Below are positions 1 to 64,000 of a stretch of 64,000 nt of DNA, piece by piece (the stretch's first letter is position 1; every line of letters begins with the position of its first letter). This DNA comes from Ischnura elegans (lineage: Eukaryota > Arthropoda > Insecta > Odonata > Coenagrionidae). Position numbers and translations under genes: made by a program. The notes below the pieces were generated by a model. It was not told the DNA's origin and searched no databases. It saw nothing but the letters and a program-made list of their open reading frames with translations. The DNA is taken from contig NC_060258.1 in assembly GCF_921293095.1 (NCBI RefSeq), positions 2,356,001 through 2,420,000 of the forward strand. The letters are read 5' to 3'.

Positions 1-602
1 GGATGTGGAACGAGAATTCAAGGGAAAATATTGTTGGCTCTTGTTCCATTACAATGTGTGGAATATGTTGTACGACCACCACGTGCTTCGAGAATGGAAA
101 TACCATCTTCCGTGAGGGAGGTCACATTTACCCCACCTCACCTTACTAGTTATTGTCCAATAAATTAACCCATGAAAGTACACTGGAATAAATGTACACA
201 TAAATGTAATTTACTTGTGAAAATTGTGACCCTAAATCTCTATTTTAAGTAAAAGCTTGTAATTTTAAAAGAAGGGAGTTAAGATACTTATCATGACCTT
301 GATATTCCAGGGGTTATATGAATTTGAGGTGAATGGCATGATTTGAAGGCATTATTATGATCCCAATGATACTGTAATAAAGCCATAATAGTATGAACTG
401 AGTTTCACCAAGAATCTTCTTGCCCAATTTGGTTTCTAGCGGCCATGTATTTTTTGAGTGATTTATTTACAGAAACGTTTCAATTTTTATTTAATGACAT
501 AGATACCATTTCTAAAATACTGTTTCATAAATATTAGCAGCAGTCCATAGTTGTTGATTTTGAAGTAGGTGAGTTGTTATATCGGCGTTACTCTGTTTGC
601 AG
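1..602. other. AT-rich sequence with no gene seen
   Basis: No open frame of interest, no RNA gene and no transposon end recognised. It ends in a pyrimidine-rich tract and CAG at 600-602 that suit a splice acceptor for the next feature, so it may be intron or upstream sequence of the zinc-finger gene. Confidence 0.4.
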
Positions 603-770
603 AGTGTTACATGAGAGGGGGCAGTTAATGACAATTTTAAGTTTTCTCCTGATACAAAGGACTGCGTTCAAGAAGCGGTTTTAGGCACCGCACAGGTAGC
701 ATACTCAGTCCAGCCTGCTGAAATATTCATTCCTGTGCCAGATATCCAACTGCCCACAGCCAATATGTTG
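603..770 (+). other. Possible 5' exon of the zinc-finger gene
   Basis: A block ending in a strong donor (GTAAGT at 771-776) and preceded by an acceptor-like tract ending in CAG at 600-602. The frame that would join the next exon at 8103 (both junctions phase 0) is open from 615 to 770 but has a TGA at 612-614, and its only ATG is at 765-767, two codons before the donor. The other two frames also contain stops. The simplest reading is a mostly 5'-untranslated exon whose last codons are Met-Leu. A coding internal exon with a weaker acceptor at 623-624 is possible. Joining to 8103 implies an intron of about 7.3 kb. Linkage is inferred from phase and order only. Confidence 0.33.
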
Positions 771-911
771 GTAAGTTTTATTCTCATATACAGTGAAACC
801 TGTGTTTTAAGATTCATTATTTTAGCTTTTTTTATATTAATGCATCGTGTGTATGATGAAAATAGGTTTGCCTAGCATATGTACATGCATTTCTATTGGA
901 GTCTTCTTTAA

Positions 912-2665
912 CCCCTCAAGCGCGGCAGGCATTTAATTAAATCCCATCTCAGCAGCCGGATGAGATTTAAAAATCTTTGCCTTTTTGGTATACTATCATT
1001 CAATAATTTATATCTTTCATAATATACGATCAGTATCATTGAAATTTTTAGTAAACTTGCGTATTATAATGCGCTACTATATAATAATTTTTCGAGCTAT
1101 TGGAAAAATATTTATTGTTTTATGTATCTCTTTTGATGAACTAATGAATAAATTTTCAATTTTGAAAGATTTTTATTTGGTTTCGAATAAGCTATGAGAT
1201 CTCTAACATTCCATGCATTTAAAAAATACAATTACATGATGTAATGGTTGAAAATTTCATAACAGATTGGATACTTTCGATAGGATTACCCGTTTTGCCT
1301 ACTTGAAAATTTACCACTCCGCCCACTTCTCTGACTTTGTTCCATTATTACCGTATCATTTCATATAAGTAATCACATGCTAATGCTTCAAACGTCAATA
1401 TCCAAATATTCAAATGATTTACCTTAGAAAATCTGCTCTGACATGATTTGAAGCAATCCAAACATAATCCCACTTCACATTTTTCACAACAGTACACGCA
1501 AACTCTTCATTTCCCATGTTACGCACAAACTGCACACCTCCTTTGAGACTTTGATTTCTTCCCAGCTGCTGGAATTGTCTTTAGGAAATCAATTATTGTG
1601 AGTCTTGGTACTAAATTGTGTAATGAGTGACGGCCAAGTCCAAGCAGTTCGTATGACGTTGGATATTTCAAAAATATTATCTCGCCCAATGGCACGCGAA
1701 ATAATAAGTCAAATTTTTATACGTGTTTTTCCTGTAAACAACATATGAATTTAGGACTACCTCATTCAATAGTCTCCTAAATAACTTCATACGTCACTTG
1801 TAATGGCGTTTTCTTTCCATTACGAACGAATGCAATAACAGGTCCTTGAAATTCACCCCACCAATGATTTTACTATAGCCTAACACACAAACAGACTTCC
1901 GAGTCTCTTTTATGCCTTTCAATACTATTCCCATTTCGTAGGATCCCCAATTATAAAAAAATACCACACACAGTAAGTACACCCGATGAGAATTTCAGCA
2001 CACTGCCTGAACGAACACCACACAGAATGAGTGACTCTGGTGGACTGAAGCTCGTGGTTTAGAAGCTCCCTCAAGAGAAAAGAAAATATCTCGAAGGGGC
2101 CCTGGCATACGCTGACTGTTTAGATGGAATCTTATCTTCGTTGATTACTGTCCAGAAAAAAAATAAATGCAGAGCGAAGCACATGGCCCCTTTGCTTAGG
2201 ATGCTTAGGACTGACGAGGCGGACCAAACACACTTGGGGCTCGAGGTGACGACAAACAAGGAGAAGACGGAGAGATGGCATTGAGCTTAGAAGATATCGT
2301 ATCTCAAGCTAAAGTAGCTGACCCTTCTAGACGTCTCTCAAGCAGAACAGGCAGAAGTTTTCATGATAGAACAGCTGAAAGAAGGCGATGAGTTTTTGGA
2401 CCGAAGTCGTCAAGGCACTGGTTTAAAACGGAATTTTATCGAAGCATTTTTTTTTAAACTTGAAGGCATAAAACCGCTATGAGTATTTTATTGGAAAGAA
2501 AAAACATTTCTTCAAAAGATAGAGTAATTAGCTTTAATTTAACATACAATTTCTGGTGGAGAAAAATATTATAAACAGTAGGTCAGGAAGCGTGCTGGGT
2601 ACGCATGACGGCGGCATACGAAATTTAAAGGGTGCGTACTGAGTATGCATGACGGCGTTGAGGGG
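912..2665 (-). mobile_element. Decayed piggyBac-type DNA transposon
   Basis: The element lies between two TTAA tetranucleotides (908-911 and 2666-2669), the target site duplicated by piggyBac transposases. Its ends are inverted: CCCCTCAAGCGC on the left and CCCCTCAACGCC read inward from the right. The minus strand keeps transposase remnants in the right order. At about 1860-1794 there is GGVNFKDLLLHSFVMERKR, matching the MGGVD..D.L...Y...RK motif after the catalytic core. At about 1565-1437 comes a cysteine-rich tail with RRCAVCA, then YCCEKCEVGLCLDCF, the piggyBac C-terminal zinc-binding pattern. That tail frame has two stops and there is no long ORF, so the copy is dead. At 1.75 kb it is shorter than a typical 2.3-3 kb autonomous element and lacks a recognisable N-terminal half. 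Confidence 0.85.
1437..1982 (-). pseudogene. piggyBac transposase remnant (post-catalytic region and Cys-rich tail)
   Basis: Reading the minus strand from 1982 down, an open stretch of 62 codons includes YSKIIGGVNFKDLLLHSF, matching the conserved piggyBac segment after the DDE core. About 230 bp further comes a cysteine-rich block (CAVC, YCC, KC, GLC, CF) in a frame with two stops. In intact piggyBac proteins the two parts sit in this order near the C-terminus. No DDE catalytic aspartates were identified. It lies wholly inside the TTAA-flanked element and is a fossil of its transposase. Confidence 0.75.
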
Positions 2666-2669
2666 TTAA

Positions 2670-4120
2670 CATTTGGATCATAAGTTGTATGATAGGAGGT
2701 AAATTGCTTATCCGTTTACTCATAATTCAATCTTAGTTGCGCAACACGGCTAATGGGATGAAATAAATGTTGCACGTCTCATGTAGTAAGTCTATAGTGA
2801 ATTCTCTCAATTCTACTTACAAGCCAGTAGTCTTGGCTGTTACACAGCTATTTGTTTAAGCAATATCCCTTCATAAAGTCAGTAAGGGAAATTGCCTTAA
2901 TATAAGCATGGAAGAGCAAAGGAGAATACAGTTACCGATATAAATAAATATATATACATCTCATACAAGTAATTATCTCCAAGTTTATTACAGCTAGGAT
3001 TTTCAACCACTTTGCAATATCAGCTTAACCTTTAAGGGACAGCTTTAAATCCCAGATGTATCACAGCATGGCAGGGCATTTAAATGGCCTTGCTTTAACA
3101 TATAAGCAGCTCTCCAGTTAACTCTTGAGCGATAAAACTCATTAGAAGCCGATTTTATACGAAGTGTGTCTCGTTGGTCCTGAAATTACCGGAGGGTCAT
3201 GAACGAAAACACTTGGTGGTCCTGTTTGGGACTGCAATGATGATAAGGTTAATTTATGTGCATGGCTGTGAAATAGCCCCTCTAAAGCCATCCTATGGTG
3301 CACAGAATTTAAGTTATACTGCCTGAAATGTATCTCTCACTTACCAATGCACTTTTTAGGACAATATCTGTAGTGTTCAGTGGGGGTGTCTGTTAAAGTT
3401 ACAAATATTCAATGGTAAGAATTTTTTAGGCAGACCCTGATTTCCTTTTAAGAAGAAAAGTATTTCATAAGGCTGTCAACCGGTTGTGGCTTCATTGAAG
3501 TCCTTTCTCCCTCATGTTGCCATCCTTGATAAATGGTGAGGGCCTAAAATGTGATAACGTTAGCATTGGTGCAGTAGCCGTAGGAATCTGCATTGTGATC
3601 TGCACTGTTGGCTGGTTAACTATGGTCGATTTGCAGTATAAGGGATTTTTTTCTTATTGCAATTCATGTGTATTCCTTTGTAATTGTAACTGAAACACGA
3701 ATAGGAAACTTTTTTCAGTGAGCATGCCCTGATTTCCTCATTTGAAAGAGAAAAAATTAACGTAAGTGTACCTAAGTGTTAACTGTGCATTAAGCGTCAC
3801 TGTAGAAGACAATTTCATGTTAGATTTGGTGAAATTCTGTTCATCAACAACTCAAAGTCTATGAGCAGGTAATTGGAAGTTTATTCTGTGACAAATATCA
3901 GGAGGGAATGCAACTCTCTTCTCTCACTTCCATGCTGCAGAAATTTCTGTGAACCATTTATAATACATCTTATATGACAACATCAGTTAAGGTTGTACGC
4001 ATTGGAATGGGGTCCCTTTTACGTTGTCACTTCGCCAATAATGCTGTATATACTCTTGTCATTGCGGGCATCCAAGCCTAATTCTAATTCTCGGAGTAAG
4101 GATATCAGTAGAAGAGGGGA
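2670..4120. other. AT-rich intronic or intergenic sequence, nothing recognised
   Basis: If the 5' exon at 603-770 is real, this is part of the first intron of the zinc-finger gene. No coding exon, RNA gene or complete transposon was found. Confidence 0.4.
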
Positions 4121-4440
4121 AGCCGGCAACCGCTCTGGTTAACACATGTGCCATTCATATCCATCAAGTGAGTTTGGGGAATGTCCTCACCAATGAGCCC
4201 CAAAGGAATAGTACTGAAAGTATAGAAAAATAGCACCAATAGTACTGAGAATACTCTTATCTCTGCTCTCATCCATACCTCGTTCTCAATCTTAGAGAGG
4301 AGGACCGTAATAAGATTAGAATAGTGGAATCTGGCAATCACTCCCGTTAAAACATATCCCAATCATTCGCATCAAGTGAGTTACTGTGAGAGAATATTTG
4401 TTCACCAACGAGCCCTATAGGAGAAATTAAGCAACTCCCC
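4121..4440. repeat. Diverged local direct duplication, about 205 bp apart
   Basis: The stretch around 4121-4210 is repeated in degraded form around 4330-4430. Both share CATCAAGTGAGTT and then a CACCAA(T/C)GAGCCC block in the same order. The antisense open frame here (4362-4105) is probably a by-product and not a gene. Confidence 0.5.
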
Positions 4441-4451
4441 TAAGAAATAAT

Positions 4452-4551
4452 GTACTATAAAACTCTATTTAGTGGTTATGTATAGTTATATACTCTCTTT
4501 AGTACTATAAAACTCTATTTAGTGGTTATGTATAGTTATATACTCACTTTA
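4452..4551. repeat. Tandem duplication, 50-bp unit, two near-identical copies
   Basis: The unit beginning GTACTATAAAACTC at 4452 recurs at 4502 with almost no differences, ending in TATATACTC. The high identity indicates a recent duplication. Confidence 0.8.
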
Positions 4552-4559
4552 ATACTTGT

Positions 4560-5550
4560 ATTCATTGCCTAATATCGTTATTTTATGGCTTGTAGAAGCA
4601 TATAAAATGTAAATGTTGTGAATTACATGGCAAATGGTGTATCAAAACTGAGGGTTTGTTAAGTCCCCTAGTAATAGACCATCAAACAATTGGCAGATAT
4701 GAGTGAAGGGTTAAAATTTATTTATACTCAGTGTTTTTCAACAACAAATACATCCATCCATATCTGATAATAACAATTAAAATAAGAGTGTGACTGTAGT
4801 ACTGTAAAAATCGGGTTTAATGGAGAAAAATTAAGATTCATTTTTTCTAGATTATTTGTAAAGACGTGATAAATAATACATAAAATAGATGTAAGGGCTT
4901 GCTGGAAATTCGGAAATAAGGAGGGAAGGGGAATTTTTATGGGTAAGGACAGAGAACTGCATAGATTACAACCAGAGATAAGTAAAGGTTAAGATTGCAG
5001 GCTGCGAAATATTTCGTGACTTTTAATCACTTTTAGGGCTTGATAAAACAACAGTATTAGGGATACCCTGCTCTCCTTTTTCGGTCTTAAATATTCAAAT
5101 TTACCTTGAATGCAGGAGGGTGTCATTTTGACACCCAGTATATTTTATGATTTCTTCGTTCGGTTTAGGTGTTTCATGGGATGCAGTTTGATTATTACTA
5201 GCCAAATCAGTATTTTAAAATAATATATTACCTTCACGATTGTTAATGTTTTACATAATTTCAATAAATAACAGCTGTTATCATTTTTTTGAAAATTTAT
5301 TGGCTCGTAAGGCAAGTATATTCCGCTTCATTTGCCATGAAACATAAGTGTAGTGACGGGTGCAACAATGCACTTCACTTCTTCCGAGCCTCTGTGACCG
5401 GCTGCCTGGCGCGGAATTTGACAAACTGGCTCGCTAGCATGTCACGACCAGTCAAGATGTGCTTCTTGACTTGCATCAGCAGTTTGGTCTTGATAATGGC
5501 ACTGTATAGACGTGTTACGCCAGAGAAAATTATTGCAATATTGAATGATA
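4560..5550. other. AT-rich sequence, nothing recognised
   Basis: An open frame on the plus strand (5289-5741) runs from here into the inverted repeat below. Its first part has no recognisable domain and no exon context, so no gene is called. Confidence 0.35.
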
Positions 5551-5552
5551 TT

Positions 5553-5650
5553 CTTGTCTTAGATGCCATGAATTGCATGTATGGACATCTAGCTATATTT
5601 GGAAACAGCTGTTCGTCAATGGTTGTGTGTGGTCCAGGCTATGGTAAGGG
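5553..5650 (+). repeat. Left arm of an inverted repeat with a conserved frame
   Basis: About 95 bp that recur in opposite orientation at 6382-6478, roughly 80% identical by eye. Both arms can be read as DAMNC..GHLA.FGNSCSS followed by a CGPGYG motif, so synonymous-looking changes dominate. That suggests both derive from a coding repeat family, possibly a transposase. I do not recognise the protein family. Confidence 0.6.
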
Positions 5651-5691
5651 CATTTTAGTACTTCAGTTACGAAGGAAAAACATCTTAGCAT

Positions 5692-6148
5692 GTAGGGGAG
5701 ACTGGGGCACAGTGGGACACGGGGCACAGTGGGACAATTGATTTATTTTAAAAATTTACTCGGTCAAAGGGCAAATGCATTAAAATTAAGGAAGTCATAT
5801 CACGAGGAATAATGCACAAAAATCTTATTTCTTAATCTTATGTAGCTCCGCGTAAATGTTATAAAATATGTTTTTTGCCATAATTTTCGTAACTTTCATG
5901 TTATGAATATTTATGCAATTCTCTTAATTATAGCAAGTTTCATAAGGAATGACTTGGTGAATACATTATTTAGAGACTTTATAATATTTTTCTAAACATA
6001 TTTTACGAAAGTAACATGTTTAAAATTTTTGCTGACAAATACAAGACTTCAGGACATGCGGGGCACAGTGGGACAGCTGAAATTGGGGCACAGTGGGACA
6101 ACTTGGATTGGGGTACAGCGGGACAACTCGAATTGGGGCACAGTTGGA
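5692..6148. repeat. GGGGCACAGTGGGACA-rich minisatellite pair
   Basis: Two copies of the GGGGCACAGTGGGACA motif at 5703-5740 and about 3.6 copies of a 25-bp unit at 6060-6148 enclose about 320 bp of AT-rich sequence. The arrangement recalls a nonautonomous element with minisatellite-like ends, but no target-site duplication was found. The whole block lies between the arms of the inverted repeat at 5553 and 6382. Confidence 0.6.
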
Positions 6149-6381
6149 TGCCGACTTACAGCTCAGGAGCTTCGAACTATCAATATCCGTTACCTAAACG
6201 CAATCAAATTTCATATCATGCTTACTTAATAATGTTTTGGCTCCATAATTGGCACATGGCTATCGGACAGAAGAAATTTATGCGTAGTCTTGAGGTTGTG
6301 TGCCGACGTGGAAGGGGTGCTCGCCAGGCTTCAAAGCGACGACACCTTCTCGTTCAAGATCCTACCTGAGAAGGAGATGGC

Positions 6382-6478
6382 CATTCTGTGGAACCATAGC
6401 CTGGGCCACACATAACCTTTGACGAACAGCTGTTTCCAAACAAAGCTAGATGTCCATTCACGCAATTCATGGCATCAC
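6382..6478 (-). repeat. Right arm of the inverted repeat
   Basis: Reverse-complement partner of 5553-5650. The minus strand is open from 6722 to 6354 (122 codons from the first Met), encoding about 80 residues of unrecognised sequence before the shared motif. The two arms diverge outside the ~95-bp core, so they are two family members and not one simple palindrome. Confidence 0.6.
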
Positions 6479-6479
6479 A

Positions 6480-7540
6480 GCCTGATAAATATGGACAAAA
6501 TACTGGTTTGTAGCGGATAAGGATAGTAATTATCTGATTAACGGATTTCATTACCTTGGCAAGGACGGCTCTCGTCAAGCTGGGAATCGCTTTACAGATC
6601 ATGCTGTATTGAAACTTATGCGGCCCTACTTGACCAAAGGCAGAAATATCACTAATGGTCAATTTCTCACCACTTGGCTTGGTTTTGCTTGAAAGAAAGG
6701 GTACAAACCTTTTGGGTGCCATAAAGAAGAGAAAGAAATATATCTCTGCTGGAATAAAAGCCTTTGTATTTAAATAATAATAATAATAATATTTTCGTAA
6801 ACCTTCTTATTCTGCATATACTCAAAGAATACTTCTTGAAACAGCTCATCACAATTGCCCAAGTTCATGGGAAACTAACTCGACATGGTGAGGATGTAAT
6901 CATGCTCTCCAATTACTTAGTAGTGTACAACAAGGTACCCTTTCTTATGGCCACAAAAGTAAAGAACCTTTTGCCTCTGAACATCATATATATTCCTTTG
7001 AGACATGAGTTCAAGTATAAAATGAAACTTGTTCGAGTAATTTAAGTTACTTCAGCCTTAAAGAGTTCTTCGAGTTGTATTCATATCACAGGGCTAGTAG
7101 ATTGTTTCCTTATGTTGCTGCATGCATGCATTGTATTTGACTCATATTTTACTAAGTAAAATAATCGGACCTATAAATCATATCTGATAATGGTATAGAT
7201 TTAAATGAAGTGTAATATTAATATAATTGATAGTAGTACTGACACTTGGTGGAAATCCTTTATTGTGGGAGTTGAAGAAATAAAATCTTGGCTTTTTCTT
7301 TTAAGTGATTTATTGTGATGATGAACTTGCAAGCATGCTCTCACAACAACTGTTACAACATAGTTGCGTGTTAGTTTGATTCAACGTAGTGAATCTATTT
7401 CCAAGTACCCCAAGAAAGTACATAGCACTTTTAGTGGAAATCATCCTAATCAAGTCAGATACACCGCATCCAGTGATAAGTGAAGTTTGTTAACTCCTGA
7501 ATTTGTGCACAAATCAACACAGTTTTTTCTTCATTGGCAG
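6480..7540. other. AT-rich sequence with an AAT microsatellite
   Basis: A short (AAT)n run lies near 6774-6792. Otherwise nothing recognisable was found. Confidence 0.4.
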
Positions 7541-7965
7541 GCATTACAAACAGTTAGATAGCCTAGCTATGGGGTCACCTTTGTCCCCTGTCATAGCCGA
7601 AATTTGTTTGGATAATTTTGAAAAACTTCAGTTCTCTACTATATGCCCTCCTAAAAAAAGCATAAAGTGATATCAATATGTAGACAATGTGTTTTGAGAG
7701 TCACAAGGTATCTCATTAAAGCTAATGAGATTTCTGAGAGTGCTCAATTCACAGGATAAATACATGTTTAAATAAATAAATACAATTTTTAGTATGGAAG
7801 TCGAGACAGAAGGCATACAATGGAATGTAATGGGTGTAGACCACAGAGTCAATTGGATTACGTATCCACTGCTCTTTATGATTTTTTTATCGTTTTGAAA
7901 GGATGGAAATTCAGATATATATACATTTGCTGTCATCCATTGAGAATTCATATTTTATCATAAAT
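7541..7965 (+). mobile_element. Penelope-like retroelement, reverse-transcriptase fragment
   Basis: The plus strand from 7541 reads HYKQLDSLAMGSPLSPVIAE, followed shortly by DNFEKL and YQYVDNVF. This is the core of a Penelope-type reverse transcriptase: the MGSPLSP motif, an F-E pair about 15 residues on, then (R)YVDD with the second Asp changed to Asn here. Further downstream MEVETEG and a CHP.RIH-like segment match the region that follows the active site in these elements. The fragment is short and degenerate, with no identifiable ends or GIY-YIG endonuclease part. It lies in the presumed intron just upstream of the exon at 8103. Confidence 0.75.
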
Positions 7966-8102
7966 ATTATTGATTTACTTCTTGTTCACATGGAAAATAT
8001 AAGCTAATATGCGAGTTTATATGGTTTAAGAATAAGTTGTACGTAATCACCTGCTAAGTTAGTTTTAATTCCCTGACCATTCATATTTTTGCCTACTTTC
8101 AG

Positions 8103-8175
8103 CCTACTTCTATGGAGAATGGAGAGCTGATTCAGAATCAAACAATGGCCATGGAGTCTATGACGGAGGCAGTAG
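8103..8175 (+). CDS. Internal coding exon of the C2H2 zinc-finger gene
   Basis: A 73-nt exon bounded by a pyrimidine-rich acceptor ending in TTTCAG (AG at 8101-8102) and a consensus donor GTGAGTG at 8176. Read in phase 0 it is open and gives PTSMENGELIQNQTMAM, then ESMTEAV. It leaves one base that joins two bases of the next exon (acceptor at 9651-9652) to make a GAT codon, so the frame continues without a stop into the zinc-finger exon. The phase match over a 1477-bp intron is the main evidence. A good start could be the ATG at 8112 (MENGEL) or one at 765 upstream. No known domain is seen; it is a linker segment ahead of the fingers. Confidence 0.65.
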
Positions 8176-8261
8176 GTGAGTGCTCTTAAGTGCTTGAAAA
8201 TAACTTTTCGCAGAAAAGACTTGTAACAAATTCTGACCAGGCAAATGTTCCAATACTGGAT

Positions 8262-8367
8262 CTCAGAATTCAATCAAATTTTGTGATCCCAGAATTCAAT
8301 CAAATTTTGTGATCCCAAAATTCAATCAAATTTTGTGATCCCAGAATTTGATCAAATTTTGTGATGA
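8262..8367. repeat. 26-bp minisatellite, four copies
   Basis: Unit CAGAATTCAATCAAATTTTG plus TGATCC, starting at 8264, 8290, 8316 and 8342 with few changes. It lies in the intron just after the exon at 8103-8175. Confidence 0.85.
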
Positions 8368-8369
8368 AA

Positions 8370-9652
8370 TTTTTCGTACTTTCATTTTACTTTTTATTTT
8401 ACAGAAGCCTGTTATTCACCAATATTTCCATAAATTTGAAGAAATTTTTATTTTTATGAGTGGGTCGACACCGTGACCGCTCTGGGTGACAACTGGGCAT
8501 TTTAAGCACGGGACTAATGCTAACCCTTTGCAGAGTGTCTCTTATTTATTAATATGTTTGACCCTCAAATGCTTAACTGGATTTGTAGTTTAAAATATTG
8601 GTTGTACATGTTACCCCGTATGGGGGATGATTCGAGGACAACTCACAATGGACTGCAAAAACAAAATTTGGTTAAATTCTTACATCAGCTTTTTGGACAC
8701 TCCACTTGTGAAGGATGTAGCATGTGAATTTTTCACCCTGCGATACTTTCTTTAGTTTATGTTAATAGTTCTGCTGGATAATTTAATCAGGTTGGCGAAT
8801 TTCTAGTAAAATTTTTTTCGTGTTTCAGTGAAATATATTAATATTTCACTGAAATATTGCTATATAGAAAAATTCATAGCCTTCTATTTCTTGATAGTCA
8901 TGGTACCGATAGACAAAGTTAACATGGAACTTGTTAAAATGAGGACAAAAGGTTTGGTTCAGTTTTGAAATAATAGAAAAAATTTAATTTGATACATAAC
9001 GCTTCCAATTCACTCTGTTGTGCTCATGGAAACTGTGCTTTATTAGGTCAATTACATATTCATGGAAGAAGTGAAATATGGAAAAACACTGATTTGGCTA
9101 AAAATAGGCAAAACTCAATTTCAATGTCTTGTGTGCAGAAGTTCTGGTTCTGGAGATAAAGGACAGTAAGCGACCAGCCCATGCTTACTTATTGTTGTTA
9201 GCTAAGATTTCAAGGCTCTAGTTTCATCAAAATTTTTCATGGTTGTACAATGATGTACAGGGCATCACCCACATTGAGGGTGGATATGAGAGGTTTGAAT
9301 AATTTGTATGTAGTTTTACAAATAACTGCATGGTATATTTTTTATAAGGATGCTCTACTGCCATTTTGTATGAAATGGTGCTCTGGGGTGTTTTTTGGAG
9401 TAGATATTTGAGGTTATTATGTAATGCATTACTTAATCTCTCTGAGTTGCAGTGCCACGCAATTTGTGAAGAAATGTTTGGAAAACAGTATAAAAAATCA
9501 TTTGCAACATTGGTGATGTGTATGGCATTGAACAAGAAGATCGTTTGAAGTTGCAATTTTGATATCTGACTAATGGTTGTTATACATTAGGTCAACGAAT
9601 CATATATTACATGACTAACATTACTTATTTTAAATGTGAATTTCTTTTCTAG
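8370..9652 (+). other. Intron of the zinc-finger gene
   Basis: AT-rich, with no recognised element. It ends in the acceptor TTTCTTTTCTAG at 9641-9652. Confidence 0.55.
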
Positions 9653-11661
9653 ATCTCCCAGCTTCTGAAAGAGCCTCAGCTTTGTTTGCTCTCCTTGAAC
9701 CAAAAATTACAGCATCAAATTCAAAGAAAGAAAGGAAGGTGATGGATAAAGACATTGAAAAATGTGGTACCCTGCTTGCTGACAAAATAACTTCATGCTC
9801 AATTCCTGGTGATGTACAGCTTCATTCGAAATCTAAGCAAGTGTCTAAAATCAGAGGAAATAGAGCAACAATGACTGTTCCTGGGGAAGCAAGTAGTTGT
9901 GAGAATCCAGACAGCATAAATTTTTTCAGGGTCACTGACAGTAGAAAGAGTTGCCATGAGGCAGTCATGCGAGAAAACAAAGAGAGGAGTACTAGCATGA
10001 TAAACAATCCTGGGAAGCGTGCCAAATCAAATGACAATTCATATCCTTGCTCCGACTGTGGAGATGCATTCAATGCCAAGAATGATCTCATCAAGCACCT
10101 CAAAATTCATTTTGATTCTGGCAATTTCGATATTGATGCTAATTTGACAATTGGGAAAGATTTGACCCTCAAAACTCTTGTTTCAGGAGGGGAAACAAAT
10201 AGTTCTTATCGGTCCACCTCCAAGAGTTTAAATAAGCTGATATGTAACAGACAAGGGATGAGACAAAACGTAAATGGGCTTTTTAAGGCAAACTTTGGAG
10301 GAACAAGGGAGGAGAAAAACGTGAGGGAAATGAGGAGAAGCTTCATTGTAGATGGGAAATCATGCACAGATAGTCCACATAGAGCAAAGAAACCTTATTC
10401 CTGCAATGAATGTGAGAAGTCTTTCTCTCAAAAGAGTCACCTTGTCCTTCACATTCGGACTCATACGAAGGAGTACCCTTATACCTGCTGTGAATGTGAA
10501 AAGTCTTTCTCCCAAAAGAGTGTCCTTGTCCGTCACATTCGGACTCATACGAAGGAGACACCTTATTCCTGCGATGAATGTGAAAAGTCTTTCTCTCTAA
10601 AGGGTAGCCTTGTCCTTCACATTCGGACTCATACGAAGGAGAAGCCTTATGCCTGCGGTGAATGTGAAAAGTCATTCTCCCAAAAGAGTAACCTTGTCCG
10701 TCACATTCGGACTCATACGAAGAAGACACCTTATTCCTGCGGTGAATGTGAAAAGTCTTTCTCCCAAAAGAGTGTCCTTGTCCGTCACATTCGGACTCAT
10801 ACGAAGGAGACACCTTATGCCTGCGGTGAATGTGAAAAGTCTTTCTCCCAAAAGAGTGACCTTGTCCGTCACATTCGGACTCATACGAAGGAGACACCTT
10901 ATTCCTGCGGTGAATGTGAAAAGTCTTTCTCCCAAAAGAGTGTCCTTGTCCGTCACATTCGGACTCATACGAAGGAGACACCTTATGCCTGCGGTGAATG
11001 TGAAAAGTCTATCTCCCAAAAGAGTGACCTTGGCCGTCACATTCGGACTCATACGAAGGAGACACCTTATTCCTGCGGTGAATGTGAAAAGTCTTTCTCC
11101 CAAAAGAGTGTCCTTGTCCGTCACATTCGGACTCATACGAAGGAGAAACCTTATGCCTGCGGTGAATGTGAAAAGTCTTTCTCTCGAAAGAGAAACCTTT
11201 TCCTTCACATTCGGACTCATACGAAGGAGAAGCCTTATTCCTGCGGTGAATGTGAAAAGTCTTTCTCTGATAGGAGCAACCTTCTCCGTCACATTCGGAC
11301 TCATACGAAGGAGAAATCTTATTCCTGCGGTGAATGTGAAAAGTCTTTCTCTCAAAAGATTGACCTTGGCCGTCACATTCGGACTCATACAAAGGAGAAA
11401 CCTTATTCTTGCGGTGAATGTGAAAAGTCTTTCTCTCGAAAGAGTCACCTTGTCCGTCACATACTGACTCATACGAAGGAAAAGCCTTATTCCTGCGGTG
11501 AATGCAAAAAGTCTTTCTCTCAAAAGATTGACCTTGGCCGTCACATTCGGACTCATACGAAGGAGAAGCCTTATTCCTGCGGTGAATGTGAAAAGTCTTT
11601 CTCTCGAAAGAGTATCCTTGTCCATCACATTCGGACTCATGCAAAGGAGAAACCATATTAA
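9653..11661 (+). CDS. C2H2 zinc-finger protein, terminal exon with 15 tandem fingers, ended by an in-array stop
   Basis: Probable nuclear DNA-binding transcription factor or genome-defence regulator of the poly-zinc-finger class. The exon begins after the acceptor at 9651-9652 and its first two bases complete a codon from 8175. No ATG lies at the exon start; the first in-exon Met is at 9742. The first ~128 codons are a Ser/Lys-rich linker, followed by one isolated finger (PCSDCGDAFNAKNDL, about codons 129-151) and another linker. From 10390 to 11649 come 15 contiguous 84-bp fingers of type C-x2-C-x12-H-x3-H. The linker is HTKEKPY or HTKETPY, not the common TGEKPY. Fingers 5-9 alternate between helix types QKSVLVR and QKSDLVR/QKSDLGR. 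Fingers 12 and 14 both carry QKIDLGR, and 13 and 15 carry RKS(H/I)LV(R/H). The frame then meets TAA at 11659-11661 where the repeat would have TCC. Three more in-frame fingers follow, so this may be a truncated allele, a young pseudogene or an assembly error. Confidence 0.85.
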
Positions 11662-11919
11662 TGCAATGAATGTGAAAAGTCTATCCCTGTAAGGAGCAAC
11701 CTTGTCTGTCACATGAGGATTCATACAAAGGAGAAACCTTATTCCTGCGGTGAATGTGAAAAGTCTTTCCCTTTTAGGAGCAACCTTGTCCGTCATTTGC
11801 AGACTCATGCGGATGAGAAATGCTATTCATGCAATGAATGTGAAAAGTCTTATGCTACCAAACGAAACCTTGTCTTACACTTGCGTGTACATAGGAAAGA
11901 AGCCTTATTGTTGCATTGA
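11662..11919 (+). pseudogene. Three in-frame zinc fingers stranded beyond the stop
   Basis: In the same frame as the 15-finger array, the sequence after TAA at 11659-11661 continues as CNECEKSIPVRSNLVCH, CGECEKSFPFRSNLVRH and CNECEKSYATKRNLVLH. Each has intact Cys2-His2 ligands and HTKEKPY-like linkers. The frame closes with a natural-looking TGA at 11917-11919 after LHLRVHRKEALLLH. No further frameshift was seen, so the ancestral protein most likely carried 18 fingers in the main array. The last three are the most diverged from the repeat consensus, as expected for an old array end that escaped homogenisation. Confidence 0.75.
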
Positions 11920-12166
11920 TTGTGAATAGACTTTCTCTCAATTGATTCATGTTTTCTATCATTTAAAACAGTGTTAGGTCTTAGTAGTCTAATTAATTAG
12001 TGTTCATTAGTCATCAACATAAATAATTCTCATTACTACCATATCTGCATGTTTGAAATCGGAGAATTGCCTCATATAGTTCATGTAATACAACAATATT
12101 GAATTAAGTCTGTGACCTAATTTCTTAATGTTCGAGCAAATTTACTCTACTATATTGTCAAGGATC

Positions 12167-12172
12167 AATAAA
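12167..12172 (+). promoter_or_regulatory. Candidate polyadenylation signal of the zinc-finger gene
   Basis: AATAAA about 250 bp after the downstream TGA and about 505 bp after the premature TAA. AT-rich sequence follows. Confidence 0.4.
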
Positions 12173-12269
12173 TTATTAAATTTTCTTTAACTGCTATTTT
12201 TAATGGTAGTAAAGTGTTTAAATTTATGTGGCTTTTTTTCATTGTACCCCTCCCCTAAATATCTGGTGT

Positions 12270-12500
12270 CCCCGCCCCCCCCCCAGAAATTTCTCCGAAC
12301 TTCCTCCGAACTTATCCGCAGAACTTCTCCCGCTAAGGACTTTTCGCGCTAAGGTTTTTCGCGCAAAGAATTTTCGCGCAAAGGCCCTTCGAATCAAAGG
12401 CTTGGAGACTCGAAGTATCGGAAACTCTTGTCTCCTAAAAATCCGGCCTCCGGAAAATCCTGCCTCCGGAAACCCAGCACCCGGAAAACCAGCCCCGAAT
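12270..12500. repeat. GC-rich simple-repeat cluster
   Basis: A C-run near 12270-12284 is followed by degenerate tandem units: CCTCCGAACTT repeats, then TTTTCGCGC(A/T)AAGG units at about 12340-12395, then CCGGAAAAYCC(A/T)GC units at about 12440-12500. Open frames on both strands here are repeat artefacts. Confidence 0.6.
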
Positions 12501-15245
12501 CCAGCCATACGTGGAGAGAAAGACTTACATAGGACTACTGCGGAGGAATACCTACTCCTTGGCAATTAAAGGGAAATGGGTGCTGAGGCACCAATATGGA
12601 GTGTGGAGTGAGAAGTATTACCATAGTCCTATCACTACTCTCTCTCCAACACCTCACCCCACTATCTCTCTCCCCTCCATGTTTTCCAATGAATTTCCCT
12701 CTGAATCGAGTGATGTCTCCAACCCAGAAGATTGAGGAGAAAATTCCGGCATGCACGCTGTTCCCCCTTCTACTCCGGGTAGGGTGACTAATGCTTGGCG
12801 GAGCTGCTAGTCAACAGGGTCAGATACGGAGCTGACTGAACATTGCCCTTTTTACCCCTCCACTCCTTTGCAAAATCCCTCCCCTCCACCCTGACAGGTC
12901 GTGGAGTATGCAAGACCTCTCTTTTGCTCGGGCGCTCGTTGTGGATGGATGGCGTGACTGACAAGGGTGATTTTAGAAAAAATATACAGCTGGTACTTAG
13001 TTTAACAATGTTTCCTATGGGATCATTAGTTGTCATTGATGTTCTCTGTAATTATTCTGATTTTGAATACTTCTACTTTCGATAGATATTGATTGAAAAT
13101 AACTCTTAAATATTTTGACAATTGTTTCGTGAGTGCTGAATTCTAGTTTGTGGAGTCTTTTCCTGAACCAGCTTGCGACCGACGACTGGAGTTCCCTATA
13201 TCTGGGCTTACGTGGACAATCTCCAAGATTTAACGACGTAACGCTACATGTATATAAAAGCCATTCATTTCAACACTTTTGATAGAAGTTTGAGGCACTT
13301 AGGCTCAAGAATAATTCTCTATGTGGCATTAATTCTAATTGTATGATAAAGTAATGTTTGTTTGTCTGATAGATGTTAGTTCATGTAGTGCTTCTATGTA
13401 ATATTTATGAAAATGTCAAGTTAATGATAATGTACGATTGATTAAGAGAGATCTTAAGTATATAGTAAGTATACTAGAGGGCTAACGTCATAGGAGGGAA
13501 TCGTATTGACTGTTTTAATTCTGAAAGAGCCGATAAATGGCCTCGGAGTTGCGAGCAAGAGGCGAGAGATCCATCCTTCAAGGTCGTTCTAGTTCTTTCT
13601 CTTCTCTCCCTTCCTTCCCTGCCTCCCCTCTTCCTAACTCTTCGTCCGTCTTCATCGCCTCCGGCCGAGGAAAGACGATCTTCACCTCGGAGCGAGAGAA
13701 TAGTCAAATAGTCTCTCTCCTGCCAGCATGCGGAATCGGGACCTTGCGGCAGGGTCCTATAAGGGGGTTCTTTTACGCGTGGCGAGCTGCGTCCTCCGCG
13801 AGTCCATCGATCTTCTCTTCTGCTTAGCTTTCCCCATTATCACTTAAACAGTTTCACAGCATACAGCTGTGAACAAGTGTTGAAACGGTCACTTGGACGT
13901 CAAAGATCGTAGTCTGAATACCTGTCAGAAGAGGGAGGGAATTTTCAGGGGGCCTTGGGTGCTATAAATATATATTCATAAACTATACGAATAGACTTTC
14001 AAGTTAATAGCGTTAGGAAAATATTCACTCAACCACCACGGATTATGACGAATTTGTGGAAGAGATATGCTCAAATATCGAATGGAGGTTGGTAGGGTTT
14101 TCATATGCAGCATGCGTCCAATAATTTGCGACCATAATGATTCGTTTGGCAAAGTACTGCAGCCTCCCTCAATGCGGTACTGGAAAATAGGCAAAATTGA
14201 GATTTAATATCGCCAATGGTATTTTGTCGGAAGACGTGGTACTGAGTCACATCGTAAAATTTAAAGGGGCACAATTAAAGAAAGCAATTTAATATTATCC
14301 GTGGACAGGTTTCATTGAAAAAATATTAATATTCCTGAATAGGAGAGGGCGGATAGGTCGTTATAGAGGGCGAGGTCATTAAAGGGCAGGCAAAAACGTA
14401 ATAAATTTGGAAAAGAAAAAATGGGAGAGCGTGAATAGGTTAGAGAGTTAAGGTGTCCCATTGAGGGCTTAGTGAGAGTCGGTGGTAAAGGAAGGGTCGG
14501 GAATTTACACAGGGTAACGACGCGGTAGGTGGGGCTCAACAGGGATTAGAAGGGAGAGGACCGCAAAACACGACGGGAAATCCAAATGGTGCGAGAGAGC
14601 GTCGCACAGTGGTGCGGATCCGGAAAAATGTAGATAAAATTACAATTTTTTGACTTTTTTGGAACCCTCTTTTATGATGAGAGTTATGTTGCAATATGTC
14701 TGGAGCACCACACTTCATGCTTATTTTTTATGACAGAAATTTAACTTAGATATATTGCGTCACTTTTGCGCTATTTTAACGGAAACGTGCTTATTCTGTT
14801 TTTTTTTTGTTCGAAATATGTGTTTTAGATATAATTTTTTACCTTACTCTGCCATTGATTTTGGACAAAACAACTTCGCACTATACTCATATAGACAATA
14901 TACTATCATAAATTCTAGATATCAACTTTTTAGCGATGTTGATGACTGCTGCAGGAGTGAGTGAAAGGGAGTAAAATGTTTTCGAAAAAAATTGCATAAA
15001 GGTTGAGTTATAAAAAAGTGACGTCGGTTTGCGCTTCGATTTGGTGACAAGAAAGTACAATATTAAAAAGACATAAGTTAAAAAAAGCAGCTGCAAGATT
15101 TTGCAAGTAACCGAATGACAGCAATTTTCGTGCGTATCCACCGTACGCACGAGCGTCAACGCGCGAGCATCAACGGAGTGTAGTCGTGCGGTCAAATGTG
15201 TCTTCCTATATTTCGTTGAAAAGGATTAAAAAAGTAAGAATTAAA
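12501..15245. other. No gene recognised
   Basis: Includes a pyrimidine-rich GC island (about 13540-13830) and TATATAAAAG at about 13251. Perfect 8-bp inverted ends TGACAGGT (about 12891) and ACCTGTCA (to about 13927) were noticed, but there is no flanking duplication and no element is called. Open frames lack domains. Confidence 0.35.
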
Positions 15246-15525
15246 ATTGAAGGGGAACAAATTCCCCAAAGCCGTACTCTTTGGTGGGCATAGTGGGGAG
15301 GGGAGTGGGTTGGGAAGTGAAAAGGCTGACAGGGGGGGTAAAACACGGATATCAAGCTAAAATACTGTGAAACTAAACAATCGCGCAGCACACACACTCA
15401 CCAGGTTGCAGTTCTCTAAGGAATAAATGACCGCGAAGGTCTCATTCACACAAACATACTTCCCAACCTCATACTTTGCCCACCAAAGAGTACGGCCTTG
15501 GGGAATTTTTTTTCTCTTCCAACTG
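15246..15525. repeat. Inverted repeat / fold-back element
   Basis: About 65 bp at 15250-15320, centred on CCGTACTCTTTGGTGGGC, recurs inverted at 15460-15523 (core AAAGAGTACGGC). The spacer is about 140 bp. Flanking similarity fades at both outer ends. This suits a small MITE, but no target-site duplication was found. Confidence 0.6.
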
Positions 15526-16335
15526 TTCAGCAGCCGTTTATCGTTCTATCGCTTAAAAAAAGAAGTTAAACATTTTATGTATTATTTTATATTTTATCAC
15601 TATCCAAACTTACTAAATGTAACGATTAAGTAATTGTGTTGATCGATGTTAAGCGCATTTCTGACGCAGGGAGAGGAGGAGGATAATATTTTCTTTCATC
15701 GCATGCATGCACGACTTCAGTAGCGTTTTGGTAATCTTTTGATGTAAAGACGACAGGCTGCTTGCACTACTATTGGGAAAACCCACCATTGACTTTTCTT
15801 TCTTCCGATCCGAAGTGGCAGGAGACCCGTTACTCGAACACCTGCTGCACCCAAGGGATGTGTGAAGCGGTCCTTAGTCGGGACATTCTGCTATTTCGCA
15901 TTGGTGCGCCATCCAACTTGACTTGGTTGCTACAATAGAGGCAGTTTGACTGCAAGTAAAACCACGTGTTAGCATTAGTATGACCGGGGCAAGCTGCATA
16001 CCTATAATGACCTCCAGCGGTCAATTGACCATTCGCCCTTTTCTTGCGCTCTCTCATTCGTTCTACCTTCAAATTTTACGTAACGAGGATAGAAATGTTC
16101 TGATTAGTTTTTAATGTGTTGATTTGTTTAACGGTTACATTTATTGTTAGCAAAAATGGATCTTTACAAAAACTATCATTTGCACAGATAAAAAATATAA
16201 GTTATGCATTTTTAAACTCAAGTAGGATTTAAGAACACGTTATTTCCTGAATTTCTCTGGGTTAAAAACATGTATCAGAGAAAAAAATTCAAAAAAGACA
16301 GCGTTAAAATAAAGGACTACGAATTCTGTCCCAAT
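15526..16335. other. No gene recognised
   Basis: A minus-strand frame (16072-15830, 80 codons) is moderately GC-rich and holds CPGHTNANTWFYL and NCLYCSN. Two cysteines and a His are suggestive, but no family was recognised and no exon signals were judged. It could be a short relic of a transposon protein. Confidence 0.3.
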
Positions 16336-16497
16336 TCGGTTTTCGATGCAGGGGAAGTAAGGAAAGTGATGGATAATGACTTGGAAGAATATAGTACTCT
16401 TAATGCTGATAAGATAACATCTCAAGCAATCGCTGATGTAAGACATTACTATACCAAATACATTCCAGCATCAGTTGAGGTAGAGGCGGATTGACAA
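16336..16497 (+). pseudogene. Fragment of a second zinc-finger gene (linker exon)
   Basis: The end of a plus-strand open frame (stop TGA by 16494) reads KVMDNDLEEYSTLNADKITS. It aligns with KVMDKDIEKCGTLLADKITS at about 9738 in the zinc-finger gene, with further weak similarity after it. DNA similarity is about 65% by eye. No finger motifs follow: the frame closes within about 25 codons and the next sequence is unrelated. It is best read as a leftover of a tandem paralogue whose finger array is gone, lying about 4.3 kb downstream of the intact gene. Confidence 0.55.
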
Positions 16498-16692
16498 TAT
16501 TGGTGAGGACTTGGGTGATGCACGTAATATCAGATATAGCCTTAAGGCCTAATTAGGTTTATCAGAATCGGTGAATATAGACGTGACACTGAGTAAGTAA
16601 GCCACATAGCAAATTATGTGACTCAAGAACTCCATAATTTCTATCCCTAAATTCCATATAGACTTCAGAGACCATAGACACTTAGTTCCGTA

Positions 16693-17014
16693 CAGTGGCA
16701 GTTACATTTTGGGGGAAAGGGGGCGCTTGCCCCCTCTAGCGGGGCCTCCCGCATAGCCGAACATTGCATAACCACAATTGTAACTTTTTTATATCATAAG
16801 ATAGCATTGTGTAGGGTAATCGTATAATGAGTTTAAATAAACTCATAAATTTTGCGTGTAACTTGTTCTTTATTACGATAAAAGTATCCAAAACTAAAAA
16901 TATCATTTGCGCCCCTCTTGAGTTTGTTCTCTATCTGTTACTATTTCCGCAATGAACATATGTGATGATTAGCCCCGAGGGAACTCCGGCGGAGTTAGAG
17001 AAACGGGCCCACTG
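16693..17014. mobile_element. Possible hAT-type MITE
   Basis: Starts CAGTGGCAG and ends CCCACTG, giving short inverted ends of the CAGTGG type. The flanking octamers GTTCCGTA (16685-16692) and GTTACCAA (17015-17022) agree at only 5 of 8 positions, so the boundaries are tentative. Confidence 0.3.
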
Positions 17015-17369
17015 GTTACCAATGATGTCGTGAAAGCCTGAAGTAGCTCCGGTGCACATTGACTGCATGCACAAAAGTTTTTACACCCTGCACGCGTCTT
17101 CTTAAGATTGTTTTTAAGGTAAGACAAATCAATATCATCCAATATGAAGATGGCTAGGCAATTGCTACGCAAAACCCATTGCAACTTTAATTGCCTCACA
17201 GACTTATTGGAAAAAATCTGCCAAATCAATTGACAACAATTTTCAACTGAATATGCCGCTATTATAATTGGTTTTCTTGAAATGTTCAACATTGTTAGAA
17301 CTAGTAAAGGTTGTGGTTGTGTTAATCACGACAAATATTTTACCTAAATTTGACCATTCAAGATTTTTA

Positions 17370-18190
17370 TGACTGATAAAAGATGCGGTCGTGGCAAATC
17401 TGTTCTGATAATCATAAGTGCATAGTTTTCGACAACTAATCAAGATCGTCCGAGGTGATGAAAGAATTGGAAGTTTTATTGGCGCTGTTTCAAGAAATAT
17501 ATCAATTGTAACTTCTGTTTACATATGAAACTAATTCATAAATACGGATTCCAGAAATTGAGGTTTTAAGCATATCCTACGTTATAAATTTACAATATTG
17601 GATGAATTTGTTTATTTGAAAATTTTTTCCCATTCCCAGGGTGCGGTCCATAGAACGCTACCAATGCTTTGGAGCACCACCAACGAGCTCCCAAGCAATC
17701 CGTTATTCGCTACGAAGTGCTACAGCCCTACTTTTTACTTTACTAGGGTAATGTGTTTTATTTGGAAGGAATATGCAGGGGTAGGTGTGAAAAATACAGT
17801 TTAAAGCGTCTTGCTTTACTTTGTGGAACCTAGATGTTGGAAAATAAAACTCATTCAATTGATACTCGAAAACAATCATTAATATCCAATGACTATAATT
17901 GCCTCAATTCGCATTTAAAACCATGACTTCCATCTTATAATCCCAGCTAGACCGCCCTTGTTCATTTCCGACATTTTGACGTCGCTCATGACCGGTCCAA
18001 GGAAAAATTCTCGCAGCGAACTTAGTGCTTATGGACCTGTGCTCCGGAGCAATTCCGTCTCTAGATAATGTAGCGTTCGTTGGACCGCACCCCAATAGCG
18101 AGGTTATCTTATTGATTCACTTACTTCCTTTAACTTGAGCACAATGATAAGTATCGTAAATCAACATAGGCTTAAACCATTATCCATCAC
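17370..18190 (-). repeat. Segment duplicated in inverted orientation at the right end of the window
   Basis: The reverse complement of this stretch matches 63160-64000 nearly throughout, about 85-90% identical by eye. The match runs off the window end, so the true repeat is longer. It contains the TIR element at 17639-18093 plus flanks on both sides, so this is a duplication of a genomic segment and not just two transposon insertions. The copies lie about 45 kb apart. Confidence 0.8.
17639..18093. mobile_element. Nonautonomous DNA element with ~24-bp TIRs
   Basis: Ends are inverted: GGGTGCGGTCCATAGAACGC on the left and GGGTGCGGTCCAACGAACGC read inward from the right, both continuing TACNNT. 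Length is about 455 bp and no transposase frame is present. A second full copy is at 63275-63728, and a one-ended copy starts at about 36400. Superfamily is not assigned because no target-site duplication could be read. Confidence 0.65.
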
Positions 18191-18229
18191 CATGAAAAGC
18201 CGTATTCACATTTTTAACCTTAATCTACA

Positions 18230-19760
18230 TCCATACCTTCGGTCTCCTTGTTATTGTATTTCGTAGCTGCAATTCTTTACCCACCATGTCCTGCACTTTA
18301 TACCTCATTAGAAAATATATCAATCATTAGCACTGTTTTCATCATTCCTTCTATTTTAAGCAGTCGCTTATCCATATATTTGGTCCCCATGTTAATATAC
18401 TTAGCAGCTGCAATTCCTTACACACCATGTCCTGCACTTCATACCTCATTTCAACATATCTCAATCATTAGATCTATTTTCGTTATCCCTTATATTTTAA
18501 GCACTCGCTACATCCATACCTTCGGTATCCTGGATATTATATTTAGAAACTGCAATACATAACCCACCATGTGCTGCTTTTCATACCTCATTAAAATATG
18601 TATCAATCATTATCACTATTTTCATCATACATTCTTGTTAAAGCATTCGCTACATCCATACCTTCGGTCTCCTTGTTATTATATTTAGGAGCTGCAATTC
18701 CTAACCCACCATGTCCTGCACTTCATACCTCATCACAACATATATCAATCACTAACCTGTTTTCATCATCCCTTCAACTCTAAGCACTCGCCACATCAAT
18801 ACCTTCGATATCGTTGTTATTATATTTAGAAGCTAAAATTCCTAACCCACCGTGTTCTGCACTTCATACCTCATTGCAAAATATATCAATCATTAGCACT
18901 GTTTTCATCATGCCTTCTATTTTAAGCACTCGCTACATACATATCTTCGGTCTCCTAGTTAAATATATTTATAAGCTGCAATTCCTAACCCACCTTGTCC
19001 TGCACTTCATACCTCATTACAACATGTATCAACCATTAGCACTATTTTCATCATTCATTCTAGTTTAAGCACTCGCTACATCCATACCTTTGGTCTCCTT
19101 GTTTTTATATTTTGATGCTGCATTCCTAACCCACCATGTCCTGCACTTCATACCTTAATATAACATATCTCAATCATTAGCACTTTTTTCATCATTCCTT
19201 ATCTTTTAAGCACTCGCTACATCCATACCTTCGGTCCCCTTGTTATTATATTTAGAAGCTGCAATTCTTAACACACCATGTCCTGCACTTCATACCTCGT
19301 CACAACATGTATCAATCATTAGCACTGTTTTCATCATTCCTTCTATTTAAAGCACTCGCTACATCCATACCTTCGGTCTCCTTGTTATTATATTTAGATG
19401 CTGCAATTCCTAACCCACCATGTCCTGCACTTCATACCTCATTACAACATATCTCAATCATTAGCACTATATTCATCATTCCTTCTATTTTAAGCACATT
19501 ATACATGCATACATTCGGTCTCCTTGTTGTTATATTTAGAATCTGCAATTCCTAACCCACCATGTCCTGGACTTCATATTCATTACAACATATATCAATT
19601 ATTAGCACTTTTTTCATCATCCCTTCTATTTTAAGCACTCGCTAGATCCATACCTTCGGTCTCATTGTTATTACATTTTGAGGCTGCAATTCCTAACCCA
19701 CCATGTCCTGCACGTCGTACCTCATCTTATCATATTGCCATCTTTTGCGTTCTTTCCATC
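18230..19760. repeat. Satellite array, ~141-bp unit, about 10.5 copies
   Basis: The landmark CATCCATACCTTCGGTCTCC recurs with spacing near 141-142 bp (about 18231, 18372, 18514, 18656, 18797 and onward to 19645). Each unit also carries CCTAACCCACCATGTCCTGC and CATTAGCACT. The 141-bp length is divisible by 3 and the units are AT/C-rich, so the array produces repetitive open frames that are not genes. Confidence 0.92.
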
Positions 19761-20209
19761 ATTCCTTATCCTTTAAACATTCACTCCGTCCCAAGGCATG
19801 TAATAGCGTATTCATTCATTCATTTACTCTTTGTTTACCAAATTCTATGAATTAATCGGGGCATAAATATATTACTCGTAGTTTAAACATCTATGGAATT
19901 CAAAAAAGAAGGTACAACAAATGGTAACTACTAAGACTCCCGTATAGAAATAAACTAAAAATTAACTAAGATTGTTCTTATTTTCTCCATATCCTTGACA
20001 ACCCGTGTCATAAATAAAATCCACCATCAATAGTAAATTTAAATCGAGAGCTACATGTATGCAATCGGTGTAATTGTACATCCATGACATTTAATTTCCA
20101 TAACTCGCGATGTTATACACGAATATCTGTGCTAAAACACGTTAAAATGACAATAAATTACTGAATATATGTCAAACGAACCACTAAGTTTGAAAGAAGT
20201 AAGTAAAGT
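19761..20209. other. AT-rich sequence, nothing recognised
   Basis: Separates the satellite from the first tandem duplication unit. Confidence 0.4.
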
Positions 20210-21240
20210 AAGTCGTTCAATTAATTTTGTAGGGAAAACTCTTTTGATTCACTTTCATTCTCATTGCAATTCTATAAAATATGAGTAAACTGATAAAATG
20301 GCATTTAAATATTTCCATAGTAAAAGCGATCTACTACAAAGATTGTATCGCCGCATCCAATGAAATATTGAAATACAAATTTTATTAAAATCTTTGAATG
20401 TTAATGCTAAAATCTCCGTCTCAAATGTTAAATGGGTTTGATTTCTTCAGTTATCAGTGCAACTATAATCTCTGAAGATGAATGAAAAATCACAGGAAAT
20501 AATGTTCAATTAAATGTACGCGATTTGTAAATATATATCTCATATTACCCAAAAGTGAACCCATGTAGCTCGGTGCGTCAATTTGCGAAGGATATTTTTT
20601 TCCATCGTTTCTCCAAAGCGGCGTTTGCGATGGATAATGTTGGGAGTCATTTCCTCCGAAATTACAAAAACAGGTGAAGGCAGAGGCAATGTGAAGCGCA
20701 GATAAGATATCGCAAATAGAGAGAGATTCACGAACTCAATGCTTCTCCATTTATCTTTAGACGCTGAGTTTAGCCACGAGAGTTGAAATAGTTGCAGTGC
20801 GATAAGAATTTTGAAGATGGGCTAGAATATCATCCTCAACGACTTCTTATGAGCTTTTTACGGTAAGCTTTTTTTAAGATGAATTTATAGCTTTTTATCA
20901 TGTCTGAACCTGAAGAATTCTGAAAGCTACCGCTATATGTTGCAACGCTGGTTATTGACCAATCGCTTCATTACCCCACAGCAGGAAAGTGTAAAAAATC
21001 GTGTCTTTCAAAGAACCAAATGAGTCTTAACGTTTTTTTTAAATATCATTCGAAAAAAATAAACCGAAAAATACGTATTCAGACATGCTTTTTCATTTTA
21101 ATTCATATTCATTAGTCATTTATTAAAAATTGTGCGATTAGCTATTGCCACTGTCAATGATGACAATCAAATGATATTTTGTCGGAGTTATGCGTAAAAA
21201 AATTGAATTTCCTTCGAATTTCCTGATAAGGAGTTATTTG
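20210..21240 (+). repeat. Duplication unit 1, block A
   Basis: Matches 29800-31090 over most of its length, about 80-85% identical by eye. Landmarks are TAAAATATGAGTAAA(C/T)TGAT, AAAGCGGCGTTTGCGAT and GCTGAGTTTAGCCACGAGAG. Parts also recur at 46640-48260. No coding potential was recognised. Confidence 0.75.
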
Positions 21241-22547
21241 AAACGTCACAGCCGTGAGGCACAATATTCAAATACGGTTATCAAGTAAACATTTAGCGCG
21301 TTTAATTGAAAAGTTACACAAATATTATACTAAATTATTAAATGGATAGTTACAAATACAATAATAATTGGGAGATAAATATTGATGCTTTTTGTCTTTT
21401 TGTAATCTTTGCTTTATTTAAATATTCACATCAAATCGAAGACACATTATTTTTACTCATACAACAGTCTCATTACTCTTCTGCTATTATCTAACCACTT
21501 TCTGTTTTCAGTGTACGTTACCTCTGTATGAATTTATTTTCCCAGAAATTTCAGCCCCTGCAATTCCGCGACAATTCGACCTACTTTTCTTCATTCAATC
21601 TGAATGAAAATGCATTTCAATGTCTGCAGTCAATAGCATTTCAAAGAAACGATTCGAAACCTTTTCAATGCAAATAATATGTACTGAAGATGAGCACTTC
21701 ACTCCAATGTATGTAGATATTATGTCCTCCAACTCAACTGTATTCTTCTGAGTTTCCCATCCAATCTGCAAATTGGCTGTCTTTTTCTCTCTGAATACAA
21801 CTTTTTTGAATTGCGTAGGGTATTTTGAAAGCAATTCCGTTTGCTGTTTTCATGCCGCGAAGAAATGTTAATAGGAACTCACGGAACGATCCCAACATGC
21901 ATCGCCTTATACAGTTCAGCATAGTTTACAAAAAAGTAACGGCCGTCATGATACGAGCTCGTGAGAATAGACACCAGTATATCAGTCACTTATTCGGACG
22001 GAGATAAAATATAGATAGTTTGTCTTGTTCAAATTTTTCCCGTCGAAACATGTTTAACGACAAATAGTTCTATAAATACATTTTTCACTTGAGCGATGGT
22101 GGCGTAATAAATTTCATTGGGACCCTTTTTTCCCAATGCACAACAATTAGTACTTTAAAAACATATTTTGTCTATTTTTTTTAAAAATGTCGGCAAAATA
22201 GCTATTCCCAATAATAATGAAAATAATTGAGAAATATCTAAGAAATTAACCTCGATTTAAAATGTATTTCCAATGATTTTCTCTTCCGATCCTATCTTCT
22301 TTAGTGCTACCACAAGCAAAGAATATTTTTCCATCACATTCATAAAGCGGCCTTTGCAGTAAGTACAGTGACGTAGCAAGGGATATGCTACGGGGGAATG
22401 GGAAGTGACCCCCCTTGTAAACAGGGAGTTCGGGAAAATTTTAAATGTCAGGAAATATATTTCATACCATTTTGGCAATTGAAATTTCACTTAAATCAGA
22501 CGAAGGTGTTGGGGATGTGCGAGGAGAACTTTTTGATCTCGGTTCGA
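21241..22547. other. Sequence absent from duplication unit 2
   Basis: Has no counterpart between blocks A' and B' of unit 2. A stretch near 22320-22370 (AATATTTTTCCATCACATTC, then AAAGCGGC) is weakly like part of block A. CAGTGACGTAGCAAGGG at 22368 resembles a hAT-type MITE end. No gene was found. Confidence 0.4.
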
Positions 22548-22555
22548 GTATCGAG

Positions 22556-22756
22556 TAGGAGTGTGCGAGACTCTCGAGACCACCGAGACGAGTCTCGAGA
22601 CGCGAATTCCATGTCTCGGCGTTGTCGGGACGAGTCTCGTCAAGACTCTCGACTGCCAGGCGAGACTTTCGCCGCGCCGAGGGAGTCTCGTCCCGACAAT
22701 GCTGAGAAATGAAATTCCCGTCTCGACCGCCGAGACGAGACTCTCGCCCATCACTA
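22556..22756. mobile_element. hAT-type fold-back MITE with perfect 8-bp target duplication
   Basis: A 201-bp element flanked on both sides by GTATCGAG (22548-22555 and 22757-22764). It starts TAGGAGTGTGCGAGACTC and ends CGAGACTCTCGCCCATCACTA, so read inward the ends are TAGGAGTGTGCGAGA and TAGTGATGGGCGAGA, a pair typical of hAT elements. The body is almost entirely an inverted repeat of GAGACTCTCG-like words with arms of about 75 bp. The perfect target duplication suggests recent insertion. Confidence 0.92.
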
Positions 22757-22783
22757 GTATCGAGTCAAGTCGAGTGCGGCAAA

Positions 22784-23355
22784 TGTGAACTACGCAACGA
22801 GACAATACATTCTCCAACATATTCTCATTTTTCGAATCCCCTTGTAAATATCCAATACTCTGAATGCTTAATATGTTATAACATGGAAAAACTAATGAGG
22901 ATGGTTGATGGCAATAGTGTCAGAATAGGGTAGTTTCCTTCATTTTCCTTTTCTAAAGAAAACGAAAGGCATTGATTGCGATTCCTTTCCCACCACTGGT
23001 GTATTCATAATGTACAAATTATTTGGTTTTAGAAATCCCAGTTTATACGAATGTTAATGGTCAATTTTAACCTCATTAGAAAAAAGGCCAGTTTTGCGTC
23101 CATGCGATTCCACTGCATTTGACGTCACAGGGATCTACTTTCTATACGAGTAAATAGGAGTTCTACATCGTCTCTACCGGTGCACGCATGAGGCACAGAG
23201 CTCAGGGAAAAATCTCTTTATAATCACTTATTAAAATTTCCTAAGGTCGGAAAGTTTCCTTCGCTTGATAGGGTAATAATAATCCTTATTAAGGCCAAAT
23301 GATTCCTGCTATCAGGGTACTCTGCCACCTGCTAGCAGCCTTCATAGCAGCAGCG
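22784..23355 (+). repeat. First copy of an ~800-bp-spaced direct duplication
   Basis: Begins near TGTGAACTACGCAACGAGAC and matches 23585-24152. Shared landmarks are AATCCCAGTTTATACG, TGACGTCACAGGGA and ACTCTGCCACCTGCTAGCAG. Identity is about 80% by eye. No coding frame is conserved. Confidence 0.8.
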
Positions 23356-23584
23356 CACATACCCTCGCCTCAATGTCACCTAACACAGTAACAGCGGGAA
23401 CCTGAACGACGTCACACGGGGTTTTCCCAGCATTCATAATTACCCGTCACGTTTTCGCGCGCTTGAAAATTTCGCATTTGCTTTACCGCAAAAAATATCT
23501 TGATTTAAAAATCTAAAAGCTTGAATTGCGTACTCCAGGAGTAATAATCTTTCGATTTAGACACTAAAAGCAAAATAGAAAACG

Positions 23585-24152
23585 ACCCTATTGTGAACTA
23601 GGCAATAAGACAATGCATTCTCCCGCATATTCTCATTTTTTCGATTACCTTTGTGAATATTCAATACTCTGAATGCGTAATATGATATAACAGGGAAAAA
23701 ATATTGAGGATAATTGATAGTAATAGTGTCAGAATAGGAGAGTTTCCTTCATCAAAGAAAACAAAAGGCATTAATTGCTATTCCTTACCCACAATTTGTG
23801 TATTCATAACATTCATATTATTTGGTTTTAGAAATCCCAGTTTATACGTATGTTAATGGTCAGTTTTAACTTCGTTTGGAAAAAGCCAGATTGGCGCCCA
23901 TGCGATACCACTCCACGTGACGTCACAGGGACCTAGAATCTAAACGACCAGATAATGGTTTTTCATAGTTTGAGATTACCAAACCATACATGAGGCAAAG
24001 AGCTCAGGGAAACATCTCATAGTATTCACCCATTAAAATTTCCTATGGTTTCTTCGTTTGATAAGGTATTAGTAATCCTAATAAAATAAGCCAAGCGCTT
24101 TCTGCAAGCTGGTTACTCTGCCACCTGCTAGCAGCCTTCATCGCAGCAGCGC
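23585..24152 (+). repeat. Second copy of the direct duplication
   Basis: Begins near TGTGAACTAGGCAATAAGAC. The copies are separated by about 230 bp, including CGCAAAAAATATCTTG and CAGGAGTAATAATCTTTCG. It is absent from duplication unit 2, so it arose or inserted within unit 1. Confidence 0.8.
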
Positions 24153-25217
24153 CGGGATTTCCTACGCACTGTCTTCTCATCTTTCACCCCTATAAATGTC
24201 CATGACCATCCGACAACTGAGTCATAAACATTACCTTGGAAATGTAGGGTAGTCAGTTATTTCGTTCTGGGGCATCCAAAACAGGATTTTTTTAAACAGG
24301 CTACTAAACAGAATAGTTTCAACTAATTTTTATTTTTGAAAATAACTTCATTTTTTCAAAGAAATCTTTTCAAAATTATTGAATTTTCAATATTTTGTTT
24401 TCTTTGATGGATGTGAGTAATTGTGTTCCCATATTTTAGGGGGGGTGTCCGGACCCCCCGGACCTCCCCTCTCGCCAGGCCACTGCCTTGGAGACCCCCT
24501 TTCACAGGATTCAATCTTTCAGGATTGCGCCGTCGCTCTGCTTATCCCCATCGTGTTTATTTCTTATCTTATTTGTATTCTCCTGCTGTCAACCTCTTAT
24601 CTCCCACTCCAACCTCTTTTGATCTTTCTCGGAAATTAGCGATCGCTTTTTCTAGACAGAATTCTGTGTGCGTGACCACTTACTCTTTTCTCCCACCGAA
24701 CGTGCGAAGAAATTGAAATGGATCAGAGAGATAACATTGAGTGATTTGGTGATAACGAAAAAAAACAACATTTTACTTCTTAACGATCGTGTCTTCGGTC
24801 ACGTACGCATTCGTGAAATATCGAGTTGTAAAACATCCAGAAAAAGCAGTTTTTCTTGGAACAAGAGTTAATCTCCCTTAATTTTTTTCACCTTTCACAG
24901 ATTGTATGGCAATATTATTTTGGAATGAACTTTAAGTATTTATTGTTCGACTTATCTCTGATTATTCAGTTTGAATTTAATAAATTCTTTGAAAGAAACG
25001 ATACTAGCCGCAACTGAGAATGAATTTCGAAGAAAACATATTCACTCAAACGAAAAATTAAGTTGCATTTAATAAGAAAAGAGATAAAATATTGCTCTAT
25101 AATAAATGTAAAAAACTTCATTAACTGACATCACTTGTGCCCATTTTACTGCTCTCTGTTGTGCAATCACTTCCGTGGAAGGGCTGTTTGTAAAGTTTCA
25201 TTTTGCACTCCGCGCGG

Positions 25218-25224
25218 TATATAA
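25218..25224 (+). promoter_or_regulatory. TATA box in block B
   Basis: TATATAA in a GC-rich context (CGCGCGG on its 5' side) with a G-rich tract immediately 3'. The site is retained in the second copy at 32144-32150. The next 60 bp hold the first ATG of a short frame. Confidence 0.45.
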
Positions 25225-25274
25225 CGGGGAGGAATTTTAGAGATCGTAATCAACATTTCTTGATTTTGTTAACT

Positions 25275-25382
25275 ATGAGTACGATGGCTATCCCTGATTT
25301 TATGAGGGTGTCACAGCGCATCAAATGCATCGGAAACTTAAATGAAGGTGCCGCACAAGACAAGAGAAGGCAACGGTTGTAG
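25275..25382 (+). CDS. Short open frame with conserved tail, 35 codons
   Basis: Starts about 50 bp after the TATA box: MSTMAIPDFMRVSQRIKCI, ending RRQRL. The paralogous block keeps the C-terminal part in frame (32227-32301), with the shared pattern SQ.IKCI..LN then a basic end RR.RL, even though an indel separates the N-terminal parts. No family is recognised. It could be a small peptide, an upstream ORF of a longer transcript, or chance. A second overlapping frame (MEGLEASEQSQETP, about 25422-25545) is open here but stopped at the fourth codon in the other copy. Confidence 0.25.
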   Translation: MSTMAIPDFMRVSQRIKCIGNLNEGAAQDKRRQRL

Positions 25383-25545
25383 GGAAAGAGCGATCGACTC
25401 GCACGGCTTCCCGCTAACAATGGAGGGCTTAGAGGCGAGCGAACAGTCACAGGAGACACCGAGTGTTTATCAAAACCTCAGAAGAGCGGAGAAGGCATCT
25501 ACGAATGGCATTTGTCTCTTCTTCGGCAATTGCCTGCTATGGTAA

Positions 25546-26559
25546 AAATTTTACTGTTTACATTCCTGGTATCGAATGGCATGAATATCATAAGATTATA
25601 TCATTTCAAGTTTTCAGAAAAAAATATTTGAGCTAACTTACTTGGATACAGCCTAGAGTTATTCAATTGTTTTAATCTTGTGTTTACGGATATTTGACGG
25701 AATTTAGTAATTTTCGCAGTTAAAGCTTCAGATGTTAAGGTACAAAAACAAAACAATGGACAGTAAATATCAATTGCTATGGTAAAAAAGTTGCCATGAC
25801 TTCGGTAATTTTATATGTTTTAAAGTATCCGTAGTTATTAAAATCATACCAAATGAGACCATTTTATTATGTATTATCATAAAATTCCAAGGTGGTGCCA
25901 GTAGCAAGATGGACTCCGCACGCTCATATCATTCATGGAAATCATTCAAGCAAATATGAACATGGTCTAAATTTTATTCCAATAATCATTTGAATGCAGA
26001 GAATTTCAGTTTCAGACGGTGAATGATGGTAATTCGCAAGGTCATTCCCTAAATCATTCGCATGGCCATTCGATTTAATACCCACTGAGTAAAACATCTA
26101 TAGCACTTTCCTGCCGGCGCCTGCGAGAGGAAAACTTTTTCCGTCTTACGATTAGGATAAAATTTGAGACAAAACTCAACATGTGCCCGCCCTGGTCACT
26201 GGGCTATTCATTGTGTTTTAATTTGGTTATGCGTTATTTGACGTCACTAAAATATACATTCTAACCCCACCTTTGCGTAAGTCCATGGTCAAGTCATTGA
26301 GTTACCAGTGTTTTTAAATATAACATTTCTTTTGTTTATCAATAATTAACTCTTCTGAAAGAATTAATGACATTTTTAAGCATTTTGCATTTTTTAAATG
26401 ATTTCTTGCATTGATTACAGCAATGTTAGTGATCACAATAGGAAAACTCTAATTAGACATCCATAATTAGTATGCATGTCCACTGTACATTGTACAGGTG
26501 ACTAGGGTGCCTTCACAGCATTGCGTTGCGTCGACGCGACGACAGCTCTAGCCCCATCG
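25546..26559. other. AT-rich sequence, nothing recognised
   Basis: Lies between blocks B and C of unit 1 and is largely missing from unit 2. Confidence 0.4.
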
Positions 26560-27688
26560 GCAAATATTGCCCTTGACAGCTCTGAATTGCGAAAAGAAAT
26601 GAATTGCGAGAGTCGTCGGCTCTCTAAACATTGGCCCGGGAACAGGTCGATTCATGATTTCGATAATCGCGCAATATGAATGTTGTTTTTATATTTTCGC
26701 GACACATCATTCCTCAAAATTTACTTCCTTGCTTTTGATTGCGTTAAAATTAGAAGTGTCGATTATAGTAGTAAATCATGTATCATCAGTGATGGCACTT
26801 GCCTATGCATTATTATGGCTACATTCTATCTCCTAAATCTAACTACATGAAAAATAGAAAATAACGTACAGATAGTGAAAATGAGTAACGTGAAATGGTA
26901 TCAGAAAAATTTATTTGGGATCATCATTGCTAAAACAACTAGGCGCAGCCAAGTTACCCAAATTGCTTCAACTTCCGCAATCATGAGGGTACAGTTATAT
27001 TATATAAATTGGTATTTAAGAGACCGTAGTCACTAACAAGGAGCTCTCACACTGTGTTCAGCTGGTAATACCGATGACGGATGTGTGTTATGGTAATTCA
27101 ATTCAATTCTTATGTGATTTCGGTCTAATTTAGAGCTTAACACTTGTCTTATGTTGAGAAAATATTCGAGTTATTTATGATTAAAACTTCAATGTAATAT
27201 TGAATGATGAAACTATTGGCAATCATCACTACTAATTCAGCTACTCCTGCATGCCTGCTTCCATCATACCTAAGCTTCCCATAAACGACAAGCAATTCGC
27301 AACCGCCTGTGCGCTGCTGCCGAAACGCGGACATTATTCAACGCGAATACATTTTTCTGTGACAGCGCAGCGTGCTGGCGAAAATACGTCATCAATTTTC
27401 AAAGTCAAATTACAATTTTTCAGTTGCCAAGCTGCACCTTCTATGGAGTGATTGGGAAGCTTCGATTCCTTTATCTTCATCTCGTGATCCCATATATCAA
27501 AAATCTCGCAAAAGATCACAACCAATCCGGAGAAAAAATGTTAAAAGTGATATCTATCATTCTTATCCACTAAGTTCAGTCGAATTTATGTTCGCCCGAG
27601 CGTTCAGTAGCACCATCGATCATTGGCAATCCCTACGACTCCATTTTTTATAAGGCACTAAAGATTAGATAAGCCCGCTGTCTGCGGG

Positions 27689-27696
27689 TATAAAGG
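27689..27696 (+). promoter_or_regulatory. TATA box ahead of exon cassette 1
   Basis: TATAAAGG followed by CCTCTTCCTGAGCC, retained almost exactly at 33257-33264. Transcription would start near 27719. The first exon would run to a donor GTAAGG at 27822, and the 95-nt intron to the acceptor at 27917-27918. Confidence 0.5.
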
Positions 27697-27918
27697 CCTC
27701 TTCCTGAGCCAAAGGACGAGCATATCTCGTTCGTGTTGCATCTGGGAACTGTTCAGCCATCTTGTTGTTCAAATCCTGTTATCTTAGAAGCATTTGTCCA
27801 TCGTTTTGGATAAAGATTTCTGTAAGGTTAAAAATGGCATTGAAAGGAGAGGTTTGCTTCATGAGAGTGAAGTAGTTTTCTCAAGTCAGTAACACAAGTA
27901 ATTTATTTTACGTTTCAG

Positions 27919-27998
27919 GATTGCCTTCTCTGCATTGGGAGTAGGAGAGCCGAGGAAGGAGCGAATACCGATAACTAACGGGTTGCCTTTTATATTGG
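27919..27998 (+). other. Exon-like cassette, copy 1 (80 nt)
   Basis: Bounded by acceptor TTTACGTTTCAG and donor GTAAGT. With one leading base, the frame is open: IAFSALGVGEPRKERIPITN, then GLPFIL. Copies 1-4 keep the pattern IAFSAL..GE.RK.R. The presumed upstream exon has no ATG and its matching frame has a stop, so coding use is unproven. It may be an untranslated exon of a duplicated promoter unit. Confidence 0.45.
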
Positions 27999-28449
27999 GT
28001 AAGTAAATGCAAACGCATTTAATCTAAACATTTTTTCAAATTATGCATAAAAGCGTGAATATCGATCAACGGAGATTGAAGGTAATTTTTGATAAGAATG
28101 TTGACCAAATGTTTCACGTGTTTTATGCATAGAAAGTTTTTCGCCACCGTCTATTACGTACTTTTTCGAAGGCTCTTAGAATTAATGCGATATTTTGAAA
28201 CTCTATTTAAACGAAATCTTCATTTTTTATTCATGGGGCAAGAAGTAATTGCAACGTTATAAAAATAGCTTGTGGGCGGTATGGACCATCCTACTCTGAG
28301 ATCTTAACTAGTCAATTGTTTTTTAATTTTGTGTCAGATAGAGTTTCGATTCATACAGGCAATATCGACAAATAAGTACCTATTTATAACTTTTTTACTA
28401 CCGTTTATGTTTTTTCACTACTAAATGCAGTTATTTAACAAAAATTTCT

Positions 28450-29480
28450 TTGGTTTTGATTTAAATCGTTGACCTAAAGAAGATGCATTTGCAGTTCTTG
28501 GGCATTTGTTCGCTTCACTGTTTGATTGTGAGCACAATGCCTACAAGATTTCATATCTGGATTGACCGTGGGGGTAGAAGCTAGTCAGTGTGTGTTCAGC
28601 TTAGAATCCATTACATTCATCTTCATCTCGTGATCCCATTTCTTAATAATCTCGCAAAAAATCGCAATCTATCCAAATATGAATCGTAAAAAGTGATATA
28701 TGTCCTTCTAATCCATTAAGTTCAGTCGATAGGATTGTAATTACTTTCGTCCAAGCGATGACTGGCAGTGTCGTGAATTGGCAATCCATACACTTCAATT
28801 TCTTAAAAGGCACTATAGATTAGAGAAGCTCATTCTCTCCTCTCTTGGGTGTAAAGGCCTCTTCCTAAGCCGCAGGATGAGTAGATCTCGAGCGAGGAGC
28901 ATGTGACACATTGATACGCCATTTTTTCTTCAACACCTGTTATCTTTAAGTATTTTATCATCATTTGGGATTGAGATTTCTGTTAGCTTAGAAAAGGAAT
29001 TGAAGGAAGAGGTTTGCTTCATACGAGTATAATCATTTTCCCATTTCGTAACAGAAGTAAATTATTGTAATTTACGTTTCAGGATTGCCTTTTCTGCATT
29101 GGGAATAGGAGAGCTGAGGAAGGAACGAATATCGATTTCAACCAGATTGCCTAAACCTATTGGGTAAGTACATGCAAACGTATTTAATCCACGCTTTTTT
29201 TATGATTTACCAATTAATGCGTGATTGTCTTACTTAAAATAAGCATGCCATTCAAGTGCAAGATTTTATCTAATACAATCGACCAACTGAGTTTGAACGT
29301 AATGTATGGTAAGAATGGATAGTAAATACGTCTCTTGTTTTATCCTAAAAACGTTTTTTGCACACACTACTACGAAAATCTTTTTTTTAATGAAATCCAC
29401 CAATTCCTTTTCCACGAGACGTAGTGCTATCGAAAAATAATATGTTCAAAATTGATTTTTAACTACCTCAATCAGGGGCC
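28450..29480 (+). repeat. Duplication unit 1, block D
   Basis: Matches 34400-35370. It is itself a diverged copy of the cassette-bearing part of block C, so each unit holds two cassettes. Landmarks are GCTTCACTGTTTGATTGTGA and GATTGACCGTGGGGG. Confidence 0.75.
29083..29163 (+). other. Exon-like cassette, copy 2 (81 nt)
   Basis: Acceptor TTTACGTTTCAG and donor GTAAGT retained. The open frame reads IAFSALGIGELRKERISIST. The upstream TATA box is degraded to TGTAAAGG and the first-exon donor to GTTAGC. Confidence 0.4.
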
Positions 29481-29799
29481 GGCATAAGGCAGTTCTTATG
29501 AACCGATTATTTACTGCTTTTGTTTAAAATAAATTGTACTCCTGGCAAAATGGAGGGAGACCTCCCGGCTGGAAGCACGAATAGCCTTTTTTGAATAAAT
29601 ATTCTTCGTTGACATTCGAAGCATTTGTTCCCTTCCGTTCGACAAATTTACCGCTCATTTTAAGTTCATTGACAGAACATATCTTAAATTACGCGACTAG
29701 GTGGGGTCACATATTATGAAAATAGGCAGAATTGAATTTAGTTTATAATATTATAAGGTAAAAAACACAAAAGACAAATTTGTGCCTACAAATACCTAA
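29481..29799. other. Spacer between duplication units
   Basis: A piece around 29600-29720 recurs inverted at 49990-50160, and in part at 47290-47400. No gene. Confidence 0.45.
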
Positions 29800-31090
29800 A
29801 TTAATTTTGTTGGGACAACTCTTCCTGTGCACTTTCATTCTCAGCACAATGCTATAAAATATGAGTAAATTGATAACTGGCATTTAAATATTTGCACAGT
29901 CAAAGTGAGCTCCTACCAATCGTATATCGCTACATCCAATGAAATACTGAAAGACAAATTTTATGAAAATCATTGAATATTAATGCTGAAAATTCCCTCT
30001 GAAATCTGAAATGGGTTTGATTTCTTCAGTTATCAGTACAACAATTATCTCTTAAGATATAGGAATAATCAAGGGAAATAATGTTCAATTAAATGTACGC
30101 GATTTGTAAATCTATTTCCCATATTGTCTAAAAGTGAACACACATAGCTCAGTGCTTCAACTTGCGATGGATATTTTTTTCCCATTGTTTCTCTAAAGCG
30201 GCGTTTGCGATAGATAGATGTTGGGAGTCCTTTCCTCCGAAGTGACAAATACAGGTGAAGGCACAGTCAATGTGAGGCGGAGATAAGATATCGCAAATGG
30301 AGAGATTCATGACCTCAATGCTTCTCCATTTTTCTTTGGACGCTGAGTTTAGCCACGAGAGTTGAAATGATTGCAGAGCGATGAGAATTTTGAAAATGGG
30401 CTCGAATATCATCCTCAATGACTTCTTACGATCCATAAACGTTATCGAAACTTTAAGTAATGTTTCCTGTTTGCTCCAAAGATACGTCCCATTAGCGTCT
30501 CAAACATAATCAAGATTTCATAACGGATAACTCTCTTTCATACTCTTTTTTACTACGACATAGAAAAAGAATTCTTCCATCAGTCACGGCTTGGAGAAAA
30601 AAATACGGATTATCGTCTGGAGGAGTATATAATTACGACCCTATGGCCTCGATATTTTTCGGTGCATTTCTAACTCGGCAAACGCGAGCGGTAATAATTC
30701 CTTTAATAAATAGCATTTTTTCCAATGAACAGTTATATGTAGTTCATCCGGCATTAAGCTTTCTTTAAGATTAATTAATGGCTTTTCTTTATGCCTGAAC
30801 CTGAAGGATTCAGAAAGCTACCTCTAGATATTGAGACGCTAGGTATTGACCAATCGCTAGGAGCCACCCTACATTAGGAAAGTGCAAAAATTCGTTTAAT
30901 TCAAAGAACCAAATGAGTCTTAACGTTTTATAGAAGTATCATTAGAAAGAAAATCGCCGAAAAATACCTACTTAGACATGCGATTGCAGCAGAATGCAAG
31001 TCATTTATAGAAGATATGTGGGATTAGCTATTACCACTATCAATGATAACAATCAAATAACATTTTTTCGGAGTTATGTCGGGAATTTCG
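29800..31090 (+). repeat. Duplication unit 2, block A'
   Basis: Counterpart of 20210-21240. It is longer because it holds about 250 bp (30440-30700) that unit 1 lacks but the 46.6-47.1 kb copy keeps, so unit 1 lost this piece. Confidence 0.75.
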
Positions 31091-32143
31091 TTCGGGACAT
31101 CAAAAACCAGTAGGAATTCTTTTTTGTTACAGGGTACTTAACAGAAGTTCGTAAACTAATTTTAATATTTTTCGTTGTTGAAAAAAAACTTCATTAATTC
31201 AAAGAATTTTTTTTAAATTAATGACTATTAAATATTTTGTTTTCTTTTATGGAGGCAAGTAATTGAGTCCTCATTTTTAGAGAAGGGGGTCCGGACCCCC
31301 CGGACCTCTCCTCTCTTCACGGCATTGCCTTGGAGACCCCCTTTCAAAAGATTCAATCTTTCAGGAATGCGTCGCTGCTCTGCTTATCGCCATCGTGTTT
31401 ATCGCTTATCTTATTTGTATTCTCCTGCTGTCCACCTCTTATCTCCTAATCCAACCTGTTTCGATCTTTCTTTAAAATTCGCGTTCTCTTTCTCAAGATG
31501 GAATTCTGCGTACGTGATCACTTACTCTTGTCTCCCACCGAACGCGCAAATTGAAATTGAAATAGATCAGAGAGATATCATTGAGTCATTTGGTGATACC
31601 GGAAAAAAACTACATTTTATTTCTTAACGATCGTGTCTTCGGTCACGTACGCATTCGTGAAATATCGAGTTTTGAAATATCCAGAAAAAGTAGTTTTTCT
31701 TGGAATAAGAGTTATTCTCCCTTTTGTTTTTTCACCTATCACAGATTGCATGGCAATATTATTTTCGGAATGGATTTTAAGTATTAATTGTTCGACTAAT
31801 CTCTGATTATTCAGTTATAAATAATATTGTATTTGAAAGAAACAATTCTATCTGCAAATGGCAATGAATTTCGAAGAAAAAATATTCGCTTAAACGGAAA
31901 ATAAAGTTTCATGTAAAAGAAATAAGAAAAAAATTTGCTCAATAATAAATGTAAAACAAACATTTGAATATTGTACAAGATAAGAATTTCAAAATTCACC
32001 TACGTTCTTTCTCACTCTTACAATAAACGGCAAAACTGTTCCCTTTACATTTTCTTGCATCACTCGTCCCCATTTTAGTGCTCTCTGTTTAGCAATCACT
32101 TCCGCTGAAGAGGTGGAAAAGTTTCACTTTGTACTCCGCGCTG

Positions 32144-32150
32144 TATATAA
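32144..32150 (+). promoter_or_regulatory. TATA box in block B'
   Basis: TATATAA, same position as 25218-25224, with flanks GTACTCCGCGCTG and CAGGGGCG. Confidence 0.45.
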
Positions 32151-32226
32151 CAGGGGCGAATTTTAGAGATCGTCGTCAATATATCTTGATTTTGTTAACT
32201 ATAACCACGATGGCTATAGTGTCAGG

Positions 32227-32301
32227 ATGTCACAGCATATCAAATGCATTGAACACTTAAATCAAAGGGCCAAAGAAGAAGAGAGAAGGCGACGGTTGTA
32301 G
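32227..32301 (+). CDS. Short open frame, 24 codons, paralogue of 25275-25382
   Basis: Reads MSQHIKCIEHLN and ends RRRRL, in the same frame and with the same TAG as the other copy. The start differs: this ATG replaces a GTG codon of copy 1. The frame is preserved although substitutions are frequent in the surrounding block, but 24 codons is too short to be sure. Confidence 0.22.
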   Translation: MSQHIKCIEHLNQRAKEEERRRRL

Positions 32302-33256
32302 GGAAAGAGCGATGGACTCGCACAGCTTCCCGCAAACAATGGAGGGCTGAGAGGCGAGCGAACAGTCACAGGAGACACCGAGTGTTTATCAAAACAATAG
32401 AAGAGCGGAGAAGGCATCTACGAATGGCATTTGGTTCTTCTTTGACAATTTCTTATCATTGTAAAGACTTTAATATATTAAAATTTTACTTTACTAAACA
32501 GCTAGGCTCAGCCATGTAGAATATATAATATCTTCAACTAAGGATGCCTTCTCAGTTTGGCATTGCATTTATACCGCGGCTGGCGAGCCAATCAGAGACT
32601 CTATTAGGGAAATGATGACGCCATCTCGCCAGATCGGTGCGTCGTCTCAGAAAAATTTGACCGTGCCGGATTTTCTCTGCCTGAAGGTGGCTGTAAGCCG
32701 GCGATTCCGAATCGGTGTTTGTTCATGGGAAGCTTAGGTATACAATTATGCAGGAGTGGCTAATTTTATTAGTCAGTATTATTTGAAGTTTTAATTTTGG
32801 ATATGTCGTATCTTTTCTGAACATATACATATCGAGTTAGAAAATAAAACTAAAAGGGCGTAATATTGCATTGGGAAGTGCCATCACTTGAAACGCAGAC
32901 GAATTTACAACACGAATACATTTTTCTGGGACGGCGCAGCAAGCTAGCGAAATTACGTCACCAACTTTCAAAGCCGGATTTCAATTTTTCAGCTGCCAAG
33001 CCGCACCTTCTATGGAGTAATTGGGAAGCTCTGATTCCATCACCTTCATCTCATGATCCCATACATAAAAAATCTCGCAAAACATCACAACCAATCCGAA
33101 GAAAAAACGTTAAAACTGATATTTATCCTTCTTATCCACTTAGTTCATTCGAAATTATGTTCGCCCGATGTTGACAGTCAGTAACGTGTATTGGCAATCC
33201 CTTCATCTCCATTTTTTATAAGGCACTAAAGATTAGATAAGCCCGCTGTCTGTGGT

Positions 33257-33264
33257 TATAAAGG
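33257..33264 (+). promoter_or_regulatory. TATA box ahead of exon cassette 3
   Basis: TATAAAGG followed by CCTCTTCCTGAGCC, as at 27689. A donor GTAAGT stands at 33390 and the acceptor of the cassette at 33486-33487. Confidence 0.5.
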
Positions 33265-33487
33265 CCTCTTCCTGAGCCAAAGGATGAGCATATCTCGTTT
33301 GCGTTGCGTCTGAGGAACTGGTCCGCCATCTTGTGGTTCAAATCTTGTTATCTAGGAAGTTTTTTCCGTCGTTTTGGATTAAGATTTCTGTAAGTTTTAA
33401 AGAAAGCATTGAAGGAAGAGGTTTGCTTCATGAGAGTGAAATAATCTTCTAACGTCAGTAACAGAAGTAATTTATTTTACGTTTCAG

Positions 33488-33567
33488 GATTGCCTTCGCT
33501 GCTTTCGGAAAAGGAGAGCCGAGGAAGGAGCGAACACCGATATCAAACGGGTTGCCTTTTCTATTGG
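33488..33567 (+). other. Exon-like cassette, copy 3 (80 nt)
   Basis: Splice sites intact on both sides. The frame reads IAFAAFGKGEPRKERTPISN, then GLPFLL. In this copy only, the presumed upstream exon is open in the joining frame for about 30 codons, but it has no ATG. Confidence 0.45.
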
Positions 33568-34399
33568 GTAAGTAATTGCAAACGCATTTAAGCTACGCTT
33601 TTTTTCGAATTATGCAGAATAGCGAGATTGCCTTTTTAATATAAGAATGCCTTTAAAGTACAAGATTAAATCTAATGCAATTGAACAACAGAGTTTGAAC
33701 GTAATTTATGATAAGGACATATAGCAAATATATTTTTAATGTTTTATCCATAGAAAGTTTTTCACCGTAAGTGTATTACGTACTTATTTGAAGGTATATA
33801 GACTTAATGCGATATTCCAAAACTCTATAAAAATGAAGTCTTCATTTTTATTCATGAGGCAATAACTTATTGCAACGTTAGTGCGTAAAAATAGCTTGTA
33901 GGAGTTCTAGACCATCTTACTCAGAGGCCATCTTTAGTCAGTTCTCATGAGCTGATTATTTTTTACTTTTGTTTCAGATTTAGTTTCGATTTATACAGGC
34001 ATTCCCAATTTTGACATGTGGTCTGAGGAACCGCTGCGTTTCTTAATGGTGAATACTTTCAAAATTAATATTTTAAATGTCAATTATCATCGCTATCTTC
34101 ATATTTTTGTGTAATAAGGACATGAGAGACTGAAAAATTAACTTTTATCATTACTTAGTAGAGGATCCGGTAAACTTCACATCACCTTCATTTATCAAGC
34201 TATGTGTACAAAAATCTATTTTTCTTCGTTCGTTTCCCTAAAATCCGAAGATGGATAAACCGACCTTCTTCTCTCGACCACGTCACGGATTATGTTCTCA
34301 TTGTGATATTAATAGTTATATCAACGATTAAGTACGTACTATTGATTTTTTTGTAAGTACCGTTTATGGGTTACCACTATTAATTGCAGTTATTTAATG

Positions 34400-35370
34400 A
34401 TACTTGCTTACGTTTTGATTTGAGTCGTTGATCTGATGAGATGCGTTTGCAGTTTTTGGGCAATAGTTTGCTTCACTGTTTGATTGTGAGCACAACGCCT
34501 ATCAGCATTCGTATCTTGATTGACCGTGGGGGAAGATGCTAGCCAGTGTGTTCAGCTTAGAATCCATTATTTCATCTTCATCTTGTAATCCTCAATAATC
34601 TCGCAAAAAATCGCAAGAAATGCAAATATAAATATTAAAAAGTGATATCTGCTATTTTTTATCTATAATGTGCAGTCGAGAAAATGGCAATAATTTTCGC
34701 CCAAGTCATGACTGGCAATGTCGTAATTTGGCAATACCTACTCCTCCACTTTTTATGAGTTACTAAAGATTAGATAAGCTCGTTCTATGTTTGCGTAAAG
34801 GCCATTTCATCAACACCTGTTATCTGAAAGTCCATCATATTGGATTTTAATTTCTGTAAGTTAAAAAAAATGCATTAAAGAAAGGTTTGCTTCATACGAG
34901 TATAATAATTTTCCCATTTAAGTAACATAAGTAATTTATTTTACGTTTCAGGATTGCCTTCTCTGCATTGGAAAAAGGAGAGCCGAGGAAGAAGCGAATA
35001 TCGATTTCAATCAGATTGCCTAAACTATTGAGTAAGTAATTGCAAACAAATTTAATCTACGCTTTTCTTTGAATTATCCATGGCTGTGTGATTGCCTTAC
35101 TCTTAAGAAGTATGCCCTTCAAGTGGAAGATTTTCTGTAATGCATTCGACCAACAGAGTTTGAACGTAATGTATGGTAAGAACGGATAGTAAATATTTCT
35201 CTCGTACTTGTTCCATAGGTGAAAAACACTGCTACGAAAATCTAATTTAAATGTAATTCACTAATTCCACAGGGCGTAGTCCAATCGCAACATAATATGT
35301 ACCTAATAGCTATTGAACTACCTCAACCAGAGGCCATCATTAGTCAGTTCTTATGAACTGATTATTTTTT
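34400..35370 (+). repeat. Duplication unit 2, block D'
   Basis: Counterpart of block D (28450-29480). The stretch with the TATA box is partly deleted near 34790-34810. Confidence 0.75.
34952..35031 (+). other. Exon-like cassette, copy 4 (80 nt)
   Basis: Acceptor TTTACGTTTCAG and donor GTAAGT retained. The frame reads IAFSALEKGEPRKKRISISI. No TATA box remains upstream. Confidence 0.4.
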
Positions 35371-36394
35371 GCTTTTTTTAAAATGGTGATAAAATCTATA
35401 ATACACTCTCATCTCACTATCGTGAATATATAAAATTTAATTTTTCAAAAAATGGGTGATTAAAGTCATTCTTTAATAAGGCCATCTGTTTCTGTAAAAA
35501 TGGGGAAAATGTTCAGGTTGCGGTCTCACTGATTCTTGATACATAAAACTTATTTAAATATTCTGCAAATATTGCCGGATAAAATAAGCAAGAAAAGTTA
35601 AATAAAGAAAAGCACGTCATGAAAAGGCATTATTTCCCATTTCACTGTTTAATTTTTTTAGAGGTGGAGACAACTAAATTTTCCCAACAACTAAAACAAA
35701 ACAGACCTGCTGCAATAATATTCGTAGTTAACAGTTTAAAATTCAATAACATGGAAAAACTTTGCTGTTATATGAATGAACAACTGAAATTATTCAAGGC
35801 CCACACGATAAAATATTGATGAATTTTAATTTATCGCCTGGTAACGCGTTGAATACAATATGTATTTTAAAGATTCCTAACGGCATTTTTATATTATTCT
35901 ACGTCACTAATCGTGTGAAATTCTTTTTTCTTCCGTACGTCTTTACTTTTGACCATTGTTTTGCCATCAGTTCATAAACATGAATGATTTTCAAATTATG
36001 GCCATTTGATGCTATTTCTACTCATATTATCGAAGGGCCAAGAATGGAAACATTTTTCTTTTGCATAAATCCCTTACTGAATACTCTAAATCTATAAAAT
36101 AATTTACGGAACTGCTGAAAGTTTGGCATCCATTTTGTCATTGCTCTGGATGTTTGTCGGCATGCCTGTAAGAAACCCATAAAAAGCTTACTTGATAATC
36201 GCCCTCCATATTTCTTCCTTTCACCTTATCTCAATGGCTTATAATGTGCTAGCTGGGATGCAATCAGCAAAATCCAAAATACCCTAAAAACAATACACTG
36301 AGTTTGAAAGTTAAAGACACAATGTTCAGTGAGCTACTCTTCGAGGTGATAGGAGTATAATTCTGAAAGTGGATAAGACTATTTATAAATCTCC
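35371..36394. other. AT-rich sequence, nothing recognised
   Basis: A 66-codon frame at 35619-35819 has no domain and no context. Confidence 0.4.
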
Positions 36395-36760
36395 ATTACC
36401 ATGGGGTAAGGTCCAAAGAACGCTACATTCGATACAGTGCGCTCTCGACGAAAGTACTCCGGAGCAGCGGTCCACAGGCGATACGTTCGCCACGAGAATT
36501 TCTTTCCGAAGCGGTCATGAGCGAAGTCAAAATGACGGAATGAAAAAGGGCAGGCTAGCTGGATTATGAGATCGGGGAGATTGTTTCAATTGCGACAAGA
36601 GGCGATCAAGGTCGTTGAATATAAATGGTTGTGGTCGAATATAATTAGTTTAAACTATATTTGGTTGATCGTGGTTCCACAAAGTAAAACAAGGAACTTG
36701 GGGCTCATTCATTTCTCATACCTAACCCCGCACCTCTTCCTTTATAAATTCATTACCTTA
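36395..36760 (+). repeat. One-ended copy of the TIR element
   Basis: Begins GGGGTAAGGTCCAAAGAACG at about 36400 and follows the 63275-63728 copy through GGCTAGCTGG and GTGGTTCCACAAAGTA. It loses the right terminal repeat. It is clearly more diverged than the other two copies. Confidence 0.6.
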
Positions 36761-37860
36761 CTAAGGAGAAATATGGTTGATCTGCAGTTTAACAACTTGT
36801 AATATTTCACTTATTATGACTAGCGACTATTATAAAACTTTAATACATTCCATTTACTTCATATATCTTCTTTTCTTTCAAATTTTACTTTGTGGAGGGG
36901 ATGATGTGTCTGAATATGTTCTTATAATATTTTCTACTGCTGCATGTCCCTTTAAATAATTTCTGTGGCCTTCCGTGCGTAAGGGATGCTTCCAGAGACA
37001 TTTGAGTTTATTTTGTAGGAGATAGGAGAATGTCTAAGGAGTGATAGTGCTTGCTATATATTCATTTAAATCAAAGTTAAATTAATATCCTACCTGTGAA
37101 TGCCAGTGTCTTCCTATTATTAGGATTATGATCAACATACGACAATTATTGTACCTTAATATTCTCTTTAATATTAATGATATTTTATGATTGATAATCA
37201 AACTAAAACAAACGCAATGATAACCATATTATAAATCTTTTTTTTTAAGAATCAGGGGGAAACGTGCACCTGTACTCCTCCCCGAAATCTAGATATTTTT
37301 TCACGTTGTCTGAGCATTGTGCAACTAAGGAATTTTATTCTTTAATAGGAAACAGACTTGTTTTTTCCCTAATTTTAAAGTAAACATATTCAAAGTTTAA
37401 TGAGCGAAAGATAGTAAATTTTTGCTCCAGTATATAATATGTACAATATGAGGCGGCCTCTAAAATCTGTATAGGCTTCTTTTTTACTGAAGAGTCAGGG
37501 GGAGATAAAAAGTGGACGGGAGGAGTTCGTAAGGAAGACAAGCAGGGGTGGCGTGGGGTGATTGGGGCCCTCAGCTGGGGCTAAAAATCTTATCTTTTAT
37601 TTCCTTACCCGAGGTGCCCTGCCTTGGAATATTTAGGAAATCCTTTGCTAAGAAATTGATTTTGATAGGGTTCTGCTTCCCAATAACTGGATATAAATTT
37701 ATGAAAAATAATAAATTCATAAGATTAAGTTCTGTGAAATGTGGGAATATCACAGATCATAAAATTCAATAGTGTAGTAGGGCTGTTTTTCTTCAACTTC
37801 CGATGTGTTATGAACAGAAGAGGAAGTGATTAATTAGAAATTATTCCTTCGCTAAATATT
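36761..37860. other. AT-rich sequence, nothing recognised
   Basis: Contains small GA-rich tracts near 37250 and 37490. No gene. Confidence 0.4.
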
Positions 37861-38597
37861 GAGCACACTTGTGGGGTCCTTTCGACATAATCGACTCGGT
37901 GTTTGAGGAATTGGTTGTGCCTACGGACACGATTTACTATACCTTCTTCAAAGGATGTTTCCTCCAATGACTTCCATTAATTTTGGCTTTGTCCTGAAGC
38001 TCATCGCCCTCTTGAAAATGCTTCCATCCTAGCCACGTCTTCACTTTAGCGTAATGTTGGAATGATGGATGGAAGAAGATAAGAGGATCGCCAATTATGC
38101 ATATCAGATGGAATCTTTTAAAAGGGGCTATTGTCCGTTTTCAATGTATTTCAAGGTTACGTAGTCGATTCGGTAGTCCCATGGTTAAGTAATGTTACAT
38201 AATATAAGTGATGGTGTGTATGGGGAAGGCAATAGAGAACTAAGATAATTTGCATTTCTTAGAGGAGATAAGGAAGTGAGGAAAACCTGGACTTCGCTTG
38301 ATTTGACAAAAGAGAAATTACACTTTACTTGCCGTTCAGAAAGTAACAATGCAAATATTTTTCATTTTTAATGCATTTCCATCCATGCCGGCATCCGCTA
38401 TTAAGTTGTTACTCAGGAACATTTTTTTGTTTGAATACAAGAGGGCAGCACTTTTCCACAACAATTCAATGCGTATGACCCGTTTCGGCTCACAGAGTCA
38501 TCATCTGATACAAGATTGTGCTTTATTTGTTATGTTTGCACACTGTTATTGGCAACTTTCATGGTAATAATTTTATATTCATTCTGTTTCTTTGCAG

Positions 38598-38740
38598 TCA
38601 ACGTTTCATCCTTTCGTAGCAACACTGAGATCGTGTGTTACTCCTCGCTGACCAACGCTACCACGCCTGGTTCCCATTGGCTACTCCCTGTATTCTGAAT
38701 CCAACACACTCTTAAATAATTATTTCATTCTTTCGAAATA
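38598..38740 (+). other. Presumed 5'-untranslated exon part of ankyrin gene copy 1
   Basis: Acceptor-like TTTCTTTGCAG ends at 38597 and leads straight to the ATG at 38741. The acceptor is retained in copy 2 (ending at 58025). The upstream exon was not located; a GTAATA in the 40 bp before the acceptor is too close to be its donor. Confidence 0.4.
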
Positions 38741-40890
38741 ATGGCAAGGAACATTTCTGCTAGCGGCGCTGAGCAATTTGTTGAGGAGAGACTTCTTGCT
38801 GGATTGGTGAATGGTTCACTACTCCAGCATAAAGAGCTGCTTGACATGTTGGAAGATGTAGATGTACGGCACGCACGGCAAAGAACACTCTTGCATGTTG
38901 GTGTGGGACTTGGGAAGGCTGACTGGGTGCAGGAGTTACTGGCGAGAGGCGCAGACACAGACATAACAGATGACAGTCAACAGAATGCATTGTCTTCAGC
39001 TGAGGAGATGGTGCGCCAGTTCCCTGATGATGTAGAACGCTCAAAAGTGCTGAATTTGGTGACATTGGTTCACAGAAGAGACCAAGTTATTTTGCGTCGT
39101 CTCGAAGCATCTTCGAGTAGGAGCACTGATCATGTAACACCCGTGGCTAGCCCAGAATGTGATATTGCATCTCTCAAGTCATCTGTTGGCTCATTGAGGC
39201 GAGAAATGAAATCTCTTGTAAATCGGTTGGCCTCATCCTTGGAGGAACTGAAAGCGAATGTGTGTGGGCGTGACGCTCTGTTGCGTTGTCTAGAAGAAGC
39301 AGTGACGTCAACAGCGGATGATGTGACGTGTATCAAGTGTGGTCTTATTGGGGAGGCATCTATAAGTCAACCTATATCCGATCCGGCCAGAGCAAGGCAG
39401 GAGTGTGTGAACGCCATGATGCGAAAGACTAGGATAGTGTATGGAAGTGGAGTTGATGAAATGCGTAGATTGTATGAGAGACTGTATGATGAAGATGAAT
39501 TCACTGCTTTCATAATTAAATATTTGTGTGGGAATGATCGGGTGAATGTGATGGTGGATTTCGAATCTGAGAACATTGAAAGGATGAAGGAGAAGGTTGT
39601 GGATTTGGATGGGAGTCAGGGGAATGGGAGTGAATGGAGATCATTTTATGATTTTGAGAGTGAGACTGTGTATTTAGGTGCAAAGGAGTGTTTTAGTTAT
39701 TGGGAGAAATACGTCTGTGCTGAGTTAGCTTGGGCCCTCACCCAATTATCCCTGAAATTATTTTACGATAATGAGGGGAGGCCTTACAGCAAGGGACATG
39801 TGGAACGAGAGCGTGAGTGGATGAGGGCTCTAGAGGAGGCGGAGGAGAGGAGGAAGAGGGGAGAGGGATATGATTGGAGTATCAATCGTGCATTGTATAG
39901 GAAGACACCGAAGGCAAAGGTATGTTGGCTGGCTGCAGCTGTCCCTACTATTATCGCTGAATATGGATCCACAGAAAGAAGAGCTATACTGCAGCAACAA
40001 GCCCCTCTCCTCTTCTCTCTCTATTCTAACAATGTGATGGGAACACTTCTAGCCAGTGCAAAGGTGGGTCCTATGTCTATTTCTTACGATTTTTTCTTTA
40101 CATCATGGTCTTCATTAAAACATTGAAATCATTATTTGAAGCTGTTTTAGCCAATAAATCGGTAAATAATAAATGAAAATGTAAACATCCTTTTGAATAA
40201 TTAAAAGAATTGTTCGTAATTTAATTGTCCATGATTTCCCAAAAGTGGGCAACTCATTGGTTGGCATGCAGAGGTGAAATGAAGCTTCTGGTACATTGGT
40301 TGGCATGTAGAGGTGAAATGAAACTTCTGGTACATTGGAGTTCATCCTCTCATGTGTTCTATAAGTAGTTTGATTTAATGAGTGTCGGGTTTTGTAGTAT
40401 TAGAATATTTAAATGCAATTCATTTTTGGCAAACAATCTACTTCTCAATATTCCAAGATGAAGATTTCTTGTTAAAAGGTAACATGTTTTTGAGATCTTA
40501 TGTGTCATAAGTTTAAGAAAGTGGCTTCAAAACTAACAAACTCTAACCTAATGGATAAATATCGAGGTTAAAGATAAAATAATATCAGGAAATTAAAGAG
40601 TCCCTAAATTCAAATCTATGATATATCAATCTAGTGATTTTTTTGTGAATTCCAAACAATAGTGAAAGTCTTCCAATATTTTTCACTTATAAAATGAATG
40701 ATTCTTGTGGAACATGGGTTTGTTCGAGGATGTTTAATAATTGTTGCTTATGGATACTGCCATTGCATTCTTGAAAATGGAAGTAATATTTTATCTCACT
40801 ACGAATATTGACCTAATTCTGACATTGCATTTTGTTTGTGATTGCACTACTTTTCATTCCATTAATTTATATTTTCTGTTTCAGAGATGA
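38741..40890 (+). CDS. Ankyrin / coiled-coil / pseudo-metallopeptidase-like protein, copy 1 (two exons)
   Basis: Starts at ATG 38741 (MARNISASGAEQF). Exon 1 is open for 441 codons to a donor GTGGGT at 40064; the acceptor TTTCTGTTTCAG at 40883-40884 then gives Arg-stop at 40885-40890 (442 aa). Reading through the donor would add a different tail, ending at 40126. Domains: an ankyrin repeat at residues ~48-77 (TLLHVGVGLGKADWVQELLA) and a partial second at ~81-110; a predicted coiled coil at ~145-200; a C-terminal domain at ~215-435. That domain has YDFESETVYLGAKE, a helix AELAWALTQLSLKLFYDNEG at 327-346, RPYSKG, then AVPTIIAEYG. From memory, the layout matches arthropod proteins with a HELTH-type zinc motif in that helix. 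Here both His are replaced (Ala327, Trp331), so catalysis is unlikely. No signal peptide or membrane segment is seen, so it is probably intracellular. Function unknown. Confidence 0.7.
40064..40884 (+). other. Intron of ankyrin gene copy 1
   Basis: GT-AG intron of 821 bp with a position-matched counterpart in copy 2 (59933-60929). It contains a 39-bp tandem duplication at 40257-40334. Confidence 0.55.
40257..40334. repeat. 39-bp tandem duplication
   Basis: TTGGCATG(C/T)AGAGGTGAAAT recurs at 40261 and 40300. Copy 2 of the locus has only one unit-like stretch (near 60325), so the duplication followed the segmental duplication. Confidence 0.8.
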
Positions 40891-43577
40891 ATTTGGCCTG
40901 GTATACATAGGAGATTGTGATGGAGCCAGTCCTGAAGATGAAATTTTCTTCATATTCATTTATTTACTTTAAGCCTCTCAGTTTTTATTGGGTTATTTGA
41001 ATAACTTTTATTGGGTTATTTGAATAACTTGTGTATTTAGTGCAATCGTAAAACCTATTTTATGATTATACTCAGACATTCATGTTGATTTCTTGCTTGC
41101 TACATGGCACTTTTTCGTTCGGTAGGTAATCACATTTTGAGATGCATATTGTTTTAACCTTCTGGGCACACAATTTAGTCAGTCTTTTCCTAGTCATGTC
41201 GTTGGGATATTTGTATTTTTGATAATATATCATATTGCATCGCATTTGCGCTATTAGTAAATGGAAGGAATGGTCCATTTTAGCTTACCAATGTAATGCT
41301 ACAATTTATCTGAAAGCCATTGTGCACATAAATCTATTTGGATCATATACAGCTCTTTCCAGATTTATAATCATATTTTGCCGGATGTACTCATGTTTGT
41401 GTAGCCCTTTGATAAACATTAGTTTGTTTTGGTTCATTGCTCTGACCTTGTTTGGCCTCATTCACATGTGAGACATTTCCCTGTAGTTTGCAATTATAAT
41501 GATGTAAGCATAAAATTGTGTAGTAGGCAAAACACTTTATTCGCCAAAGATTATTAATTTCAAAGATATGCTATACAATTTAAATGTGATGTAGAATATC
41601 AATTTACAATCTTGTCATATTTGACATAAAATAGTTAACATGGGATTTTTTTCCGTTTTTACTAGTTGGAAGGCATTTATGAAATGTCGTAATTAAGTAA
41701 ATAGGTTCTTAAATGCATTTTCCTACATGTTTGTGACCTAAGTCCATTTATATTCTTGCTGGTCTTTTTCAAACATTCACTGACGTTAGAGAAGATCATT
41801 GCAATCATTCATGCACGTATATATTTCCAACATTCACATATCCTTGGTATAGTATTCAGTTGACTGGAAATGTGCATTTGCTTATTTATAAGCAAACAGT
41901 AAATGTCTCGAAATCCTCAGGATTGCTGCTTGGTTTTCAAGGATTTAAGTGAATATAATGGTTAAACATGTTACCAGTTATCTTCATAAGAAACATATCT
42001 ATTCCTATTTCATGGCTTTGTGATGCCTCCTTTCTTTGAGTTTCATCGTATGTCTAGTTTTTTTTCTTAAATGGCTCTTCATTTGTCCAATCTCCAATCG
42101 GTAAATGAGTTTGGGTTTTTTTTTATTGCTTTTCATGTTTCACAATTTTACTTTTTCTATTTTTTGCATTTGTATTTGTTGCTCATTCGTGTCGGTAATT
42201 ATATAATTTGGTGTTATTTTATTGTCTCTCTGCTACCTGGTGGCAACAGAAATGTAGTTGTAATGATGTGTAGTTGTTTCCAAAAGAAAATCCATTTACA
42301 ACTATTGATTTTTTTCTAAGGTATTTCTGAATTGATAATTTTACCTGTGCTACACCACTCTTGTTGGTAAGGTAAGATTAACCATCCAGATTTTGTAAAT
42401 ATGATCCATTAGATATGAATATAATATATTTATGTCGTTAACTAATCTGCAGTAGTGTCATTATATGTGGATTAAAAAAAAATATTTTATAATCATATAT
42501 GATGGTAAATAATTTACATGTAAATTGCTTTATGATTATTACTTGATTTTGATAATCTAGGATAATGAATGCATATCTATGAGAAAAACAATGCATTTCT
42601 GAATAATTCTCTTTTTAATTTTTCTCAGTTGGCTTATCTCTGAAGAGGAATTGCAAGATATCCTCACTTAAGGTATTGCTTGTTCTCATTTATTTTGCAT
42701 TATTTTTCATCACATTTATTTTTCTTTTTAAAAATGTCATGATACTATGAGGAAGTAATGTATTTATTTTTTCAATAATCAAATGGATTATCATGTAGTT
42801 GTAAATGTATGCATATTGTTTTTATAATTAAATTACTTATGTGGTATCACACTATATTCTGTACGATGCCATTCAAGGCACATTTGTAGAAATAGTATTT
42901 CATTGAATGTGATATGATTAAACCAGTTTTTTTATTTTTGCTGCAAACTGTTATGGACCTTTATCCAATATTGCATTTCATGCTCCACACAGATAAAATA
43001 AATTTTGTAATACTCAAAGTTTCAGTGATTTCTTTTGGTTTGATATCAGTATCCCATGTGGTGCATAAGATTCAATGATGACAAATTTTGTAAGAAAATG
43101 CAGAAGGACCTCCTGATGTTCGCCTCGTATTTGCCATGATGCTTTTTAGTGCTGTGCTCCATAGCCCACCTTATCCTTAAAATATTAAGTATAATCGCTA
43201 ATCAAAGGTAGATATTATTATATTTTTAAAATTTTGTTATGCATATGATATGAATCCATTTTAAGAGTAAAAATGATAATTATCCAGCTCAACCCACAGT
43301 TATTGTAACTACATTGCATTCCCTTCCAATCATGGGTTCATAATCTAGGACCTCCTTTCCCTACGAATTTTAATGTGGTATTTTGAATTTGCATTATCAT
43401 TTATGTGCAGACCTTTAATCTATTTACTACACTCCCCAATAACTCGAGGCAGTGGAATAGTATTTTTGCCTGCTGAAACGCTTCCCTTTTGCCCAATGTA
43501 AGCACAGAACATGTATTGCTGTCTACAGTGACATTCGAGTTATCATTCCATCAAACAATACTGACCTACAGCTTCAT
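40891..43577. other. 3' flank of ankyrin gene copy 1, AT-rich
   Basis: After the stop, the next ~90 bp stay similar between copies: GATGAATTTGG, then AGCCAGTCCT. An alternative frame there (DEFGLVYIGD in copy 1, DEFGLTYFGG in copy 2) is open, but it does not join exon 1 in phase through the obvious splice sites. A 10-13 bp tandem (TTATTGGGTTATTTGAATAA) lies at about 40987-41030. No other gene is seen. Confidence 0.4.
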
Positions 43578-43975
43578 CAAATGCTTGTTTTTACGTTTCC
43601 CTCGGTTTTATACCGAAGTTTTCACTAAATTATATCAGGCACCCCCTATCTATTTTCACGTATGAAGGCAGTGTAAAAATCCTTTTTCTTTCAAAACAAA
43701 TGTAGTTTTTTAAGATGTAAGGAAGTTATTGAAAAACATATGCTGATTAGTGGGATCAGGGAAAAAATTGAGAAATTTACTTAATTAAAAAAATTGCTTA
43801 TTTTCATGTTTCTCTCGGTTTTATGTCGACGTTTTTACCATATTCTATCAGACACTTCCGCATTCCAGTGCCAAAAATCCTTTTTCTTTCAAAACAATAA
43901 ATAGTATGCGCGATATAACGAAGTCATTGAAAAACATGCGATTGTTAGTAGGCTAAGGGAAAACCTTGAGAAATT
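43578..43975. repeat. ~205-bp direct tandem duplication
   Basis: Two diverged units (about 43578-43782 and 43790-43975) share CTCGGTTTTAT, AATCCTTTTTCTTTCAAAAC and TTGAAAAACAT in the same order. Confidence 0.75.
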
Positions 43976-45184
43976 CCAGAATAACACTTGCTTCCTAGCC
44001 TTACTTTCGATCAAAGTCGTTTACCATCGCCTGGTTGAATCTTAAAGTCGTCTAAAAAACATAATCACCGAAGTTTAAAGCCAAATCTAAACGGCTTGTT
44101 TTTAAAGAAAATTTTTGCACCGCGGCGAAGAGATGTATCAATTGCTCATCAATTGACAAATGAAGCGCAAGTATTCCGAATGTAAAAAATTTAAAATTCA
44201 AGTCATCAAATATAGGCCATGATTTATAAATGTATCTTTTTCGTTCAGACAGGATTTGTTTCAAAAGTGTATTTTTTCAATAATATAAATATGCTTTGGC
44301 TGAATGATTTCCTAACCAAATCCACGCCTTATTGTCCTCTTTCGACCAATATATTGTTGTGAAAGTCAGTGATAACTCAAATCACATAAAAAAACGGAAT
44401 TTTTCTGATATATTTTACTGATAAACGCAAAATATTCCTACTGCGGTCAATAGAATATCTATTTGAGAAATAAGTAATTTTTCTTACACAAAATCATTAA
44501 AAGACCTGGTGACATTTTTTAATTGAAGGGTGTCAACTCAATTCTTTTTTAATTTCTTTCCGCACATTACGATTAAAGAATAAGGAGAAATATTTAATGC
44601 AATATTTTAGTTCTTCCTCTACTCAGGACACAACTCCGCTTTTTGAAAATGAGTTAACTGAAAAGTACTAATACCTTTTCATAGGTGTTTAGAAAGAGGA
44701 CCGCCATGATGCACTACACCAGATGTCTCTTCCTTTATTTCAAAGGCTCCGTCAATATCAGCATCTATATTTACGTCACCAACCTCATTTTCAAAATTTA
44801 TATGAGTGTACAAATTTTGTGTTCCATTGCCCTTAAAGGCATTCATGTATTTCATAAATACATGCCGCGCGTTCGAAGTGCGAAGCGCTTCGTTCGCGTG
44901 GTCAACTCAAAGGTTGTTTTGGCGCTCTTACTTCGCAGTCCTAGAGATTTTCCGCATTGAAACATTACCTTCGATGAAGTATGGATTCATCACTATACTA
45001 CGTAGACAAATGAACAGGTAAAACAAGGGATTTTTTTGAAGATAAAGGCTACTTAGCAAGCGAAGATGGTAAAATGGGCCAGTCAGGTCATGGCATCGAC
45101 GATTTGGATGCATATGGAATAATCTACATCGAATACGTGGAAAAAGGAAAAACGGTTACAGGGGAGCTTTATGATCGTTTTCGG
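43976..45184. other. No gene recognised
   Basis: A 91-codon plus-strand frame (44685-44960) lacks any domain or exon support. Confidence 0.35.
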
Positions 45185-45486
45185 CATTGGTGCAGCGAGA
45201 GGGGGATATGGGGGATACATCCCCTCCCCCCGAAGGCTCAGAGAAATTTTTAACATTAGTCCATTTTACTTATTCGGATCGCTATTACTTATAGAATAGT
45301 GTTAGGGTTAATCAAACATCCCTCAGAAAGCCGTAAAACACGCAAATTCGAACCACTTTTCATAAAAAGTTTTGGAGGAGAGCCCCCTAAACTCCTGTTT
45401 ATCCTGGCGGGTATGCTTAACCTCCACTCCCCTAAGTATTAGTTGTGCCTAAACCCCCCTAGCCTTAATTATTAGCTGCGCCCCTG
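45185..45486. mobile_element. hAT-type MITE, family 1, copy a
   Basis: Begins CATTGGTGCAGCGAGAG and ends TTAGCTGCGCCCCTG. The body (CCCTCAGAAAGCCGTAAAAC, CCTGGCGGGTATGC, AAGTATTAGTTG) matches the copies at 47623 and 57194. The flanking octamers do not match, so the ends may have been altered. Confidence 0.7.
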
Positions 45487-46575
45487 CAACGCTTAAAATC
45501 ATTGGCAATTTGAGTTATCTGCTCATAACAGCATAAATCGTAGCTTTTTTTCCCTAACATCCGTGATCTCGGTCATGTATATTCATCCATGAAAGGTCTT
45601 GTTTCTGACTTAAAGGAGAGATTTTATAGAATAATATAAAAAAATTCTAATCTATTATAGGTATGTCATTCGAGTCCGTGCGTGGCAATGTCTACTGAGG
45701 TATTTTTTGATATTACTTAAAAATATCCTGCTATCCAGCAACGACGTAATATTTCTTGTCAATGGTAAACCTACCACGGCTGGCAATGAATTATAAGGAG
45801 AAATAATTTTTAGAGAGTTAGAAAATTTTCAAAGGGGCAGAAAAAGAGTAAACGTATTTTAAATAAGAGTGGTCCAAAAAGATTGCTCTAAGTTCTGTGA
45901 TCATTAGTAATAAAAGTTCAGCGTAAAGAGTACTCTTACTACACTTTTCGCAGAGATTGATCTGACTTCTTCTTTGCCAATTTCACTTGCTTAGAATTTC
46001 TCGGAGTTAAGCATTTCATATCTTTTGTTCGAAAAATCATAAAGGGCCAGCGCTAAGGAAATGTAGTCCTAAATTATCAAGACTTTCATGCAATGAGTTG
46101 GGTTGACCACAAACGAGAACCCTCGTGACGTCATCGACTCATGGTAGGTGGGGGGCAGCCTTTGGGTTTTCTTGATTTTCGCTTGCAAGAAAATGGCTGC
46201 AGAGGGAAGACTTTTATTCGTTGGTACTTATCTCTGCCCATATAGCTATTGTTGCTGTAGCTATACCTGTTGTTTAATGCTTCCACATGAAAAGGGTATT
46301 TTTCCCATCATTCCTAGAGAGCGGCCTTTGAAAGAAAGAGATAATGGGAATTATTTCATCTGAACACGTTCCCTACCGCTGATTTTTAAACGAATTCACC
46401 CATTGCGCCGACGTTCTTTTTCTCTTCTTCCTTTCCTTTCAATACTTGGATCCTTTCCATTTGAGTTTCGTGTTCATTCGCCTGTGTGCACCGTGTCGGT
46501 CAAATCATATACTGAAGCAGCTATGACCAACGGCGTGCTACGAGAGGCAAAAAGAAAGTGACTCACTCTTCAATC
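45487..46575. other. No gene recognised; trace of block B
   Basis: A short stretch near 45570 (ATCTCGGTCATGTATATTCA) is like the TCGGTCACGTACGCATTCG region of block B. Nothing else recognised. Confidence 0.35.
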
Positions 46576-46623
46576 ATAATGACCGAAACGGTGCGAAGAT
46601 GAAGTACGTGTTTCGGTCATTAT
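46576..46623. repeat. Perfect 14-bp stem hairpin
   Basis: ATAATGACCGAAAC (46576-46589) pairs with GTTTCGGTCATTAT (46610-46623) across a 20-nt loop, immediately left of a block A fragment. It could mark an element end or a breakpoint. Confidence 0.75.
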
Positions 46624-46639
46624 GACCGAATCGGCAGCG

Positions 46640-48260
46640 AACTTGTTAAGTGACAAAAGACAGGTGAGGGCAGAGTGAATGTGGTGGGGAGATAAGATAT
46701 CAGGAGTGGAAAGATATCCCCATTCACGATCTCAACGCTTCTCCATTTATCTTTGGACGCTGATTCTAGCCAAGAGAGTTGAAATACTCGCATTGCGATG
46801 AGAATTTGGAAGATGGGCTAGAATGTAACTTCCTCAAGGACTTCATACCAACCAAAAACTACATAGATAAGAACATCTCATCAGCGTTACAAATGCGATA
46901 TAGATAAGGATTACGGTTACATTTTTTTGTGCTCTTTTTACGGCGTAGTATACGAATTCTTCCATCATTCACGGTTGGCATAAAATCATTGATGATCGTC
47001 TAAAGGAGCAAATACTTACGACCCTACGCACTCGATATTTTTCGGTGGATTTTCTCTGAAAACAGTTTTCATTCTAATTTTTTCGATGCTTAAACAAACT
47101 GCCATAGTAATTTTTCCTATGAACGTTGGTCCATCGTTGATCCCGCGCAAAGTTTTCTTTGCGAATAATTAATGGCCTCTGTTATTGCCTTTCCCTCAAG
47201 GACTAAGAACTCAGACTCATGTGCAATTGACATGAATTTTAATTTAAAACTATGAATATTCTTCCTTAATATTCGAGTCGCTTATATGTACGTTCCGTTT
47301 GACGTGTATACCACAGATTTTTTCACGTTGGCGTAGTGCAATTTTTTGTGAATAAAACCTCTCTAATGAAAGCGACTACGCAGGGTCAAATATTATGCGA
47401 TAACCCGAAGGTCATTGAGCTTATAATTTTCTAGTATAACTAAATGAAATTACAAATTTGCATTTTCAAATTTCCTTAATTGAATTTGTTGAGACAACTC
47501 TTCCTGTGTACGTTTTAATTCTCTGTACAATCCTGTAAAATGTAATTAAGCATATAACATAAGAATGAAATTTTTGCGGAATTGTAGTGAGCTCTTACCA
47601 ATCATGTATCGCTCCATCCAATCAGGGGCGCAGCTAGGAATTCAGTCTAGGGGGGTTTAGGTGCAACTAATACTAAGGGGTATGTGGTGGTATGGTATAC
47701 CCACCAGGATAAGCGGTAGGTGCGAGGTTGAAAATGTTTTGTTTTACGGCTTTCTGAGGGATATTTTATTAATCTTTTCAATATTCTTACAATATCCTTA
47801 TATATTATAATATAATATGGATTAAATTTAAAATTTTCTCTGAGCTCTGGGGGTGGTTTTATCCCCCAAAATCCCACCCTCGCTGCGCCACTGCATCCGA
47901 TGACATATCGAAGGCATTTATGTTTGAAATCTATTGTATGTAAATGCTAAAATGTACCATCTTCAAATAATGTTAATATGTACCAGGAATTTATAAAGCT
48001 CGCGTAAATAAATCATACATACACACACATCTCAGACATAACAAGATTAGAGTAAAAGGCATTAAAATGACGAAAGTTGATAGATAGACTTAGAAGGAGA
48101 ATAAGAAATGTGTTCCATGAGTCGCGTAAGTTATCACTGGGGTTGAGTTTTTCGATTACAAGTACAACATTAATCTCAGACGATAAAGGAATAATCTTAA
48201 GGAAATAATGTCATCCCAAACATGTGCCATTTGTAAATCTCTTTCCCATATTCTTCTCTA
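46640..48260 (+). repeat. Third partial copy of duplication block A
   Basis: 46640-47110 matches block A' from GACAGGTGA(A/G)GGCA through the ACTCGATATTTTTCGGTG word. 47380-48260 matches the earlier part of A' (GACAACTCTTCCTGTG, TAATCTC...GGAATAATC). The two parts are in reversed order relative to unit 2, as expected at a junction of tandem copies. A MITE sits inside at 47623. Confidence 0.65.
47623..47893. mobile_element. hAT-type MITE, family 1, copy b (inverted relative to a and c)
   Basis: Begins CAGGGGCGCAGCTAGG and ends CTCGCTGCGCCACTG, flanked by CATCCAAT (47615-47622) and CATCCGAT (47894-47901), 7 of 8 matching. The uninterrupted target is readable in block A' near 29933, where CATCCAATG runs straight into AAATACTG. 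Length 271 bp. Confidence 0.9.
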
Positions 48261-50423
48261 TAGTGAACCTATAGCACTTTCAGCCGGAAGAAAAATTTTT
48301 TTACTTCGCCGTGATCCGAAATTGTTTTCGTCATTTAGGCTGTTAAATTTTAACAAAATTAATCTAAATAAGTCGTTATTCACAAAACTGTTTGCATTGT
48401 TTAAGATTTGTTTGCCGTCGTGTATACACGACGCTCGGATCTAGGTGAGGAAAGAGGTTTCGGCGCTAGGAGTACTCTTACGTAAATATCCTGCGGAATC
48501 TTATTGCAGTCTTATTTTCAAACTATATTACATTTTTTACGTCTATGATTGATTTATAAGGCCGCAGGTTAAGAATTGAGTATGCTTTTAGTTTTAAGTA
48601 GGGAATTTTTAATTTATCATACTAAGCTATTATTCCTTTTTATTGTAATATTTTATCTATAAGATTATTCATTTTACCGTTCTCCGCTGAGATTAAGTAG
48701 CTTTAATTACTCGTTACTTCCTACTTATGAATATGCAGTTTGTTTTAGTAGTGCCGATACGACAAACGATTTATTTTCGTTCCACCGCACAATGGGCTGA
48801 AAACGAAAAAAGCTGGACAAAATTCCAAAAAGACGTTTTTTGAGATATAGACTTTAAAGTCAGCGTAAATACTTATAAACGATTACCAATTATATATGCA
48901 TATGCCATTTTACATCAATTCGACTCGTTCCTGAGATACAGTGGCCCAAACATGACCAAAAGTTTTAAAAAACGATCGAAAAATCGCTCTCATTTCCTTC
49001 GTCGCTGACTTTTTTTTTCCAAGATTTGTACTTAATGTTCTTCAGAAATCTCTACTTTACACCGTGATGCGAATTTTTTGTGTTACATATTTCGTAAACG
49101 AAAGATAATGTCTTTTTCACACGGACGTGGACGGTCTGCGCTCCGCAATGGGCGCGCGAATACGATTCCATTGTCGTCAGTGGAAGCTTACGCAGAGAGT
49201 GCGTCCCCACGCGGAGGAGACATCCGCTTTGCCCCTCCGCCCCTTTGCCCCGCCTATCATCCGCGCGAGTTAAGGCCATGGAGTCAGGTTTTCGTGCTTA
49301 CACATGAACACAGTACACGTGCTCCAGGAAAGCCTATTTTTTAACGCGGTTTGCGGCATTTGAAAGCTTCTTAATGGAACAGGTTTCCAATTGTTTTCTA
49401 GGAAGAGAAAAGGAGAAATGACGTAGATTTGAAAATTTCAAACGCACGTTTTCATAAAGTATTTTTTAAGGGCCACCAATGAGAAATGTTTTCATGGGAC
49501 GATTTTTTATTCCTTTGGGCTAGTGTATCGGAATTTTTTCTAAGGTGGTGGTTCATCGCGAAAAAATAAGAATATAGGATGCGATTTAGACCTGTTTACT
49601 CTATGTTCTGGCCCTCCATAAAACCCTTTGCAGACCATTTTGTAAACTCTTACTTCTCTCGCAAACGGAAACGCTCATACCGATTGTAATACGCACCAGA
49701 GGGAGTGATTTTGTGAAAACTGGTCCCAAAAATTGCTCCAAAAACTGCCAGATTTCGTGAGAATGTAGATTATGAAAATGAGCTCAATTTGAGTTCCCCT
49801 CGCGATATATCTACGCACAAGTGAGGATGCGTCTTTTCACCATGGATAGTGAAAGTGGACATGCGAAAATAATTTTAAATTGAGAAAATAATTAATTTAT
49901 TTTAAAGATAAAAATTTTTTTTAAAGGAATTTGCGAGTGCGAATGTGTGTGTGTGTGTGTGTGTGTGTGTTGATTAAGCTACTTAGAATGTTATATACTA
50001 AATAAACGTCGACGTTATCGCATAATATTCAACCCTGCCTAGTTGCATTTGAACTTTATGAATGAATAATTGCGAAAAAGTATGTTCCACCTATGAACTA
50101 AAAATGTGCAATAAATTTGTCGAACGGAATGGAACTAGCTGATGGAATGTCAACGAAGAATATTAATAGTTTTTGAATTCCAAATGAAGTCTACGGCACA
50201 TGTCTCTGGTCCTGAATTAGCAGAAAAAATGCACTTCTTTGAGGATGACGCTGTCGTCATATATCGCAATATGAATGATCAAAACATGACTTTGAAATAA
50301 TATCTTTGGATTAAAAAACGCTAATCTGTGCAGCCAAGAGTGGGGTCTCAAAATTAGTTTAGCAAAATTTGTGTATATTCACCTTGATAATGACGTAGTG
50401 TACAGTCGAAACCTGGGTCGGTA
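48261..50423. other. No gene recognised
   Basis: Includes a GC-rich patch (49120-49300), a (GT)n microsatellite at about 49945-49970, and at 49990-50160 an inverted copy of the unit spacer near 29600-29720 and 47290-47400. ATGGATAGTGAAAGTGG at about 49840 resembles the start of the piggyBac frame at 51043, but only over about six codons. Confidence 0.4.
49945..49970. repeat. (GT)n microsatellite
   Basis: About 13 uninterrupted GT dinucleotides. Confidence 0.9.
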
Positions 50424-50427
50424 TTAA

Positions 50428-51784
50428 CCCTTAGGCTGCGGGAACGTTTTTAAACGTTCTGCATGGTGAGTGCGGGAAAAACGTTTTTCTACGTTTGACC
50501 AGATTTTCTTACCACTGGCAGTTTTCCTTAGGATTTTATTGCCATCCTTTCCGCGGTTGCTTGAACTCGGCCCAACCTAGTGGCAGAGAGCACAAAGGCG
50601 TCTTTCGAGGACTGGGCACCCTCACCACGGGGAGCGCTACCCAGATTATCCCTTCTTCGAGAGAGAGGTCTCTCTGCTCTCCGCGGCACATTCACGAAGA
50701 AAACAATTCCAATGAATCCTTGCAGTTCCTAGGAATTTTTTAATCTTGTCATTGTCCATTAGCCGGGGAAACTTATTTGAAAGCATTGGTTATTCTTTCT
50801 TATACTTTCGGTGGTGGGTCTGTCGCACCTGCGTTATTACCTAGGACATTTCTTTCCTTTGAGTATTATAATCTCGTTCTGGATTTCCCACCGAATGGGT
50901 TTCCCCTCGAATATCCTGTCTTTTCCACATGCTCTATTGATCTATGCTCAGTTTTTCCAGAGTTTCGGTGGTGTACGTTTGCTCCTTATCAAGTACCTAC
51001 TCGAGTGACTACATTTTGTGAATCTCTTCATTTATTTTCACTATGGATAGTGAAAATTTGCCATCTCGGCCAAAAAGGAGAAAGGTTTCTCTCGAGGATG
51101 AAGGTCTCAATATTTTATTCGACTCTAATTGTGAGAGTGAGGACGGAAATTTTTCCGATGTGTCTATGTCTACCAGGGATACTGAGTCGGATGAGGTTGT
51201 GAAAATGATTCCAGTGATGGTGGTCCATTCAATTTGGCTGAAGACATTGCATCCACATCATCTTCTTGGTCCAGGACTGATGATTTTACTCCTCAGATTT
51301 TCCAGTTCGACAGCTCCTCATCTGGTTTAATATCGGACCACCTTCATGAGAATGCCTATTTTAACCTTTATTATCCATTACCTTTACCTACCGCATCCAA
51401 ACATACGTTCCAAATGCTCCCCAAAGTTCAAATCGGCTGAAGTATGGTTGAAATATTCAGGAATATGGTTAAAAATCAATGGATTTTATTACTGTTTGAT
51501 ATCAAATCGCTCATAAAAATTTCATGCTGGCCTAATTTGAGGAAAAAATTCATTTACATCCAATTTAGAAAAAGTAACGTTCAAATATTTTAATTCCAAT
51601 TATGATTCTTAGAAAGGGCTCAATTGTATTCATGGTCTGTCGTCAGGGGGTAGGGTGGGTAGTCCCGGATTATGAGGGCCCACTACCTGCTAGACACACG
51701 CCCGAAGTCGACGGAAAAATATCTTCCCCGCTCATGTCCCGCACACAGTGGCAGAAAAATTTTGACGCTCCCGCAGCTAAAGGG
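50428..51784 (+). mobile_element. Internally deleted piggyBac-type transposon
   Basis: Flanked by TTAA on both sides (50424-50427 and 51785-51788). Ends are inverted: CCCTTAGGCTGCGGGAACG on the left and CCCTTTAGCTGCGGGAGCG read inward from the right. A subterminal palindrome AACGTTTTTAAACGTT lies near the left end. At 1357 bp it keeps only the N-terminal transposase region, and the DDE domain is missing. It differs in end sequence and strand from the element at 912-2665, so two piggyBac families are present. The well-preserved ends suggest it was mobilised in trans. Confidence 0.88.
51043..51440 (+). pseudogene. piggyBac transposase N-terminal remnant
   Basis: Starts MDSENLPSRPKRRKVSLEDE and runs through an acidic Ser/Asp-rich stretch, as is usual before the first conserved piggyBac block. 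Near 51220 the homologous reading moves to another frame, indicating a frameshift. There it continues as SSSWSRTDDFTPQIFQFDSS, recognisable as the W....F.P....F block, then HENAYFNL. No catalytic region follows before the right end of the element. Confidence 0.65.
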
Positions 51785-51870
51785 TTAAAAACTCTTGTGG
51801 AACATACAATAGTGTCGCTTCATTATGTTTCCTGTCAACAAGCTCCACCAAGTATCGCCTTCCAACCTTA

Positions 51871-52289
51871 AGCTGTTCACATTACGATTGTCCGAGCGAT
51901 CGTCCTAACGATAGTTGGCCGAACTAGCCGTGTGAATGCATGTCCTGACAATAGTTCTGAACGTTGCCACTTTACCATGGTTAGGCAATGGGAGACCGTA
52001 AACGGAAGCAACAAGAGAAAAGCAAAAGTTCGTGAAGCTCTGTTCGCTCTATCTTTTTCATTGATTTGTCCTAGGAAGGAAGAATATGGGCGGGAGAAAA
52101 ATTATTCGTTAAATGCAAGTTGATCACTGTAATATCTTGTCCCTGTATACCTCAACAGCTTTGCTAACCGTCAATTTCTCGTTCACTTAAGATTTCAGCA
52201 CAAGAGGGCGGCACATGTTTTGACCATCGTCGTGTGAATGCACGATTGTTTCGACGATTGCTGGAACAATCGTAATCTGAACAAAGCAT
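51871..52289. mobile_element. MITE-like element with ~30-bp imperfect TIRs
   Basis: Left end AGCTGTTCACATTACGATTG and right end, read inward, TGCTTTGTTCAGATTACGAT. Both continue into NNCGATCGTC-like and GTGTGAATGCA words. A TA dinucleotide flanks each end, which would fit a mariner-like insertion, but the target site is ambiguous. There is no transposase frame. Confidence 0.5.
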
Positions 52290-53019
52290 AACCTCTAAGT
52301 CCTACCGAGTTGGGCAGTTTCCTCCCAGTGTATGCTGTGGTTTTCCCAGGCACAGCATTTGCCCAATTATCAAAGTTACCGAGTCGGCGTCGATGCCCAT
52401 TCACCATGGTCTCAATGGCACTCTCCGCCCCTCCAATGCCTAACGAGAGGAAAGCTTTTTCCATCTTTGTAGTACGATAACAATATACCTCTATCGTCCC
52501 AAAACGGACCACCTAATGGTTTCTTCTATGGCCTTGCAATCCCTTCAGGGACGACTGAGACACATTGCGTTTAAAATCGTCTTATAATGAGTTTCGTCGC
52601 TGAGATAGCGTAAATATTATTTTAAGCTCCTGGAATGACACACGCTGAGATCATAAAATAGGTTACACTTGCCATTTGTATTAAATCTGTCCTTAAAATG
52701 TCAATTTTTTCTGTAAGGAGCTGTATTTTATGGAGATACGCCGATATTCTTCTTTCAGCGACCGTTGAATCCTTGAATATATACACTTTTTTACTTAGGC
52801 TGGAAAAAAATCAATGGTAAATACAACAAAATCTCCGAACACAAGCCATATTACAATAACGGGAGTAAGAAATTGTGTTCGCAGAGTAAGTAAATATCGT
52901 AAATATCTCACAAAACAGTGATAAACTCTTTTTAACTTCTTCGCGGGCTGCCGAGTCCAATTTTGCATATTCGGAGCCTCATTTGTATAATGCAAAGAAA
53001 CGAGAAATATCCGTCATCC
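52290..53019. other. No gene recognised
   Basis: A 105-codon minus frame (52512-52195) overlaps the MITE end and has no domain. Confidence 0.35.
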
Positions 53020-53159
53020 TATCGGCATAAAATGCTTTCGACAGTTCTGCCCATAGAGGTTCTCTATGGCATTGCGAAAACATGAATGGCGAAACGTGTC
53101 GGCTCATGAAAATTTTCCCTGGAGCAGGTCGCCTTATGATTTCGAGTTTATCACACAAT

Positions 53160-53423
53160 CAGGGTTGCCGACTTAAAAAAAATATAGGGGGGGGGGGCAA
53201 ACCGGCGATCTTGCACCGGGAAATTTTATAAGTAGTGAGTTTAAAGTTTTTTGAGCATTTTAAAAGACTCATATGATCAAAATTAGAACCCTGATAACAC
53301 GAATCTCGATATCTGGACTCTCCGGGGAAAATAGACAAGCTTGACACATTTTCTCATCACACCCAGAACGAATTTTTGGAGGGGGATCGGGCCCCCTCAG
53401 GCCCCATGGAGTTTTCGCCACTG
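53160..53423. mobile_element. hAT-type MITE, family 2, copy a
   Basis: Starts CAGGGTTGCCGAC and ends TCGCCACTG, flanked by CACACAAT (53152-53159) and CGCACAAT (53424-53431), 7 of 8 matching. The empty target is visible in block C near 26668-26676, where ATCGCGCAATAT is uninterrupted. Length 264 bp. Confidence 0.9.
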
Positions 53424-54658
53424 CGCACAATACCTAAAAATTATCTTCTTAGCAGATGATTTTTTTGAATGTAAATATGTTATTAATAGAGTCGTTAATC
53501 TTGTATCATCAGTGACTGCACTTTCCTATGCATTATTGCGGCGATGTTTTTTTTCTAAATCGAACTACATGAAGATAGCAAATTACGTACAGTCAGTGAA
53601 AACGAGTAAAACGAAATGTTATCAGAAAAATGTATTTATGATCATCATTGCTAAAATAGCTAGGCCCAGCCTTGTTATCCAAATAGGTTCAACGCTATCA
53701 TAAGGGTACAGTTATATACTTTGATATTTACGAGACCGTAGTCACAAACAAGGAGGTATCACAATGTAGGTATTCATCTGGCAAATACCGATGACGGAAG
53801 TGTGTTATGGTAATCTATGGCCCTATGTGATTGTAATCTAATTTTGAGTTTAACATTTGCCTTGGTTTGAGGAAATATTCGAGTAAATTATGATTAAAAC
53901 TTCAAAATAATATTGAATGATGAAACTAATAGCAATCATCACTCCCAATTCAGCTACTCCTGCACGTCTGCTTCCAGCATACCCAAGCTTCCCATAAACG
54001 ACAACCAATGCGCAATCGCCTGCGCACTGCTGCCAAAACGCGGAGAAAATCAAACGCAAATACGTTTTTCTGTGACGGCGCAGCGAGCTAGCGAGCCGTC
54101 ATCAACTTTCAAAGACGGGTTTTAATTTTTCAGTTGCCAAGCCTTCCGTGGCTCAATTGGGAAGCTCCGGCCGCCCTTGAGTGGTCAGCTCAAAATCCAT
54201 TACCTTCTTCTTCATCTCGTGATCGCATGCATCAAAAATTTCGCAAATACTCTCAACCAATCCGAATAAAAACCGTTAACAGTGATATCTATCCTTCTTA
54301 TCCACTATTTTCAGTTAAGAGAATCGCAACTATTTTCGCCCGAGCGTTGACTGGTAGCATCTTGAATTGGCAATCCCTGCACTTCAATTCTTTATGTGTC
54401 ACCAAAGATTAGATAAGACCGTTCTCTGTGGGTATACAGGCCTCACTCTATGCCACTGTACGAGTAGATGTCTTTCAAGTTGTGTCTGACGAATATATCC
54501 GCCATTTTTTTCTTCAACTCCCGTTATTTGAGAAGTATTTTCCATCAATTTGTATTGAGATTTATGTAAGCTCAAAGAGGCAGTAAAAAAAGGGTTTGCT
54601 TCATACGAGTATAATTATTTTCCCAAGTCGGTAACAGAAGTAATTTTTTTCGTTTCAG

Positions 54659-54736
54659 GATTGTTATCTCTGCATTGGGAATAGAATAGCTAAGAGGAGC
54701 GAAAAGCGATTACAACCACATTGACTAACCTATTGG
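54659..54736 (+). other. Exon-like cassette, copy 5 (78 nt), degraded
   Basis: Splice sites are retained (TTTCGTTTCAG and GTAAGT), but the frame kept in copies 1-4 has a stop after IVISALGIE, and the TATA box is TATACAGG. The least conserved copy. Confidence 0.4.
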
Positions 54737-55299
54737 GTAAGTAATTTCAAACTCATTTATTCTACGCCTTTCTTGGAATTGTCCAATACTATCGGCGATA
54801 TCCAAAATCAGCGATTGAGGAATTGTTCGTGCCTGTGGATGGGCTTTACCAAACCTTCTTCATGGGATGTTGCCGCGAATTATTTCCAATTAAATTCCCC
54901 TTTGTCCTGAAACACATAGTCGTGTAAAAGCCCTTTCCTCCAAGCCACGTCTTCAATTTTACTTAAAGGTGGAAGTCAGACTGCACTAGATCGGAATGAC
55001 ACCGCGGTTGATCGAGAATGTCCCGTTGAAATAGCTCGAGGAGCCGTTGCGCAGCATCAGCTATAAGGTTCATGATCAGAACACTTCCTCAAGTCTGACA
55101 GTACTTTCTTTTGTTTTGGATGGGAATGGAATAGATGTACTGGTTCACACTGTTTCATACTCAATCCAGAAAGCATTAAAAATACTTTGTCGGGATAAAT
55201 GTCAAGACTTCTCAATGCTGGGTGATTTCTTTTCGTCGACGCAAGTTGACACTCGTCGACACAAGTCGTGTTTTCTGCTTTCCATTCGTTGGAGGTGCT

Positions 55300-55558
55300 C
55301 AGGGATGCCGACTTACAAAAAATATTGGGGGGCCCAAACTCGGGATCTTGCCCCGGGAAATTTTATAATTAGTGAGTTTTAAGATTTTATGCATTTTAGA
55401 AGAGTCATATGATCAACATTAGAACCCTGATTACTCGAATCTCGATATCTGGACACTCCGGGGAAAATTAAAAAGCATGACACATTTATTCCTCACACCC
55501 TTAACGAATTTTTGAGGGGGCTCGGGCCCCCTCAGGCCCCATGGAGTCTGTGCCACTG
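55300..55558. mobile_element. hAT-type MITE, family 2, copy b
   Basis: Starts CAGGGATGCCGAC and ends TGTGCCACTG, flanked by GAGGTGCT (55292-55299) and GAGGTGCC (55559-55566), 7 of 8 matching. The body is about 85% identical by eye to 53160-53423. Length 259 bp. Confidence 0.92.
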
Positions 55559-55566
55559 GAGGTGCC

Positions 55567-56769
55567 GACACAGGCGGACTCACACCGACTCTGACGAAAA
55601 TCTGAGTTTGAGACAGTGGACAGGGAAATTGCGCATGCATAAATGTTTAGGCGCCTTAGACCAGTATTGGAGATAACACTATTTTTATAAGATTACAAGT
55701 TTTGTACTGGAGTTGAAACATTTTTTAAAATAAGTTATTGGCAAGTGTGCGATATGTTCAAGGTATGGCGTTTTAAATAAATGGGTTATATGCAGAGATA
55801 ATAAAGCATTTTTTTAAATTTGCAGTAGTTATTATAGAATGGTGAGTTGATTCTTATCGTTATTTTAAAGTTTTGTGATTTTGAGTGATATTATTTCTAA
55901 ATATACCTGCCATGCCTATAACTAAGTCGAATTACATTGGCTATAAACTGCTCTTCGTTCCTCTAAAATAAAAGACAATTTTCAGCGCAAGTTTTACTTT
56001 AAACGGTCAAGAGAACAATCCAAATGTCCAATGATCAGAATCCAACATTGGTCAATAATATCAACAAAAAACATTCCAGATCTTCATTCTGAATCACTTA
56101 CATCGTTCTCTTTGGATAAATTTCCCGGTGTTCTGAACTCGTGTTCTACCAAGTTTTATGCGCATCAACCACTGCGCACACGGTGCTTTCCATTCGTTGC
56201 TGGCTAGGAGTTGACTAGAGTTAACACAAGGTGACGCGAGAGTCGCCTGAATGGAAAGCACACGCTAAAACCATTCGGCGAGTTCTCTGGATTTATCTCC
56301 GCTGCACGCACTTGGCGGGAGAATTAATTGAGGCTATGCAACTTATGAGATTGTACCCACTACCTTTAAACTAAGAACTTATGGTCAGCAATGAATAGCA
56401 CGTGAGGTGCTGAGGACACGCTCTTTCTATGTGTTCGCTGTACCTGCCTGTCACTAGTAAGGTGTTTTTGCTGAACGATGAGAGGTTGAAAATAAACTGC
56501 CCTCGAATAATGGTTCTTTTATCAATATAGTGAAGCAGCCCAGTGAAACTCGCAATGAAATCTAAATTAACCTTTTCGAATGACCCTTTCGAAAAACTTT
56601 TAGGTTCTCTTCTGTCATCTGACTCCTTCATTTCATTTGATTTTTATATGGTCATTTGACACTATGTGTTAAATGAAATAGGTAATGAAAAGTAGAATTT
56701 CTTATACCAAAAAGGACTCAGGTTCAGGTAATCGGAGTTTTACTTTAATAGACCTTTCTCATACGCTTT
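55567..56769. other. No gene recognised
   Basis: A short inverted pair (GGTGCTTTCCATTCG at about 56182, CTGAATGGAAAGCAC at about 56247) encloses about 50 bp. GCTTTCCATTCGTTG also occurs at 55278. Nothing else recognised. Confidence 0.4.
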
Positions 56770-57012
56770 ACAATTGACGCAAGTGTTGTGGGGGCCCTCA
56801 GCGATTGCCGACCTGGCCAAACTCCCTTTGAAGATAAGAGAAAAATGTAAGGGGTATAATCAGAGCAGCTTGTATGCATTACACATTTTATATTCGCTTC
56901 ATGATAAACGCGAGTTTTGTAGGGGCCCTCGGCAATTTTTCACCTGGCCAGAATACCCCCGAAGATAGGAGAAAAATATGGGGGAGATATGCAGAGCAGC
57001 GTGTATACATGA
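56770..57012. repeat. ~132-bp direct tandem duplication
   Basis: Two units share GGGGCCCTC(A/G)GC, ACCTGGCCA, GAAGATA.GAGAAAAAT and GCAGAGCAGC-like words in order. Absent from copy 1 of the locus. Confidence 0.75.
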
Positions 57013-57193
57013 CTGAGGGAATATTTTAAACGGAGCTATTCTCCATTGTCAACATCTTTCAAGGTTTCGCTATCGAGTCTGTAGTCTGATGGTTAAGTGC
57101 AGTAATGTTATATAGTTGATGGCATAGATGGGAGGACGACCAAGAGCAAAGTTAACTTGAATTTCTAAGAGGAGAGAAGTAAGTGAGGAAGAT

Positions 57194-57488
57194 CAGTGGC
57201 GCAGCGAGGGGGTTCTGGTAGATAAAACCCCCCAAATCTCACAGAAATTTTTAAGTTAAATCTATTTTACTTAATTGGATTAATATTGCTTACATAATAG
57301 TGTTAAGATTAATAAAATATCCCTCAGAAGGCCGTAAAAATCACCATTTTTAACCATTTACCTTAATTTTTTCCGGCTGAAGGCCTCCGCACTTCCTGCT
57401 TACCCTGGCGGGTATGCAGTATCTCAATCACCCAAGTATTAGTTGCGCCTGATACCCCCCCTAGCCTTAATTCCTAGCTGCGCCCCTG
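57194..57488. mobile_element. hAT-type MITE, family 1, copy c
   Basis: Starts CAGTGGCGCAGCGAGGG and ends CCTAGCTGCGCCCCTG, flanked by AGGAAGAT (57186-57193) and AGGTGGAT (57489-57496), 6 of 8 matching. Copy 1 of the locus shows the empty site near 38276-38290 (AAGTGAGGAAAACCTGG), so it arrived after the segmental duplication. Length 295 bp. Confidence 0.92.
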
Positions 57489-58168
57489 AGGTGGATAACC
57501 TGGCGTAAGCATACTTTCAATGAATGAAACCAACATGGACGCATCTAGGAATTAAGGCTGGGTGGAGTTTCAAATTAAGTTGATACTCAGGAACATGAAT
57601 ATTGTTTTAATATCTGTTTTTTCCTTGTCCACATCTACTTTCCCATCTTATAATGTCAGATCATAGATTTTCATGAGTACATTCCCTATTTTCATATAAA
57701 CCTGACTTCCGTTGTAATTCTAGGTTCCGTAGTATACGATCGGTACACCCGCTTGGTTTCACGTAGAAAATTGTCCCAAATACCTTTTGGCGTCGCCATA
57801 TCTATTTTTGTCTCCAGCGGAATTGTTTAATCCATGAAGAAACGATCGTTTTGAGTGATTGCGTTTAAAGAATGCCATTCTGGAGCATTTTCCTTTTTAC
57901 TCTTGGTTGCATGGTAAGCGAGATATTTTTTCTCAAGTCACGCTTATGCTTTAGTTGTTATGTTTCCACTCTGCTATTGACCACTTTTAAGGTAATAATT
58001 TCATATTCATTCTTTTTCTTTGCAGTCAATACATCATCCTTTCGTAGCAACATTGGGATCGTGTGTTACTCCTTGCTGACCATTGCCATCACGCCTGGTT
58101 CCCATTGGCAACTCCCTGTGTTCTGAATCCAACATTTTCTTAAGTAATTGTTTCAGTCTTTCGAAATA

Positions 58169-60935
58169 ATGGCAAGCAACATTTCTGCTAGCGGCGCAGA
58201 GCAATTTGTTGTGGAGAGGCTCATTTCTGGATTGGTGACTGGTTCATTCCTCCAGCATAAGGAGCTATTGGACATGTTGGAAGACGTGTATGTGCGGCAC
58301 GCGCGACAAAGAACACTCTTGCACCTTGGGGTGGGACTTGGTAAGGCCGATTGGGTGCAGGAGTTATTGGCAAGAGGGGCTGATACAGACATTGCAGATG
58401 ACAGTCAACAGAATGCACTTTCTTCAGCCGAAGAGATGGTGCAGCAGTTCCCTGATGATGTGGACCGTGAAAAAGTTCTAAATTTGGTGAAGTTGGTTCA
58501 CAGGAGAGACCAAGTTATTTTGCGTCGTCTGGGATCATCTTCGAGTAGGAGCACTGATCATGTAATACCCGTGGCTAGCCCAGAATGTGATATTGCATCT
58601 CCCAAGTCCTCCATGGACTCGTTGAGGCGAGAGATGAAAGCTCTTGTGCGACAGCTGAGCTCATCGCTGGAGGAGCTCAAGGCGGAAGTTTGTGCACTTG
58701 CTCAGGGTTGCGTTGCTTGGAAGAGGCCGTGAAGTCAACAGTGGAGGATGTGACCTCAGTCAAGTTTGGTCTAGGAGGGGAGTCTGTCGTGAGAACTCCT
58801 CCACCTGATCCAGCCACGGCTAGGTTGGAGTGCGTGGACGCCATGTTGCGTAGGACGACGATAGTTTATGGAAATGGAATGGAAGTGATCTGTAGATTGT
58901 ATGAGAGACTGTATGATGGATATGAATATACTGCGTGTATTATTAAGTTTTTGAGTGGGGATGATCGGGTGAAGGAGATGGTGGATTTAGAATCTGAGAA
59001 CATTGAAAGGATGAAGGAGAAGGTTGTAGATTTGGATGGGGCTCAGAGGAAAGGGATTTATTGGTATTCATTTTATGATTTTGAGAGTGAGACTATATTT
59101 GGGTGCAGAGGATTGTTCTGGTAATTAGGAGATAATCATATGTGCTAATTTAGCTTTGGCTCTCTCACAATTATCTCTCAAGTTAGTTTTTGTTAATGAG
59201 TGGAGGCCATATAGCTCTTTGTTTTGTGGATCCATAATAAGTGATAATAAGAGGGGCAGCTGCCGCAAGCCAACATGCCTTTGCCTTCAGTGTCTTCCCA
59301 TCCAATGCATAATTGATGAACCATTCTATATCCTCTCCCCTCTTCCTCCTCTCCTCCAACTCCTCTATAGCCTTCATCCACTCACGCTCTCGTTCCTCAT
59401 CTCCCTTGCTATATGGCCTCCCCTCATTACCAAAAACTAATTTCAGAGATAATTGTGAGAGGGTCCGAGATTTATTAGCACATACGGCTTTCTCTCTATC
59501 ACCAGAACAATCCTTTGCACCCAAATACACAGTCTCACTCTCAAAATCACAAAATGAACACCATTCACTCCCATTCAGCCGACTCCCATCCAAATCGACA
59601 ACCTTCTCCTTCATCCTTTCAATGTTCTCAGATTCTAAGTCCACCATCACTTTCACCCTTACAGCAGGGGAGATGTCGGACGCGAGTGTGAGTGGATGAG
59701 GGCTCTAGAGGAGGCGGAGGAGAGGAGGAAGAGGGGAGGGGGATTTGATATGTATGTCGATTATGCATTGGATCGGAGGATACAGTCGGCGAAGTTATGT
59801 TACCTCGCCGCTGTTGTCCCTCGTGTTTTCAGTTACAGTAAATCCATCGAAGCAAGAGCTTTCCTCCAGCACCGTGTCCCTCTCCTCTCCTTTTACACAA
59901 AAAAACGTGATGCACTGCTAGCCAAGGCGAGGGTGAGTTCTGTCTCTATTTATCACATTTAAACTTCCCCTCTCTCAATATTCCCACTGCATCGATTATT
60001 TCCTTTCCTTTTCGTTGGCCTCCCTTTCTAATACAAACAATATCAAGAGATGGATTACATTCATTTTTGTCTTGGCATTACAGTCTGGAGTCTGCTAGTT
60101 GGGTTAGGAGGTTAAAAAAATATTTCCGAATATATAATGGTTGTGCTTATGTGGAATGTTTACGTATGTCATGGTCTTAATCAAAATATTAAAAATCATA
60201 ATAAAAAGCTTTATTAGAATATAAATCGTTTATTCGTAAATTTAAATATCAACGTAGTTTAAATTATTAAAAGATTTGTTCGTAATTTAATTTTCCAAGA
60301 TTTGCCAAAATATGGCCATTCATTGGAGATATTTTATATGTGATGGTGAAGTGGAACTCCTCGACATATTAAATATTTGTTCCTTGTTGTCTATGAGAAG
60401 TTTAATTTTATGTTAGAAAAGTGTAGCTGTTTCACCATATTTAATGGCAATAAAGTTTCGTTTAACATTCTTAAAATTCTTCATATTCCGAGTTGCAGTT
60501 ATTTTAAAAAAATGACGAGTGTTACTGCCATAATATGCTCAAAGATGTCGTAATTTTAAAATTTTCACTGTTAAAATATTAAACTCCACCTATCTGAGGG
60601 ATATATAATAAATTATAAGGTAATACAATATAAGGAAGTAAAAGATCGTCAATATTCAAATCCATAAGACATTAATCTAGTGATATGAAATTCCACACAG
60701 TTGTTGGTCTTGCCATTTTTTGATTAGTAAAATAAATGATTCTCTTAGAACGGAGGTTAGTTTGAGAATACTTTACAACTTTTTCTTTAATTATTGCCAT
60801 CACCGTTTTGTTAAAGGGGTAATATCTCATCTCACTATGAATTTGGACCTAATGTTAACATTGCATTTTGGTTGTGATTGCATAGGTTTTCCACGGTTGC
60901 ATAAATTAATTTCAAATCTTTTCTTGCAGAGATGA
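58169..60935 (+). pseudogene. Ankyrin / pseudo-metallopeptidase-like gene, copy 2, broken
   Basis: Paralogue of 38741-40890. It starts at ATG 58169 (MASNISASGAEQF) and is open to 58732, covering the ankyrin unit and coiled coil. A one-base loss near 58700 shifts the frame. The homologous reading then continues to about 59100 (YDFESETIF), where a second shift occurs. Next come ALSQLSLKL in the region of the pseudo-HExxH helix (which reads ANLALALSQ), an inverted insert at about 59217-59655, and then RECEWMRALEEAEERRKRGG to the donor GTGAGT at 59933. The acceptor TTTTCTTGCAG at 60928-60929 gives the same Arg-stop ending. Intron 997 bp. The host gene is non-functional as a full protein, but its 5' end could still make a ~188-residue ankyrin-only product. 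Confidence 0.75.
59217..59655 (-). pseudogene. Inverted fragment of a third ankyrin-family gene inside copy 2
   Basis: On the minus strand, 59656 to 59183 is open for 157 codons and reads MVDLESENIERMKEKVVDLD, then FESETVYLGAKDC, ANKSRTLSQLSLKLVF, RPYSKG and AAPLIITYYGSTKQ. It corresponds to about residues 269-420 of copy 1 but is identical to neither copy 1 nor copy 2. It also lacks the frameshift of copy 2 in this region. The insert lies between CCATATAGC on the left and CCTTACAGC on the right, both versions of the same spot in the gene. It therefore came from a third locus or an older allele, by insertion or template switching. Confidence 0.75.
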
Positions 60936-61296
60936 ATTTGGTCTGACATACTTTGGAGGACATGATGAAGCCAGTCCTAAAAAGAAAATTATGTTTACAT
61001 TCATTAGATATTCATCTAGCCTCAGTTTTTGTACAGTTGGGTTAACTTAATCAGTGTTTTGTTTCCTGCTATTGTTACAGCTATCATATGTTAACACTCA
61101 CTTGTCTTTTAGTTATTTCATGTTTGTTACATGGAATTCACTGCTTTCATTAGGTTGGTATTAACATTTTGAGATTTTAGATTTTTTTAATTTTTCATAT
61201 GTTGCACCATTTGACTGTATTTCTTTATTTTCGGTCTAATTATATGTTATTCATTCACGCCTTTCAAAAATTTTACTTTTGTTAAGATCAATATAT
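59936..61296. other. Intron and 3' flank of copy 2
   Basis: Follows copy 1 (40070-41200) with many small differences. The post-stop similarity (GATGAATTTGG) is kept at 60930. No additional gene. Confidence 0.5.
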
Positions 61297-62346
61297 TGTA
61301 GTGGTCCCAATTCACTCCTCTCCGTTTTCAGGCTAGACCTTTAAGCCTTCCCCACGGGATTTGACCGGGGATGATGAGTCGGGGTTCCGCTAAATAAAGG
61401 TGGCGCTGTTCGGCCGTGACGGACGATGACACCGTACGGTCGAAGAGCGATTGATGCCCCTCCACAACCAGACTTATGTCGCGTAAATGAAATGAGGGCA
61501 CAGATTTGGTTCCCCGGGTTCCATGTACGCAGCGTTACTACTCTGAGAGGCGATCGAATGAAGGATGTTTCGACGACTTTGGAAAGATAAACAAAATATG
61601 TCCTTTTCACAGCGCATTTATTGAAAAAAAATAAAGAAAGAAAAGAAATAGCCCTCTTCAACATACACGGCGTCTCCTTCAATAAACAAAGAGAATAATG
61701 AACTCTTCAAAACGCACGGCGTCTCCTTTAAATATAAAATATTAGAAATGGGATACCAGATTGGGGGCGAGGCCCAGGAAATCGCCTCAAATGATGCCCG
61801 TGATGGACACCCATTCGAAAATGGAGAATTTCACTTAAAGCTCACTGTCTCTGGCCTTCTATTTCTGACGATTGAATTACCAAGGGATGACAACACACTG
61901 AGATAAGTTTCGAGAGTTCGAAACTCAAAAATACATGTAGGGAGTCAATGATAACTGAAAATGTGGGAACCGTCGGCCCATGTGGCGTAGAGAATTCTCG
62001 CGACGTTTGTTTAGTTGGATCCTGCATGAACCTTGGGTGTTGATTGAGGCGTGTCAATGAGGCAATGATGCCTGCCCTCGAATACTGCCCGGCACACCAC
62101 CTTTTGCAGAGTGCTCTTCGCTCTTCTCTTGGCCGCGCTCTCGTGCCTTGGCTAGATGTTCTTGGTTCCACTACGACGGCGGACTCCTTGCTGTGAACCA
62201 CTCCTCCACAACTGTGGGCACCCATCTCACTCTCTCTCAATCCGAGAAATAATCCTTACTGGCCAAAATCGCGAAAACCTCTAATAATCGGCTCTCCGGA
62301 ATAGGGATTTTACTTTTTAAATATGCGATGTTCTCAGACCATCACA
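61297..62346 (-). mobile_element. Probable solo LTR of an LTR retrotransposon (fossil)
   Basis: A ~1050-bp GC-richer block inside otherwise AT-rich duplicated sequence. Read on the minus strand it starts TGTGATGG and ends CCACTACA, the usual TG...CA with short inverted ends. It is flanked by ATAT on both sides (61293-61296 and 62347-62350), a 4-bp target duplication as made by Ty3/Gypsy-type integrases; a low-complexity 4-mer could be chance. A polyadenylation-type AATAAA lies within it in the same orientation. No internal coding region was seen, so a recombined solo LTR is inferred. It has no counterpart in copy 1, so it probably arrived after the segmental duplication. Confidence 0.55.
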
Positions 62347-63159
62347 ATATGCTATGTATCGATGGACTATTCCTTCCGATATTTGTTGCCCTATCTCTGT
62401 AGATGAATGACTGCATCGAATGAAGCACATTCAATGAATTTGCGTCTCATTGAATGTGATATCATCAAATTTGGAATTTATTAATGAGTGCAGCTAATTG
62501 TTGTGAATCTTTTTCTAACAAAGCAAATGATGTACCATTCGGATAAAATAAAATTATTCTAGCTCAAAATGTCAATAATTTCTTTTAGATTAGAAATTGG
62601 AATCATGTGTGGTATATTGGGTTCCAATAAAAAAATTCTATCCCTCATCAAAGCCGAGGCAATATTTTTCAATTTTATAGGCATAAGATATGTATTAACA
62701 TTGAAAATGAAAATAATTGGGCTTAGCACTTAAAAAGGATTAGTGAAATAGGATGTCCTCCTAATCCAAGGAGGATTAAACTCATTTTAATGGCTGGAGG
62801 TAATTCACGTCTAACAGACTGGTGGCATATACATACATAATACCGTGTTGTGATGGTGACTGTAAGTTTAACATGGGGAGATAAATGGCCTTATGTATTT
62901 ATTTTTAAATATTATTACATACTCGGATGAATTACTAAAATTGAAGATCCTCCATTTAACCAATTTCTCTGGTATTTATTACCTGGAGGTACAGCTCCCC
63001 CTCTTAAGGCATCATTTCTCATTGTGTGTAATTTAGTGGTATCAATAATATTTCATTGATATTGAAGGCCAAATGTTGGTTTCCGCTCATGATAAGTTAA
63101 TAAAACCATTTACAGAAACATCGAAAGTTTAAAACAACTTGTTTTCTTTTAGAAAGGTG
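62347..63159. other. End of segmental duplication copy 2 and AT-rich spacer
   Basis: Similarity to 42840-43300 resumes after the LTR-like block and fades near 62800. Nothing further recognised. Confidence 0.45.
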
Positions 63160-64000
63160 AATATGGCTCTTCATGCTGATGGACAATGGTTTAAGACTAT
63201 GTTCATTCACGATATTTAACATTGTGCTCAAGTTTAAAGGAAGTAAGTGAATCAATCAGGTAACCTCGCTATTGGGGTGCGGTCCAACGAACGCTACATT
63301 ATCTAGAGACGGAAGTGCTCCGGAGCACAGGCCCATAAGCACTAAGTTCGCTGCAAGAATTTTTCCTTGGACCGGTCATGAGCCAAGTCAAAATGTCGGA
63401 AATGAACGAGGGCGGGCTAGCTGGGATTATAAGATCGAAGTCATGGTTTTAATTGCGAATTGAGGCCATTATAGTCATTGGATATTAATGATTGTGTTCG
63501 AGTATCAATGAAATGAATTTTATTTTCCAGTATCGAGGTTCCACAAAGTACAGCAAGACGCTTTGAACTGTATTTTTCACACCTACCCCTGCAAATTCCT
63601 TCTGAATAAAACTCATTATATTGGTAAAGTAAAAAGTAGGCCTGTAGCACTTTGTAGCGAATAACGGAATGCTTGAGAGCTCGTTGGTGGCGCTCCAAAG
63701 CATTGGTAACGTTCTTTGGACCGCACCCTGGGAGTGGGAAAAAAATTTCAAATAAACAAATTCATCCAATATTTTAAATTTATAATTTAGGATATGCTTA
63801 AAATCTCAATTTAACTAATCCATATTTATAAATAAGTTTCATGTGTAAATAGAAATTACAGATGAGATATTTCTTGAAACAGCGCCATAAAAACGTCCAA
63901 TTCTTACATCACCCCGGACAATCTTGATTAGTTGTCGAAAACTAAACACTTATGGCTATCAGAACAAATTTGCCACAGACGCATCTTTTATCAGTCATAA
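63160..64000 (+). repeat. Inverted counterpart of 17370-18190, running off the window
   Basis: Reverse complement of the left segment, including flanks outside the TIR element on both sides, such as GGAAGTAAGTGAATCAATCA. The match reaches the last base of the window. Confidence 0.8.
63275..63728. mobile_element. Nonautonomous TIR element, second full copy
   Basis: Same element as 17639-18093 in opposite orientation, with both terminal repeats intact (GGGTGCGGTCCAACGAACGC, and GGGTGCGGTCCAAAGAACG read inward from the right). Length 454 bp. Confidence 0.65.

Follow-up and report, generated by a model that had tools for sequence, protein, structure and literature searches.

Alternative first exons placed in clusters before a shared body are known from the protocadherin and UGT1A genes, tandemly duplicated internal exons, including 5'-untranslated ones, are a known general kind, and the mammalian KRAB zinc-finger clusters represent a large, recently duplicated family packed into particular chromosome regions. 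The damselfly locus described here resembles the protocadherin and UGT1A clusters in having related 5' exon units in tandem, on the same strand and upstream of a shared exon. However, the exon repeated here is non-coding and comes with its own acceptor (AG in 46 of 48 full copies, with GT at the donor in 47 of 48), most copies lack a TATA motif, and the layout is found in dozens of gene copies rather than at one locus. The units are like duplicated internal exons in that they are near-identical, conserve both acceptor and donor and are gained or lost between gene copies; as expected of the 5'-untranslated kind, both splice sites of exon 2 appear conserved and its frame does not. In contrast to that kind, the duplicated unit includes a putative promoter and first exon, and the unit types keep their order throughout a large, chromosome-restricted gene family. 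That family, like the KRAB zinc-finger genes, is large, recently duplicated and regionally packed, but it is ankyrin-like, and the zinc-finger family of the same chromosome is separate from it.

The window, the whole stretch of 64,000 nucleotides that was analysed, lies on chromosome 13, the smallest one of the blue-tailed damselfly, Ischnura elegans. PMC10781644 places the female colour-morph locus on this chromosome and reports that it is richer in transposable elements and recombines less, and PMC7596019 gives a microchromosome pair for about 80% of Odonata species, its origin being debated. An 80-letter block matches the window five times with at most three mismatches (0 expected, from 100 shuffles), exactly at the positions given by an earlier note on this DNA (the exon 2 starts in Table 1). 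The TTTC(A)G-type acceptor and GTAAGT donor claimed there for every copy were likewise found, since all five exons, of 80, 81, 80, 80 and 78 nt, lie between TTTCAG and GTAAGT. The promoter-like sequence attributed to two copies is TATAAAGG, present upstream of the first and third.

Table 1. Cassettes and ankyrin-like exons located in the window
Feature	Position	Strand	Details
Duplicated locus with cassettes and intact gene	20219..40126	+	pieces recur on C13, C14, C16, C17
Cassette 1, T1	27604..28059	+	TATAAAGG 27689-27696; exon 1 end 27821; donor GT 27822
Cassette 1, exon 2	27919-27998	+	donor GTAAGT 27999
Cassette 2, T2	28759..29225	+	without TATAAAGG; exon 2 29083-29163; donor GTAAGT 29164
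Cassette 3, T1	33172..33628	+	TATAAAGG 33257-33264; exon 1 end 33389
Cassette 3, exon 2	33488-33567	+	donor GTAAGT 33568
Cassette 4, T3	34709..35092	+	exon 2 34952-35031; donor GTAAGT 35032; closest to ankyrin-like exon
Internal ankyrin-like exon	38597..40063	+	acceptor CAG ends 38596; ATG 38741; donor GT 40064
Probable 3' exon, start	40885..40980	+	after TTTCAG; TTTCAGAGATGAATT junction in 7/7 other copies examined
Cassette 5, T5	54348..54790	+	exon 2 54659-54736; donor GTAAGT 54737
Second ankyrin-like copy, broken	57944..59960	+	lies after cassette 5; reading frame breaks near 58.7 kb

A downstream exon and further copies of the cassette, both of which the earlier note proposed to seek, were found: an ankyrin-like exon with an invariant acceptor, and 144 genome-wide matches to the acceptor/exon pattern, against 0 for the reversed control. 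The ankyrin-like exon consists of 144 nt of 5' untranslated sequence followed by 441 codons, and its acceptor, ATG and end donor are kept in 23 of 23 rows, representing 22 distinct copies. Because an acceptor and 5' untranslated sequence stand at its start in all of them, exons upstream of it must exist. Past its donor, the probable 3' exon continues the frame with AGA TGA, the stop being at 40888-40890. Purifying selection acts on the encoded protein (median omega of 0.41 in 209 pairs from 21 copies). Its Pfam Ank score is 16.8 bits against a cut-off of 21.1, and over residues 19-87 a 20-copy profile matches ankyrin repeats from solved structures, with a best E of 3.4e-11. A bacterial origin was considered and rejected, as of 139 matches to the pattern among contigs of bacteria and archaea none was confirmed. 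A degenerate metallopeptidase in the C-terminal half, also considered, was unsupported by any analysis and hence is not claimed. Among the papers listed in literature searches, no title or abstract shown describes the family, and the word "ankyrin" has 0 occurrences in the main text of PMC10781644.

Two patterns with 144 and 117 matches, taken at 100 places each, together list 129 distinct cassette sites. For 110 of these, the nearest ankyrin exon within 20 kb lies downstream on the same strand, compared with a mean of 3.6 of 129 under random placement, for which a guessed length of C55 was used. Among the exceptions, 2 have the exon on the opposite strand, 0 lie downstream of it on the same strand, and 17 lack a known ankyrin exon over that distance. 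With the first protein list only (92 ankyrin loci), 103 of 129 were linked without an exception within 20 kb, and ankyrin loci known just from the acceptor pattern linked 7 more once added. Conversely, for 60 of the 116 ankyrin loci the matches listed include no cassette within 20 kb upstream, and five of five divergent ankyrin-like members have none in the approximately 8 kb upstream. The locus has been copied as a block, and the strand linkage may therefore be inherited rather than maintained. We conclude, with a probability of about 0.7, that the cassettes are tandemly duplicated non-coding 5' exons of ankyrin-like genes, probably transcribed mainly from the T1 cassettes; this reading was reached from genomic sequence.

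The cassette sample comprised 54 matches, of which 48 were full copies and six were partial, and the loci were fetched around matches of a T1 query, which biases the sample toward seeing T1. The cassette types are well-supported clades, and their order, T1-(T2)-T4-T3-gene, was never reversed in the fetched loci. A TATA motif is present in 17 of 20 T1 and 2 of 2 T5 copies and in 0 of 26 copies of T2 to T4, a count that covers promoters of the TATA kind. The first-exon donor is gone in 4 of 9 T3 and 4 of 9 T4 copies; TATA and upstream-exon donor are thus retained mainly in T1, and the other types retain mainly the second exon, with its acceptor in 24 and its donor in 25 of the 26 T2 to T4 copies (AG is absent in 2 of 9 T4 copies). 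Since it has a conserved acceptor, the repeated block is read as an internal, second exon. The suggestion of tandem alternative first or second exons hence holds insofar as these are tandem 5' exons, given the 110 linked sites, but the acceptor and the TATA count of T2 to T4 show that they are not simple first exons. The companion suggestion, promoter units captured from one gene, is unsupported because the cassettes were duplicated together with their gene.

We propose that a T1 cassette would provide a TATA promoter and first exon, with transcription starting about 30 bases after the TATA, and that this exon would be spliced to the non-coding second exon of about 80 nt. Toward the gene, T1 is followed by T2, T4, T3 or T5 cassettes, each with a second exon that retains acceptor and donor. 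As these have lost their own TATA, and many T3 and T4 copies the first-exon donor too, while the second-exon sites are kept, the extra cassettes would mostly be optional or serial internal 5'-untranslated exons and not separate promoters. The last donor used would join the ankyrin-like exon with its start codon, followed by the 3' exon. Many copies of the whole locus have arisen along chromosome 13. As the exon mix alters the leader and not the protein, its likely effect would be on the amount, place or translation efficiency of each gene copy. It is conceivable, if doubtful, that each ankyrin-like copy has one promoter exon and several spare leaders of its own, arranged in order, and could be individually switched or dosed by 5' exon choice. 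An equally tentative part of that reading would make chromosome 13 a nursery where genes duplicate rapidly and a fast-evolving protein family keeps its coding exon whole. If the leader exons are used, the family would be a natural experiment in the separate regulation of duplicated genes.

Alternatively, the cassettes could be passengers, decaying remnants of a single ancestral 5' end that were amplified with the locus, with T1 at most, or no copy, in use and the extra exons left out of the mRNA. The absence of TATA from all 26 T2 to T4 copies, the lost first-exon donors and the six partial cassettes are what decay would leave. Conservation within types agrees with this as well, being scarcely above that of the flanks: flanks are conserved about as well as the exon, splice sites show no clear advantage over flanks or other dinucleotides, and the share of dinucleotides kept as well as the acceptor is 16% in T1, 53% in T2, 30% in T3 and 80% in T4. 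In the overall ranking, the first-exon donor comes 336th of 737. Between types, however, identity is 0.85 over the acceptor region and first exon half (0.846) and 0.91 at the donor, far above the leader (0.66), the intron and upstream sequence (0.72 each) and the downstream sequence (0.56); the TATA region has 0.79 and the second exon half 0.72. Only 5 of 632 windows in the between-type comparison are as high as 0.846, and the best elsewhere is 0.776. The earlier remark that flanks have diverged more freely is therefore correct between types (core 0.85-0.91, elsewhere 0.56-0.79) and incorrect within them. Passengers would lose the second-exon sites as readily as the TATA, so the retention of those sites counts against this explanation, which we consider unlikely.

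A family of separate genes for short, spliced non-coding RNAs, which just happen to neighbour the ankyrin-like genes, would account for the promoter-like TATA, donor, acceptor and second donor of T1 copies and for an exon 2 without a coding frame. Yet the conserved donor after exon 2 requires a further downstream exon, the cassettes are on the ankyrin strand and upstream in 110 of 112 linked listed cases, and the window has no match to Rfam families at gathering cut-offs, all of which makes this explanation quite improbable. No tRNA was found in the window either.

The IAFSAL frame was correctly reported as open in four of five window copies, which would suit coding alternative exons giving different protein N termini. 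As a conserved coding frame it did not survive the larger sample, being open in 27 of 48 full copies, with exon lengths of 74 to 82 nt that break it. The substitution test proposed for it, run as pN/pS, gave 0.67, and among the 33 copies that are 80 nt long, 11 contain stops. Coding is unsupported: exon 2 is under no coding constraint. The five window exons hold 0 ATG, and the sole ankyrin-exon frame that is open up to its ATG begins at 38720, within that exon, so we give N-terminal coding exons very little credence. In all, 2 ATG occur in 3,835 nt of exon 2 (the copies being related) versus 76 expected from composition; other trinucleotides are also low (AGT 21, GTA 16, TGA 18).

Homology is wider than the 80-nt block. 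Cassette pairs align over approximately 0.6 to 1.3 kb, and parts of the window between 20.2 and 40.1 kb are matched at 67 to 92% per 250-base bin by 20 fetched stretches, none of them longer than 10 kb. All 129 listed sites are on C13, C14, C16, C17 or the small C55. A transposable element, whole or in part, which many copies on a chromosome reported in PMC10781644 as enriched in such elements might suggest, is scarcely credible, as homology continues into the surrounding locus without an edge at the cassette and, across 1.72 Gb, every match listed falls on the chromosome-13 scaffolds (C13, C14, C16, C17) or C55 and none was seen to form a bounded element. The refuting conditions of the earlier note thus gave a mixed result: no transposon-like bounds among the listed copies, but splice sites that within types do not clearly outdo their flanks.

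A very large C2H2 zinc-finger family is present on the same chromosome as the ankyrin-like family, and together with the repeated leaders the two provide concrete gene content for study there. The cassettes were rejected as zinc-finger gene parts, 4 of the 129 listed lying within 20 kb of the first 100 of 157 zinc-finger matches. In the broken ankyrin-like copy of the window, the stretch 59210-59658 is inverted.

All five of the roughly 80-nt blocks that the earlier note described in the window are present at exactly the positions it gave, and each carries the TTTCAG acceptor and GTAAGT donor claimed for it. The blocks are the most conserved portion of longer units rather than the whole of the homology: pairs of cassettes can be aligned over 0.6 to 1.3 kb, mostly at 72 to 79% identity. 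Parts of the window between 20.2 and 40.1 kb were found again in 20 fetched stretches. Together, the window and these stretches contained 54 cassette matches, 48 complete and 6 partial, the latter being left out of the type and conservation counts. Five types (T1 to T5) are supported among the complete cassettes. T1 was the 5'-most complete cassette in all 12 fetched loci with both cassettes and gene (L017 to L028, stretches picked around matches to a T1 query). Where a locus has several types, they run T1-(T2)-T4-T3 in the direction of the gene, with T5 taking the place of T3 in L024, and no reversal was seen in the fetched loci of this kind.

Features of the window
Feature	Position	Strand	Remark
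C2H2 zinc-finger gene	9640-11661	+	16 zf-C2H2 stretches
Inverted pair	17367-18217 / 63149-64000		~850 bases each, 90% identical, 45 kb apart
Minisatellite	18225-19767		142-base unit, about 10.6 copies
Array spacer	24259-25113; 31085-31956
Cassette T1	27919 (exon 2 start)
Cassette T2	29083 (exon 2 start)
Cassette T1	33488 (exon 2 start)
Cassette T3	34952 (exon 2 start)
Ankyrin-like exon	38597-40063	+	intact; ATG 38741, donor GT 40064
Long open frame	38741-40126
Cassette T5	54659 (exon 2 start)		ahead of broken copy
Broken ankyrin-like copy	58148-59960		frame break; 59210-59658 inverted

Conserved elements in the complete cassettes, by type
Element	T1	T2	T3	T4	T5	All
Complete cassettes	20	8	9	9	2	48
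TATA	17/20	0/8	0/9	0/9	2/2
First-exon donor GT	19/20	7/8	5/9	5/9	1/2	37/48
Second-exon acceptor AG	20/20	8/8	9/9	7/9	2/2	46/48
Second-exon donor GT	20/20	8/8	8/9	9/9	2/2	47/48

The first-exon donor, retained in only part of the set, ranks 336 of 737 dinucleotides. Between types, identity is 0.85 across the acceptor region plus the exon's first half and 0.91 at the donor, versus 0.56 to 0.79 elsewhere. The proposal that the flanks have diverged more than the cassette thus holds between types, but within types the contrast between splice core and other sequence is weak or absent, which leaves the older divergence between types as the evidence for constraint. The open frame fared worse: the exon is non-coding, because its length varies from 74 to 82 nt, the frame is open in just 27 of 48 copies, pN/pS is 0.67, and 11 of the 33 copies that are 80 nt long contain stops. 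Exon 2 contains 2 ATG triplets in a total of 3,835 nt against 76 expected from composition (the copies being related, not independent), a near-absence that would be expected of a 5' leader.

A search for further copies, which the earlier note had suggested, was productive. A 26-base acceptor and exon-start pattern (up to 3 mismatches) gave 144 genome matches, with none for the reversed control, and a second pattern within the exon gave 117, with one in the control. With 100 places listed for each, the patterns combined yield at least 129 distinct cassettes among the matches listed, distributed over contigs C17 (58), C13 (38), C14 (20), C16 (11), and C55 (2). With longer stretches of DNA as queries, each search found 41 matches, only on these contigs (best 40 candidates scored).

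The downstream exon that had also been sought is a coding exon of an ankyrin-like gene, with its acceptor ending at 38596. In an alignment of 23 rows, one copy appears twice, as L013 and L026, so that 22 copies are distinct. Acceptor, ATG, and end donor are each kept in 23/23 rows, and just upstream of the last 80 bases of the intron homology drops to 0.59. The protein runs 441 codons to the donor, and a 3' exon starting AGATGAATT, found in 7/7 other copies examined, would place a stop after one further codon. Queried with the window protein, the genome gave 93 matches from the 92 of 365 first-look candidates that were scored, on C13, C14, C16, and C17, plus one each on C15 and C84; a divergent member gave 96 on the same six contigs. 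An exon acceptor pattern gave 71 sites, all on C13, C14, C16, and C17 (control, 0). Merging the protein and pattern lists resulted in 116 loci, 14 of them from the pattern alone. The similarity of the N-terminal region to ankyrin repeats falls short of the cut-off in Pfam and exceeds it when a profile is searched against solved structures. Judging by substitution ratios, these genes are a constrained family with a fast-evolving C-terminal part, because median omega is 0.41 (range, 0.23 to 0.93; 21 open copies, 209 pairs, one pair with a dS of zero excluded, gene conversion outside the model) and non-synonymous/synonymous ratios reach 0.90 to 1.28 in codons 271 to 330 and 361 to 420 (window about 39551 to 40000). 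The ratio is 0.11 to 0.35 over most of the N-terminal part. Diversifying selection is possible in the two C-terminal segments.

Of the 129 listed cassettes, 110 have their nearest ankyrin locus no more than 20 kb downstream and in the same orientation, versus 3.6 expected from random placement; for 2 it is on the opposite strand, and 17 have none within 20 kb. At least 56 of the 116 loci have a listed cassette within 20 kb upstream, a lower bound resting on the cassettes among the matches listed, and at least 30 of those 56 have two or more. Linkage alone does not prove that the cassettes are used, because the locus was copied as a whole. No cassette was found in roughly 8 kb upstream of five divergent members (75 to 83% nucleotide identity to the window copy); either these use other leaders or cassettes were gained in one branch. 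The simplest account of the cassettes is that the promoter and exon 1 would come from T1, the repeated exon 2 copies would be spliced as non-coding internal leader exons, and the shared acceptor at 38596 would join them to the coding exon. The sequence itself shows the positions, conservation, strand linkage, lack of coding, and type differences, whereas the transcription start, the splicing, and any effect on expression are inferred. No account of this family was found in the literature searched, with subscription papers and preprints mostly outside it.

The window lies at bases 2,356,001 to 2,420,000 of C13, chromosome 13 (21,320,372 bases), in a genome of 1,722,721,009 bases and 110 contigs. 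The report on the published Ischnura elegans assembly, ioIscEleg1.1, gives 110 scaffolds and 1,723 Mb, with 59.84 Mb unplaced and 21.32 Mb for chromosome 13 (PMC9975421). C14 (18.8 Mb), C15 (11.9 Mb), C16 (11.1 Mb), and C17 (10.3 Mb) agree with its description of four scaffolds for chromosome 13 and are probably those four. The N-terminal part of the zinc-finger gene gave 157 genome matches (150 of 921 candidates scored), all of those listed being on C13, C14, C16, and C17, and a very large family of zinc-finger genes seems to be present on chromosome 13. The array spacer gave 1,823 first-look candidates, far above the number of cassettes, and may contain a commoner repeat; its best 40 scored matches are on C13, C14, C16, C17, and C55. 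The minisatellite is strongly C-rich on this strand, with a GC skew of -0.43 at 18 to 20 kb.
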